64,000 nt of DNA from positions 33,604,001 through 33,668,000 of the forward strand of contig OZ020244.1 in assembly GCA_963971285.1 (NCBI GenBank), read 5' to 3'. This document shows positions 1 through 64,000 of this stretch, piece by piece (the stretch's first letter is position 1; every line of letters starts with the position of its first letter). The notes under the pieces were generated by a model. It was not told the DNA's origin, searched no databases, and worked only from the letters and a program-made list of their open reading frames with translations. The DNA is from Astropecten irregularis (lineage: Eukaryota; Echinodermata; Asteroidea; Paxillosida; Astropectinidae). The translations under genes were made by a program, and so were the position numbers.

Positions 1-265
1 TTTGAAATACCAGGGTTTGAAATGGACACTATTTACTGGCTGATAAAGTTTGCCTCATGGATAATTGTCACAAATCCATCATGAACTGTCGTATAATACT
101 GAGGTTTCACCTATAAACCCAAATCGAATATCCTCAGGGGATGTAGAAACACTGAAAAAACTTTGTCCTCTCATCTTAATGCCCATCATTCAATTCTTGT
201 GTGCGTCACAATAGTTGTGATGACAAGAAACCCACAAAATCACCAATTTCATCTATCCCTTTTAC

Positions 266-471
266 CTGGCAGCAGGGGCACACAAAGCCGCTCATGTTCT
301 CCACGACGCCCAAGATCTTCAGGCCCATCTTACGGCAGAAGCTGATCTCTTTCCGAACTGTTCCCATGGCCACCAGCTGGGAGGTGGTGACGATGACAGC
401 TCCGTCCGGATTCACGCCCTTCAGAGCTTTGACGACGGTCAGGTGCTCGTCACTGGTACCCGGCGGGGTAT
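266..471 (-). CDS. nubp1: NUBP1 exon 7 ([10 protein letters not shown] to CxxC)
   Basis: The acceptor is CATGGTCCCTAG. The exon encodes [44 protein letters not shown] and [12 protein letters not shown], then a GTAAAAG donor (phase 0). CPCC stands where the human protein has CPKC, so the CxxC spacing survives with one extra Cys. Remaining exons are left of position 1. Bases 1-265 are intron. Confidence 0.95.
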
Positions 472-3400
472 CTAGGGACCATGGATAATTCATATCATTC
501 TCACTGTGGCCTCATTTTTTCCTTCTAGACCATACAGGTTAATTACGGTTTGTTTTAGACTAACTCTCCACAATTCTCACTTGCCAGACCAAATGAGGTT
601 TTACACCACAATTACATAAGAGTTATGTTTTCTTGGTTGGGCATCCAAAGAGCATGCTGGACTCTAAAACCTGGAGCATCCTTGACCAAAGTTTGCGTGC
701 TGTGACCAACAGCTCTTACTTGAACCGAAGAGTCTGTCAGTTTACAACCAAAGAGACTTACATCTTTGATAGCTTGTTCACTCACCAAAGATGAGGTAGT
801 CCAGACGTCCCCAGAATGTGTCCTTGAGAAACCTCTTTATAAGTTGCGTCTTGCGTGGACCTCTCCAGATGACGGCATTGTCGGTCTTCTGGAGCAGGGA
901 ACCCACGGACATGACCTTGACGTTGCCATGCGAGGACCTGTTTGAGAGGAGAACCCCAGGGGAAACTACTTGAAGGTGATTCAGCATGGCACAGTTATCC
1001 TTTCCACCTGTTAACCTGGGTTCGATTCCTGCTCGGGCTGACGTGAATAGAATTTTTGTCCTAGTGATTCATCACACATTTCTTTTCTTTATCCTCTGAA
1101 AAAGATCCTACTAGGATCGAAATGCCATCAGGCCCTCCTAACACCTAGTCTATGTGATAGACGCACTTGCTGTACAACGAGTATGCGTGCAGATTTCCCG
1201 ATTAATTAATTTTAAAAAATTGACCGACCGACCCAAAATTTTAATTTTTCCACGTGAGGGCAACACAACAATTTTTTTTTTTAGGCCTTATGCAAGCCAA
1301 CCCAGCACTGACCTCACTAAGTTTTGACCAATCAGGGGACATCTACTATCATACCGCGGATGCGTGAAATTGACCATTCAACAGTAGAATGGGTGATACT
1401 CAGACTACCTAACACCAGGCATTTTATCAATTTCAGGTCAATATTTTGGCTGATGAGCAGTTTGCAGCAGTTTATTACTTAAATTTCTTTCTTGTCTTTT
1501 CTATGCAGGTTTCATCATTCTTCTTTGATTCCCAGACAGAAGTCATAAAAATACAACGGCAGCTCTATTACAGAATTAAAATTCTTCCTACAGACAACCT
1601 AGAACAACTGAACAGCAGATACCAAAAATGCTTAAAGGTAATATCATACTTTGGTTTTTGTCAAAGAAGTACAGATTTATTGGCAAAAATATGAAGGAAG
1701 ATACAGTCACAGTCATCTGTGAAAATTTCAGTCCCATACGGTGCCCACCTTTTGAGAAAATCGTGAAAAACGGCCACAGTTTTTCTTAAGTCTTTTCTCT
1801 TTTATTTTTGATCTTTTAAAAGATCAAAAAGATTTTCGGTCATTGTTTGACAAATTTCTGGATAAATACACCATTTCAGTCGGAAACCCTTTAAAGGGTA
1901 GGTTTCTATACATGTAGCACCATCTTCATACCCTGTATAAGTTACCGGTATACGTAAATCTGTGAACATTTCTGTTTCGGTTTCTTACCAAAGTATGATA
2001 CTACCTTTAAATGTTTGCCCAAATAAGCTGGTTTGAGAAATATTGGATTCCATTGTAAAATGTTTCATTTTCCGGATTAATGGTTTTTTTGTCGGGAGAT
2101 AGATAATATGCAAATTAGGCTTGCCCTTCACCGCCGTGGATGAGCACTTTTGCTGTAATTTCATTTTGTGATGCAACTTCATGTGCTCTTTATGTTTTTT
2201 TCTTATATCTTGAAAAATAATGTACAGTAATCTGTATCTTTTATTACAGGGGCTGATTTCACTAACGCTTTGCAATCATCGCTAAAGCCCAAATTATCGC
2301 TAAACGGAAACATTGCTACGCAAATTAGCGATCGATTTTCCATTTAGCGATAGATTTGGCAATGATCGCAAAGTGTGGTCTGGTTTATCTAATATGAATT
2401 TAAGCCCAGCTGATTCATTCAGTCCATACTTGAGCGGAGTCCATCCCCACTGCGTGTTGAGCACAGTCTGGTCCTCAACAGCCATCAGTCTGGGACAGCT
2501 CGGCCCACAGATATCAACGTCGACAAGTCCAACCTTAAGAGGAGAAGAAGATAAGAACTGAGATTCCTCTTAGATCTTTATTCTTGGTACAGTTTACTGA
2601 AGCACATCAACCCAAATGGAGTGCTCGGACCTCCACCTGTGGCAGAGAAACTTCCAGAGCAGGGTTTCCCCTTAACTTTTTTTGGTCAGCAAAAATAAGT
2701 AAACCACAAAATATAAACGTGGCAGCATGTTTTTAAAGTGTGGTGCCGATTTTTATGCGGTCTGCATTTTGCTTCACTCTGACTGGTTGGACTAGTCCGC
2801 CAGAGTTTTTACTAGAATTTGTTTAGCGGACCAGTGTTAAGGGCGAACCCTGCCTGAGACACCGTCCAATCTATCCAGCTCAAGGGATGAAGTCATCCTA
2901 CAACCCTTACAATTCCAAAATGGCTGGCCTTCTCACCTTGTTTGGATGTAATCTTGCTAAGGCCATTGACAAAGTGGCAGCCAAACTTGACTTGCCCACA
3001 CCTGTGAACGAAAAGAAAAAATGTTGATGCCATTTCACTCAAACATATTGCCATCTGGGCTTAAAGGTTATCATACTTATACTTTGGTTTTTGTTAAAGA
3101 AATACAGATTCATGGGCAAAACAAATTATCAAGACAGATACAGTAACAGTCATCTGTGAAAATATCAGTCCCATACGGTGCCCACTTTTTGAGAAAACAG
3201 TCTAAAAACGGGCACAGTATTTCTTAAGATCTTTAAAATATCATAAATTATTTTGTTCACTTGTTTTACTCTTTCCTGGATAAATACAGTATTTCAGGCA
3301 GAATTTGTCAACGGTATGCTTCTACCATCACCATCTTCATACCCTGTAAATTATAGGTAAATCAGTGAAGATTTCTGTTTCGGTATCTTACCAAAGTATG

Positions 3401-6383
3401 ATACTACCTTTAAATGCTTTGAATTTTAAACTCATCAGCATTGTTCCTCTAGCTGCCTAGTTCAAATCTCACACAAGGCCATGGTTGAAACTTTGTGCTT
3501 CAAATTATGGAGATTTTCTTTGAGCAAAGGGAAAGTCTTATGCATGTATGAGAGGAATTCAATTGTCTACTGGAACATTTGTTGTAGCATCTAGTGTTAT
3601 CTTGGGTGTCACTTTTATCAGCACCAAACACAACATGTATTCTGTCTGCTTGATGCCATGGGTCTTTCACCAGCTGTTGAATTTATTAACCCTAACCCCC
3701 TTGTACTAGGAAGCATACTGAACCAAACAAACTTAAACAGTTGGTCACAGGTTTGGTCGGGATAGGTACTGAACCTCACAAACTTCAACAGCCTCCAGCT
3801 GTTGGCGTTTGATTCACTTGGTACGGTATGGTCTATGCCTTGGTGTGTTACTGTAGACACACTGTCCCAAACCACACAGAATGCCACAGTGCCTTTCAAC
3901 AAAAGGCCTTTCCACACACAAGTGAATCACCACAACTTCCTGTGCAACTGTACAATAGGCCATGGGTAGCCTCACCCATAAACAAAATGCCAGTGCACTG
4001 CCACAAACTCCCACACTTGTTTCTACAGGTCCCATGCCCTTCCCCAAACCTGTCAGAATGAAACAGTGTACTCCTGGACCTTTGATACTGACTCAAACAA
4101 AGTCCAACAACAGGTCCTTACTGTTAATATTACAATGTTTAGATGCATCCTCCAAAACGCCTCCACTTGCCTCCTTTTCCCGAGATGACGAGTATTTTGT
4201 GTCTGACTGCATTCATTCTCAGATGAATCATCTCTTCATCCGGATCAGATCCACCTGAAGTTGAGATAACGAAACCGAGAAAAAATAACAAAGGAGTCAA
4301 GAAAAGCAGAACAGATGAAAACTTTAACACACAAAGCACCAAGATCAAAACAGAGATTAGTGAAGAAGCTTATTGTGATGATTGATAATGAAAATGCAAC
4401 TTCAAAATGAATTTGTCAGAATAAAGCTTTCAACTTTTTTCTTTGACAATTTCCTTCTGTGGGCCTACAGCAGGACAAAAATCAAATAAATATTCAGATA
4501 AATAAAATATCAGGAAATTACCTTGTTTTCTGCAAAGTGCTTGTCCGGGGCATCCCTCACAAACACTGGCATTACCAGCTTCAGACTATATGAACATCAA
4601 AATGGAATGATCATGAGTACATGTACAAATAAATGAGCTGCATTTCATCCCTGCGACATTCTTGGAAGAGATGGAGTGATTTCCATGCCGATTTGTTGGG
4701 TATGAACTATGAAGTACCATGAAATTTGATTTTGAAGTTTGTACAAAATCTCAAAGTCTGGGGTTAGTGTACTTTAGTCCACAAGGATTATTTTCAGACA
4801 TGGCTTCTAAGTTATACAGTAATTAAACTAACTCATCTAAATATGTTGAACAGTTGTGATGTCCTAGGAAGGTTAAAAAAAGGTGATTTTTAGGGTACAA
4901 GTTACTCGGACTAGTTCCGTGGGCTAAAGCACACTAAGTACCCCAAACAAGAATGAAATTCTCTCAGTCTGGGGAGCTAGACCGACTGTTGACCCCCAAA
5001 CGTAAAAAAAAAAAGTTCAACGTGTCCAGGTTACTGCATGGGGGATTGTAAAGTTGGGGACCCAGTTCCTATAATAGAACGGAATATAACTACAGGATTA
5101 ATTTTGTGGAAAGAGGGAAGAGTTTTGATAAAAGAGGGAAATTATAGGGTAAAAACAACCACAGCAACACAACCCAGTCACTGGTAATTAAACATGGTGA
5201 CACTTGTTCCGAATTCCGGCGTGTTAGAGTCTGGAAGTCAGATAGCTGCAGTAACTGTAGCCCAATATTACTCCTGACGTTGTTGTCGTATATAGGGCTA
5301 CAGGTCAATCAATATGGAAGTCATCTGTTTAGAATTCCCCACCCCTAAAATGACTATTATTTAGCGATCTGTGGCATAATGACTCACCCTGGTGTTCCTG
5401 ATGTCGTGAAGAAGCATTCAGAAGAAAAAAAATTTAATTATCATTTTGGATTTCGACAAAACGAGCAATTTTCGGCCCAAATCTCAGTACATACAATTTG
5501 ACTTGGATTCTGCGGCAAATTTCCCACAGTGCTTTGCGAAATAATATAAGGAAATACATAAGAATTTAACTCTTTCCTAGTACCCTGTCCAGTCTACATT
5601 CCATTTACGTGCAATGGAGCGAACGGCACCAGTCTACTCCCTGATCTACACGTGCAGAATTCTCGAGAGTTCTCGAGAATTCTCGAGAGTTCTCGAGAAT
5701 TCTCGAGAATTTCTTGAGAATTCCAAGTCATTTTGTATGTACTGAGATTTGGGCCGAAAATTGCTCGTTTTGTCGAAATCCAAAATGATAATTGAATTTT
5801 GTTTCTTCTGAATGCTTCTTCACGACATCAGGAACACCAGGGTGAGTCATTATGCCACAGATCGCTAAATAACAGTCATTTTAGGGGTGGGGAATTCTCA
5901 ACAGATGATATCCATATTGATTGACCTGTAGCCCTATATACGACAACAACGTCAGGAGTAATATTGGGCTACAGTTACTGCAGCTAGAAGTCAGATAAGA
6001 AAATCGCATTTTGGTCGCATTTATTGATCTGAATTCACTCAAAATATGCTTTTGACTTTTGTATATTGACAACTTTTGTACAAATGACAAAAACGAAAGT
6101 GTCCTGAACTTTACAATCCCCCCTGCATGTAATGAGGTCTAAAGTATAGGAAAGTATGGTAAAGTAGTAGTCACTACTCTAGTGGAAATCTTCCCATGAC
6201 CCAAGTGCACGTGCATGACAACTGTAATGTAAACAAACAGCGGCTGCACTGCATGCAGCCTGCAAGGCCTTGTCCCTTTTGGCTTTTAACTTAAATCTTA
6301 ACTTTCTTAAGATACGATTCACATACCGTCTCAGATGGACAACCGACCGCTGTAGCGGCATCTGATTCACCATATATTTCCAT
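266..6383 (-). CDS. nubp1: Cytosolic Fe-S cluster assembly factor NUBP1 (seven exons, 3' end off the window)
   Basis: P-loop NTPase of the Mrp/NBP35 family. Family knowledge: NUBP1 pairs with NUBP2 as the cytosolic scaffold that builds 4Fe-4S clusters. Seven exons on the minus strand (6327-6383, 4522-4585, 4171-4254, 2937-3001, 2430-2533, 786-937, 266-471) join in frame to 244 codons. Visible features are an N-terminal four-Cys cluster (GCPSET then [10 protein letters not shown], residues about 14-38), P-loop GKGGVGKSS (66-74), DVDICGP, VMSVG and AVIWRGP, the switch motif [10 protein letters not shown], and [13 protein letters not shown] with the C-terminal CxxC. Human NUBP1 has 320 residues, so about 75 are missing beyond position 1. 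Every junction keeps phase. The intron after codon 68 uses a GC donor. The gene is divergent from the laminin gene. NUBP2 is excluded by the N-terminal Cys cluster. Confidence 0.93.
786..937 (-). CDS. nubp1: NUBP1 exon 6 (VMSVG...AVIWRGP block)
   Basis: The acceptor is CTCCTCTCAAACAG. The exon encodes [32 protein letters not shown] and WGRLDYLIF, with donor GTGAGTG (phase 1). These blocks match NUBP1 VMSVGFLL, AVIWRGPKK and VDYLIV. The following intron is 472-785 (314 bp), with no recognised repeat. Confidence 0.93.
1091..1143 (+). ncRNA. Hammerhead-like repeat remnant
   Basis: CTCTGAAAAAGATCCTACTA then GGATCGAAATG and CAGGCCCTCCTAAC. The stem II hairpin is preserved and the core has decayed. 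Confidence 0.35.
1632..2010. mobile_element. TTAA MITE family 1, copy in NUBP1 intron 5
   Basis: A non-coding element of about 370 bp with inverted ends: TTAA-AGGTAATATCATACTTTGG at the left and CCAAAGTATGATACTACCT-TTAA at the right. TTAA flanks both ends, as expected for piggyBac-type target sites. The centre is a small palindrome, GATCTTTTAAAAGATC. Confidence 0.85.
2251..2370. repeat. GATTTCACTAACGC fold-back remnant
   Basis: GGGGCTGATTTCACTAACGC is followed by inverted copies of AGCGATGATTTGGGCTTTAGC-like sequence. The distal end is lost after GATCGCAAAGTG. Related to 20716-20872, 40877-41033 and 60027-60090. Confidence 0.7.
2430..2533 (-). CDS. nubp1: NUBP1 exon 5 (DVDICGP motif)
   Basis: The acceptor is CTCCTCTTAAG. 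The exon encodes [20 protein letters not shown] followed by [14 protein letters not shown], aligning with the family block DIDICGPSIPKIMG...GWSP. The donor GTATGG was chosen because it is the only one that joins the next exon in frame (phase 2). The following intron (938-2429) holds a TTAA MITE (1632-2010), a fold-back remnant (2251-2370), a hammerhead-like repeat (1091-1143) and a repeat shared with 55888-56063. Confidence 0.88.
2937..3001 (-). CDS. nubp1: NUBP1 exon 4 (second half of P-loop)
   Basis: The acceptor is TTCGTTCACAG. The exon completes the split Gly codon and encodes [21 protein letters not shown], then a GTGAGA donor (phase 0). It is too short and shifted to be found as a free-standing ORF; it was recovered from the P-loop match. 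The next intron, 2534-2936, is 403 bp with no recognised repeat. Confidence 0.92.
3061..3413. mobile_element. TTAA MITE family 1, copy in NUBP1 GC-AG intron
   Basis: Same consensus as 1632-2010, with TTAA at both ends. The central palindrome has decayed. It lies about 60 bp from the NUBP1 exon 4 acceptor. Confidence 0.82.
4171..4254 (-). CDS. nubp1: NUBP1 exon 3 (first half of P-loop)
   Basis: It encodes [20 protein letters not shown] and then ILVISGKG. The acceptor is CTCAACTTCAG. The exon ends GGAG and the intron begins GCAAGT, which is a GC-AG donor. Reading the nearby GT as donor would shift the frame and destroy the Walker A motif. The intron (3002-4170, 1169 bp) contains a TTAA MITE at 3061-3413. 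Confidence 0.9.
4522..4585 (-). CDS. nubp1: NUBP1 exon 2 (Fe-S cluster Cys motif)
   Basis: It encodes [21 protein letters not shown], matching the NUBP1 CxGCPxQxxC cluster-binding motif. The acceptor is TTCATATAG and the donor is GTAATTT (phase 1). The next intron is 4255-4521 (267 bp) and shows nothing notable. Confidence 0.88.
5028..6135. mobile_element. 1.1-kb long-inverted-repeat element in NUBP1 intron 1
   Basis: Arms at about 5238-5512 and 5728-5995 are inverted copies of each other with few mismatches. They flank a spacer with a 10-bp CTCGAGAATT/CTCGAGAGTT tandem (5661-5722). Outer short inverted repeats (GGGGGATTGTAAAGTT at about 5040, AACTTTACAATCCCCCC at about 6110) suggest the true ends. 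No transposase reading frame was seen. The superfamily is unassigned. Confidence 0.7.
5661..5722. repeat. CTCGAGAATT 10-bp tandem repeat
   Basis: Six or so units of CTCGAGAATT/CTCGAGAGTT lie at the centre of the long inverted repeat. Each unit is itself near-palindromic, so this would form the tip of the hairpin. Confidence 0.85.
6327..6383 (-). CDS. nubp1: NUBP1 exon 1 (start codon, first cluster Cys)
   Basis: It encodes 19 residues beginning [13 protein letters not shown] and ending GCPSET, then a GTATGTG donor (phase 0). It was chosen as exon 1 because it supplies the first Cys of the four-Cys N-terminal cluster and reads in frame into the next exon. The following intron (4586-6326) carries a 1.1-kb inverted-repeat element. 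No transcript evidence is available for the start. Confidence 0.75.
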
Positions 6384-7210
6384 TTTCATTCAAGTATACA
6401 CTTCAAAATGCCGAAAAATGAACTTGCTTAGCACCGACACATCATCACAACTTCACTCCATGGGCGGCGCCATCTTTGCCTAATCTATTTCTGTCGTTGG
6501 GGGCGCTCTTTCTGGTTCACTAAAAATCGAGCTCATGTGCCTGACAAGAATTATTTTATGTGCTATGAACACTGTTTGCATAAATCAGTGGCTGTGAACT
6601 TGAAGAGAAGTTTTCAAAAATATAGTGAAAAGAAAAAGACACTCCTCCAATCGATTTCTTTCGCATTATAGTAGAATCATTCACAAAACAAGTACGATAT
6701 GTCCCCCCTATGTCTATAATACATAAATAATTTGGGTTATTTATGTCTGTGATATAAATAGACCTATTATTAGGTTCCTTTCAAGTCATTTTTATTGGCA
6801 ATACAAATGACTTGAAATGAACCTAGAACAAGTAAAACAAGGTATCTTAAAACAAGATTCCGTCCGCAACTTCACTCAATCTTCAGTAATGTGATAAACA
6901 CGATAAACATCATTAGTGAAGTGACTAATTGCGTTAATCATTGTTAAAAAAAAAAATAATGTCCCCATCCCACCCCCCGAAACTAACTCTTCCTGTGATT
7001 GTGAAATATACCCTTGTTAAATTCTTGCATCACTGAGACATCCACTGCATATGCATGCTTTCAAAAAACGTATTAGCAAACTGGTTGTGATCATGTTTTC
7101 AACTATTGAAAACTGAAATTAATCGCAATAACTATACTAAGAAGTTGGACATACACACAAAACAACGTTTTAAAAATGGGCGGAGAAAAAAATCTACACA
7201 GATAAGAATC

Positions 7211-7640
7211 ATAGGTGTCGATTTTTATTTTCATGATTAGGGGGATGGTTGGTGATTTGGTGTCCTATGCGAGAGAGTGAAGCGACCGAGCGGGGGAGGC
7301 TGTGGGAGGTCGGATACCCCCCTCCCAGCCAGGGCCTTTTTTTAAATAATTATAAAAAGTCGAAAATTCGCATTTTACAGCATTTAAAAACGATATTTAG
7401 AAGAATTAAACATAGTATAGAACTGATTCACTGAGAAGACACAAAAACAACAGGGATCATGTAATATTTCTATACTATAAACTTCAATGACATTCTACTA
7501 GTACTAGTATACTACTAGTACTAGTAGTAGTACCTCGAAATATTGGGGGATGATTATGATCATGAATGATATGATAATACACGCCACCTCAAATATTGGG
7601 GGATGGATATATCCCCCATCCCCTGGGATCGACACCCATG
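7211..7640. mobile_element. Probable TIR element, GGTGTCGAT ends
   Basis: Begins ATAGGTGTCGAT and ends ATCGACACCCAT, giving terminal inverted repeats of about 12 bp around a GC-rich head, a CTAGTACTAG-type tandem (7497-7532) and two copies of an ATATTGGGGGATGR motif. No coding region. Other copies are not seen in the window, so element status is tentative. Confidence 0.4.
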
Positions 7641-7827
7641 GTTAGAACTAAATACTTCGAAGGCCAGATGAGGGGAGTGAAACTTATTCAATGCTCAGTG
7701 GAAACAAAATATTATGACCATTCGAAGAACATCAATTAATGTGGTAGTTTAAAAAAAAATAGTTTTATACTCCACTCCGATCCCCTCTCTCGAAACTTTC
7801 CCGCGCGAGAACGCAATAAGCGAACCC

Positions 7828-8169
7828 CTACAAAAGTTTGGTACAGTCCTTTTCTTCTGACTTCCGGTATTTTTCTCCGCACGCCGAACGAACGAGACCA
7901 TCAGCATAGCTTGGCGAACAGCCTTGTGTAACATTCGTGCACGTACAAAGGAACGGAGACGGATTAAGGCATTGCATGACCCACTCTGCGTTCCAAGCTA
8001 GCTCATAATCTACAAACTCTTGCACAGTTCGTTCTTGGGTGAGGTTTGACTTGGGACAGAACGTGGAAAGTTTTTGCTCATTTTTCTTCTCTGATAAGTG
8101 ATGCAAAATTTGCTGGAAAGAGCTCCAACGTTCACAGCTGTAGTTGGTAAGGACATTGAAGTTTTGCAT
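7828..8169 (-). CDS. Unassigned 113-codon ORF, Cys-rich
   Basis: An ATG-to-TAG reading frame with eight Cys and three N-glycosylation sequons (NYS, NLT, NVT). There is no hydrophobic signal at its start and no family I recognise. It could be a terminal exon of an unseen gene on the minus strand, an old domesticated fragment, or chance. It lies in a region without recognised repeats between two divergent genes. Nothing in the flanks clearly fixes a splice acceptor (an ATATATAG lies just upstream of the ATG). Confidence 0.2.
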   Translation of the reverse strand: MQNFNVLTNYSCERWSSFQQILHHLSEKKNEQKLSTFCPKSNLTQERTVQEFVDYELAWNAEWVMQCLNPSPFLCTCTNVTQGCSPSYADGLVRSACGEKYRKSEEKDCTKLL

Positions 8170-8511
8170 GAACTATATATGTGTGGATTTAAGGGGATGT
8201 TTTAGCTTAAATGTCGGTTGCTAAACATTTTTGGTGAGTTGAGTGGGTGGGTTTTTGGCCTAAGTTTTTTCCCCCGGGGTAGCCTAGCTGTGTTTGCCAC
8301 CATGTCACCACGGCGTGGAATTGTGGGCCTCGCCCGGGCGAGTGACAGGCTTTGAGTCGGTGCCCTGTTTGCCGTTGTTCTTGGCTGCAGTACAGTTCAG
8401 TTGCCTAGCTAGCAGCTTCGGCCAAGGATTTTGCTTTTTGTGCGCATTGATGTTGCTGTTTCTTTCAGTTACACTTGACTTGGTTGCTGCCGGCCTTCAG
8501 TTGCGAATAAA

Positions 8512-8745
8512 GGGCATTAGGCCTAGTGTCTTTTACGCCACCCATATTATTTTCAGTATTTATTTGGCTAAGAAACTGGGTTTTTTCCACTGAAATATTG
8601 CCAAAATATGTTCATTTTAGGGTTTACAGGACCCATTAATAAATTTGCTTTGAGTAACAAATCTCATTTTGGAACAGAAGAAGCTAGATAAATACTGAAA
8701 ATAATATGGGTGACGTAAAAGACACTAACCCCGAATAAAGGGCAA
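8512..8745. repeat. Inverted repeat around AATAATATGGGTGRCGTAAAAGACAC
   Basis: GTGTCTTTTACGCCACCCAT at about 8528 is mirrored by ATGGGTGACGTAAAAGACAC at about 8706, with flanking AATAAAGGGC also mirrored, giving arms of about 45 bp. Confidence 0.7.
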
Positions 8746-9517
8746 GGTTAATAATAGGCCTATTGGTTTTTTTTTCAAACCCAAAATGTCTTCCCGTGGG
8801 AATATTGGCCTAAATGGTATTTTACAAATGTAAGCAAACTAGTTAACTACATATTAAAACACTTGGGAAAGATTTCCAGTTTTTCCACAATCGCTCGTGT
8901 AAAATAAATATTGGCAGTGTATACTTTGCCAGCACCGGCAATCTTCCTTCAAATGCTATTTTGCCGTTCCCATTGTCTAATTTGCAGTACTAGGCCTACT
9001 ACTAGAAATGTACCTCCGGCAAATAAACCTTTAGAGAAAGAAGGCTGGCATGGCCAACGAGAAGAATGCATAACAGTGCCTGCAAAATATACTTCCTTAG
9101 ATATCCTTCATAATAGCTAACTCACTGGATGCAAGTGCATATTTATGATTATTTTAAATTTAATTGGGGTTGTAGGCCTATACCTAAAAAGTGAGTTTCA
9201 CGGGGTGATATACGCCTCTATGCTATGAATATAGTGATACATTTCGAGGCTGAAACGGCAGCCAGCCATATTTAATCTCAAAATGCCCTCTCTAGTGTGC
9301 ACCAGTTCAGTCACATAATCTTATAGGGTTTTGCACGGGTTGTCCATCAGAAATTTCCCAAGCACTTTTACTAAAATGTATTAAAAACCAGTCATGTTTG
9401 GTTTCAAAGCATTTGGCTGCCCATAACAGACCGGGGGTAATGATCGCCACATTTCGTATTTCTGTTTTCTTGAACATTTCTCAATTTAAAATTGCATGTA
9501 GGTTACTGAATTCTTTC

Positions 9518-9893
9518 TTAAAGGTAGTATCATACTTTGGTTTTTGTCAAAGAAGTACAGATTCATGGGCAAAAATATCAAGGAAGATACAGTCGTAGTC
9601 ATCTGTGAAAATTTCAGTCCCATACGGTGCCCACTTTTTGAGAAAATCGTGAAAAACGATCACAGTATTTCTTAAGCTTTTCTCTCTTATTTTGGATCTT
9701 TCAAAAGATCAAAAAGATTGTCGGTCGTTGTTTGACTAATTTCTGGATAAATACACCATTTCATGCAGAAAAAATTTTAACGGTAGGTTTCTAACAGCAC
9801 CATCTTCATACCCTGTAAGTTATACGCAAATCTGTGAACAATTTCTGTTTTGGTTTCTTACCAAAGTATGATACTAACTTTAATTGTGAGATT
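9518..9893. mobile_element. TTAA MITE family 1, intergenic copy
   Basis: Full-length copy with TTAA-AGGTAGTATCATACTTTGG and CCAAAGTATGATACTAACT-TTAA ends. Confidence 0.85.
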
Positions 9894-11035
9894 TTGTGCA
9901 TTTGAAAATATCATTATAAACAGGTTTTAATCAGTATTTGTTTGCAATGCCTCATTGGATGACGGTATTGGTATGGTAATCAGAAGTACATGTACTGTCT
10001 AGAGTTAATCTGGATTTTGAAAGTTAGAAGAATGTACATTGTACCATTTGACAACTACCGGTAATAATAATTGGTCCGTTATTACAAGAACATGTAGGCC
10101 TTGTATGTCATTTCTGCAGAAATCCATTTCAGTATTTAGAAGTTTAAAGGACTTCATAGATAAGGCACTATAACTTTTTAAAATTTGTTGTGGGGGCTAT
10201 TGTAGACTCGATTTGGGCCAAAGCGTATGGTTCTGGTAGATGTGCAAACTGCAAAGATTCCCAGCCAAAATACCAACTAACCAAGATTAGAATTAAGTTG
10301 CAACTGTCAATAGTGTCATTTTTACAGTATTAGAATTTCCTGTCAAAGTGTCAGCATGTAAACTGTACACACTAACTTTCTCAATGGTATCAGAGTTGAA
10401 CAGATCTACAAAGTCAGACGTTTTTCCTTTTATAAGTGACAGGATATTCCTCAGACTACCTTTATAATTGATCGGACCATGATCGAACAAACTTTATTGA
10501 CACTAGTATGTTTGTGTTGATTGTCTGCTTTCATTTTTTTTTTACGCAGCCCTTGCGGTTAGGCAGTTGTCATCAGGTCGAGGAGCGAACCGAACCGGGA
10601 GACCCAGGACAAAGTGAACTTGTGACAGGGTTGAAGGGAGGTCAGGAGACAGTCAGAAGTGTCCAGGGCTAGACACACCGGCTACCCTACCCTCTAATAT
10701 CCTCACATCATCTAGCGATCAGAGCCCGGGACTGGAGTGGGGCTTGGCTTGGTGGGTCTCAGTGGACTACGGTACTGACTGAATCCCTCCCCAGGTTACA
10801 GGAGCCCGCACACTACACCAGCTCAAGACTGTTTTGTGATTGAGTAATCTCCAGCTCATGCTTCGCCTGGTCCACCATTCATCTAGACCAGGATCTGACC
10901 CACTCTAGCGGAAGTCGCCTCGATCTTTCTTTTCAAAAGGAGAGGGGGTATTTTGAGGATATTCAGTGAGGCGTTGAAGCCATCCGTGTTTGTTTCCGTT
11001 CTGTTGATGGGATTTTACTGAACTTTTTGAGCAGA

Positions 11036-11081
11036 ATGCATCGCCGGACGGGATTATGTGCAGCATTGTTGCTGGCCCTTG
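11036..11081 (+). CDS. lamb1: Laminin beta exon 1 (signal peptide)
   Basis: The ATG opens [15 protein letters not shown], an Arg-rich start and hydrophobic core, with a GTAAGT donor (phase 1). The ATG was chosen over an upstream TTG because it is the first Met before the hydrophobic core. The next intron (11082-22576, 11.5 kb) holds three hAT-like MITEs, SINEs A and C, fold-backs and a chimeric TTAA MITE, but no other exon I can support. Confidence 0.85.
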
Positions 11082-14000
11082 GTAAGTGCTTACACTTTAA
11101 TACACAACAGTTGGAACATGGACAAGGCCAGACCGATATATCCTCAAATGTAAGCTGTGATTTGAACACACACACCACAGCCTTACAAAAACAAAATGCT
11201 TCAATTCTTCAAATGACATATTTAAAATAGAAATGAAAACATGAAATCAACCACTGCTCAACCCACACAAACATGCAACAAAACATGCCCAAACCACATT
11301 GCCCTCCCAAAAAGGAGCATTAAAAAGGGCAGCTATTGTATGCACATTTTGCTTGAGCAAATTCACTAAGTACACAAGTGCAAGGCATAGGCTACAACAG
11401 ACATGTAGGCCTACATTCTGGGCCAATTTAGCTGCTTAAGCATGAAAAGTCTTCCATTATCAAACAGGTATACCAACCAAATGTTCATGCGAGGTTTACT
11501 GCTTTTGACTTGCATTCGGCCATTGTTTGCTGAGCATAACATTCACAAGGAGTTTTGGTTGGCAAAATGATTATATTTACCAAGGGTTTTGGTGCTAATC
11601 AAATTTTGGTGCTTAAGCAGCTATATGAAATTGGCCCCTGGTGTTACCGTGTTTATTTGGAAAGTTCATTCTCTAAACAGTTTGGTACACCAGGGCTGGA
11701 TTTCAGGAAAGGCTAAGACAGATCGTAACATGCATATCAATCTTAATTTGCTAAGCAAAGTGTGATGTCACAATATTGCTGACTCTTGGCAAAACAGACA
11801 TACTGTACTTGTCCACATTTATTTAATACTTGACAAAATGAATTTAGTACTCAGTAGTCTATAGACAACCAGCAATCCTTTTGAATTATCAAGTTTTCTG
11901 ACAGAACTTATTCAGCTTGTTGCAAAATGTGATCAAATACTGCATCTGTCACAACACTGTACATGTATATAAGGCCCTTTTGGTCACTCATTGCAGAATA
12001 TTAATAATAATAATAATGGTCATTTATATTGCGCAGCTACTACATGAATTTACTCCACTCCGCATTACAAGAAATAAATCAAATGAATTATTTGCATTAC
12101 AACACAAAAACGATTTTACCTTAGATTTAAATGTGACTAAAGTTGTTAACTACCTAAACTCCTGTGTGGAATATTGTGTGGAATAGGCCTACTACTGCAC
12201 TTTACTAGTACTAAAAAGGCTACAATGTTGCAGAACAGGCAAAATTGGGAATTGATTATTAATTTATGGTACATGTACATGAATATGTGTACTTTGAAAA
12301 TGTAACTGACCAGTGTAAAAGACAACATCAAATATGTGGCAGATTTGATAAAAAAAAGAAAAAAAGATTTCACTCATTCAAAGCGTAGGCCTATTTTACA
12401 TGTAGCCTAGATTGTAAAGTTTGTATTAGTCTGTTTTTATTGTCAGGGCTCAGTATAACAAAATTGGTATGATTTTTTTTTCTGACTGGTAAGCCTGGTA
12501 AACAAACAAAGCCAGTGGCACAGGTATTGATAGATATTACATCCTGCAAAGCACAACAACATCCAAAACCACAATAACAACAACTATTCCCCCACTAGAC
12601 TTTACCTTGTGGTTTGTGGGAAACTGCCTATATTGCCCATTGTAATCTAGGTACAGTATCTGGAAGATCAACTTGTTGGTTGTGGTGGCAATAAATTCCA
12701 ATGGTGTGATGTCATGGTTTCGGGTCTTGTACTTTACACAGGGCAATATGTAGGCCTACAGTACATACTGTACACTACACATATACACCCATGCACATGT
12801 TATGTACAGTACAGGTGTACATATGTAGGACACTCTCCAGTGCTGCAAATCCAACACCATGCTATGTAAAGTTTAATATGGTAGTGCTCACAGTGCTGTA
12901 ATGTATTCATACATTAACACTGCACAAAGTTCATACACCTGTACATGTATATAATGTATACCTGGGGTGGTTGGTGGGGTGTTTTTATGTTGGTTGGGTA
13001 AGGCAAGGGCCCAAGGTTTTATGTCCCAAAATGGGTTTGATGAAGGGAAACGGGTTGGTTGTTCTTTCTGGAGTGTAGGTTTTGTCTGTAAAAAACGTCA
13101 CACCAGAGCAAGTAGAGCTGTTCGTGATTGTTGATACCATTTCACAAGTTACAAATTGCATTTTATCAAATTGCATTATCGAGGTGTAGTTATGTAATGA
13201 ATTTTCTAGTCCATTTTTAGGTAAATAACATACCCAAACAGAAATGTTCACATATCTACGTATACATTTTAAGGGTATGAAGATGGTGCTGGTAGAAACA
13301 TACTGTGAAAATATTTCTGCCTGAAATGGTAAATATTTATCCAGAAATGAGTAAAAACAAGGACTGAAAACAATTTTGATGTCGGGGTAAGATCACTTGT
13401 AACCATTCTTTATGTTTTATAAGAACATTTGAGTCTGGTTTTCGCTACGGTATATTCTCGTGACTCAGATGTCCGATTGAGCCCAAATTTTCACAGGTTT
13501 ACTGTACATGTAGGCCTGTACATGTTTGATAAGACAAAGTGTGGGTGCTCTTCTGTGACCATTACCAATCATATATTGGTTTTTTAAATTCAAAAAATTT
13601 TCCCACTTTTCAAAAGCACTTAAAAAACGCCAAAAATAAATCCTGAAACTTCCTTCTCCTCATTGTGATAGCTCAAGAGAATAGAACTTGATTCCCGTCT
13701 CAATTCAACAGAAATTAGTGGATGGAGCTGGCAAGTGTTCAATTTCTTGACCCGCTCACAGTATGTCAAGCTGCAGCAAGGACAGTACCTAGTGCCTGAG
13801 TTGAAATGTGTTTGTTGTCAGGTTAAATATTTTTATATACAGAAACAAAGAATGCCCACAGGGTAAGGGTGTATGGTTTGAGTTTTGTTTTCTGTTTTTT
13901 GTTAGAAGCCCACCAAACTTGAGCTCAGCAAAATTCAAGTAATTAGTTTCAGCTGCAGGAAATGACTTGGGGTGTTGTACTCTTTTTGCCCTGGTAGGCA

Positions 14001-17000
14001 GCAGGCTGTGTCCCCACTCAGGTCAGTTGTAGCATGGAGGTACAGTATAAAAAGGTTTAATACCTCCATGGTTGTTGCATGGAGCTAGGTAGAATTTTTG
14101 TAATGAATGCTGTTTTTAGACTCTGTCAAAATATTACAAGTCATTGCGAAAAAGGGTTCATATTCAGAGTTAGAAATATTTTGGATAATGGAATGGGTAA
14201 TTCCACCAGATTGAGGCTTGCCGGTACACGTATTACTAGCAATATCCTGTAATGAGTGAACATGCAGCCATTCTCTAATTTTTCAAATGGTCCATTAGAG
14301 GGAAATCAGTCGCTGGAAGGTACAGGGACATGCAGGGCATAAATGTGGAATTATGAGACATTTGGAAATATGCAATTACATTAGGTGGTACAAATTTACT
14401 GCCATAAATGGTAGCCCCGACCTATGGGAGTAACCCATGTGCTGGGAAATAGATACTTGTGTAAAATTATGTACATACATGTATGTACAAATGGTGTATA
14501 GGCCTACATACATACACATATGTACATGTGTAAGTTCTCAAGAATCAAAGAAAGATAAATTATTATTATTAATTTCTGGTAATGAAACCAAGGATTCCTC
14601 AAAAGCACCCAAGGCACTATTGCTCGAAAGCATGAAGAATCTTTTATGGAAAGATAATGAGAAGAAGATACAGAGGTGGGAGGAAAACCCCAACTGTAAT
14701 ATTCTGGATAAAACCCACAGAATCATAAGGGACTGAAAACCAAATCCTTTTGTGGACAGAGCCCAGACTTGAACCCGGTCCACCAGAGGTGAAAGGCGAG
14801 GAAAGAACTGCTACGCCAACCTGACTCTCCAAAATAAAATCTACGGTACTTTTAAAAGTACATTGTATTTATTGTTGGAAAGTCTAAGGCTTAGTCAGTT
14901 TTTAGACATGTAGGCCTACATAGCATGGCTAGGAGGAGTAGGAGTGGATTTCTATCCATTCAAATAAACTAGCTGAACCAAGAATCAAGTCTGTTGCCTT
15001 ACGTGACCCAAAGAAGACGTGACTTCAAGGGGGATGGTGGTATAAAAAAGAACCCACTATTGGCCAAGATACAGTTGGAGGAATTCTCTCACAGGCCCCT
15101 CCCAGCGATCAGTTTGCATCACTGACATTGGCATCTTGACAGGGTGCGGGAGCCAAGGAGGTCAGCCAAAGGTCACCCATAGAAACTCACAGTCTTGTTT
15201 GAACTTAAAGGGATTCCCAGCTCTTTTACTGCCTTGGCAGTTTCAGCAGCTACAGTTTGGGTGAAGCTACCAAACGTCCAAAGCATTATTGGAATTTGTA
15301 GAGTAACATGACAGGCTCATCAATCAGAGCAGAACATGATGACATTTTCTCATTATTACATTCCCAAGTCCCATCATAAAAACATGTGCTTTACCTTTTG
15401 GCTTCCTGTTTCTACTTCTGCTTTATGATGTTGAATTTAACATTCTTTTAATCATGGGTCTCTCTAGTCTTGATATGCAATCTGTGAGTAATCAAATTAT
15501 GTGACAAAGTGAAGTAGGCGTATCGTATTTCAATTTCAGTTTAGATGGCCCCACGTTCTCATAGACAGTTTTACGTGTTAGCATTGACCCGGACTGAGAA
15601 TCTGGAGTCTTGGAGGCTCCAATAGATATCAGGTTTTTATTGCGCTTGTGTTGAGAAGTTTATGCACTAGTTAGCATGTTTATACTGCTGTCTGCAGTTT
15701 TCCCAATTCAAAGTTTTGGTTTTGCATACCGGTAACTGAAGTGGCCTTCATCGTAGGGCTGTAAGTTTACGAATAAGTTTGTAACCGGTTACCCGTCTGT
15801 TCTTCGGTTACGGTTACGATTACCCGTATAACAAAGAAAACAAAGAAAAACAAAGAAATAGTACGTTTGGGTTTTTGTAGGAACTTGGTTGACAACATAC
15901 TTTTGTCACAATATTTGGCAGTGGTAGACATAGCAAAATGTCTGGCCTTTGCTTTGCATAAGTCTGCTGGTCCAATTTTCAAAAGATTGTGGTCATTTAT
16001 GCTCACTTGCCCTAACTTGTCATTTTTTTTCTTTGTGAACTCTAGAAGTGTCTATGTTTTGAAAAGAAGAGGCCATTAAAAAGATACTTTTCAATTAACC
16101 TAACTGGGAAAATGTACCCGGGTACCCTTCATCGCAGTGGAAGTTAAAGCCTGTAACTATAGGTTTGGATTTGAAGTCTTCACTATTTTCTTATGGAAAT
16201 GTCAAAGGAAGTGATATCTGCAAGTATCAGATTTTTGGTCCTTCTGATAGGTTTGGAGAAAATGATGATAATCAAAGATGCTCACAAACACATCGTCTGC
16301 GTTTTTACGATCCAACAAAAATAAGGGCCAAAAATTGCGCGTAACAATGTGGGAGTTTTCAAACGGATTGGTCAAACATCAAAATTTAGAGTAAAGTTTG
16401 ATAAACGGGTTGTCCATGAGTTTGTTTTAAACATCATACTTGTAAGTTTGTTTAATTCTTAATTAATCGTAATCATGATAATTAAATGAAAAATAAGTTT
16501 GTCATGTAAGTTTTTTTTTAAGAATCATCAATTGACTTTAGATTTTAAGAACTGACAAACTTAGTTTTTAGTTAATTTTTTTAATCAAGATTCATTGTTA
16601 ATCAAACTGATATAAATGCTGATTAATGAATAAGAACTCACAGTCAAGCCTTTTACCAAATTTATCCCAAAAATTTGGATGTTAGACCAATAAATTTACC
16701 GTTTTAAAACTCCAACATTGTTAAGCGCAATTTTGGTGAACGTCCATGTTGAAAAAAGGGCCCTTATTTTGCCGGATCGTAAAAACGGCGACGGCATGAC
16801 AAACAGAAAACACACAGTTTTGGGGTGATATCTGAAAATTGGCAACCCCATGTTGTTTTGGGTATGTGTAAAGGTAGCAGTTTGTACATGTAGCTGATCA
16901 TGTGAATGTAAGGCCCATGACACATTTGGAAATTACAAGCATTGATCAGTTTCAGGCAATGTCTAATAAGGCTGCAGTTTGTATCCGGTTAACCGACCGT

Positions 17001-20000
17001 TCAAAAGGGTACCCTGGTACATTTTCCAAGTTAGGTTAATCGAAAAGTATCTTTTTAATGGCCTCTTCTTTTTGAAACATAGACACTTCTAGAGTTCATA
17101 AAGAAAAAATGTCAATGATCTTTTGAAAATTGGACCAGCAGGCTTATGCAAAGAAAAGGCCAAACATTTTGCTATGTCTACCAAAAGAATGTTGTCAACC
17201 AAGTTCCAAAAAAGACCCAAACTTACCATTTCTTTGTTTTTCTTTGTTTTCTTTGTTATACGGGTAATCGTAACCGTAACCGAAAAACAGATGGGTAACC
17301 GGTTACAAAATTATTCGTAAACTTACAGCCCTAATGTCTAATATAATTTTCTTGGAGATAGTAAGTAGCTGCCAGAAACTTCTGTGCTGCTAAAATTTTC
17401 CGTATAGTGCATGACTGCATGTGGTGTAGTTAATTAGCTGGAAAAGTTGCCTTGTGTGACATGGCCCTAATTGATGTACCAAGATTATTTCCGTAGAGCA
17501 AGGTACATGTAGGTATTTAGTTCTCTTCATGGTATCATGTACAATGTACACTATGTAAATTTGGCTGAGCCTTAAAGAAAGCACTGTTGAACTTGGGAAT
17601 CTACTATGCAATGTCCTAAGGTCAGCCGTGCCCTAAATACAAACTATCATCTTGTACACAGCATTCTAGATCATGCATGGATGGTGTAGGATTTCCTGAC
17701 CCCTGATGGTCTGATTCTGTTGTAAGATTGACCCTCTACTAGTCTCTAGTGACTATGGCATTATTATACTATAGCCCATTTGTTCCTTCATGGTGAAGGC
17801 AGTTCAGGTGTGAAATCAGACAGATTTTCAATTTGTTTTGTTTGTTGGCTGTGTGCATTGAGGTGTGCATTGAACAGTTGAACTTGAATGAATGCAATTT
17901 CGGAGATTTTGTTCCATAGGCCTAAAAATAGACCTACATGTACATGTATACATTCCATTAATACGTACATGTACATGTACAATATGTGTGAAGTTAAAAG
18001 CATACCCATGCCAAAACAAAGAAAGAAACACCCCAACAAACAAACAGCTGGGCTTGAAAGTTTTATTTCGTTTAAACTGATGCAGTTCATACTGGTACCA
18101 AATTGACTACCATATTTAGTTTTGTTGATTTTTGGTTTGGTTTAAGAAACTGTCCAAATGTTAAGGTCTATAGTTATTGAAAAGTGAACAAAGAAAAATT
18201 GACTGGAGCGGGATTCGAACCGGCGACCTCATAAATACCGTACAGGCACTCTACCAACTGAGCCATCCAGCCCTACGTTGGTGGTGACCCCAATAGTCAA
18301 CTGTCTTTGTTCGTTTGGCAGTCAGAAGCCATGAAACCATGAACACACCGCCATATCCCAAGGATCGTTTCAATGATACACGCAACTCAGTCAGTTTCCC
18401 TTGTGGTTATTTCACGTATAAGGTCTATAGTTATTAGATCCTTTGTTTGATCACCTTAGCAGTTCATGATCTTGACAACCCTTGACCCTTGGTTATACAT
18501 GTTCTGTACATAGGCCTACATGTACATTACATTATGAACATACACATGTAGGTCTGCAAAACCTTGGAGCTATCTGTGGCTAGGGCTGTAAGTTTACGAA
18601 TAATTTTGTAACCGGTTACCCGTTTGTTTTTCGGTTACAGTTACGATTACCCGTATAACAAAGAAAAACGAAGAAATATTAAGTTTGGGTCTTTTAGGAA
18701 CTTGGTTGACAACATTCTTTTGTCACAACATTTGGAAGTGGTAGACATAGCAAAATGTTTGGCCTTTGCTTTGCATAAGCCTGCTGGTCCAATTTTCAAA
18801 AGATCATTGACATTTTTTTCTTTGTGAACTCTAGATGTGTCTATGTTTCAAAAAGAAGAGGCCATTAAAAAGATACTTTTCGATTAACCTAACTGGGAAA
18901 ATGTACCCGGGTACCCTTTTGAACGGTCGGTTAACTGGTTAACCGGATACAAACTGCAGCCTTATCTGTGGCAAAACTGAATCACTGCATGGTCGCTTCC
19001 TCGGGGATGAAACATTCTCTTGGACACAGCCACATGGTGCGACCCTCAAACCATGCGCCCTTCCCTTCCTTGTCTGCTTTTCCCTTCAGGATTCTAAAAA
19101 GTAAACCGGTCCCTTAGCACGAGTCCTCATCATGATACACATGTTGTCTTGCCTCAGTCTTGAAGGAGATGCTTGATGGTGTTTCCATACAACTGTTCAG
19201 CGTGCCCATTCACCCCTGCATTCCTTCCAGGGCTCTGGCAATTTTGTTTGGAAGGGGGCACAAAGGGCTGTTTAGCTGACAGCAAACAGAGGATCAACTG
19301 CTTCACAATAGGTTCCATGGTGTGTGAATGATCCCCACATCTTGGAGATGTGCTCAGTGCATTCATTGTGTCATGATATTCTGCTCTTCCGATCTTTGTG
19401 TTAAATGTGTATGGTGTGTTCATCATAATGCCTCATGCTCCGGCTTTTGTGCCAAAGGTATTCCACAGGCAAGAAGAAGTGGGAACCCCTTGTTGTGATG
19501 GACATACCTAAATACAGATAGCTGGAAGTTGAAGAATCCAATGAGAGAAGCCTCACCCCTGGTGTGGATCTAGCACAACCATAGAGATACATACTAATAA
19601 ACTAGAGAGCGGACGCGCAATACTCCCGTGTACTGTGGCGCTGTGAGCGCTTGTATCCTGTGCCGCCATTACTATTATGGGCACGAATTACATATCAGGG
19701 CTCAAATTTTGTGAAAAAGGACACTGGACAGCAGGTCTAGTATTAAACTGAAGCATTTTACTAGACCTGAACTTTTTTTCATTAAACCTGTGACACTCAT
19801 GTATTACAGGCATGCAACTTTTCCTCGGATCAGCTGATTTCCTCTTTTTTCACTTCAATCTTATGCCATTGAAAATAGAAAAACACTGTACAATGTATGG
19901 TAAAAATTGGAATGTCCTCGTTTTTTGTTAAGTCTGAGTTGCATGCCTGAGTAGGAATTATAGGATTATTGTGCCAAGAATCACCAATTTAGGCACCATT

Positions 20001-23000
20001 TTATTTGTGCAATGAAAGCAAAATCACTAGACAACCGGACTAGTGCAGTACACTCTTTACTAGACCAACACTGAAATCACTAGACTCGGTCCTCGGTCTA
20101 GTGGATATTTCGAACCCTGCGTATACGCTTGTGTACCATACCGCAATGGGGGATGCTGTGCTGACGGAGCACTTGCGTAAACTACAGTACACAGCAAAGA
20201 TAGTAAAGCGCCGGCGCAGTGCCCATTTCAGTAATGGCCGATCGATCCCCATGTTGTCACAGAAATTTTGCCGAGCCCGCCCTCTCGTTTATTAGTATGC
20301 ATCTCTATGAGCTCAACACACAAGGGGTGCATACACACAGGCCAAACTGTTTTTAAGAGGCATCTGTGTTTTGGGGGGTTGTTTGCGGTCTAGGACTTAT
20401 GAATCGTTTGGAATGATTCATTCATGTTTTCTAAAGTTCAGTCTGACCTCTTCCAAGGGTTGCTGAATTAAGGCTAATCTGCTTTTACTCATTGATTGTA
20501 TCCCATACAAAAGAATGTCAGATTTGCAAACCAAAAACAAATTGGTTCCCAGTTCAGCAAGAAGTAAATATTTGCAAAGGAAAAACAAATCCCATTTGTA
20601 ACAAAGTAGATGTACAAACACAAATTCACAATAAACTTTCTTCTTGATTATGTAAATTGTAATAAGAAGTTGGGAATTAAGATGGTTCAAAAGTTAAGGG
20701 TAGCATTCATCTGAATTCGGCCGATTTCAATAACACTTTGCGCTCTTCGCTAAAGCCCAAATCCATCGCTTCACGGAAAATCGATTGCTACTTTGTGTAA
20801 CAATTTACCATTTAGCGATGGATTTGGGCTTTACCGATGATCGCAAACGTTAGTCAGCTCCTGAAACCATCAGCTATACTCCATGGCAACATTTGGAAAG
20901 GAGGAATTCATTTCAGCAAAATATGTTATTCAGAATAAATGCCAACATGGCTAGGAACCATAGATCAGGGATCCTTGCTTTTGGCTAGAAAACTTGTTCC
21001 ATATTTGATATACTGTCATTTTTGGAAAAGAAACGTTTGGATTTTAGACTTTTCTCGCGAATGCAATACAGCAGTGGTGTACATTAATAATAGGAATGAA
21101 ATTTTGAGAAAGATTTTAGGCTTTGCATGGTGACAATTGGTATGTGGATTGGTTTGCGGAAACATCATACATATAATCCTTTGCACTTTCGGAGTTCTAT
21201 TTCGTTCACACTTCTCGTAATGAAATTTTGAAAACTAAATTTAGAAGAAAAAAATGAAATTTTGGTTGACAACTTGCCATGAATAAAATAAGCACAAATG
21301 CACATTGACATACATGTAGTTACAATGGATAAAAATACATGTGCACTAACATTTCTTTCAACATGTACATGTATGTATGTAAATATTTTGTATAGGTTTA
21401 CATTATGGTGTCTTTATAGTAAAAACATGTCATTCAACATACACCACTTGAAAATAAAGGAGAGCAGACTACATGTATATCACAATCATAAGAATTTGAC
21501 TGCTCAAAATACCATACATTTTGTGTAGAGGGTGTGACTGGCTGCATACCATTACCAACGTGCAGAATTTGGTTCCTTTGTAGTTCACTATATTAAGCTA
21601 AGTTGTACATACATATGTAGAATAGGTAGTGCTGCAACTTCACCATTGGTAGGTCAGTCATTTTTAGCAGCAACTGAAAACTGAAGTTATTACTGGAAGT
21701 CCTTTAGTTTAAAAGCAAGCTCTTCAATATAATTACACAGAAAAGTAATGCATAAATAAGTCATCACAATCATTTTGTTTTTGCAAAATTCTTCCATTTC
21801 AAATGACTTTTATTAAGCTTTTTTTTTGTATTATTGAAAATCCTGCAATAAAACCAATTGGCACAATTGCTTGCAGTTGTGGGTAAATTGTCAGTTGCTT
21901 GAATGTGCAATATTAATATTGGGAAGTGAAACAATTGTTTGCATGTCTAGTGTATGAAGCCTCCTGAAGGTGAAGTCAGGATTGATAACAGTTCAACAGC
22001 TTTTGAAATGGAAGAAGATCAAAAGACACAAGAAATCCATTTTCAGAAATTTCTGCTTTTCAAACTAACGAGGAATTATGTTTCATTTAGTATATAGTAA
22101 CAGTGAATTGAAACATTGAAACTGACTGAATTTTAGGTGATTGAAAGGTGAACAAAGACAAATTTACTGCAGGGGGATTCCAACCAGCAATCTCTGGAAT
22201 CTAGGCCCATACCTTTGCTCTACCAACTGAGCTACCCAGCTCAGTTGGTGGAGTCCCTATGAAAGATTTGTAATTTGCAAGATTATGTATATTTTGAAAA
22301 TCAGGCCTTGAATTTGGTTCTGAAAAGGGCAATGACACTTTTCCATTGCAAGGGGCACTTCCTTTGGAAAATCATAATTTCTATGGAAACGTTTGAAGGG
22401 GGCACAAAAGCCAAGAACCAGGGCAACGAAGGCCATGACCTCATTGGCCTCCGTTATAAAATTCAAGCCTTGGAAAACAATTTTGTTTGGGTAAAAATAT
22501 GAGAAACAAGTGTTTGGATCCGAGTGTATATGTGCTGCTGGGGTTTTAAACTAATTTTGAATGTGATCTCTTGCAGCATCAACTGTGGTCAGTCAGGCGG
22601 TCCCTGCCTCATCATGTGAGGAAGGTAGCTGCTATACCGGTAACTTGCTCATCGGACGAGAAGACAGACTCTCTGCTACCTCCACCTGCGGTATGGCGCA
22701 GGCCGAGCACTACTGCATCGTCAGTCACTTGCAGGACGTCAAAAAGTGCTTTTACTGCGACTCGCGGACGCCGTACGAGAAGGGCGTGAACGAGCTCAGC
22801 CACCGGATCGAGAACATTGTCACCACCTTCCAGGGGGAGGACCGCAAGAAGATGTGGTGGCAGTCGGAGAGCGGCCTGCAGGGGGTGTCGGTCCGCTTTG
22901 ACCTGGAGGCCATCTTCCACTTTACCCATCTCATCATGACCTTCAAGACCTTCAGGCCCAGGGCGCTGACCATCGAGCGCTCGGCCGACTTTGGGAGGAC

Positions 23001-26000
23001 TTGGAGCACCTACCGGTACTTTGCGTACGACTGTGAAGAGTCCTTCCCCGGCATCCCTACAGGGCCGCTCTACAACATCAACGATGTGATTTGCGAGGAC
23101 CGCTACTCCGCGGTGGAACCCTCAACTGAAGGAGAGGTTAAAAGTTGTTTTTGTTGATTGAACAATTTCTTCTTCATCATAACTGGAAAACAAAAATGAT
23201 CAAAACATTTAAATCTTTTGAACATGAAAAATGGCATAAACAATGTCTAGATTTTCAAAATGTATTTGTTCTTGAACCATTTGTTTGTTTGGTCTGCTCT
23301 TCCCTTGATGTATCATTGAGTTTTTGCCTGGACGTCTTCAGTGCTCCCCACTTACTGTCTCGGATGCCCACCACAATTTCTATCATTTCATTTCAATCGT
23401 CACCTGATGAGGACTAGAGCAAGCTAGTCAAAACGTTGAGACTTTACGAGAAGTGCAAACAAAATAGAATTGCAAAAGTACAAATGATTCTTACACATGG
23501 TGTTTCACAGATCCACATACCAACGGGAGACTTTTGAGAACCGGTCTTCAAGTCAATAGCGCACGTGCACGCACAATAGCGCAGGCACAAAACAACCCGC
23601 TCATGCTCACAATTGTGTGCGCGTGCGCTGTTGACTTGAAGACCGGTTCTCAAATGTCTCCCATTGTCACCATGCAAAGCCTCAAATCTTTCTTAACTAG
23701 AATCTAGACTCTTCTGAACAGTCTCTCCCTCCCTTCTCCTAGGTTATCTTCCGCGTCCTACCGCCCAACATCCGCATTGACAACCCCTACAGCGACGACG
23801 TCCAGGACATGATCAAGATCACCAACCTGCGCATCAACTTCACGGAGCTGCACACTCTGGGCGACATTGAGCTGGACAACCGCGAGGAGATCCGTGAGAA
23901 GTATTACTACGCCATCTACGACATGGTGGTGCGAGGAAGCTGCCACTGCTACGGCCACGCCACAAGCTGTGTGCCGGCTGAGGGGGTGACCTTCAAGGAA
24001 GGAATGGTGAGTCTCTACGATTTTTCCCTGCTGATTGAAAAGATTATAATGTAGGACTGTTACACGTTGCAGTCCCTGTGAAATTCCGTCAAAATTTAAT
24101 TAATTGCAACATGGTTGATGTCAATTCCTGCCTAAAGTCCAGCTTGTAGGTTCATGCAAATTGTTTTAAAAGCATCACATCGCAAAATTTGACAGGTTTA
24201 TTATTTCATGTACATACATGCTGGATCTGAAAAAAAGTGAGTGCTGCTCTGTGACCTTTACCAATCATGTATTATACATGTACCTTATTAGTTAAAGGTA
24301 ATATCATACTTTGGTTTTTTGTCAAAAAAATACGGATTCATGGGCAAATATATCAAGGAAGATACAGTCACAGTCATCTGTGAAAATTTCAGTCCCATAC
24401 GGTGCCAACTTTTTGAGAAAACCGCGAAAAACAGCCACAGTATTTCTAAAGTCTTGTCTCTTTTATTTTTGATCTTTTAAAGATCAAAAATAATTTTGGT
24501 CACTGGTTTTACTCTTTTCTTGATAAATACGGCATTTCAGGCAGAAAAAACTGTAACAATATGTTTCTACCGTCACTGTCTTTATACCCTGTAAGTTATA
24601 GGTAAATCTGTGAAGATTTCTGTTTCAGCGTGCTACCAAAGTTTGATACTACCTAAAACAAAGTTTAGGTTGTTCAGTGCTCTATTTAAAATCCCAGTAT
24701 TTGAAATATTCTCAAATTACCGGTGCCTTTGGGCAAATAGCCACATATATCTGATTTATAACTGTCTCCTACAGTGCCCTAGATTTCTTTCCACTCTCTG
24801 TTGCTTTGCACAAATTGGAGGATTTATATGGGCTTGACAGTTTGGTGTAAATATTGTATCAGTGATCTGACCAGCTGGAATGCTGGAATTTACCTTATCG
24901 GAATTGATACACACGACATCGTTCCCAGTACACTGCTGTAATGTTGGCTGACGTTATAATGTCAATTTTCAACCAAGTGGGATTTTGGTTTCTTTTTATA
25001 CAGGGTTTCTACACTGTAGATGTGAAGTAGATCTAAGTTTGATTTTTTAAAAAGCTTGGTTAAAGGGAGCATATAGGATTTGCAAGGCCTCCCAAAAAAA
25101 TATTGAGTTTGAGACAGAAAATGGTCCCAACAGTTCGTAAACAGTGCAAACAGTCACCATGGGAAATCTTGCTTCATCAGATGCTCGGTTTTTCAAGCAA
25201 ATCAAGATTTACTGTCTTTTCCAAAGATCGTTCGTCTGAACGATTTTTGGAACAAACATAAAGTAAACTATTCTTCATGTTTTATAAGAAAAATCGAGTC
25301 GGGTTTTCCCTTTTTTCTCGTGACTCAGATGTCCAATTGAGCTCAAATTTTCACAGGTGTATTATTTCATGTACATGTTTGATCAGACAAAGTATGAGTG
25401 CTGTCCTGTAACCTTTACCAATCATGTATATTGTACCTTTGAATGGCAATCTGTACAGATTCGTAATTGAGTATTTTGGTAATCATTAGATTTTTGTTCA
25501 CAATATTACATCAAAAGTTTCCTCATGATGTAGACAAATGTTCACATGAAAAGGAAAACCCCCTTTTTTAGTTCCAAACCAAAGTGAGGCTTGCCATTAC
25601 ATCTTGTGCTATTGAGACCTGCATGACTAAGCCATGATAGTGACATAGTAATGTCATACTTTGGTTTTTGTCAAAGAAATGCACATTCATGGGCAAACAT
25701 ACACACTGTATCAAGGAAGATACAGTAACAGTCATCTGTGAAATTCCCAGTCCCACACGGTGCCCACTTTTTTGAGAAAACGGTGAAAAATTGCCACAGT
25801 ATTTTCAAATCTTTTCACAGGATTTTTGGTCTTCCGAAGATACTTAAACACAAACACTGAGCTGTCTGTTTGCATTGCATAGAAACTCCACAGGAAATGC
25901 CGTTAGGATATGGATCCACCAGCTTTTGCCATCTATTTTAGAAAAGTTTAAAAAGTTCGTGAAATGGGTTTTTTTTCTAACAAATGTGCACAACCGTGTT

Positions 26001-29000
26001 TCCTTTTTTTCCTCTTGAGTAGCCTTGTTTTGTCAATTGTGGTATTTGGGTCAGTTCTTTTTTGGATTGCGGTTTGACCTTGCGGTTGTTCATTGTGGAC
26101 AAAGTTGATGACATCTCTGTGGTGTTCAATGGTGCTGTCAGTGTAACTTTTTTTTGTTAATAACTGCTGTACATGTACTAGCTAGTTCAATGAATATTTT
26201 GTCCTTGAACAAAAAAGAGTGGGCCTTACCTTCCTCTTACAAAAAAATGAAGAAAGACCACTGGAGTTTTGTTACACTTGTACTTTTTTGGGGGCCAACT
26301 CATGTGTGACAGGCCATAAAGTGATCGAGCTTTAACTTGCCGATAGGCCTATGCATAGTGTGGCCTGTGGCCATCCAACGCTTTTTGAAGTCTCTAGAAA
26401 GGTTTTAGGAAGTAGAAGGTTGGTTTAGTTAAACTATTGACAGTCGGTTAAAGGGATGGTACGGAATTGGTAAGACAAAATACGCTTCAAGATCACAGAT
26501 TCACATAAAACTTACACAGTATAATGATGATGATAGGAGAAAACATCCCATGAAATGTTTTTGTCTGAAATGCTATATTTGTTGAGAAATAAATGGAACT
26601 ATTTTCCGATTGGTATAAATCTCTTCAAAGCGTTTTATAAATTCATTCGTTGAAATGTGTAAACGGGTTTTCACTATTTTCTCATGACCTAGATGGTTGA
26701 TTGACCTCAAACTTCTACAGGTTTGTCAGTTAACTACTTCACGACGGTATAAAAAAAAAAAAACCACCCGCGGTATTATTTTCACCGTGCTTAAGGTATA
26801 TGATGGATTACATAATGTGCTTTCACTGTCAGCAACGGTTTTGTCGCCAAAAAAAACCCAGTTCTGTACCATCCCTTTAAACTGTTTAGGCCTATATCTC
26901 CATTTGAAGTTCATAATTGAAGTGTTACAATGCACATGTATGATATGAAATGAAAACATAGTGTAGTATAAAAATGGTGCTCAAGTTCATACCGTTTTCA
27001 AAAATTAAATTCGGGGCCCAAGAAGTTCTGATACTTCCATGTAACTGTTACAACAGGCTGTCTGCAGTCTGCAATTTGTCTTTCGGCCATGCAGAACATA
27101 CTGTATGTACAGTATGGTATACCAACAGTACGCCCCAATTGCTTCAGTGTATGTGTAGCCTATCAACTTGGTGGTAACAGAAGTTCTCACATTCACAGTA
27201 AACCTAGAGGTCAAGATTGAAATGTGCACAAAACTTCCATACGTGTACATTGTACACCAATGTACATATTGGGCCTACTCTGCAGTACATGTAGGCCTGC
27301 ATTCTCACACTGTACATGTATGCACTGGCGCCTGTTTTACCAACATACCCTGTACATGTAGGCCTACAGTAGTGTCAAACAAAAAATCAAGCCAGCAGCC
27401 TAAGCAAAACCTGATTGATGTGAAAGTTCTGTGATTTGATGACCAGTTTTATCGTGATAGTCAATTTTGTTTTTAACAGATTCCAAAAGTAACAAAATAT
27501 TTGTTCACATTATTTTCTTTGTTGGTTTCAAGAAAGTTGTTCCTAAATCTGATTGTGATGCATTTACAACTACATGAACAGCAATATTCAATGCCCTCAA
27601 GAAAGTATGACATATGTTTTAATGTTCATGGATCATTTTATGTTGTGTGGGTGTGGGAGCAGAAGATGAATTCTAGGCAGGGGTTGGATATGCGGTAATC
27701 GTCCTAACACATGTTGTCAGATACATTGCAATCCCTGAATGTAGGCCTGCAGTATTGCATGAGCGACTGATACAGGTTCATGTACTGGGCTGGATTTCAC
27801 CAAGCACTAAGATTAATCTTAAAGATCATTGTCAATATGGCCATAGTGATTAGTATTGTGACATCACACTTTGCTTAGCAATTAAGATTGATTCACGATT
27901 TAAGATCAGTTTTCGTGAAATCAACCCCAGAGCTTGTTTCAAGGTGGAAGGCATTGCTAGGTTTACATAGACACGACTGGCAGATCAGAAATGACAATGT
28001 CATGGTAAGCAATGACCTTGGTGACCTTTGACCTATGTATGACCTGTGACAACCATTACGCTAAAACATCTGTTGTGAGTAAATTAAATCTAACACCCTG
28101 CCCCTTCGAAATAAAAGAAAAGGCGTCTTTGGTCTAAACATCTATAAGAACACTTACTCCTTTGTTCATAATTTTTGGTATGATCCATTCGGGTGAATAA
28201 GGAGAACATTTTACCCATCTGAGATGAAACTGTATGTACCCTAAATATATTAATTGTACTCTTTCTGAAATGTGTGTCATTTTTGCAAGTGGTGTGAAGA
28301 GTTGGGATTTGAAGAAAGCTGGACGTTTACACATGTGTGGCAAGCCTTGAATTTAACGCAGGCTAGGCCTGGTTCTTGGACTTCGTGCCCCCTTCAAATG
28401 TTTCCATAGACAATATGATTTTCCAAAGGACCAAATTCAAGGCCTGGTGTGGGCATCTTGGGCTGTAGGCCAGGTACATTACATGTGGATGCCTTTAAAG
28501 GTTATATCATACTTTGGTAAGAGACCAAAACAGAAATGTTCACAGATTTACATATAACTTTCAGGGTATGAAGATGATGCTGGTAGAAACCTACCGTTAA
28601 AATATTTCCGCCTGAAATGCTGTATTTATCCAGAAATTAATAAAACAATGACCGAAAATCTTTTTGATCTTTTAAAAGATCAAAAATAAAAGAGAAAAGA
28701 CTTAAGAAATACTGTGGCCGTTTTTCACAGTTTTCTCAAAGAGTTGGCACCGTATGGGACTGAAATTTTCACAGATTACTTTTACTGTATCTTCCTTGAT
28801 ATGTTTTCCCATGAATCTGTATTTCTTTGACAACACCAAAGTATGATACTACCTTTAAATGGTAAGATGAGCTCTCCGCCTCATCTGCTGGCATAGTCAG
28901 CACACTCCTTGACATTTACATCTTACTGAACCTTGTGCTTCCCAGTATAAGATGATATGGTGAGAATGTGTTGAAATGTACTCTGCAGATATCTAGGCAT

Positions 29001-32000
29001 TTACATTGCCGGTAGATATCGGAAACAGACCAGCGTGGCTCCAACCGAGTTAAAGAAATCATGCCCTGCCATCCCTTTCATCTTTCTTTTGGTTGTACCA
29101 AAATTAAGGTCGCAAAAATGATGGATATATTGATTATTTTACAATTTGTTTTTTAAGATTTTTGTTTTTGGACAAAATTGTAAAGATGTTAAATGATATT
29201 TTTTGGGGGTACCAAAATTAAGGTCCAAATATGATGGATATTGATAATTTTCAGGTGTTACTTAACTATTTTTTAAAAAGATTTTTGCTGGACAACATTG
29301 TATAGCTGTTAAATGTGACAGAGTAGGTAAAATCATTTCTGAAATGTTCAGTTGAAGGTTCTGCAGATAAGAACATTGTTTTATTTTCAACCATCCCTCA
29401 TACATCAGGGATGAGATTTCTCAGATTAAAATCTGATTTCAGACTTTTCGGTTTTGGATTTCAGACTTTTTTCCTCACAGGCTGTGTACAAAAGTATAGG
29501 AGATTTTCAGAATTCAGACTTTATGCTCCCTGTCAGCTGTTTTCAGACATTTTTATCATTGGTCAATCTCATCCCTGATACATGTACAATGTAGTTGTGC
29601 ATCATTCAATAGCGCTACGCACTTGCACTAAAAATAGCACCGAACCTCAGACAAACATTGCAACGTGGCCATGCAAACGTGTGGCGAGTGGAAGTATTTG
29701 TGCGCGTCGTGCGTGGTGTGACGTCATTAGTGCAGAATGCTATTGAAGTTCTGTTGGCACTGTGTTGCTTCATGTATAGGAACATCTTCACAGAAACAAA
29801 GCAGGTCAGGACCACCACTAGGAGGTCACAAACCTCCACTTGCCCCAGTCTTGGCCCAATGCATGTGTACAGTTGTACACCTGTACTTGAAGCACTTCAA
29901 AATCTACCCATGGTCATTTTGATTTCCCAGTGGAAGTGCCCCTTGAGGGCTCAGAATTAACACTTACAATACCCACTCACTATCAAAACAGATTTGGTGG
30001 GAGGTACTACACTGTATTATAGTGTACATGTAATGTTTGAACTTCTTTTATAAGTTGCTGGGTACATGTAAGTTAAGTTTGACAAAAGTAAATTGATTTT
30101 TTCAAATAAATGTATATCCGACTAATGCCGTGTATAACTTGAAGAATAATTGAAGAACTTCATGTACATGTACATGTACATGTACATGTATACATACATG
30201 TACGTGTACAATTGTTCATACATGTACATGTTCATGTAAGGCCCCCAACTAAAGAAGAATTTAATCCAGCAAGCTCTTAACAATTGTTTCATAACCGGTA
30301 GGCCTATGTGATTTCTTAATTTAATGAATGCAGTTCACAGACTAGTTTTTTGTGGTTTTTTTTTTCAGTCTGGTTTTGGCAAGAATTGAAAGTAGGTCTT
30401 GGCCAGTACTTGCTGGATGAAGTGAGAACAAAAAGTTAAATTTGAGGCTTGAATTTGTTGTCTCAAGGGCAACCAGTTTTCTCTCTCTCTCTATAGGTCG
30501 TCCTCAGACGAGCCTTCCATCGTCGCTTCCAGTCATTCCGGTTTTCAATACTTCCGGCCAGCTCGCTGGTGCTTTGCACTCCTGATCCTTCTTGAGAATG
30601 TCCAGATATGTTATTGTGGGACGTCCTCGTGCCCGGTACCCATGCGCTGGTTCCCACAGCACCAGTTTGCTGGCCGGCAGCTCTTGGTGTCTTAGGCAGT
30701 GTCCGGCAAGTCTCATTCTCCTGGCAGCTATTTTGTCGCTCAACCAGTTCAGACACCAACAAATGTCTCGTCCCTGTTTAGTGTTCATACAAATGAGCAT
30801 GTTAAATTATGGAACTGATTGTAATAATTGAAAAGAATTGCCTGATGGCGTGGATATTTTGTCTGATGAAATTCACCGGTAATCTGCTTCATAACATACA
30901 TGTACATGTATGTACATGAAGGCCTACCATCCTCTGACAGAACAAAGTTGAAGTTCTTTAGAGTTGATTGCCAAAATGTACGCCTACATGTGTACATGTA
31001 TACATGTCCACGAGAACAATTTATGCCAGTAACATTTGCTGGCCATCCCATAGCAGGTCAGCAGTCTTTGCCAAGCCAGACTCAATAGTGTTCCGCACTA
31101 ATGACGTCACACCACGCGCGACGCGCACTCATACTTCCACTCACCATACGTTTGCATGGCCACGTTGCAATGTTTGTCTGAGGTTCGGTGCTATTTTTAG
31201 CGTCAGTGCGCAGCGCTATTATTCAATCTGAAGTTTAAGGTCACATTATTAGGCCAGGTCATGTGCATTAGTACACTTTGTCACCACAACAGATGTAGTA
31301 GGGTTTAATCTCCTGTGCCATTGGAGGCAATGGGTGGTATGGACTGGTGCGTGGTACATTTGTTGTATAGGTCACAAGTTCAAAGTCAGAAAGTCAAATG
31401 TCTCGCCTTCCAAATGCAATAAAAATGAATTGAATAAAAACTCAAACTTATAATTTATACAGTAATTCTTTTAAGGTATTGTCATACTTCGGTAGCATAC
31501 CGAAACAGAAATATTCCCAGATTTACATTTTTTTAACATGGTATAAAGATGGTGATGGTAGAAACATACCATTAAAATGTTTCTGCCTGAAATCCTGTAT
31601 TTCATCAAGAAAAGCATAAAACCAATGACCAAAAACACTTTGGATCTTTTAAAGATTACAAATGACGGTGGAAAGATTAGAATGTGTAAGACTTGCGGTG
31701 ACACCATGTATGAGACTCTTTTAGGAAGGTGTGTGGTCCTGAAAAGGACCGATGATAGTGGATTCTCGACGTTTCGACCAGTGTGCTCTAGAGATAGTGT
31801 TGGAAGATTGTCACTGTTTTCTCAAAAAGTGGGCACCATATGGGACTGAAATTTTCACAGATGACTGCTACTGTATCTGTCTTGATATTTTTACCCATGA
31901 ATCTGCATTTCTTTGACAAAAACCAAACTATGATATTACCTTTAAATTCTTGTTAAGAATTTCTGACCACTGATGAAGCAGCTTCGTTAAAAATTTATCC

Positions 32001-35000
32001 CTGGTCATATGACATTCATTACACAATGACAGGTACTTAATACTGGAAATATAGGCCCTACATGTACCCTGTTTGGTCACTGCAAGCAGTATTGAGTTAG
32101 CGTCCCAGTATAATAATAATAATAATAATTTATTGTATTTATATTGCGCCCTTTCCAGGCACAGCCTGTTCAAAAGCGCAGTACAAGATTAAAAATTCAG
32201 ATTAAGCTTAAAAAATCACAATAGGTGTACATAATACTAAACATTTCATTAAAACATAATACAAAGTAATATTCGTTACATGTAAAACACATAAAATGAC
32301 AATACAACAAGAAGTGAAAACCAAAAATTGATAAAACCCGACTACTTCTGAAAGGCAGCTCTAAACAAGTGTGTCTTAACTTAAGTATGTGGGTAATAGA
32401 AAACCAATTGCATAGACTGCATATTCATGATTATTGCCTTTCGTTTCCCCCATGCATCATTACTTTTAGACATGAAATTGCCATTGCCAGATGCATGTTT
32501 GTTTGAAGTAGAAAAATGGCCTGGATGACTGATGGAGGTACCTTGCTCGTGGTTGCAGACCAGTAAATAAATTCCCATAGGCTCCCATGCTAAAAAGCCA
32601 ATTTCAAACAATTATTGAAAATACTAAGAAGTTTCTCAGACACTCAAGCTATACACCAAAATTAAGCTGAAAACTTCAATTTTCATTTTCTTTTAAATTT
32701 TTCTATAGGGTAACCAATTTGAGAAAAATCCAATCTAAAGGAAAATACCCTGAAAACGGCCATGTTGACTGGTGCCAGACTCGAAAAATGTACCCCTCCC
32801 CTACAGGCCCAAGTAGAGTGAGTTTAGGGCCAGAATTCATCCAAACAGCTTTAAGTTGAAAGTCCAAACTCTGGTGACCGAGTTCCATTCATTTTCACTA
32901 CAAGACTTCCCATGTAGGGCCCAGCAAATGATTTTATAAAAAAAGATTTACAGAGTATACAAAAAATTAATGAGCTCCGCGGACTGATCTGGACCTATTT
33001 ACTGGTCTGCACCCTAGTCATATCTGTAGCGTAGAGATGTTATAGGTCTAGCTATAGTCTAGCTGAGTATGAGTATGAGGGATTGGCTTTCCCACATGTT
33101 CCATAACGTACAATGTACATGTTGGCTCCTTTATCTTGGCCAAAAGATCCCGTGCTGAATAAAGTGTTGTCATAATATGTACGGCTACATGTAAATAAAT
33201 TCTTCTGTAAAAACTATTTTTCTTTGTTCACTTTTCAATGACTTTAAATTCAGTCAGTTTCCCTTGTGGTTATTTAATGATTCTATAAAAACTAGTTACA
33301 TGTAGTTATTTTTGATGTTCAGATATTTTGAAATTTTGGAATAACAAAAGTTACATGTAAGTGAAGTCCTAATTTCATATTCATGATCTCTCTTTCTGCG
33401 AAGGAAATCAATTTAAAAAACAGATACTGTTACCTATACTGTATTTCCTTGACATTGTTGCAAGGAAATTCTTCCTGTTTTGAAAAAAATTTTTATCCTT
33501 GAAAGAAAAATATTTAGAATTCTGACAGGAAGCAAAGATCTTGTTATCACCAACAATACTGACAAATAAAGTTACAGAAGACCAAACAGTGTCTCAGTTG
33601 TGGCCTAAACATGTTTACATGTTGTAAACCACCCGGGAAAAGTTGACTATTAAATTTCATGTCCGATGATTCATGAAACAGGAACGCCTCAAACTCACCT
33701 GGTATTCCACTTATGACCAATTTCTAGTACGTCACCTTTTTTTAAGACTTTGCTGACAAATTTTGTTTGAATGGGAGACTTTGGAGAACCGGTCAACAGT
33801 GCACGCGCATGCAATTGTGAGCATGCGCGCGTCATTTTGGCGTGCGTGCGCTGTTGACTAGAAGACCGATTCTCCAAAGTCTCCCATTGTGAGCATGCGC
33901 TCATTGTTGTGCTCGTGCGTGCGCTGTGGCTTGAAGACCGATGCTCCAAAGTCTCCCATTGTGAGCATGCGCATGTCGTTTTGCGCGTGCGTGCGCTGTT
34001 GACTAGAATACCGATTCTTTAAAGTCTCACATTGCATTTTGGCCTTCAGTTTTCATTTCTTTGCTGAGTAGGCTACAATTTGCTATTAATTTTTGTTGAC
34101 AATCACTGTGCAATCCCATATCTCTTCTGAAATCTTAATATCAACAATGTGTAGTTTTTAAATTAATTTTGCACATGTCTGGCACATGTGTTTTTTTTAG
34201 TTTATCACATCTGTGGGGTGTGATGTACAGTATGCATGTTTTCCTCATAAGGGTAATTTGTTACCTGTTTTATTGTTCTGAAATGTCGTTTTACTGTAAT
34301 TGTTGATATTTTGTATTTGGATTTTGGTGTGATTTAGCCGATTGGCTACAAAGTACCATTCTTGTTAATAATCCAGCAATAATGATTGGCTTTAATCCCA
34401 TGAGCAACGTTTAGTAAATTTATACCATAATACCAAGTTCCTTCAATTCTTCAACATTGATTTACTGATATTCCTTTTTTTATTCAGCCATAGGGTATGC
34501 AATTGTCTCAATCTTCCAAACACCTCTCACCAAAGAAACATAAAATCATGGATCTTTCCATGCACACTGTAAAATGAAATAACTTTAAGAGCTGCTGTGA
34601 CCTCAGTCACAAACATGGTAGAAAAATGATTTAAATGCATAATACAGGATTGGTAAAGGTGACAGAATAGCTGCAGACTCTTCATAATTTGATAAAAAAC
34701 AAACCTGTGAAATTTTTAGCTAACAAAATCATCATCGGTAACAGAACTGTAGAAAACAGTGAAAAATTCTCACAGTATTTTCAAATCTATTCACTGGAGT
34801 TTTGATCTCACGCCGAGATCAAAACTGGTTTCGGTTGTTGTTTGACTAATTTTTGCATAAATACAGCATTCCCGCTGGAAATATTTTAACGGTATGTTTC
34901 TACCAATACCATCTTCATATCCTGAAAGTTATAGGTAAATATTTCGAGCTGTGGTACCACGTAGAACTCGTTCTTTTTTTTAACCTAGCAATTGCCAAAG

Positions 35001-38000
35001 TGCTGCATAAACAAACTGCATGAAATCTGATCCCCTTCTCAGGTCCAGGGGAAATGTCTCTGCGGTCACAACACAGAGGGGAACAACTGCGAGAGATGCC
35101 AGGATTTCTACAACGACCAGCCATGGCGTCCAGCCACCCACAGCCAGCCCAACGAGTGCAAACGTAAGTCTCCGCTGCCTGACCGTCGCAACTGAGCTAG
35201 TCCTGCTGATATGAGTTAAATCATGAAGTACTGTATATTCTAATATCTTTAGACGTTTTCGAATCCTGTTGACTTCTAAAGACAGTTTTCAGAATTCACA
35301 ATATACCCCCCCCTCCCCACCACAAGAAAGTGCTTTTGATACTTATTCTGAATGTATGTTTTTATTGGCGAGCTGTGAGGCAAAGCGAAGCCTATTAGTA
35401 CCGTTTTTCCCATCCGCCTGTCCGTCCGCCCGCGTGAAATATTAAAGTTTTTTAGTATGTGCTTGAACCCCAATTTTTTAATTTTTTTTTTTTTGATGGG
35501 TGCGTTGTCCAAAATAATGTTGTTTCTATTGTTTCAAAATGTAGACGTTTTTCTATTGTTTCAAAATGTAGAAGTCTCTTCTATTGTTTCAAAATTTTGA
35601 TTGATTTTTTTTTTTTTTTGGATGGGTTTGTTGTCCAAATTAATTTTGTTATTATTGTTAATGAAAAATGTTGAAGTTTTTTCTATTGTTTCAAAATGTT
35701 GAATTTTTTTTTTTTGGATGGGTGTGTGTGTGTGATGGATGGGTGTTTGCTATCATGTTTGTAACTGCACATAAGTCTGCAGCGAGCCATGACAGCTTCG
35801 CTGTTCTTAGTTAAGACAGAAATTTCATTGTAAGCTAATATTTGTGCTAAGCAGGGCCGTGAAATTGGCCCCTGTTTAGATGTTGTACAGATAAATTTGG
35901 TTACCAGGAGGTCAAGAGACAACGTAATGAAACATATGATATACTGGCAATGAACACATGCAGTTTACTCCTGTCTGACACCATCCAAATTATCCATCCA
36001 TAATATTTTCTTTTCATCCTGCTTGATATTATTTTCTGTCTTGTAGGATGCAACTGCAACAGTCACACCAATCTGTGCCATTTTGATCCGGCCGTCTTTG
36101 ATATCACCAACGGAGTGAGCGGTGGTGTGTGCGACGACTGCCAGCACAACACTATGGGCAGGAACTGCGAGCAGTGCAAGCCGTTCTTCTACATGAATCC
36201 GGACCGGGACATACGAGATCCCAACATCTGCGTCCGTGAGTACTCTGTTAGCAATTGCCTTGCACAGATACAATCTCGACTCAAATACGAGGCATAAGTC
36301 CTTATACAGTAATCTGAACACACATGATTTTGAGTGGCGCCCTCTTTTGATTAAAAAGAAATTGCGTGTTTTTCGGTCTACATGCACTACAACTCCGGCC
36401 TCGATACGTAGTGCGCGATTTATTCCTGAAACATGAACTTAGAAGTATATTCGGCATGGACAACATCTCCCGGTTTTCCCCACAGGTCTTTTACTCGTGA
36501 TTAGCTTTCCGGCTTCCCAGATTTCAATAAAACGTGATTGGCGATGTACAAAATAATATACTGACACCACCGCATTTTCTTTTTTAATCAAAAGAGGGCA
36601 CCACTCAAAAACTTGTGTTTGGATTATTGAATATTCTAAATAGGTTGCGTAGCCCTATATCAGTGTTAGAATTTGAACTATCAATTTAATGTTACAGTTT
36701 GGATGCATGCATTTGCCATTGTCCAGAGCTGTTGTCGCAAATAAGAACATTTCTTTCACAATTTGCATAATGTGTATGTTTTAATGCACTCCCATCTCAA
36801 GAACTTTTATGTACCCTAATGACTTGTTACATGAATATTGTTTTAACACAATTTTTGTTTTCATTGATAGACTTGTTATACTGTACTGCTGGTCACGAAC
36901 ATTTTATTTGTATTGACGTGTCTTAAGAAATAAATGTGGTGAAAAGACAAGAACGGATACGTGGACGTTTTCATTCTTATCTCTCCTCTTATCTCCTAAC
37001 TTTGCTTCTTTCTATTCAAATGTTAAAGTAGCTTGCCTTCAACTATCTAGTTATTTTTATGTTTCGTCTAGCTTGCGACTGTGACCCATCCGGCTCTGAA
37101 AATGGTGGTGAATGTGAGAGCCACACTGACCCCTCCAACAACCTGATCGCCGGCCGCTGCATCTGCAAGAGGTATACCACCGGGGTGCGCTGCGACACAT
37201 GTCTTGACGGATTCTGGAGTCTGAGAGCCGAAGACCGCGATGGTTGCCAAGGTAATTATTGAAAGGATTCCCCCCCCCCTTTCTTCAATTTTTGATCACC
37301 TTTTTTACACATGTGTACAACGTGACCTTTAACTTTTACACATTATAAGTTTCATATGGTCAGCAGATGTTGGTGGGCGGGCTGGTCAAGATGTTATTCC
37401 GGCTATGTCCTGCCTGGCCTGGCCTGGCTGGACCATACCACTGCCTAACCCCACACTAGGAAGTGTTGTTTGTTTGTTCTTGGCCAGTGTCTACTACATC
37501 GATGACACGATGTGAAATTCATGCATGGTCTTCCTTTGTAAATATTGTTTAAATGGCACTTTCTATGAATTGTTTTCAGGGAAAATACAACATATTTGTT
37601 TTTAGCCTTCGAGAAAGATCCTGCCAGGATCAAAATGTCAGTCACTCCTAACTCTATGCATTTTATTATATATTTTGGGTCAGCTGCTTGCAGCCTTTAA
37701 GTACATGTACTTGTATTGACATATATGTGTTTTACCATGAAGTGTACATGTATATTATTTTGGTGTGCCTCATAATTCCTTCAAAATGTAAAATGCAAAA
37801 CAATGTTAGATATTTGTCTTTCAGTAAAAAACTGCTGCAGCCAAAATATTGACCTGAAATATATGAAAAGCTTATAGTTAAGAGGACCTGGCATTACAAT
37901 CCTAGCAGGATCTTTCTCAAAGTCTAAATGACAAGAGGACAAGAGCATGAAAGTAAAGATACACATACAATCAGTGTGTATCATGTTCTTAACGTTGAGA

Positions 38001-41000
38001 TAATACCAACGGTTCTTCTCAGAACCACACACTCTCACAGAAGAGATTACATGGTGTCACCACAAACCTACCTTCTTTAAGTATTTCCACCATGCATAGC
38101 TTCAAGTCTTACTTATGTTCTTTTCTTCTTGTAATTTAGCCTTTGAAAAAAATCCTGCTAGGATCGAAACGTCAGGCCCTCCTAACGCCAAGCATTTCTG
38201 TGGATATGTGGGATTTGTTCTCATTGGCTTCACATATCTCTGTTTTTGAAAAATGAACAAAGAAAAAATGACTGGAGCGGGATTAGAACCGGCGACCTCA
38301 TCGCTGAAATGATCCCTGGGATATGGCGGTGTGTGCGTGGTTTCATATGGCTTCTGACTGCCAGATGAACAAAGATAATTGACTATTGGGGTCACCACCA
38401 ACGTAGGGCTGGATAGCTTAGTTGGTAGAACACAGGAGGTCTCCTATTCGAATCCCACTTCAGTCATTTTATCTTTGTTCACTTTTCAATGACTTGAATT
38501 TCAGTCAGTTTCCCTTGTGGTTATTTGATGATTATAACTCATGTTCTCTGTACATTGTAGCCTGTGCTTGCAACACCCTGGGCACTGAGGGAAACAGAGG
38601 ATGCGACAAACAAACAGGCAACTGTGTGTGTAAACGATACGTCACCGGTAGAAACTGTGATCAGTGCTACGTGAGTATTGCTTATCTTTCAGTCAGTATA
38701 CAATGCATGGAACAATCCAATTTGTTTTTAAATATGTTTCAAGTAAAATAAAGAGAAAATGCAGAATTTAATTCTGTTATTATTTATTACGAAATGACTA
38801 ACTTTGGTAAAAGCCATATATTTTGATTTAGAAAGATTAATACATTGCATTTATTAATAAGGATCATTAAATTTTGTAGTATGCAGTCTTTGGAAATCGG
38901 TACAAAAGAACTAGGGGCCAATTCCAATTTCATGGAGCTGTTTAGCACAAAAAAAATTGCTTAGCACAAAATGTCTTGCTCAATAAAACAAATCACCATT
39001 AAAAATTCCATTTGATATTCATGGTCAATGAACAACAGCCAAAGAACAATCACAAGTGCTACACAACACATTGAAATTTGGTTGTATGGAGCTGTTAAGC
39101 ACAAAAAAAATGCTTAGCACAAAATGTCTTGCTCAATAAAACAAACCGCCATTAAAAGTTCCATTTGATATTCATGGTCAGCGAACAACAGCCAAAGAAA
39201 AATCACAAGTGATAAACAATACGTGGAAATTTTGTTGTTAATCCTGTTTTTATTTAGACATAAATTTCATAAGGGTTGAGATTTCTCAGATTAAAATCAG
39301 ATTTCAGATTTTTTTGTTTTGGATTTTAGATTTTTTTCCTCACTGGCTGTGTACAAAAGTATCAGAGATTTTCAGATTTCAGACTTGTTATGCTTGCTCC
39401 CTGTCAGCTGTTTTCAGTCTGATAATTTTATCATCGGTCAATATCATCCTTGTTTCATAGTTAGCAGATTTTTTTGTGCTAAGCAGGGCCATGAAATTGG
39501 CCCCTGACAGTCATGGGATTCCATAATAAGCTTTATTTCAGTTCAGGAAGAATTTGTTGCCATACCCATGATAATAATGAGATAGATTTCATTGGCAATA
39601 GGTGTAAAGTGTCACTGTGAATTACGCTATTTGATACTTTTATTGCACCTCTGCATTCTCTACCCAACACCATGTATACCGCAAGAGTGAAATGAACCCT
39701 ATAAATAGTTGTAGTCATAGACTCTACCATGGATATGACATCCTATTTCCTGTTTGGGCTGACAATCTTGTCTGCGGCTCACGGAAATAGATAGGTTTAG
39801 ATTGAAAATAATGCAGGCAATTAAAGTATTTGCCAATAGACATATACCGACCAGGATCCTGAATTGTATGAAGCGGACAGAAGACGGGATGAACAAAGGT
39901 TTGGTCCATTCTTGTGCCCTAAAGGGGAACAGGTACCTCATAAAAAGAATGGTATCCTCCCTAGAGAATGTATAGGTACACTGCAGAGAATGGGTATACA
40001 GGTTGTCCCCAAAAAAATGCAACACTTGTGTCGAGAACCATTTTATGAAAATTTCAGATATATGTGATGCAGCAATGTCTTGGCTATCACCATGTGGAAT
40101 TTGAGCAAATTGGACTAGAATTTAGTAAACAAAACTAAGACTGAATTACCCAACCTGAAAATCCGATTTTCATCTTTCTTTCATTCACATTAAGTGTGTA
40201 TTAATATATGCGTGTTATCCTTGCAAATTTGTTTTTAAGGAGTATTCTTTCAGTTGGTCATGTTTTAGCAGATTTCAGCCCGATTTTGCTTAAATTCTAC
40301 AAGGTGATAGCCAAGACACGGTTGTATCACATATCTGAATCTTGAAGTGATAAACAGTTTAATTTTAACATAACGAAATCGGCCCCAGGTACATACAGAG
40401 GCTACTGGTACTCTATAAGGAGTCAGATCCCCACACAGAACTGGTTCACCGAAACAAAACCAATATACCCAGATGGAACAGGTACCCTAGTCCCTAGACA
40501 TGAAAGACTACAAACAGAGAGTCACCTCCACCAACTTGATGGTCACTTGTTAAGACACCTAATCAATTTACGTTCTTCTTTCACTGATCCACACAGGACG
40601 GTTACTACGGACTGAGCGAGGATGTGTACGGTTGCAAGTACTGCTACTGCGACCCTGGTGGCTCGTACAACAACAGCTGCAACCGGGAGACAGGCCAGTG
40701 CTACTGCCGACCCCACATCACCGGCAGACAGTGCAACCAGGTGGAATCGGGCTACTTCTACACCTTCATGGATTACTTCTTGTATGAGGCTGAACTGTCC
40801 CGGGTTATGACGATTGATGTAAGTTTTGATTCACAACTTGTGAATCGGTTATCTGTCATGGAGAAGAAAGTTAGCTAGGGGCCGATTACACTAACGCTTT
40901 TGTGATCATCGCAAAAGCCCAAATCCATCGTTGAACGGAAAATCAATCGTTTTTTTGCGTAGCAATTTTCCGTGTAGCGATGGATTTGGGCTTTAGTGAT

Positions 41001-44000
41001 GATCGCAATGCGTTAGTGAAATCAGCCCTTGGTCCTGAGAAGGAAATCTTAATTTCTGAGGCATGAATGAATGTGGAGCAGGGGATTTTGTTTTTTATTA
41101 AAGGTAATATCATACTTTGGTTTTTATCAAAGAAATACAGATTCATGGGCAAAAATATCAAGACATTAAAAGTAACAGTCATCTGTGAAAATTTCAGTCC
41201 CATACGGTGCTAGTCTTGGTCCAAGACTGTAAAGCTCGATAACGGACCCCATCGTGCCACTGCGCCCTCTCGTGACTTCATTTGACCCAGTTGCTCGCAT
41301 TACAGTCTTGGGCATTTGCTATAAACCGGGGCGTGGCCTTTGTATGCCAATTAGGTACCTTATTATGAATATTCATGATTTACATTGAAATGCAAAATAG
41401 GATGCCAAGCAGGCCGAGCTGCTGAAATGTAAACAAACGCGAGACAGTCCGCGTCCAGACAGTCTCGGCCATAGACATTATAAAAAACTTAGATATCTAT
41501 TGTCTCGGCGCGCTCGTGGTTTAACAGTCTGAGGCTGCATGGTTCCTTGCTTGTTGAAACGCAGACACAACATGGCAGCTACATTCAAATCCACGCGATA
41601 GTGTCTCATTAGTGGAAAGCTAGAGTTAATTACGCACCCACAATTAATGTGTGTGTTAATTTAATACCATCAGCTTTCATGTTGTATTTACCATTTAATA
41701 GAAATAGATCGTGTGTATATATTAACAGTGTTCAATGCTCTCCTGCATCAGGCATGTCCGGCTATGCGATGAATAGTATACTACCATGGCAACTATAGCA
41801 AGCAGTAGGCAACGCAGACATTATTTGAATGCCCCATGACAGTACCACTATTCCCGATCCCACGATCGACACCGAAGCATAATACAGTACTAGTCATGTA
41901 CGATACTGCATCAGCATGGTACACAGAGGTCATTCGTTACAGGTCATCCATATTCATTAGATACCGATTCAACTGGATTTTTGCGGGCGCTGATTGGTTC
42001 CTCCGGAAATCCGAAGGAAAAATAGAAAAAGTTAAACAATTCATAGCAAATGCCCAAGACTGTAATGCGAGCAACTGGGTCAAATGAAGTCACGAGAGGG
42101 CGCAGTGGCACGATGGGGTCCGTTATCGAGCTTTACAGTCTTGGACCAAGACTAATACGGTGCCCACTTTTTGAGAAAACAGTGAAAATCTACCACAGTA
42201 TTTCTGAAGTCTTTTCTCTTTTATTTTTGATCTTTTAAAAGATCAAAAAGATTTTCTGTCGCATCGTTGTTTTACCAATTTCTGGATAAATACACCATTT
42301 CAGGCGGAAACATTTTACTGGTATGTTTCTACCTCCACAATCTTCGTACCATGTAAGTTATAGGTAAATCTGTGAACATTTCTGTTTTGGTTTCTTACTA
42401 AAGTATGATATTACCTTTAAGAATTCTTCACAAATTGATTTTCTGAATGAGAAGTTGGCCTCAAGTACAGGTAGCCTAACATGAAGTTTTGTTCCACCAT
42501 CAATCATGTTTCAGTCTGTGATGCTAGAAACTCGTATCCGTGACGAAAACACCTACGTCAGCTGGACTGGTTCCGGGTTCCTGCGCATCAGCGAGGGCGG
42601 TCAGATCCAGATTATTGTGGACAACATCCCTGTGTCCGGAGACTATGACATTGTCCTTCGCTACGAACCTTTGGTGAGTAAAAGCGTACCTTTGGTCGCA
42701 CCACACGTTTCTCTGCTCAGTCACATTCTTACACTGTGGTGGTCCCCAAGTCAAATACTCGGGGATACTCATCCAGTTTCCTCCCGCGTACCGCCTTACT
42801 GTGGAATTCACTCCCTGCATCCTGCTTCCCTTCCACTTACAATTTGTCCCAATTTAAGTGCAACATCAATAGTTGTCTTTCTACCCCATGATTTCTTCTT
42901 TGTTCCCTTTTCTCCTCGTTTAAGCCATCACCTTGAGTGGCCTGCTTTGGGCCTTGTGATTAGCGATTTTTCATATAAAAAAAAAAATGATCGGACCAGT
43001 TTCATCAATAATTTTGTTTCATTTTTCTAACAAGGCCACATGAATATTCAGCTAGGATTTGAAGCTTTGCGTGGTGGAAGCCACATAGTAAGGAAAGGTT
43101 TGCGGAGACACCATGTTTAATCTCTTTATAGATGTGTGGTTCTGAAAAGAACTTCCTTTCTAGTATTTAGCTATAAATTTAGTTTTCTGAAATTGTGGTC
43201 ATTTTTGCTTTTGAAACTTGATATTTATTTAACTGTTTTTGTTGTTTGGGGGGCGGTTGGTTCTATTTTTAGATTGCAGGAAGTTGGGAGGACATCCGTA
43301 TCAGTCTGACGAGGCCAGGAGACATTCCCACACAGAGCATCTGTGGTAATACCATCCCACAGGACGACCTGCTGGCTACCAGTCTACCCTCCGGCAACAG
43401 GTATAAAAGCCATTGACATTATTCACTGGTTCCCTGTTTATAGTGGTGAGAAAGGTGTGAGAAGAAAATGGTTCAATCTGGTATCCGACTGCCCTTTGGT
43501 GATAGGCAAGACGTGAACGTATTCATTGGTTCTCTGTAACTTGCTGAACATCTTTGAAAATCAGACTCTTACTACTGACTTCCAGCAATATTCAGCAATC
43601 CTCCAGCAATTTAAGGCGTGACTGACAATAGAAGTGCTTTCGTTGAAGTATGGTAATCACAGACATATACAAGCGTAAACCGACAGGTCCTATTCAAAAC
43701 TACAGGGGATTTTCATGATCTCTGTGTCACCCAAGAAAAATCAAAACTGTGGGCAAATTCACCCCTCGGTATAGGGAATTTCCCCACAGTTGAAGAGTAC
43801 CAGCCAAAAAAATCCATGAAGCCATTTTACGATTTTAATAAATGGAAAGATTGAATGAAAAATTGTGTGTTTGAAATTTCATCTTGATTTTATGAGAGGG
43901 AACTAGCGTGAGATTATGTGCGCAACGGGCCATCTTTTCGAGATTTTGAAATAAAACCATTGTTTACGTGCGCCGCGCGTGTCTCGCGCACAGCGTGACA

Positions 44001-47000
44001 CACAAGTTTGCCAATAGTTTTTTAAGATGGCGTACGTTTCCAAAATTACGCGCTCACCCCCTCTGCTGTCGGTCTTTAGGTTATTTATGTCTATGACATT
44101 TTGACAGATGTTGAACAGCGCCCTCTATCCTGTCAGCCGTCCTCAAAAGTGCAAACTTAATATTCTTTAAACAATTCATGTGCAGTGTTTGTATTAAGGG
44201 GAATGTTATTTCTGTTGGTCGGTTTGCATAAATTCTTTTTGTTGTCATTTGGCGGGATTTATGATTAAGAATCTTTCTTTTCTTTTTGATGGTGTGTATT
44301 TATTTGCTCATCCAGATATCGTCTGGTGAGCTCTTCCTTCTGCCTGGAGAGGGGCAAGATGTACGTGATTGACGTGAACTTCAACAGCTTTAGCGGTGGA
44401 GCATCCAACCCCAATGCTCAGATCCTGCTGGACTCGGTAAGGAAAGACATGAATGTTCACTGGCGGCCGCTAGGGAGCTTTAGATTTTCACGGTTGACTA
44501 CGTCGACTGATACGTGATTGCGTCATGCCGAGTCTTTGCACATGCGTCAGGTCGTCACCAACGTTGTCCCAGTGAGTCGAGGTCGCCCAAAATTGTGGTT
44601 TTGACATTCAGCACGACGTTGTGGTCGACGTGAACGAGGTCCACGTTCACACTAATCTAAAGCTCGCTACTGCTGGAGGTCGCTGTTCACACTATGTTTT
44701 GTCCACATTACTTTTTGTACACATCTCTATTTGGCATAACACATTTTTGTACACTTCACTTTTTGTACACATCACTATTTGGACATAACATGTTTTTGTA
44801 CGCTTCACTTTTTGTACACATCTCTATTTGGCATAACACATTTTTGAACACATCACTTTTTGTACACAGCATTTTGATGCCCTTTGTTGGGCAAAATGTT
44901 TTGTTTGTTACCTTTTTTGCACCTTGGAATGAGAAATCAGTTATGTTATTTGTGAAAGAGGAACCAGAAGAGGTGTGCAATGAGCCTTGGCAGTCCCCAT
45001 TAAGGTCTAGTTAGATTTGCTTATAAATTTGTTCCTTAATTAGTTTAACCCATCCTGACATGGGTAAAGTAAAGCATATTTGATTACTTTCATTAATCAC
45101 CTACTATCCATTGTTTCTCCTATCTCAGGTGGTCCTTATGCCCCGTAATACTAACTTTGACATGTTCAGCGGCTATGATAACATCAAGCAGAACCGTCGT
45201 GAGCAGTGGGAGTACTATCGGTGTGGTGAGGCCCACCTGTCAGCAGTCCACGCCCCACTATCCGATATCTGCAGGGAGCTTATGTTCAGCATGTCTGCGC
45301 TCATGTTCGACGGTGCAATGGGTGAGCTGCGGACCAAGCATTGGGGGTTTTTTGTTCCTAGATCTTAGCGTTGGTGTGACAAGAACATTTTTGTACGATA
45401 GGATTAGTGGCAAGATACGTATTGTGTTGCTCAATAATTGAGGGTTATTATATAGGAGGGTTACATAGACCCTATTCACGGTGCATCCATCCTACATTTG
45501 AAACAGTGCAATCAAACTGAGGCTTGGATCAGGGATGTAAGAGTTCTGGAAATTTCCGGATTTCGGAAATGGCGTATTGAAAAAAAATTTCCGGAAATGA
45601 CAAAATTTTGTTTTCCACAGCGCTGCGCCCGCGCGCAAGCGCTTGTTCATTTTGTGAGTAAAAAAACAATAATAAAGCGTATCGTCTGGCTCCGTGTTTT
45701 GTGAACACATGTTTAAATGGGGCTAAATATGGCAGGAAACAGACCGTACCGATAGCGCCCTCTGCTGACATCAAACTGAATAGTCTGGTTCCATATAATT
45801 TTTGTCACGTTAATGAATATATTGGGATGTGGGTACTAAGCCACTGGTATGGACGCATTGGTCGCAATATCAACCGCACATGTCAAAATGGCTTTGAACG
45901 TTAGAAATAAAAAAGAAGGAAGGATATATCATAGATCGAGACATTCACAAGGGACAAGATACTAAAACCATTGATACAAATAAATGGATAGAAGTTTGAA
46001 CCCTAAACACTGAAGGCCGCCTGTACCCTGCCGTGAGTCTCTCGCCTCGGTCACGCAATTTATTGGCCTTCAGTGATTTTCCGGAAATGACTTTGTCGGT
46101 CACTTACATCCCTGTTGGATTCAAAGTAGTCTGGTACAAATTTTGTTTGTAGAGTTGGTGTTATCTTTTCCAACGGGTATACAAGGAAGGTGACGAGATG
46201 GTTGCATTGTGAATAGGGTCTATTAACCATGTATAAAAACTCGATGACACACCCGTGCACAAGCCAATTAGAGCTATATCCGTCATGCAGGACGCGGCCA
46301 TATTTGGGAGGAAAAAATGAACCTAAACATTCAAGCGCTTATTAGAACAAGCGTGCTGCTTAGCGCGCGGTACGCAGTGCCAGCCATTAGGCGGTACGCG
46401 GTATGCGATGCACCAGAAACATGATGGAACGCCGTAGCTATAACCGGTGGCTTAGATTGTTTGTTGGTAATTCCATTCCGGTCGCCAATTCCATCATTCA
46501 ATTTGTCATTCTGTCATTCTGTTCGCAAATTTCATCAGTCAATTTGGCAAATTGAATGATGGAATTACCGAAGCAAACAATCTAAAGAAGATAGCAACAG
46601 CGTTCCATACGATCTTTGATTTGAAACACCCTTTACAAATGGTCCTGTGAAAGACGCGTCCACAGGCAGCCAATACGTCATCTAGTTTTTTTTTTTTATA
46701 TATCTATGTATATATATGGTCGGTGTTGATCGTTCTCTCACTCTCTCTCTCTCTACTCAAGGTTGTGACTGCGATCCCATCGGATCCAGGAGTTCCATCT
46801 GTGAGGAGTTTGGCGGTCAGTGCGAGTGCAAACCCAACGTCATTGGCCGTCGCTGTAACCAGTGCGCTCCGGGCACGTATGGCTTTGGACCCAGTGGTTG
46901 CTCGGGTAGGTGCTTTAATGGTCTATTCCACTTTGCATTGAGAATTTCAATGGGAGAATTTGGAGAACCAGCGCACGCACACACAATTGTGAGCATGCGC

Positions 47001-50000
47001 GCGTTGTTTTGCGCGTGTGCTGTTGTGCATGTGCGTACGCTGTTGACTTGAAAACCAGTTCTCCAAAGGCTCCTATTGATATTACTTTTGATACCTTCAA
47101 TTGTTGATTTAATTTTAGATTTTATCCCCCTGTACGATTTCTATTGTTGGAATATTGTTAACGCCGCACGTATCTTAAATGATCCTTGAGATATAACGGT
47201 ATGAGCATGGTTTCATAGCTTCTGACTGCCAAATGAACAAAGATAATTGACTATTAGGGACACCACCAACATAGGGCTGGATAGCTCAGTTGGTAGAATG
47301 CCGATATGGTATTCTGGGGGTCGCTGGTTCGAATCCCACTCCAGTCAATTTTTCTTTGTTCACTTTCAATTTGTTTATAAAAAGAAATAAGAATAGACCG
47401 ATCCAGTAAGCCCCTCCCACTGCACACATGAGCACATGTTCCTCTCCAATGCTTCACTGCACGTTCCTGTCGCGCGTACGTACGTGCGCGTACATTTGTT
47501 GGACTTTAGTGAACGCATGTTGGACATAAACCACGACTGTGATTGGTCAGAAACAAATGGGGCGGGGTTTAATGGATCTGTCTATTGTTTTATGCTGATG
47601 ATGGATATAAATCATTGCTGATTAGTCTTTTTATTATAAGAAAAGAAGACTGTTTGTTTTGAGCAAACGTAAAGTGCTTGAGCTGCTTGGTGAAATTGTC
47701 GTCCCATCATCCTTGCAGCTTGTGCCTGCGACCAGCGGGGCTCCCTGGACAACTTCTGCGACCCCTTCAACGGCCAGTGTGCCTGCATCCCCAACACCTA
47801 TGGCCGGGTCTGCGATCAGTGCGCCCCGGGCTTCTGGAACTTCCCCAACTGCCTGCGCTGCGAGTGCAATGGACACGCCCCGACCTGCGACAGCCGGACG
47901 GGAAGATGCGATGGCTGCCAGGACTTCACCGTCGGACATTACTGCGAAAGGTACGATCAGAACCAAGGCTGTCCTTCTCCAGCTAGGTGCCAAGATCCAT
48001 CCAGCCTCCTTGCCGATCCATATTATATCCATATTCATTTGTTGTTTTTTAAATGTAGCAATGAGATTTTAGTTAGCTGGATCAAGTCTCTACTCAGTAG
48101 TCAATCAAGGAGTTTTTAAAAGCAATGTCTGATGATGTCAACCGATGATGGTCCAGAAAATGTTCAGATTGTTTCTGTAACAATCCTACGGACAATTGTC
48201 TCATTTAAAGGAAACAATCCCTATTTGTTTCCCTTAAACTTGACCAAGAGCATATGTTTCGAATCTTTGTTTTAAAGGTATAATACATGATTGGTAAAGG
48301 TCACAGAGTAGCACTCACACTTTATCTGATCCAATATGTGCATGAAATAATAAACCTGTGAACATTTGAGTTCAATCGGACATCTGAGGCGTGAGAAAGT
48401 ATCAAAAACCAGACTCAATTTTTCTTATAAAACATTAAAAATGGTTTTGATCTTACACCGAGATCAAAACTGGTTTTGGTCTTTATTTTTACTAAATTCT
48501 GGATAGATGCACCATTTCAGCGGAAATATTTTAACGGTATGTTTCTACCATCACCAACTCCACACCCTGTGAGCTATACGTAAATCTGTGAACATTTCTG
48601 TTAGTGGTATGTTACCAATCCTGTACTGTACCAGATGTAAGTATGTCATGGAATAAACAATTTCATTTTTCTGTCCATGTCTGAATTGTGCCCTATCATA
48701 GGTGTCTGGATGGGTATTACGGCGACCCTACCCAGGGGGCTAACCTTCCCTGCCAGCCCTGCATGTGCCCAGGGGGTGAGGGTAGCGGGCACCAGTTTGC
48801 CGACACCTGCTACATCGATCAATCCATCCAGACTGTCGTCTGTATCTGCGAGGAAGGATACACCGGTGAGTAGTCTGGTCTTCAACTCAGAAATTTGATT
48901 CAAGTTGGACTCGAACCCAAGACTCTTGGAATCAGTTTTGAATATCTGCAATACATTGTCTATTACAGGGACAAGAAGGAATTAGTTGCTTGCATTGTAT
49001 AATATACCTATCTACACGATTGGCTTGTTGTACCTACCTGTGTACTGGGTTCCATGTCCAATTGGTTTACTTTTGTAAGCTTGATGGTTGTATTGGTCCC
49101 CTAATAATAAGCAGGACGTTTGTTGTTCAACCTCGGCCCTCAAGCAGACCATAAATGAAAGTTGAAAGGCAAACTTTACTTTTACATATTGTCCCTTCTA
49201 TGGGATATGCCATCCACATGACTGAATGAAATACCCGCTCCTATGCAGGATTTAAATGTTATGTGGATCGGTTTGCGGAAACACCATGTAATAATCGTTC
49301 GTACTTTCGCACTTCTATATCATTGGCACTTCTCGCAATTTAGGTCTCAACGTTTCGACTAGCCTGCTCTAGTCCTCATCTGGAGACAGGAGGATGATGA
49401 GGACTAGAGCAGGCTAGTCGAAACGTTGAGACCTAAATTGCGAGAAGTGCGAATGATATAGAAGTGCGAAAGTACGAACGATTATTACATGGTGTTTCCG
49501 CAAACCGATCCACATACCAATTGTCACCATGCAAAGCCTCAAATCTTTCTTGATTTAAATGTTGTCAGTTAGTGTTTCTGAGGTCATGACAGTATTAACA
49601 CCACATTAGGTGCTGCAAATCAATCAGTATTGTGTCAGAAGAGACTAGTTGACCGCAGTGAGCTTGGTGGTCCAACTGCTGAGACATCTGAGGGCTTTAA
49701 TGAAACCGGACTTGAGGCTAGGCTTGGGACTTATTTCGCTACCCTCATTTGAGGCCCACATAATAAAACAAAGGGATTGGGCCACAATGACAATGCTGAA
49801 GAAAAGGCCTCAGCTTTGCCATTTATCCTGGGCCCTTCATTTCATTTAGGACACAAAATGGCGGTTGCAACATTCCAAAGCCTAGACTCAAGTCTCATTT
49901 TGTAAAGGCCTTTAGTAAGTAGGAGTCCTGGGGCCGATATCATAAAACTTACGAGGCGTCGCAGAGTTAAGATGCATCCATACTCTATGGAATCATCGCA

Positions 50001-53000
50001 TCTATGCGACGCGTCGCAGCTACCATGCGTCGCAAATCGAGTTGCGATGCGTCGCCGAGCTTTATGAAATCAGCCCCTCGTCTGAGCAAACCCATGGATT
50101 TTTCTCATGGGCCAATATATTGTCTTTTTGGGGCAAGCCTTGCATTTATAAACACAATTTTCAGATTGTTACAAAATTTGATGAAAAGAGAAAGATGAAA
50201 ACTGCAATTTGTTTGGTTGTTTGTTTGTTTGTTTGGTTGTTTGTTTGTTTGTTTGTTTGTTTGGTTGTTTTTCTGACCATTCATCCGTCCATCGTTCACA
50301 GGCATACGCTGCGACCAGTGCAACAACAACTACTTCGGCTACCCCTCCGTTCCCGGCGGCAGCTGCAGTCTGTGCGACTGCAACGGTAACACCAATCCCC
50401 TGACCCCGGGCAACTGCGACGCCACCACCGGGCAGTGCCTCAAGTGCCTGTATGACACGGCCGGCTTCAGCTGCGACGAATGTGCCTCCAATTTCTACGG
50501 GGATGCCCTGCTGAGAACCTGCAGAGGTATATGAAGCAAAGTTCTGTGTGGAAAGCTTAATATGGTCGGTGCACAAGCTGAGATTGCTTGATCAACCATG
50601 ATAGGCCAGTCATTGAAAAATACTCTGAGCTCCACTATTGCCTGTTGATGCCATTATCTATAATCTAATCTAATTCATGACCTGGGGTGGATTGCAATAC
50701 AATGGTCTTTAAATGGTGGGTTTAAGGATGGAGACTAAAGCTGACTTTCTCTCTTAGCCGGTCTTGGGTATTACACAATGAAGTTAGCCCATTGCAATAA
50801 GCCAGTCTTTCATAGCCCCTTGTGGAGTAAATGATTCACCCATGGTTTATACTGAAAAAATTACGGTCTGTGTGATGTGCGTAGCATGTACACTGTACAG
50901 TATGAACTTGTGTTGCTTGACGGCTTGAATCGCAATGGAAAATAAAAATGGAAAAAACTCAATGAAACCCTCGTCGGTATATGATAACTCAATATTATCA
51001 AATTAACCACAGGATTCAGCCTGCCCTCAGAAACCCCTTCTGTCAGCCCAAGGCTATTCTGTTTAAATCTTCAACAACTTTGGAAGTAAACATTGCTATT
51101 TTGGCAACAAAAGTTATTACAACATGCAATCAAGAAAGGGAAATTGCAAACAAAGACAGTTTTAAGCAGATATAGGCAGGTTTAAGACAGCTCTTATTGC
51201 AAACCACCTCTGAATATTTTACCTATGATGAAATTGTCACTAACTCCTCAACCCTCCATCATCCCCACCCCAGCCTGCAACTGTAACTTCCTGGGCACCG
51301 ATCTCAGCATCTGCGACCTGAACAACAACTGCGGCATCTGCGATCGAGTGACCGGCGAGTGCCCGTGCCTGCCCAACGTGATCGGTCAAGCGTGTGACCA
51401 GTGCGCCCCCGACCACTGGAAGCTGGCCAGCGGCGCTGGCTGCGAGTCCTGCGACTGTTGCGAGTATGGATCCCTGGCCACACAGTGCAATGAGGTAGGT
51501 CCAGGGGGAAAATCTACTGGTTATCATTGGCCGACACACAGTGCTGTTCATTTGAATGAGACACAAGATATGTTGACATTCAATCAGCAACTACTGGTTG
51601 CCTGGTACCCATCACTTGTAGTGTTGTAGTACTAATATACTCGGTACTCGAGTACCATTTTCATAGTACTCGCACTCGTACTCGAACGTCCAATTACTCG
51701 CACTCGAACTATGGTATTTTTACTCGGGCTACAAAATACTCGGAACTCGGCATCCAAAAATTGTACTCGAGCATCTAAGTACTTGACTCGATTTACAGTA
51801 CTCGGAAAAAAAAATACCTTTAAGTTAACTTACCACGGCTGTTAAAAACAAAGGTTCAAAAATATTTACCTCAAAGAACACATATTCGATAAGGTAACAT
51901 AACTGCTGCAACGCGTAGCCAACATGTAATGGCGAGTTGACCTGTTACCATTTCATCTCTAGCCATGTCATCTGCATTGACTGTTGTACTTTTTGGGGTT
52001 CAATGAGTTTTTGCAAAAAGAAGTACTGACTAAAAAGTACTTGAACTTGTACTCGTACCTGTAAGATAAGTATGTGTCCTCGTACTTGCACTCGGAAACT
52101 TTACAAAGTACTTGTACTCGGAAACCAGTACTTGTACTCGTCCCGCAAAGTACTCAACCTGTCTTAGTATTCGACAGTCAAAGTACTTGGCAGTACTTGG
52201 TACTCGGGAAAAAGTACTCGACTACAACACTGATCACTTGTTCTGTATATAGGTTACCAGTGGTAGATTCAGTCAGATTTTTGTATTTCTTGAATTATTT
52301 TGCTTTCATTTTGCACGTAAGATTTTTGCCTTCCATATGTCATCTTAAAATGTTGGCAGGTATGCAGTGGTTAACAAATGGTAATTGATTAAACTTGCCT
52401 TGTAAACATAACACAGTGCTGTACAAATGGCACTTAACTTTATTATGGTTTCAAAGAGAAGTTTGAAAATTCAAGTACCGGTAATAAACTGCTGCAAACT
52501 GCTCATCAACCAAAAATGAGTTAGGAGGGCCTGACACGTTTCGATCCTAGCAGGATCTTTGTCAGAGGCTAAAATGACAAGAGGACGATTTCACCAAACT
52601 CATCGTAACTTACTATCAATCATAGGACTTATGATACATTGCAGCCCCGCATACGAGTTCGAAAGATACGATGGGTTATCCTTCGTAGCTCGAGTTGCGA
52701 TCGAGCGTTGGGCTTTGTGAAATCGACTCAAGTAAAGATGCACGTAAATGGATGACAGGATCGAGACAAAGTTTAAAAGCTTCATTTTCAAAAAAAAAAA
52801 TGCGGATAATCACAAAACATTTAAAACATTTCTTGTTAACTGGTCCTTCGCAAAAAATCTTTTAAATGTTTTGCAAACATTGAAAACGTATGAAATACAT
52901 TGGAATAAGATGGCTTACATGTATGTCAGTAGTTAGTGTGTAGTTTGTGTGCATATTTCAATTGATTATTTTGTTTGTTGCAGTTTACTGGCCAGTGCAC

Positions 53001-56000
53001 CTGCCAGGCTGGCTTTGGGGGTCGCACATGCTGTGAATGTGAGAGTCTTTTCTTCGGCGATCCACTTGTGGGATGCGAACGTAAGTATGAGAACATGGGT
53101 CTTCTTCTTCTTCTCGGGTCACTACACAAGTCCTGTCCAGTGAAGGGTACAAGATCTGGCTTTGGTGTTGAAAGACTCCAGATCTTTGGCAGTGCATGGC
53201 TCTGTTTTTTGGAGGGAGGAGAACAAGAGAACCCAGAGAAAAACCCTCGTAGAACAGTAGAGAACCAATGCACAACTCCACTCACATAATGACCCCAGCT
53301 TGGACCGAACCCGAGCCACATTGGCGAGTAGGTACTCGCCTCTCACCAATGTGGCTCGGGTTCGATCCCAGCTGGGGTCATTATGTGAGTGGAGTTGTGC
53401 ATTGGTTCTCTACTGTTCTATGAGGGTTTTTCTCTGGGTTCTTTGGTTCTCCTCCCTCCAAAAAACATCAAACATGATCTGAGGCTGTGCTCCGTTACCA
53501 TGCATGGGTATTTGATGTGGCTGGCAGCCAAGGGCGCTAATGAATGCCGGCAACTCAATCACGTTATAGCCGCATCGTTCACATTTCAGCACCCCAGCTG
53601 GGAGTAAGGATCATTACCCTCCCAAATTATTATTATTCAAAGTATTTTTTGGTGCTTGAGAGCTAAACTCAGTCTGAGTCTAATGACTAGTGGTATGAGA
53701 TTTACTGCTTAGTGAGTACTTTGGCAGATTCAAGGTGCTCCTCGGTGCGGTGCTCCATAAAACATCCTTCAGACCTTGGGTGAGTTATTTTGTTTGCATG
53801 ATCCTGTTGCAGGTTGCCAGTGTGACCCACAAGGCTCGGAGACCATGCAGTGCAATAACGACGGGTCCTGCGTGTGCCGGCCCGGTGTGACCGGCAAGTA
53901 TTGCGACGCCTGCGCTCACGGCACGACCGGTGAGGTGCCCAACTGCGAGCCGTGCGGTGAATGCTTTGACGACTGGGACGAGATCATCAACGCCCTCCGA
54001 GGTAAGATCATTAGCACGCTGCTGAAGGATCCCTCTTCATGGTCTGTTCAATTGTTATTTCTTTACATTGAGGTCATGTCACGTGAAGCCACAAGCAGGC
54101 GATCAGTTCTAGCCAATGTCTCTGCGGGTTCTTCATCCGTTGACTTCGACGACTAACCGATGATGACGAAAAATATGGTCTTCTCACTTCAAAAGTCAAG
54201 TCTAAGTTCGTAGCACTCTAAGATGCATTCCCAATGGGAGACTTTTGAGAACCGGTCTTCAAGTCAACAGCGCACGCGCACGCACAACAGCGCAGGCGCA
54301 AAACAACGTGCGCATGCTCACAATTGTGTGCGCGTGCGCTGTTGACTTGAAGACCGGTTCTCAAAAGTCTCCCATTGTCACCATGTAATGTTGGCATTAG
54401 GAAATAGCGCCCTCTATTGTTGCATGTACTCGGGTACATAGATGTGCTTTAAAGCCCTCATTGCCAATCAGTGCAGTGGAATTACAGGCTGCTATATCCC
54501 TATTACACATGCATCCATCCTGCATTCAAAGCAGTGCAACCAAACCGAGGCTTGGATTCAAAATAGTCTGGTACCTGTTGAATTAGTGTTAATCTTTTCC
54601 AGTGGGTATACAAGGAAGGTGACATGATGGATGCACCGTGAATAAAGCCTATAGTGTGGTTTCTTATCCAGTGCAAAAGGCGGTGGTCGCCATGAAACGT
54701 GGGGCGCGCATTGCATTACTCAAAGTGTGAAATTAACTATGAATATCATGCGCAAGACGGCAAAGAATGGTGGAGCAAGAGGAACATTGAACATCAGAAA
54801 TATCTTCTCACATATTTGTGATGTTCGGTACATCGTACATCACACATTCACAAATATCTGCGCAGTTTTGTTATGAGATGTTTGCACGTGCATTATAATG
54901 ACGTGTAACAGTACATCGTACAACACAAATCTGTGCACATTTTCATTTGTGTGTTTTTATAGTGGCATGATTTTTTCTGAAAAATCTTGTCTTGCTTTAG
55001 TTTACGATAATTAGAAATCAAGTGAAATGTACAAAAAAAAGTTATTATTATGAAGTTAGTGGTTGTCATGTGTCATGGCGGCCACAAAAATGCGTAAGGA
55101 CACTATAACGAACACAAAGAGGTCCATGGATATTGTATGTTAAAGTGGACGCTCGTTATAGCAATTTTAAGCCGTCGGTGATCCAGCATTCAGTTTTCGT
55201 TTTACACAACGGGAGCCAAGGATGATGTTCCGTATAGCTTAATGTTTGGTAAAGCGGCGTTTCACTGTACATTATTTTCCTTCTCCCTTTGCATTGACAG
55301 ACCAGACAGAAGAGTTGCTGGAGCGCGCCCGTAACATCAAGTCCACTGGAGCCACGGCCGCCTACGATGAAGAATTTGAACGTCTGGAGAGGAAGCTGGC
55401 CGATGTAGAATCGCTGCTGACCGATCCCAGTGTGACTCCGGAGCAGCTGGATGGTCTTAACGGTGACCTCGATGGCATCAGGTAGGTAGCTGTCTAAGGC
55501 TCCACTGAAATCTCTAGGTCGTCCTCAGACAAGCCTTCCATCGTCGCTTCCAGTCATTCCGGTTTTCGATACTTTGCACTCCTGCGTCCTTCTTGAGAAC
55601 GTCCAGATATGTTATTGTGGGACGTCCTCGTGCCCGGTGCCCATGCGCTGGTTCCCACAGCACCAGTTTGCTGGCTGGCAGCTGTTGGTGTCTTTGGCAG
55701 TGTCCGGCAAGTCTCATTCTCTTGGCAGCTATTTTGTCACTCACCCTGGATACTCCAGTATACAGAGCCTCGTTGAGAAATAGTTTAGTTATTATCAGCT
55801 GGTGCTTTCAAATTCACCTCTACTCGGGGAGAGTTGGGTACGGTGTGCCGTAGACTGCAGTACTTCATTGTGTCCCCCATCCACAAAGCTAGTCTATGTG
55901 ATAGACGCACTCGCCATACATACATCGAGCGTCTATCACAATGCGTGCAGATTTCCTGATTAATTATGCAAGCCAACCCAGTACTGACCTCTAGGTTTTG

Positions 56001-59000
56001 ACCAATCAGGGGGCATCTACTATCGTACTGTATGGCGAGTGCATCTATCACGTAGATAGCTGCTGCCGCTCGGACGCAAGTAATTGACCAATCAACATCC
56101 TCCGTCACGATCCTGAAGGAAATGTTCTCAAAACAGATCTGATTGGCTGATGTGCCGCGTTGCATAAAATTTGCATGCACGCATGTATCGGACGTTCGTA
56201 GGTAGTTCGCACGGAGTAGAACGGGTCATACTTATACTACCACAAAGTCTGGAATCCTGCGGTCGATTTCACCAAACTCATCGTAACTTACTATCAATCG
56301 TAGGACTTATGATGCATTGAAGCCCTACGTGGGATAGGCCCCCTACGATGGGTTATCCTTTGTAACTCGAGTTACGATCGATCGCGGGGCTTTGTGAAAT
56401 CGACCCCCTGTATTATTAACGAGAAACATTTGTCCGGTCTTGTTTGCTAGGGCTGATTTGGAGGAGTACGCCAAGAAACTGGATGCTGTGAGGGGCGATC
56501 TTCAGACAACCCAGGTTGAGAACTACCGGGCCAACCGTGAGCTAGACCGTCTGGCCGAACAAGGGCTGGAGGTCAAATCGGACGCCGACCAGCTGAAGGA
56601 TGAGATCATAATCATCGAATCTTCCAATGTTGAAGGTAAAAATCGGCACACACGATGGGATTATTTACTCAGACACAAAACAAACAAGAGATTCTGAGGA
56701 GTTAAAAATGTCTATACAGTAATCAATCCAAACGCAAGATTTTGAGTGATGCCCTGTTTTGATTAAAAAAGAAAATACGGTGGTGTCAGTATATTATTTT
56801 GTACACTGCCAAATCATCTTTTATTGAAATCTGGGAAGCTGGAAAGCTAATCATGAGCAAAAAAATGTTGTCCATGCCGAAAAAATCTTGTGTTCGGATT
56901 ACTGTATACTTAACTTTTTGACCGTCTCTAATGTAAAGTCCAGTAGCTGCAGCTTGCAATGGGTCAAGCTTTTTGTATGGAGACTTGTTTTTTAACCAGG
57001 CAATTTACTGACTCAAGTGTGTTATCGCCTGTTTGTGTGATTGATGCCATAGGTTCCTTGTCCCTGTTGCCATGTACCAATGCTCATACATGTGCAATAG
57101 GGCTGTATGCGGATGAACACTATGGGTGATCTTGTTGCTGGCTTGAAAGGAGAGTTAAAAGAGGACACAGCAGTCAGGATTGATGTTGTAACACATGGAA
57201 CCTCTAACTTAATGACTGTCACCCTATAGATGCTCCATACACATATTAACCTCAAGATATGACCCAGCTTTGTACTCGGGGATAACACTCAATGTCAGTA
57301 TTAAAGGGAGCATATAGGATTTACAAGGCCTCAAAAAAAACAATGATTGAGTTTGAGACAGAAAATGGACTCAACAGTTCATAAACAGTGCAGACAGTCA
57401 CCATGGGAAATCTTGGTTCATCAGATGCTGGGTTTTTCAAGCAAATCAAGATTAAGTGTCTTTTGCAGAGATCGTTCGTCCGAACGATTTTTGGAACAAA
57501 CATAAAGTAAACTATTCTTCATGTTTTATAAGAAAAATCGAGTCGGGTTTTTGCTATTTTCTCGTGATTCAGATGTCCAATTGAGCTCAAATTTTCACAG
57601 GTTTATTATTTCATGTACATGTTTGATCAGGCAAAGTATGAGTGCTGTCCTGTGACTTTTACCAATCATGTATTGTACCTTTAAGCCACACAACAATGCT
57701 CAACGGAGATAGATTGAGAGCTGGAGATGTCCTCATCATAGGGCTGGATAACTCCAATAATCAGAGCGCTGGTTCGTTATTCCAGTGATATTGGGTTCCG
57801 CTCCTGCTTAGTTTTTGCAAGCTTGCCGAAGTGCCAGTTTAAGTTTCTAGTCTGTCTAAACTCTATAATCATCAAATAACAACAAGGGAAGCTGACTGAA
57901 TTTTGAGTCATTGAAAATGAACAAAGAACAATTGACTGGCGAGGGATTCGAACTGCCGACCTCCTGAATACCGTTATTGACTGGAGCGGGATTCGAACCA
58001 GCGATCTAAGGAAAACCGTCTTAAACTCTGGCAGCTGTTTCTGTTCTGTACCAAATTTAAAATTGGTGATCTTCTTTACCCATCGTCCTATGCAGGTGCC
58101 TTCAAGAGCATCTTGGAGAGTCGCAACAGGTCCCAAGCTGCCCAGGGCAAGGTGGACGGTGCCGGAGTGACCGTGGACGAATCGGCTGACATCAGGGCAG
58201 AGGTAGAGAGGATCATGGCGGAGAGGGAACGGGAGCTGGCTCAGAAGCAGCAGGAGTACCAGGACAGGCTCCGAGGCGTGGACAATCAGCTGACAGGCCT
58301 GGAGGCTAGGCTTGGCGAGTTAAATGAACAGGTATTGAAACGTGAATTGCTATGTCAGAACTGCTATGGGTGAATAACGAACAATTCCATATGGTGCTCC
58401 TACAAGAGCAACTTATTGGCCAGTCACAATGGGAGACTTTGGAGAACCGGTCTTCAAGTCAACAGCGCACGCTCACACAATTGTGAGCATGTGCGCGTTG
58501 TTTTGCGCATGCGTACGCGTGTGTGCATGTGCGCTGTTGACTTGAAGACCGGTTCTCCAAAGTCTCCCATTGGCAGAATCTGTCGACCCTTTCCAGATTG
58601 CCATTGGGCAGTTGGGACGACAAATTCCGTTCATTGTGATTAGCTAATGTGGAGGCGCACTATATGGAATCGCCCCCCTAACTAACTGACTTTGGCTGGA
58701 AAATAAAGATAAAGGAACTGGAATAAAATTTATTTTAAAAAATTGATCTGACTATTTGAGAAAATTGTATTAAGTTTTTGGTAGCATCGTGTTGGGAAAA
58801 TGGAGTAATTTCGTTACTTGACACCAGCCTGAACAGCAGTGTTTAGTGCGTTCGATTTGGTTACTCGCGCTTACTCAGGGAAGCACGACAGCATTCGATT
58901 TGACTTTGACGTCACATCTCGCGCTTACTCGGGCCTGGCCCAAGTGAGCGACCCGCCTAGCGGGTTACTTCGGTAAGTATCCCACAGTGCAATGTTCCAA

Positions 59001-61591
59001 GATGGCCGAAATGCAAACAGACGAAACTTTTTGTTGTAACGAAATTGATAATTTTTTTTTTTTTGACTTGTGGATGCTAATAATAGCCAGGCGAAGTATA
59101 TTTCGGAAGAAATTCAGTTTTGAAACTGGAAGTGACAGAAATGGGGAATGACATGGCCGAATGTTTGCTTTTATCGCCTTATAATCGACGATTGGATGCA
59201 GTTTTTACAACGCATGACCTCTTGAGTCTTGACCCGTCTAGTTGAAACTCGGGCAAATATCGTTCATTTATTACTACCAAATGTGCACCTTTACCCGAGC
59301 TGAAAGCACGAGTAAGCGCGAGTAACCAAATCGAACGCGCTAGTTGTCTGTTCCTGATGCTGGTTTGTTCAATGTCTTTGGAATCAGAACTTTCTAATGT
59401 ACAGTGGAATGCCACAATAACAAACACTGCTATATCGAACATACGGCTATACCGAACATCATCCTTGGCTCCCAGTTTTTGAATGTTCAGTGTATCTGCC
59501 TGCTGAACATTGTTCACTATAATAAACAACCAAACCGCTATAACAAACAATGGGAGACTTTTGAGAACCGGTCTTCAAGTCAACAGCACATGCGCACGCA
59601 ATTGTGAGCATGCATGCGTTGTTTTGCGCCTGCGCTGTTGACTTGCAGACCGGTTCTCAAAAGTCTCCCATTTCTGTGCATCCCAGCGTTTTCGTTAAAA
59701 GTTACATTCCACTGTATAGCATTCCTTTCCCTTGACCTGATGAAATTGTTACGTAAATGCAAAAATCTCCAAACTTGTTTTGAATTGGTTTTTTTTGCAG
59801 GTTTGCGGTGGTCCGGGCGATACCTGTACTGGAGGCTGCGGCGGTGCTGCCTGCGATTTCTGCGGCGGTCTGGGCTGCGAAGGATCCATCTCCGTGTCGG
59901 AGGTGGCACTGGACCGAGCCGCACAGGCCAACGAGAAATTCCAGGCCAAGAAGGAACAGGCTGATGCTGCTCTGGCAGAGGTACGTAATACTCTGACATC
60001 AATACCTTAAAGCAGATAATAAGGCTAGGGGCCGATTTCACTATTAACCCTTTGCGATCATCGCTAAAGCCCAAAGCCATCAAAGTGATCTGACTTCACT
60101 CTATTTTCGGTCTTGAATGTCTGTCTACTCCACAGATGGAAGGCGTAAAAGGGGAGACCATGGAAGCTCTAGACCTGGCCAAGATGGCCTACGACGCGGC
60201 GGCCATGGCCAGGGACGAGGCCAAAGGGGCCCAGACCAACCTGACGGGCCTGCTGCAAGCCATCAATGACTTCATCGACATGAAACGGGTCACGCCGGCC
60301 GAGATCCAGCAAGTGGCCAGGATGGCCCTGGACACTCAGATTTCACTGACTCCGGAGGAAATCCAAGGTGAGTAGGAATACGGTCTGGCAGATGGCGAGA
60401 TTCTGTCTTCCTTTAATCCGGTTTTATTCTTGTCTTACATTCCAATATTCCTTGCTCGTGGACTCCACAAATTTGACAAAGTTGCCTTGTAGTGTCAAAG
60501 AGCTTTTCATATTATTGAAGAGGAACTTTTTATTTCTTGTAACAAGCAGTTAAAATTTTTAATTTTGCCCACCCTCAGGCCGTGTCCCAATTGACTGGCT
60601 GCGGTCGTGGACTATGTCCGTGGCAGCAACTGTGTTTTCAAACTGGATTCATCCAGTAGAATGGGAGACTTTGGAGAACCGGTCTTCAAGTCAAAAGCGC
60701 ACACACACACACAACAGTGCATGTGCAAAACAATGCGCGCATGCTCACAATTGCTTGCGCGTGTGCTGTTGACTTGAAGACCGGCTCTCCAAAGTCTCCC
60801 ATTGGGACATGCCTTTTGGTCGCATACGCATGCCCTCAATTGTCAATTTGAGTCCATCTTTACAAGCATACGCACACTGAGGTCGACCCGGCCACAATGA
60901 AGTCACTTTTCCTTGTGGCTTGATATTCGTGACTTTGCTGCCAAAGCCGCGGTCGAAGCCCGACAATAAATAGCACTCCGCACTTGCGCTAAAAATAGCA
61001 CACCGGATTTCAGGCAAACATTGCAACCACGGCAAACGTGTGGTGAGTGTACTTGTAATTGTGTGCATGCATGAGAGGTTTGTCTGATATCCGGGGATAC
61101 TGTTCATGCTTGCGCTGGCCAAATCACTCGTGTGACATCATTAGTGCTTAGCGCTATTGAGACACGGCAACAAGATGGCCACACTGCCAATTAGCACTCG
61201 ATTGGGACAGGGCCTCAAATTCCCTTTAAAAAGTCTCTTCTACTGAAGGGTTTTGCAGTGTGCCGGAAATGTGGTTTCTGCCAATATATTATTTGGTTTG
61301 GTATCATTGGACGTGTTTTTGTTCGCAGATCTTGCCAAGCAGATTGAGGACACGGTAGCCACCCTGGAGAACATTGATCAGATCCTGGCCGACACCGCCG
61401 GCGATCTGGCTATGGTCCAGGCCCTGAAGGAAAGAGCCGACAAGGCCAAGGAGTTTGCCGACGAGGTCCTGGCCTCAGCGGAGAGCGTGGTGGCAGCTCT
61501 GAATGAAGCAGAGGCTGCCCAGGAGACGGCTAGTGCTGCCATCGACGAGGCCACTGGTAACATCAACGACGCCAGCAATGACCTTTACCAG
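11036..61591 (+). CDS. lamb1: Laminin subunit beta (beta-1/beta-2 type), 25 exons, 3' end off the window
   Basis: Secreted basement-membrane glycoprotein chain that assembles with alpha and gamma chains. The exons join to 1614 codons with every phase matching. Order: signal peptide (about 1-23), LN domain (about 27-268, with [40 protein letters not shown]), LE repeats 1-5 (about 269-535), laminin IV type B domain (about 545-764), LE repeats (about 765-1180), coiled coil II (about 1190-1388), Cys-rich beta knob (about 1390-1420), coiled coil I (from 1420). Human LAMB1 is 1786 residues, so about 170 residues including the C-terminal Cys lie past 64000. The beta knob and type B domain IV exclude gamma and alpha chains. 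Beta-1 versus beta-2 cannot be separated here; the symbol is by similarity. Confidence 0.96.
13205..13590. mobile_element. Chimeric TTAA MITE (family 1 left, family 2 right)
   Basis: The first half (AACAGAAATGTTCAC to TTTATCCAGAAATGAG) is reversed family 1. The second half (GACTCAGATGTCCGATTGAG to ACCATTACCAATCATATATT) is family 2. Confidence 0.65.
14640..14832 (-). mobile_element. tRNA-derived SINE family C
   Basis: On the minus strand TTGGCGTAGCAGTTCTTTCC and ACCGGGTTCAAGTCTGGGCT resemble box A and box B. Single copy seen in the window. Confidence 0.5.
15754..16126. mobile_element. hAT-like MITE, TAGGGCTGTAAG family, copy 1 (one end missing)
   Basis: Starts TAGGGCTGTAAGTTTACGAA and matches copies at 16967 and 18581, but stops at CCCGGGTACC before the expected terminus. 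CTTCATCG flanks both ends (15746-15753, 16127-16134), so the shortened form appears to have inserted as such. Confidence 0.72.
16967..17333. mobile_element. hAT-like MITE, copy 2, 8-bp TSD
   Basis: Reverse orientation: begins TAAGGCTGCAGTTTG and ends TTTACGAATAA-complement ...CAGCCCTA. Perfect 8-bp duplication ATGTCTAA at 16959-16966 and 17334-17341. TIR TARGGCTGYA plus an 8-bp TSD fits the hAT superfamily. Confidence 0.85.
18165..18440 (-). mobile_element. tRNA-derived SINE family A, copy 1
   Basis: On the minus strand a tRNA-like head reads GGGCTGGATGGCTCAGTTGG (box A) to GGTTCGAATCCCGCTCCAGT (box B). It is preceded by a conserved CATGGCTTCTGACTGCC segment and followed by TTTTTCTTTGTTCAC. 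A family tail segment, CAGTCAGTTTCCCTTGTGG, lies at the far end. Confidence 0.82.
18581..18964. mobile_element. hAT-like MITE, copy 3, 8-bp TSD
   Basis: Begins TAGGGCTGTAAGTTTACGAA and ends AACTGCAGCCTTA. Perfect 8-bp duplication TCTGTGGC at 18573-18580 and 18965-18972. It includes GTTAACCGGTTAACC-type subterminal palindromes. Confidence 0.86.
20716..20872. repeat. GATTTCACTAACGC fold-back
   Basis: GGCCGATTTCAATAACACTTT to AACGTTAGTCAGCTCC, a palindrome around GGAAAATCGATTGC. Family as at 40877-41033. Confidence 0.7.
22137..22255 (-). mobile_element. SINE family A, partial
   Basis: Minus-strand head GAGCTGGGTAGCTCAGTTGG followed by a decayed box B (GGTTGGAATCCCCCTGCAGT) and the TTTGTTCACCTTTCAATCA tail. 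Confidence 0.72.
22577..23136 (+). CDS. lamb1: Laminin beta exon 2 (most of LN domain)
   Basis: 560 bp. It completes the signal peptide (STVVSQA) and encodes the LN core: [76 protein letters not shown] and [13 protein letters not shown]. Acceptor CTCTTGCAG, donor GTTAAA (phase 0). Intron 2 (606 bp) holds a hammerhead-like repeat and the fold-back 23524-23663. Confidence 0.97.
23399..23441 (+). ncRNA. Hammerhead-like motif with intact CTGATGAG
   Basis: CCTGATGAG, stem GACTAG-AGCAAG-CTAGTC, then AAAACG (GAAAC changed to AAAAC). The paired element at 49395 has GAAAC but ATGATGAG. No clear cleavage-site stem III was found. Confidence 0.4.
23524..23663. mobile_element. 140-bp GGGAGAC fold-back element, with readable empty site
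   Basis: A near-perfect hairpin: arms begin CGGGAGACTTTTGAGAACCGG and close with its complement, around a GCGCACGCGCA-rich loop. It is inserted in a repeat whose uninterrupted copy at about 49511-49545 reads CACATACCAATTGTCACC. Here the same sequence is split exactly between AA and TT with no duplicated bases. Confidence 0.88.
23743..24006 (+). CDS. lamb1: Laminin beta exon 3 (end of LN, start of LE1)
   Basis: Encodes [54 protein letters not shown] and [14 protein letters not shown]. Acceptor TCTCCTAG, donor GTGAGT (phase 0). Intron 3 (24007-35042, 11.0 kb) is filled with TTAA MITEs, a LINE tail, AATAGCGCT MITEs and a compound fold-back. Confidence 0.97.
24292..24656. mobile_element. TTAA MITE family 1, copy in laminin intron 3
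   Basis: Left end TTAA-AGGTAATATCATACTTTGG is intact. The right TTAA has decayed to CTAA. Confidence 0.8.
25060..25442. mobile_element. TTAA MITE family 2
   Basis: Begins TTAA-AGGGAGCATATAGG and ends CATGTATATTGTACCT-TTGA (decayed TTAA). It shares about 90 percent by eye with 57301-57684. Confidence 0.8.
25640..25830. mobile_element. TTAA MITE family 1, 5' half
   Basis: Starts TAATGTCATACTTTGGTTTTTG and follows the family consensus to the TTTTTGAGAAAA segment, then is lost. A truncated copy. Confidence 0.7.
26448..26880. mobile_element. TTAA MITE family 3
   Basis: Begins TTAA-AGGGATGGTACGGAA and ends TTCTGTACCATCCCT-TTAA. The TIR and TTAA logic match families 1 and 2, but the interior differs. 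Confidence 0.75.
28495..28858. mobile_element. TTAA MITE family 1, reverse-oriented copy
   Basis: Full-length copy in the opposite orientation to 24292-24656, with TTAA at both ends and a clear GATCTTTTAAAAGATC centre. Confidence 0.85.
29093..29310. repeat. Tandem duplication of about 115 bp
   Basis: Two direct units begin TACCAAAATTAAGGTC and end TGTTAAATG(A/T), at about 29095-29205 and 29207-29310. Confidence 0.7.
29406..29577. mobile_element. CAGGGATG-ended element, 6-bp TSD, 172 bp
   Basis: Ends CAGGGATGAGATT and AATCTCATCCCTG. The 6-bp duplication ATACAT lies at 29400-29405 and 29578-29583. Same interior as 39271-39452. Confidence 0.78.
29608..29746. mobile_element. AATAGCGCT MITE, copy 1
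   Basis: TCAATAGCGCTACGCACTTGC to TTAGTGCAGAATGCTATTGA, with interior AAAAATAGCACCGAACCTCAG. Inverted copy at 31086-31225, diverged copy at 60962-61163. Confidence 0.7.
30160..30232. repeat. ACATGT microsatellite
   Basis: ATGTACATGTACATGTACATGT-type hexamer repeat with imperfect extension; self-complementary. Confidence 0.85.
30498..30790 (-). pseudogene. LINE reverse-transcriptase C-terminal fragment
   Basis: The minus-strand reading contains [34 protein letters not shown] and TYLDILKKD, the characteristic tail of non-LTR retrotransposon polyproteins in marine invertebrates. A frame change separates it from the [13 protein letters not shown] end. It lies in laminin intron 3. Not a gene of its own. 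Confidence 0.75.
31086..31225. mobile_element. AATAGCGCT MITE, copy 2 (inverted)
   Basis: Reverse complement of 29608-29746 along its length, including GTTTGCATGGCCACGTTGCA. Confidence 0.7.
31471..31945. mobile_element. TTAA MITE family 1 with nested repeat fragment
   Basis: Reverse-oriented copy with TTAA ends. Its centre (about 31664-31810) is replaced by another repeat containing GTGTGGTCCTGAAAAGGACC and CTCGACGTTTCGACC, related in part to 43120-43160. Confidence 0.75.
32108..32345. mobile_element. (TAA)n plus TTATATTGCGCCC repeat
   Basis: Starts with (TAATAA)n, then TTTATATTGCGCCCTTTCC and AAAAGCGCAGTACAAGATT. A related head occurs at 12000-12060 (AATAATGGTCATTTATATTGCGCAG). Looks like a SINE or LINE tail. 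Confidence 0.5.
33772..34032. mobile_element. GGGAGAC fold-back, compound copy
   Basis: A fold-back (33772-33886) bounded by AA and TT is followed by two further arm-plus-loop units (to 34032), each ending in AAAGTCTCNCATT, so the right arm is tandemly repeated. Confidence 0.8.
34635..34945. mobile_element. Chimeric TTAA MITE (family 2 head, family 1 tail)
   Basis: Opens with reversed family 2 (AATACAGGATTGGTAAAGG) and closes with the family 1 tail (TTTTAACGGTATGTTTCTACC, CCTGAAAGTTATAGGTAAAT). It ends about 95 bp before laminin exon 4. Terminal TTAA is lost. Confidence 0.6.
35043..35163 (+). CDS. lamb1: Laminin beta exon 4 (LE1)
   Basis: Encodes [20 protein letters not shown] and [20 protein letters not shown]. 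Acceptor CTTCTCAG, donor GTAAGT (phase 1). Intron 4 (883 bp) contains the TTCTATTGTTTCAAAATGT tandem array. Confidence 0.95.
35516..35710. repeat. TTCTATTGTTTCAAAATGT tandem repeat
   Basis: Four degenerate units of TTCTATTGTTTCAAAATGT separated by T-rich tracts and GATGGGTKYGTTGTCCAAA segments, in laminin intron 4. Confidence 0.75.
36047..36235 (+). CDS. lamb1: Laminin beta exon 5 (LE2)
   Basis: Encodes [38 protein letters not shown] and [20 protein letters not shown], very close to vertebrate beta-1. Acceptor CTTGTAG, donor GTGAGT (phase 1). Intron 5 (836 bp) contains the fold-back 36306-36633. Confidence 0.97.
36306..36633. repeat. Fold-back with AATCAAAAGAGGGC arms
   Basis: The left part GTAATCTGAACACACATGATT...GCCCTCTTTTGATTAAAAAG is mirrored at 36575-36633. 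A second copy lies at 56719-56910 in intron 21. Confidence 0.65.
37072..37251 (+). CDS. lamb1: Laminin beta exon 6 (LE3)
   Basis: Encodes [38 protein letters not shown] and [18 protein letters not shown]. Acceptor TTCGTCTAG, donor GTAATT (phase 1). Intron 6 (1309 bp) holds hammerhead-like repeats and a SINE-A that ends about 20 bp before exon 7. Confidence 0.96.
37602..37930. repeat. Inverted pair of hammerhead-like repeats
   Basis: GAGAAAGATCCTGCCAGGATC (plus strand, 37610) and its relative on the minus strand (37878-37930, GAGAAAGATCCTGCTAGGAT) face each other about 220 bp apart in laminin intron 6. Confidence 0.5.
38137..38189 (+). ncRNA. Hammerhead-like repeat remnant, laminin intron 6
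   Basis: TAGCCTTTGAAAAAAATCC, TGCTA, GGATCGAAACGTCAGGCC. GAAAC, GTC and the AGGC/GCCT stem I partners are intact; the CTGATGA side is decayed. Confidence 0.4.
38219..38540 (+). mobile_element. SINE family A, plus strand, before laminin exon 7
   Basis: Plus-strand head AGGGCTGGATAGCTTAGTTGG and box B ATTCGAATCCCACTTCAGTC, then TCTTTGTTCACTTTTCAATG and CAGTCAGTTTCCCTTGTGG. A reversed family fragment precedes it (38235-38300). It ends about 20 bp before the exon 7 acceptor. Confidence 0.78.
38561..38670 (+). CDS. lamb1: Laminin beta exon 7 (LE4)
   Basis: Encodes [18 protein letters not shown] and [19 protein letters not shown]. Acceptor ACATTGTAG, donor GTGAGT (phase 0). Intron 7 (1926 bp) includes the fold-back 38911-39508; bases about 39510-40596 show no element I recognise. 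Confidence 0.95.
38911..39508. mobile_element. GGGGCCAATTTCATGG fold-back with internal duplication
   Basis: Ends AGGGGCCAATT(CC)AATTTCATG and CATGAAATTGGCCCCT. An internal segment of about 150 bp (TTTAGCACAAAAAAAATTGC onward) is tandemly repeated (about 38927-39074 and 39075-39240). It contains the nested element 39271-39452. Related ends occur at 11418-11638 and 35857-35875. Confidence 0.7.
39271..39452. mobile_element. CAGGGATG-ended element, second copy, nested
   Basis: Decayed ends AAGGGTTGAGATT and AATATCATCCTTG. The 6-bp duplication TTTCAT lies at 39265-39270 and 39453-39458. Nested inside the fold-back at 38911-39508. Confidence 0.72.
40597..40818 (+). CDS. lamb1: Laminin beta exon 8 (end of LE4, LE5, start of domain IV)
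   Basis: Encodes [56 protein letters not shown] and [15 protein letters not shown]5 is short, as in the vertebrate chain. Acceptor CACACAG, donor GTAAGT (phase 0). Intron 8 holds a fold-back and the MITE with the Mutator-like insert. Confidence 0.96.
40877..41033. mobile_element. GATTTCACTAACGC fold-back, best copy
   Basis: A palindrome of about 155 bp, from AGGGGCCGATTACACTAACG to CGTTAGTGAAATCAGCCCTT, with a central GGAAAATCAATCG hairpin. It lies about 60 bp after the exon 8 donor of the laminin gene. Confidence 0.8.
41098..42420. mobile_element. TTAA MITE family 1 interrupted by a Mutator-like element
   Basis: Both ends of the MITE are present with TTAA flanks (41098 and 42417). It is split at the sequence CCATACGGTGC by the 943-bp element at 41212-42154. 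Removing that insert restores the family consensus. Confidence 0.88.
41212..42154. mobile_element. Non-autonomous Mutator-like element, 110-bp TIRs, 9-bp TSD
   Basis: Terminal inverted repeats of about 110 bp (41212-41323 and 42043-42154) are identical over essentially their whole length and begin TAGTCTTGGTCCAAGACTG. The 9-bp direct duplication ATACGGTGC lies at 41203-41211 and 42155-42163. Long TIRs plus a 9-bp TSD are the hallmark of the Mutator superfamily. The interior has no transposase frame. Near-identical TIRs imply recent insertion. It sits in laminin intron 8. Confidence 0.85.
42515..42673 (+). CDS. lamb1: Laminin beta exon 9 (laminin IV type B)
   Basis: Encodes [20 protein letters not shown] and IDNIPVSG-type [19 protein letters not shown]. 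Acceptor GTTTCAG, donor GTGAGT (phase 0). The reading frame stays open 350 bp past the donor, which is intron. Intron 9 (599 bp) has a repeat fragment at 43055-43160. Confidence 0.94.
43273..43400 (+). CDS. lamb1: Laminin beta exon 10 (laminin IV type B)
   Basis: Encodes [39 protein letters not shown]. Acceptor TTTTTAG, donor GTATAA (phase 2). Missed as a free ORF; found from the domain match. Intron 10 (915 bp) shows no recognised repeat. Confidence 0.93.
44316..44436 (+). CDS. lamb1: Laminin beta exon 11 (laminin IV type B)
   Basis: Encodes [40 protein letters not shown]. Acceptor CATCCAG, donor GTAAGG (phase 0). Intron 11 (692 bp) holds the TTTTTGTACACATC tandem. Confidence 0.94.
44697..44865. 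repeat. TTTTTGTACACATC tandem repeat
   Basis: Three units of about 65 bp: CTTTTTGTACACATCWCTATTTGG, then CATAACAYRTTTTTGTACRCTTCA. Confidence 0.8.
45129..45321 (+). CDS. lamb1: Laminin beta exon 12 (end of laminin IV type B)
   Basis: Encodes [35 protein letters not shown] and [20 protein letters not shown]. Acceptor TATCTCAG, donor GTGAGC (phase 1). Intron 12 (1440 bp) contains the nested element pair 45469-46219, a fold-back, and TA- and CT-rich tracts just before exon 13. Confidence 0.95.
45530..46114. mobile_element. CAGGGATG-ended element, 585 bp, nested
   Basis: Ends CAGGGATGTAAG and CTTACATCCCTG. TTGGAT is duplicated at 45524-45529 and 46115-46120. The host repeat (about 45469-46219) matches the uninterrupted copy at 54495-54655, giving an empty site. 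The interior has ATTTCCGGAAAT motifs near both ends. Confidence 0.78.
46451..46585. repeat. TTAGATTGTTTG fold-back
   Basis: TTAGATTGTTTG(TT)GGTAATTCCAT is mirrored by ATGGAATTACCGAAGCAAACAATCTAA, around imperfect repeats of CATTCAATTTG and TGTCATTC. Confidence 0.7.
46762..46905 (+). CDS. lamb1: Laminin beta exon 13 (LE repeat)
   Basis: Encodes [40 protein letters not shown] and FGPSGCS. Acceptor follows a (CT)n tract, CTACTCAAG; donor GTAGGT (phase 1). Intron 13 holds a fold-back and SINE-A. Confidence 0.96.
46951..47075. mobile_element. GGGAGAC fold-back, laminin intron 13
   Basis: Degenerate 125-bp copy, TGGGAGAATTTGGAGAACC to GGTTCTCCAAAGGCTCCTA type arms, flanked by AA and TT. Confidence 0.8.
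47178..47372 (+). mobile_element. SINE family A, laminin intron 13
   Basis: Best-preserved tRNA-like head, GGGCTGGATAGCTCAGTTGG to GGTTCGAATCCCACTCCAGT. Preceded by GGTTTCATAGCTTCTGACTG and followed by the TTTTTCTTTGTTCAC tail. Confidence 0.82.
47719..47950 (+). CDS. lamb1: Laminin beta exon 14 (LE repeats)
   Basis: Encodes [57 protein letters not shown] and [12 protein letters not shown]. Acceptor CCTTGCAG, donor GTACGA (phase 2). Intron 14 (751 bp) contains a chimeric TTAA MITE. Confidence 0.96.
48271..48625. mobile_element. Chimeric TTAA MITE in laminin intron 14
   Basis: Reversed family 2 head (TTTTAAAGGTATAATACATG) joined through a GATCTTACACCGAGATC palindrome to the family 1 tail (GGAAATATTTTAACGGTATG, CTGTGAACATTTCTG). 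Same architecture as 34635-34945. Confidence 0.65.
48702..48865 (+). CDS. lamb1: Laminin beta exon 15 (LE repeat)
   Basis: Encodes [37 protein letters not shown] and [12 protein letters not shown], matching the vertebrate PCPCPDGPDSGRQFA block. Acceptor TATCATAG, donor GTGAGT (phase 1). Intron 15 (1436 bp) holds the 49261-49515 inverted repeat, a fold-back and a GTTT tract. Confidence 0.96.
49261..49515. repeat. Near-perfect 120-bp inverted repeat with hammerhead-like centre
   Basis: Arms 49261-49380 and about 49395-49515 are mirror copies separated by about 14 bp. Each arm holds ATGAGGACTAG-AGCAGG-CTAGTC-GAAACG. The outer segment is shared with 21125-21200 and 23399-23520. Confidence 0.85.
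49931..50078. repeat. CGACGCATCGC fold-back
   Basis: GGGGCCGATATCATAAAACTT to AGCTTTATGAAATCAGCCCC, around TGCGACGCGTCGCA. Its ends resemble the GATTTCA fold-backs elsewhere, but the interior is different. Confidence 0.7.
50208..50272. repeat. (GTTT)n / GTTTGGTT tract before laminin exon 16
   Basis: T/G-rich simple repeat about 30 bp upstream of the exon 16 acceptor; may form part of the pyrimidine/uridine-rich acceptor context. Confidence 0.85.
50302..50526 (+). CDS. lamb1: Laminin beta exon 16 (LE repeats)
   Basis: Encodes [59 protein letters not shown] and [11 protein letters not shown]. Acceptor GTTCACAG, donor GTATAT (phase 1). Confidence 0.96.
50683..51210. repeat. Possible fold-back, GGTGGATTGCAATA ends
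   Basis: GGGGTGGATTGCAATACAATGG at the left and TTATTGCAAACCACCTC at the right form an inverted pair. GGTTTAAGGATGGAGACT and GGTTTAAGACAGCTCTT also recur inside. Occupies most of intron 16. Confidence 0.45.
51274..51494 (+). CDS. lamb1: Laminin beta exon 17 (LE repeats)
   Basis: Encodes [40 protein letters not shown] and [18 protein letters not shown]. Acceptor CACCCCAG, donor GTAGGT (phase 0). Intron 17 (1489 bp) contains the TACTCG hAT-like element, a hammerhead-like motif and a fold-back. Confidence 0.96.
51619..52232. mobile_element. hAT-like element made of TACTCG repeats, 8-bp TSD
   Basis: TIRs TAGTGTTGTAGTAC and, inverted, CAGTGTTGTAGTCGAGTAC. Perfect 8-bp duplication ATCACTTG at 51611-51618 and 52233-52240. 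The interior is largely degenerate TACTCG/CGAGTA repeats in both orientations. It lies in laminin intron 17. Confidence 0.85.
52520..52570 (-). ncRNA. Hammerhead-ribozyme-like motif (degenerate)
   Basis: Minus strand: GCCT, CTGACAA, stem GATCC-TGCTA-GGATC, GAAAC, GTGTC, AGGC. The flanking GCCT/AGGC can pair as stem I and the order matches a hammerhead core. CTGACAA departs from CTGANGA at the conserved G, so cleavage is doubtful. Related copies at 1091, 37602, 37878 and 38137. Confidence 0.45.
52585..52731. repeat. GATTTCACCAAACTCATCGTA fold-back
   Basis: GATTTCACCAAACTCATCG to GGGCTTTGTGAAATCGAC. Same family as 56262-56407. Confidence 0.7.
52984..53080 (+). CDS. lamb1: Laminin beta exon 18 (LE repeat)
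   Basis: Encodes [20 protein letters not shown] and [12 protein letters not shown]. Acceptor TTGTTGCAG, donor GTAAGT (phase 1). Intron 18 (732 bp) is mostly the inverted SINE-B pair. Confidence 0.95.
53120..53632. mobile_element. SINE family B inverted pair in laminin intron 18
   Basis: Two head-to-head copies: minus-strand copy 53120-53327 and plus-strand copy 53345-53632. They are nearly perfectly complementary over about 120 bp (53204-53327 with 53345-53466) with a spacer of about 17 bp. The right copy runs to a (TTA)n tail. Confidence 0.85.
53813..54001 (+). CDS. lamb1: Laminin beta exon 19 (last LE, start of coiled coil)
   Basis: Encodes [39 protein letters not shown] and [17 protein letters not shown]. 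Acceptor CTGTTGCAG, donor GTAAGA (phase 1). Intron 19 (1299 bp) has a fold-back, a 160-bp MITE and a fragment of the CAGTGGAA element. Confidence 0.96.
54235..54374. mobile_element. 140-bp GGGAGAC fold-back, laminin intron 19
   Basis: Near-perfect hairpin, TGGGAGACTTTTGAGAACC arms, flanked by AA and TT. Exactly the length of the copies at 23524, 58430 and 60662. Confidence 0.88.
54495..54655. mobile_element. Fold-back MITE, CCTATTCACGGTGCATCC type
   Basis: A 160-bp element with inverted ends (CATGCATCCATCCTGC, GATGGATGCACCGTGAATA). The same element occurs interrupted at about 45469-46219. Confidence 0.65.
55301..55481 (+). CDS. lamb1: Laminin beta exon 20 (coiled coil II)
   Basis: Encodes a charged heptad-rich helix ([45 protein letters not shown]). 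Acceptor CATTGACAG, donor GTAGGT (phase 2). Intron 20 contains a LINE tail and two fold-backs. Confidence 0.93.
55513..55745 (-). pseudogene. LINE reverse-transcriptase C-terminal fragment, second copy
   Basis: The minus strand encodes [40 protein letters not shown] and [13 protein letters not shown] in one frame, with a small internal deletion relative to the copy at 30498-30790. Starts 32 bp after laminin exon 20. Confidence 0.75.
55888..56063. repeat. CTATGTGATAGACGCACT repeat
   Basis: A fold-back with AGTCTATGTGATAGACGCAC at the left and GTGCATCTATCACGTAGATAG at the right. The same repeat occurs at 1146-1370 in NUBP1 intron 5. Confidence 0.65.
56262..56407. repeat. GATTTCACCAAACTCATCGTA fold-back, second copy
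   Basis: GGTCGATTTCACCAAACTCAT to GGGGCTTTGTGAAATCGACC, nearly palindromic, in laminin intron 20 just before exon 21. Confidence 0.75.
56451..56635 (+). CDS. lamb1: Laminin beta exon 21 (coiled coil II)
   Basis: Encodes [36 protein letters not shown] and [18 protein letters not shown]. Acceptor TTGCTAG, donor GTAAAA (phase 1). Intron 21 (1460 bp) has a family 2 TTAA MITE and a SINE-A. Confidence 0.93.
56719..56910. repeat. Fold-back with AATCAAAACAGGGC arms, second copy
   Basis: GTAATCAATCCAAACGCAAGA to TCTTGTGTTCGGATTACTG, sharing interior sequence with 36306-36633. Confidence 0.6.
57301..57684. mobile_element. TTAA MITE family 2, copy in laminin intron 21
   Basis: Full-length copy with TTAA at both ends, beginning TTAAAGGGAGCATATAGG and ending CATGTATTGTACCTTTAA. 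Confidence 0.85.
57870..58012 (-). mobile_element. SINE family A, rearranged copy
   Basis: Two box B segments in a row (GACTGGCGAGGGATTCGAAC and GACTGGAGCGGGATTCGAAC, as plus strand) with AATACCGT between them. It ends shortly before laminin exon 22. Confidence 0.68.
58096..58331 (+). CDS. lamb1: Laminin beta exon 22 (coiled coil II)
   Basis: Encodes [39 protein letters not shown] and [20 protein letters not shown]. The block parallels vertebrate RDRVEDVMMERESQFKEKQ. Acceptor TATGCAG, donor GTATTG (phase 0). Intron 22 has three mobile elements. Confidence 0.95.
58430..58569. mobile_element. 140-bp GGGAGAC fold-back, laminin intron 22
   Basis: Near-perfect hairpin, TGGGAGACTTTGGAGAACC arms, flanked by AA and TT. 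Confidence 0.88.
58846..59340. mobile_element. TA-flanked element with 31-bp TIRs
   Basis: Ends GTGCGTTCGATTTGGTTACT and, inverted, GCGCGTTCGATTTGGTTACT. They match over about 31 bp through CTCGCGCTTACTC with one mismatch. TA lies on both sides. There is no coding frame. Superfamily uncertain, Tc1/mariner possible. Confidence 0.65.
59402..59714. mobile_element. Pogo/Tigger-like MITE, CAGTGGAA ends, TA target
   Basis: CAGTGGAATG at the left and CATTCCACTG at the right are flanked by TA on both sides (59400-59401, 59715-59716). Those are the ends and target expected of Tc1/mariner pogo-type elements. It contains a nested fold-back at 59551-59670. A related inverted fragment lies near 55081-55270. 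Confidence 0.72.
59551..59670. mobile_element. GGGAGAC fold-back nested in a TA-flanked element
   Basis: A 120-bp hairpin between AA and TT, nested inside the CAGTGGAA-ended element at 59402-59714. Its loop is shorter than in other copies. Confidence 0.85.
59801..59980 (+). CDS. lamb1: Laminin beta exon 23 (beta knob)
   Basis: Encodes [20 protein letters not shown] and [12 protein letters not shown], the Cys/Gly-rich knob unique to beta chains, then coiled coil I. It has six Cys visible in the knob. Acceptor TTTTTTGCAG, donor GTACGT (phase 0). Intron 23 is the shortest, 155 bp, with a decayed GATTTCACTAACGC fold-back. Confidence 0.95.
60136..60367 (+). CDS. lamb1: Laminin beta exon 24 (coiled coil I)
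   Basis: Encodes [38 protein letters not shown] and [20 protein letters not shown], parallel to vertebrate LIKQIRNFLTQ...EVLKMEMPSTPQQLQ. Acceptor CTCCACAG, donor GTGAGT (phase 1). Confidence 0.94.
60662..60801. mobile_element. 140-bp GGGAGAC fold-back, laminin intron 24
   Basis: Near-perfect hairpin with TGGGAGACTTTGGAGAACC arms, flanked by AA and TT. Confidence 0.86.
60962..61163. mobile_element. AATAGCGCT MITE, copy 3
   Basis: ACAATAAATAGCACTCCGCAC to TTAGTGCTTAGCGCTATTGA, with an extra roughly 60 bp in the middle relative to copies 1 and 2. Confidence 0.6.
61329..61591 (+). CDS. lamb1: Laminin beta exon 25 (coiled coil I)
   Basis: Encodes [40 protein letters not shown] and an Ala-rich heptad helix ending NDASNDLYQ. 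Acceptor GTTCGCAG, donor GTCAGT (phase 0). The rest of coil I and the stop codon are not in the window. Confidence 0.94.
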
Positions 61592-61606
61592 GTCAGTTAA
61601 TTATCA

Positions 61607-62170
61607 CACTAACTGATTTAAGTCATTGTGAATGGTGAACAAAGAACAATTGACTGCAGCGGGATTCGAACCGGCGACCTCCTGAATACCTTACAGGTGC
61701 TCTACCAACTGAGCTGTCCAGCCCTACGTTGGTGGTGTCCCTAATACTTTATAGTCAATTATCTTTGTTCGTTTGGCAGTTAGACGGCATGGGGGGCATA
61801 GGTGGCAAGTGCGTTAGGCACTCGCCTCTCACCAATGTGGCCCGGGTTCGAATCCGGCCTGGGTCATATGTGAGTAGAGTTGTGCGTTGGTTCTCTCCTA
61901 TGCTACGAGGGTTTTTCTCCAGGTGATCAGGTTTTCCTCCCTCCACAAAAATCAAACACTTTCGATCTCAGGCTGTACTCCGTGATCATATATGGGTTGA
62001 TGTGGCTGGCAGCCAAAGGCGCCCATGAAAGCCTGCAACTCGATTACGTTGAAGTCGCATCCTTCACAATTCAGCACCCCAGCTGCCAGGAAGGATGATT
62101 AGCCTCCCAAATTATTATTATTATTATGAAACTATGCACATGATGCCATATCCCAGGGATCATTTCATCA
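61607..62170 (-). mobile_element. SINE family A split by SINE family B
   Basis: The minus-strand head with box B lies at 61650-61725. The upstream SINE-A segment resumes at about 62128 (GCCATATCCCAGGGATCATT). Between them, 61782-62127 is a family B insertion. Confidence 0.78.
61782..62127 (+). mobile_element. tRNA-derived SINE family B, nested
   Basis: The head GGTGGCAAGTGCGTTAGGCA with box B GGGTTCGAATCCGGCCTGGG is followed by GTTGTGCGTTGGTTCTC and GATGTGGCTGGCAGCCAAAG, ending in a (TTA)n tail. Confidence 0.78.
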
Positions 62171-62234
62171 ATACTCGCAGCAATGTTGCAACCTTGAACA
62201 GTACATGGGGAAAACTCAAAGAGGATATAGCTTT

Positions 62235-62570
62235 TTAATGAATTTGATAGCATACCGGAACAGAAATCTTCACAGATTTACGTATAACTTACAGGGTGTA
62301 AAGATGGTGATGGTAGAAACATACCGTTAAAATTGTTCTGCCTGAAATGCTGTATTTATCCAGAAAAGAGTAAAAGCAATGACCAAAAACAATTTTGATC
62401 TTTTAACGATAAGAAAAAATAGGTGAAAAGATTTAAGAAATACTGTGGCAGTTTTTCACTGTTTTTCTTTTAAAAAAGGGCACTGTATGGGACTGGAAAT
62501 TTCACAGTTGACTATTGCTGTATCTTTCGTAATATTTTTGCTCATGAATCTGCATTTCTTTGGGGGGCTT
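62235..62570. mobile_element. TTAA MITE family 1, reversed, left end lost
   Basis: Matches the reversed consensus from GCATACCGGAACAGAAATC through the GATCTTTTAACGATA centre to CATGAATCTGCATTTCTTTG. The terminal TTAA motifs are not preserved. Confidence 0.7.
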
Positions 62571-64000
62571 ACCAAAATAGCCTTACCGTTATTCCGCGGA
62601 AAGTCCGCGTGTTTCACGGCAAGTCTGCCGTTGCTAAGGGGCCGGGAAGTTCGCGGACTGCACGGCCGTGTGCACTCGAGCGCGCAACGAGTTAATGAGC
62701 TGGCCAGGTCGGACGCTATTGTGGCTGAAAAACTACGTCACGAGTCCCACAGACGTGATTAACATAATTAACATACTGCGTTCTTACCGCGGATTGGACG
62801 ATGTTGGTATAAAATGATCGTCTCCGAGAAACATTCACATATTGTACGTTCTTTCCGTGGATTTTAGCGTGTCGAAAGCATGCAGTTTTGACTTCAGTAA
62901 AGAAGCATTATCAGCTGGGAATTTTGTGAAGCAGGTGTTCAATTTTGAAAAATCAGTGGCACCAAGCTTCCGTAAACAAAATCACGTTCATGTTTTCGCC
63001 CATATGCAAAATTGTGCCCTTACAAATTCGTCCCAGAGTATGAACTAGCCTTTTATATCGTAGAAACTGTATTTATTATTATATTATTAAAAATGTGTGT
63101 TATTATTTTTGTTTTTACCAAACTTCGTATTTTCTTTTTAAAAGAGTGACTAAACTGCATGAGCGTCACCGTTACTGTCGATTGTCATGTCACCTAGTTT
63201 AGTGAGATCGATTGGCATTCAACCCGACAGCGATTATTTTGGAACCCCACTAACCTTTGTGGAAGGGAGTTTTGCCCACTCCATCAGGCTCAGCTAAACC
63301 TACCTGTATACCTAGGATATATCTGCACAGCAATCACAAGACTCCGTCCAAGCATTTTGTCTACTTCTTCACGAAACCAACCTCCAGTAAGCTCTCTCCA
63401 AATGCCGCTCGTTTAGAATGGATTTGGAACAAATACATGTACATGCACTCTGATAAAAATGACTAGGTCACTCCTGCAAGGACTTGATAAGCAATTTTAA
63501 TTATATTTTCACAAATTGTTTGAAACCATGTACACACTTTCATAACTTGCGTATAAGCTCACGAGATCCATATAATATATATCCATATAAGTACAATCAT
63601 ATAATACAAAAAACAACTCTGGGCGGTCGTTTACAGAATAATTACCGGTAGTTACCATTAGATATTCGGAAATCACTACCTGTATCTGTATTCAAATCTA
63701 AACTGAAGGTACATCTAGTCATTTGAGTTTATTAAGATTATGGACAGCGCAGCCTTGATTATTTTGTAAAATTTTTGCGCTAGGCATAAGTTTATATTGA
63801 TTATTATTATTACACCAAAATAGCCAAAAAGTTTAAAAAAAAAGTAACATTGATTTTTTAAACCTGCTGCAAAAAAGAATGATGGAAAAATAATTATAGT
63901 ATGTAATGATAAGGTGCTTACACCATTTGTCATTTTCTTCTTCAAATATTATGATTGTAGTAAAATTAGATGCCCCGCACTGGATACATTAGTATAGATA

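Follow-up and report, generated by a model that had tools for sequence, protein, structure and literature searches.

The analysed stretch, hereafter the window, comprises 64,000 nucleotides of Astropecten irregularis DNA (contig OZ020244.1, forward-strand positions 33,604,001 to 33,668,000). It contains pieces of a laminin gene, with Laminin_N matches at 22567-23157 and 23743-24054, and several copies of a non-coding hairpin of ~90-150 bp with long arms, which we call family A. The copies, the bases bordering the copy at 23524, and two paralogous sites without the insertion are listed here (z values are from RNA folding).

21104-21220, minus strand: second paralogous empty site, with AATT at 21135-21138; aligned through the junction at 81% identity (118 columns)
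23523-23524, plus strand: left AT of A/AT/T, here AC (alternatively, host A followed by an element T changed to C); read from the sequence
23525-23662, unstranded: family-A hairpin MITE of 138 bp (GGG to CCC); both termini matched, one hairpin, z -17.9
23663-23664, plus strand: right AT of A/AT/T (alternatively, element A followed by host T); read from the sequence
33773-34030, plus strand: compound element with a single left end and then three right ends (33885, 33957, 34030); terminus matches
46952-47074, unstranded: diverged 123-bp family-A copy; terminus matches
49395-49551, plus strand: paralogous empty site, with AATT at 49519-49522; once joined, the two flanks of the 23524 copy align to it through the junction at 84% identity (159 columns)
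54236-54373, unstranded: 138-bp copy, T subfamily; terminus matches, z -20.6
58431-58568, unstranded: 138-bp copy, G subfamily; terminus matches, z -20.1
59552-59669, unstranded: 118-bp copy, T subfamily; terminus matches, z -14.6
60663-60800, unstranded: 138-bp copy, G subfamily; terminus matches, z -13.3

The family-A terminus begins with GG (GGGAGACTTT; also written in full as GGGAGACTTTKGAGAACC), and a 20-mer from it, GGGAGACTTTTGAGAACCGG, served as the query. With up to three mismatches, the query matched 14 places in the window and none in 100 shuffles. Across the genome (475.7 Mb, 168 contigs), it had 1388 exact matches (676 + 712), compared with none for the reversed control, supporting the mobile fold-back element of the original prediction. 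All seven copies named in that prediction are present, and 7/7 have AA as the left flank and TT as the right flank, as it had claimed. Three of them depart from its description: the copy at 23524 has C instead of T as its first element base (AACGGG), that at 33772 is the compound element, and that at 46951 is the diverged copy, which ends in CTCCT. Four copies (23524, 54235, 58430, and 60662) are exactly 140 bp, again as claimed, when the terminal T or C and the terminal A are counted. RNA folding gave a strong hairpin for each of the five window copies tried (z -13.3 to -20.6), and the suggestion that these hairpins make strong dsRNA holds as a folding prediction only.

An uninterrupted host repeat had been placed near 49511-49545, and AATT is indeed found there within 49395-49551, with the second empty site on the minus strand at 21104-21220. 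The junction in both empty paralogues is CCAATTGTC. A third match to the flanks of the 23524 copy, at 49254-49387, breaks off at the junction and is uninformative. The host repeat with the empty site forms an inverted pair of its own (49254-49387 and 49395-49551). Family-A copies may also have served as targets themselves. At 25 places genome-wide, a family-A end abuts GCATGCTCACA-AT, which is loop sequence of another family-A copy, and the loop itself reads CACAATTGTG; these junctions fit insertion into the AATT of the loop. Two of the 25 correspond to the inner junctions of the compound element in the window; there the left half is absent.

Genome-wide, family-A copies occupy unrelated surroundings in which AAT and ATT are constant. 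Using an intact 25-nt terminus, GGGAGACTTTKGAGAACCGGTCTTC, to count ends, we found AAT before 2401 of 2642 (90.9%); the other flanks were BAT (94), not A at -2 (78), and not T at -1 (69). Per position, deviation amounted to 69/2642 at -1 (2.6%), 78/2573 at -2 (3.0%), and 94/2495 at -3 (3.8%). In 66 right ends, taken from copies that had been selected because their left flanks were odd, the terminus had 17 mismatches to the consensus in 660 positions over its first 10 nt (2.6%), and decay was 5.0% when 19 of its first 20 positions were counted. Because the flanks deviate about as often as the terminus decays, the target is a near-invariant AATT, and most exceptions require only later mutation. 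The 32 flanks of 16 unselected copies had G at base +4 in 17, A in 7, C in 5, and T in 3, and thus gave no AAATTT motif outside AATT.

At least 151 matches to DDE_Tnp_4 were found genome-wide, with 150 of 410 candidates scored, as were 35 matches to YqaJ, many of them neighboring DDE_Tnp_4. A family-A-type terminus was present at one of the seven DDE plus YqaJ loci whose surroundings were fetched, that on C8; it was not found at the other six, three of which were scanned piecewise. The C8 coding element is 6188 bp (~6.2 kb) and matches THAP (PF05485, 1.7e-9), HTH_Tnp_4 (PF13613, 6.7e-11), DDE_Tnp_4 (PF13359, 6.5e-39), YqaJ (PF09588, 1.3e-14), and SAP (4.1e-7), with the THAP, HTH, and DDE matches on two separate open frames that we took as exons. 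Its ends, 6188 bp apart, read AAT/GGGAGACTTTTGACTTTCTGG... and ...GTCGCCAAAAGTCTCCC/ATT; the ends of its family read AAT/GGGAGACTTTTGAC... and ...CCAAAAGTCTCCC/ATT. All six copies of this family with both ends found have AAT...ATT flanks and differ in outer sequence, and two further copies, for which the fetched stretch held the right end only, have ATT after it.

Both ends of the C8 element have in common with family A a 12-bp end, GGGAGACTTTTG. The autonomous partner anticipated in the original prediction, which was to carry the 20-mer end, is therefore matched by the C8 element over the first 12 bp and not over the rest; the full family-A terminus was not found on a coding element at any of the seven DDE plus YqaJ loci examined. 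Since only these 12 bp are common to the two, family A did not arise by simple deletion from this C8 copy. Another candidate partner, L026 (THAP 1.3e-14; DDE_Tnp_4 3.1e-41), was set aside, as no left terminus occurred in the stretch fetched; its coding end is followed by a family-A copy and a diverged hairpin.

MITEs of the Tourist type are small, non-coding, and dependent on the DDE_Tnp_4 transposase of PIF/Harbinger elements, whose partner protein is a Myb/SANT protein. Family A differs from this system in its AT-type site and in the YqaJ domain of its coding relative, and none of the 16 unselected copies had TWA, the PIF/Harbinger duplication (PMC4482050), on both sides. ISL2EU elements are reported to target A/AT/T, duplicate AT, have ends beginning with GG, and encode THAP, HTH, and a DDE transposase together with a separate YqaJ protein (PMC4482050). 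Family A and its coding relative agree with this description in the A/AT/T-compatible site, in the GG at the start of the terminus, and in the THAP, HTH, DDE, and YqaJ domains; the difference is that family A itself is a non-coding hairpin with long arms. Judged by its terminus, its site, and the domains of its coding relative, family A is best classed as a new and abundant MITE family in the ISL2EU group, not as Spy or as a new class; ISL2EU is the sister group of Spy within the PHIS superfamily (PIF/Harbinger, ISL2EU, Spy). The PHIS survey relied on transposase homology and might have missed MITEs (PMC4482050), and family A is not named in the open-licence papers that made up the literature searched. 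The result is an abundant MITE family (2642 intact ends) whose terminus and target link it to a coding ISL2EU element of this genome.

In general, a DDE transposase pairs both ends of an element, cuts, and joins. We consider it very likely that the observations as a whole are explained by ISL2EU-group (PHIS) MITEs moved by a THAP-DDE transposase from ISL2EU elements elsewhere in the genome. We infer from the 12-bp terminus and the site in common that a C8-type ISL2EU transposase moves family A. Such an enzyme would recognize the terminus GGGAGACTTTTG, excise the hairpin, and insert it at A/AT/T. Following the published ISL2EU scheme, a staggered cut of 2 nt would then be repaired to leave AT on each side, converting AATT to AAT-GGG...CCC-ATT with a true duplication of AT. 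The compound element at 33773-34030 would have formed when one copy inserted into the loop AATT of another and a later movement used ends that were not partners.

The original prediction held that the hairpin inserts with no target-site duplication. There is no net gain of bases if the outer T...A is element-borne; however, AA/TGGG...CCCA/TT consists of the same letters as A/AT/GGG...CCC/AT/T, and the absence of a duplication does not follow. Because the target is nearly invariant AATT, an AT duplication is inseparable from an element-borne T and A at ordinary copies, and we turned to copies with altered flanks. First, among ends altered at -2, 75 of 78 were fetched and 3 were left out; both ends were present in 66 copies and not in 9. 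The same altered base occurred at +1 in 3 of these 66 copies (G,G twice and T,T once), where a rough estimate of the chance expectation is ~1, whereas +1 was still A in 58 and was altered without matching in 5. Second, for ends altered at -1, of which 20 of 69 were fetched and 15 gave both ends, 0/15 had a matching +2. One-sided odd flanks of this kind are expected without duplication and equally from single later mutations. Third, a copy flanked by GT...GT (L118) lies in a high-copy repeat, whose other places, sampled by fetching 14 of the 39 others listed plus L172, read AATT in 13/15, TATT in 1, GATT in 1, and AGTT in 0. The GT...GT flanks require a single private change before insertion together with duplication, or else two changes afterwards; this one case leans towards duplication. 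Finally, base spectra at -1 and -2 were similar (p 0.23), those at -1 and -3 differed (p 0.005), and those at -2 and -3 were not clearly different (p 0.10), which is weakly in line with AT behaving as a unit.

These flanks also bear on what separates ISL2EU from Spy. It is conceivable, though we think it unlikely, that AT duplication in ISL2EU and insertion without duplication in Spy reflect one chemistry, in which T and A are borne by the element and joining is blunt at AA/TT; the one-sided odd flanks (58/66 at -2, and 15/15 without a match at -1) allow this reading. If it were true, ISL2EU and Spy would differ in where the border is drawn and not in cutting. Claims of no duplication need to be checked against an AT duplication at A/AT/T, and family-A copies offer a natural data set for asking if the insertion chemistry is common to ISL2EU and Spy.

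The original prediction proposed a Spy-related or new family, and here kinship with the Spy neighborhood survives whereas membership in Spy, or in a new kind of element, does not fit the target and the coding capacity. Were family A a Spy element or MITE, its ends would be TGGG...CCCA and it would insert bluntly between AA and TT with no duplication. The letters permit this, as the target is almost invariant, and the odd flanks are mostly one-sided (+1 is A in 58/66; no match at -1/+2 in 15), although later mutation also yields one-sided flanks. Spy and family A are further alike in inserting between A and T, in PHIS kinship, and in an empty-site arithmetic that is possible without duplication. 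Spy is reported to have an AAATTT target, no duplication, and a single transposase ORF (PMC4482050), and cgSpy has an AAWTT target in ~60% of insertions (PMC11304231). Family A instead has AATT, with no preference for T at +4 (3/32), and the coding element with the common terminus has both THAP and YqaJ. Assignment to Spy fails on the lack of an AAATTT target signal and on the THAP and YqaJ of the coding relative, making it improbable as an alternative to ISL2EU.

Two other explanations are less probable still. The near-perfect hairpin, the lack of coding capacity, and the absence of any duplication longer than 2 bp could suggest a new class of transposon, or a fold-back element formed without a transposase, but this is largely refuted by the presence in this genome of coding relatives that have the 12-bp terminus and the flanks of family A; the site also matches that published for the ISL2EU group exactly (PMC4482050). 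Spread of a palindromic repeat, nested or in tandem, by replication slippage or recombination and not by transposition might account for the compound element and for the 25 junctions between an end and the loop of another copy, but it is very hard to credit given unrelated surroundings with constant AAT and ATT, the existence of empty paralogues, and a compound for which loop insertion and movement between the ends of two elements would suffice.

Within the ISL2EU-group assignment, family A is not alone in its terminus. A second MITE family, B (GGGAGACTTTTGGAGAGTCGG...), has its terminus and flanks in common with family A in 3/3 copies fetched. Element C, of 575 bp (L221, L222), has the same terminus and flanks, with both ends present in two of three copies fetched; one of its ends resembles the left and the other the right end of the C8 coding element, and its right end has 17 bp in common with family B. 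A THAP-like frame in element C stops after 39 residues, and its Pfam match (E 0.0067, 17.6 bits) falls below the curated cut-off of 23.9 and so supports, but does not prove, descent. Element C probably derives by internal deletion from an ISL2EU sister family. One of its copies (L222) lies in a family-A loop.

Family-A copies also lie at fixed places inside amplified DDE/YqaJ elements (for example L010-L016, or L047 and L050-L054), where they are carried as passengers. In comparisons of the two arms, changes shared by both numbered 11 vs 3.7 expected in the T subfamily and 6 vs 15 expected in the G subfamily, and these counts gave no consistent signal of arm-to-arm correction. A passenger hairpin in L034 has the same change in both arms (GGGATAC...GTATCCC) relative to sister copies, and L029/L057 retains the right-hand one; the L034 change may hint at arm-to-arm correction.

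Other repeats were noticed as well. The DDE plus YqaJ locus L021/L049, joined with L178 and L179 on C11 near 25.28 Mb, has 845-bp inverted repeats that are 99.8% identical, and could represent a young element whose inverted repeats are very long. In the window, two similar open frames on the minus strand, at 55514-55807 and 30463-30806, contain …RMRLAGHC…WEPAHG… and presumably resemble the tail of a non-LTR retrotransposon protein.
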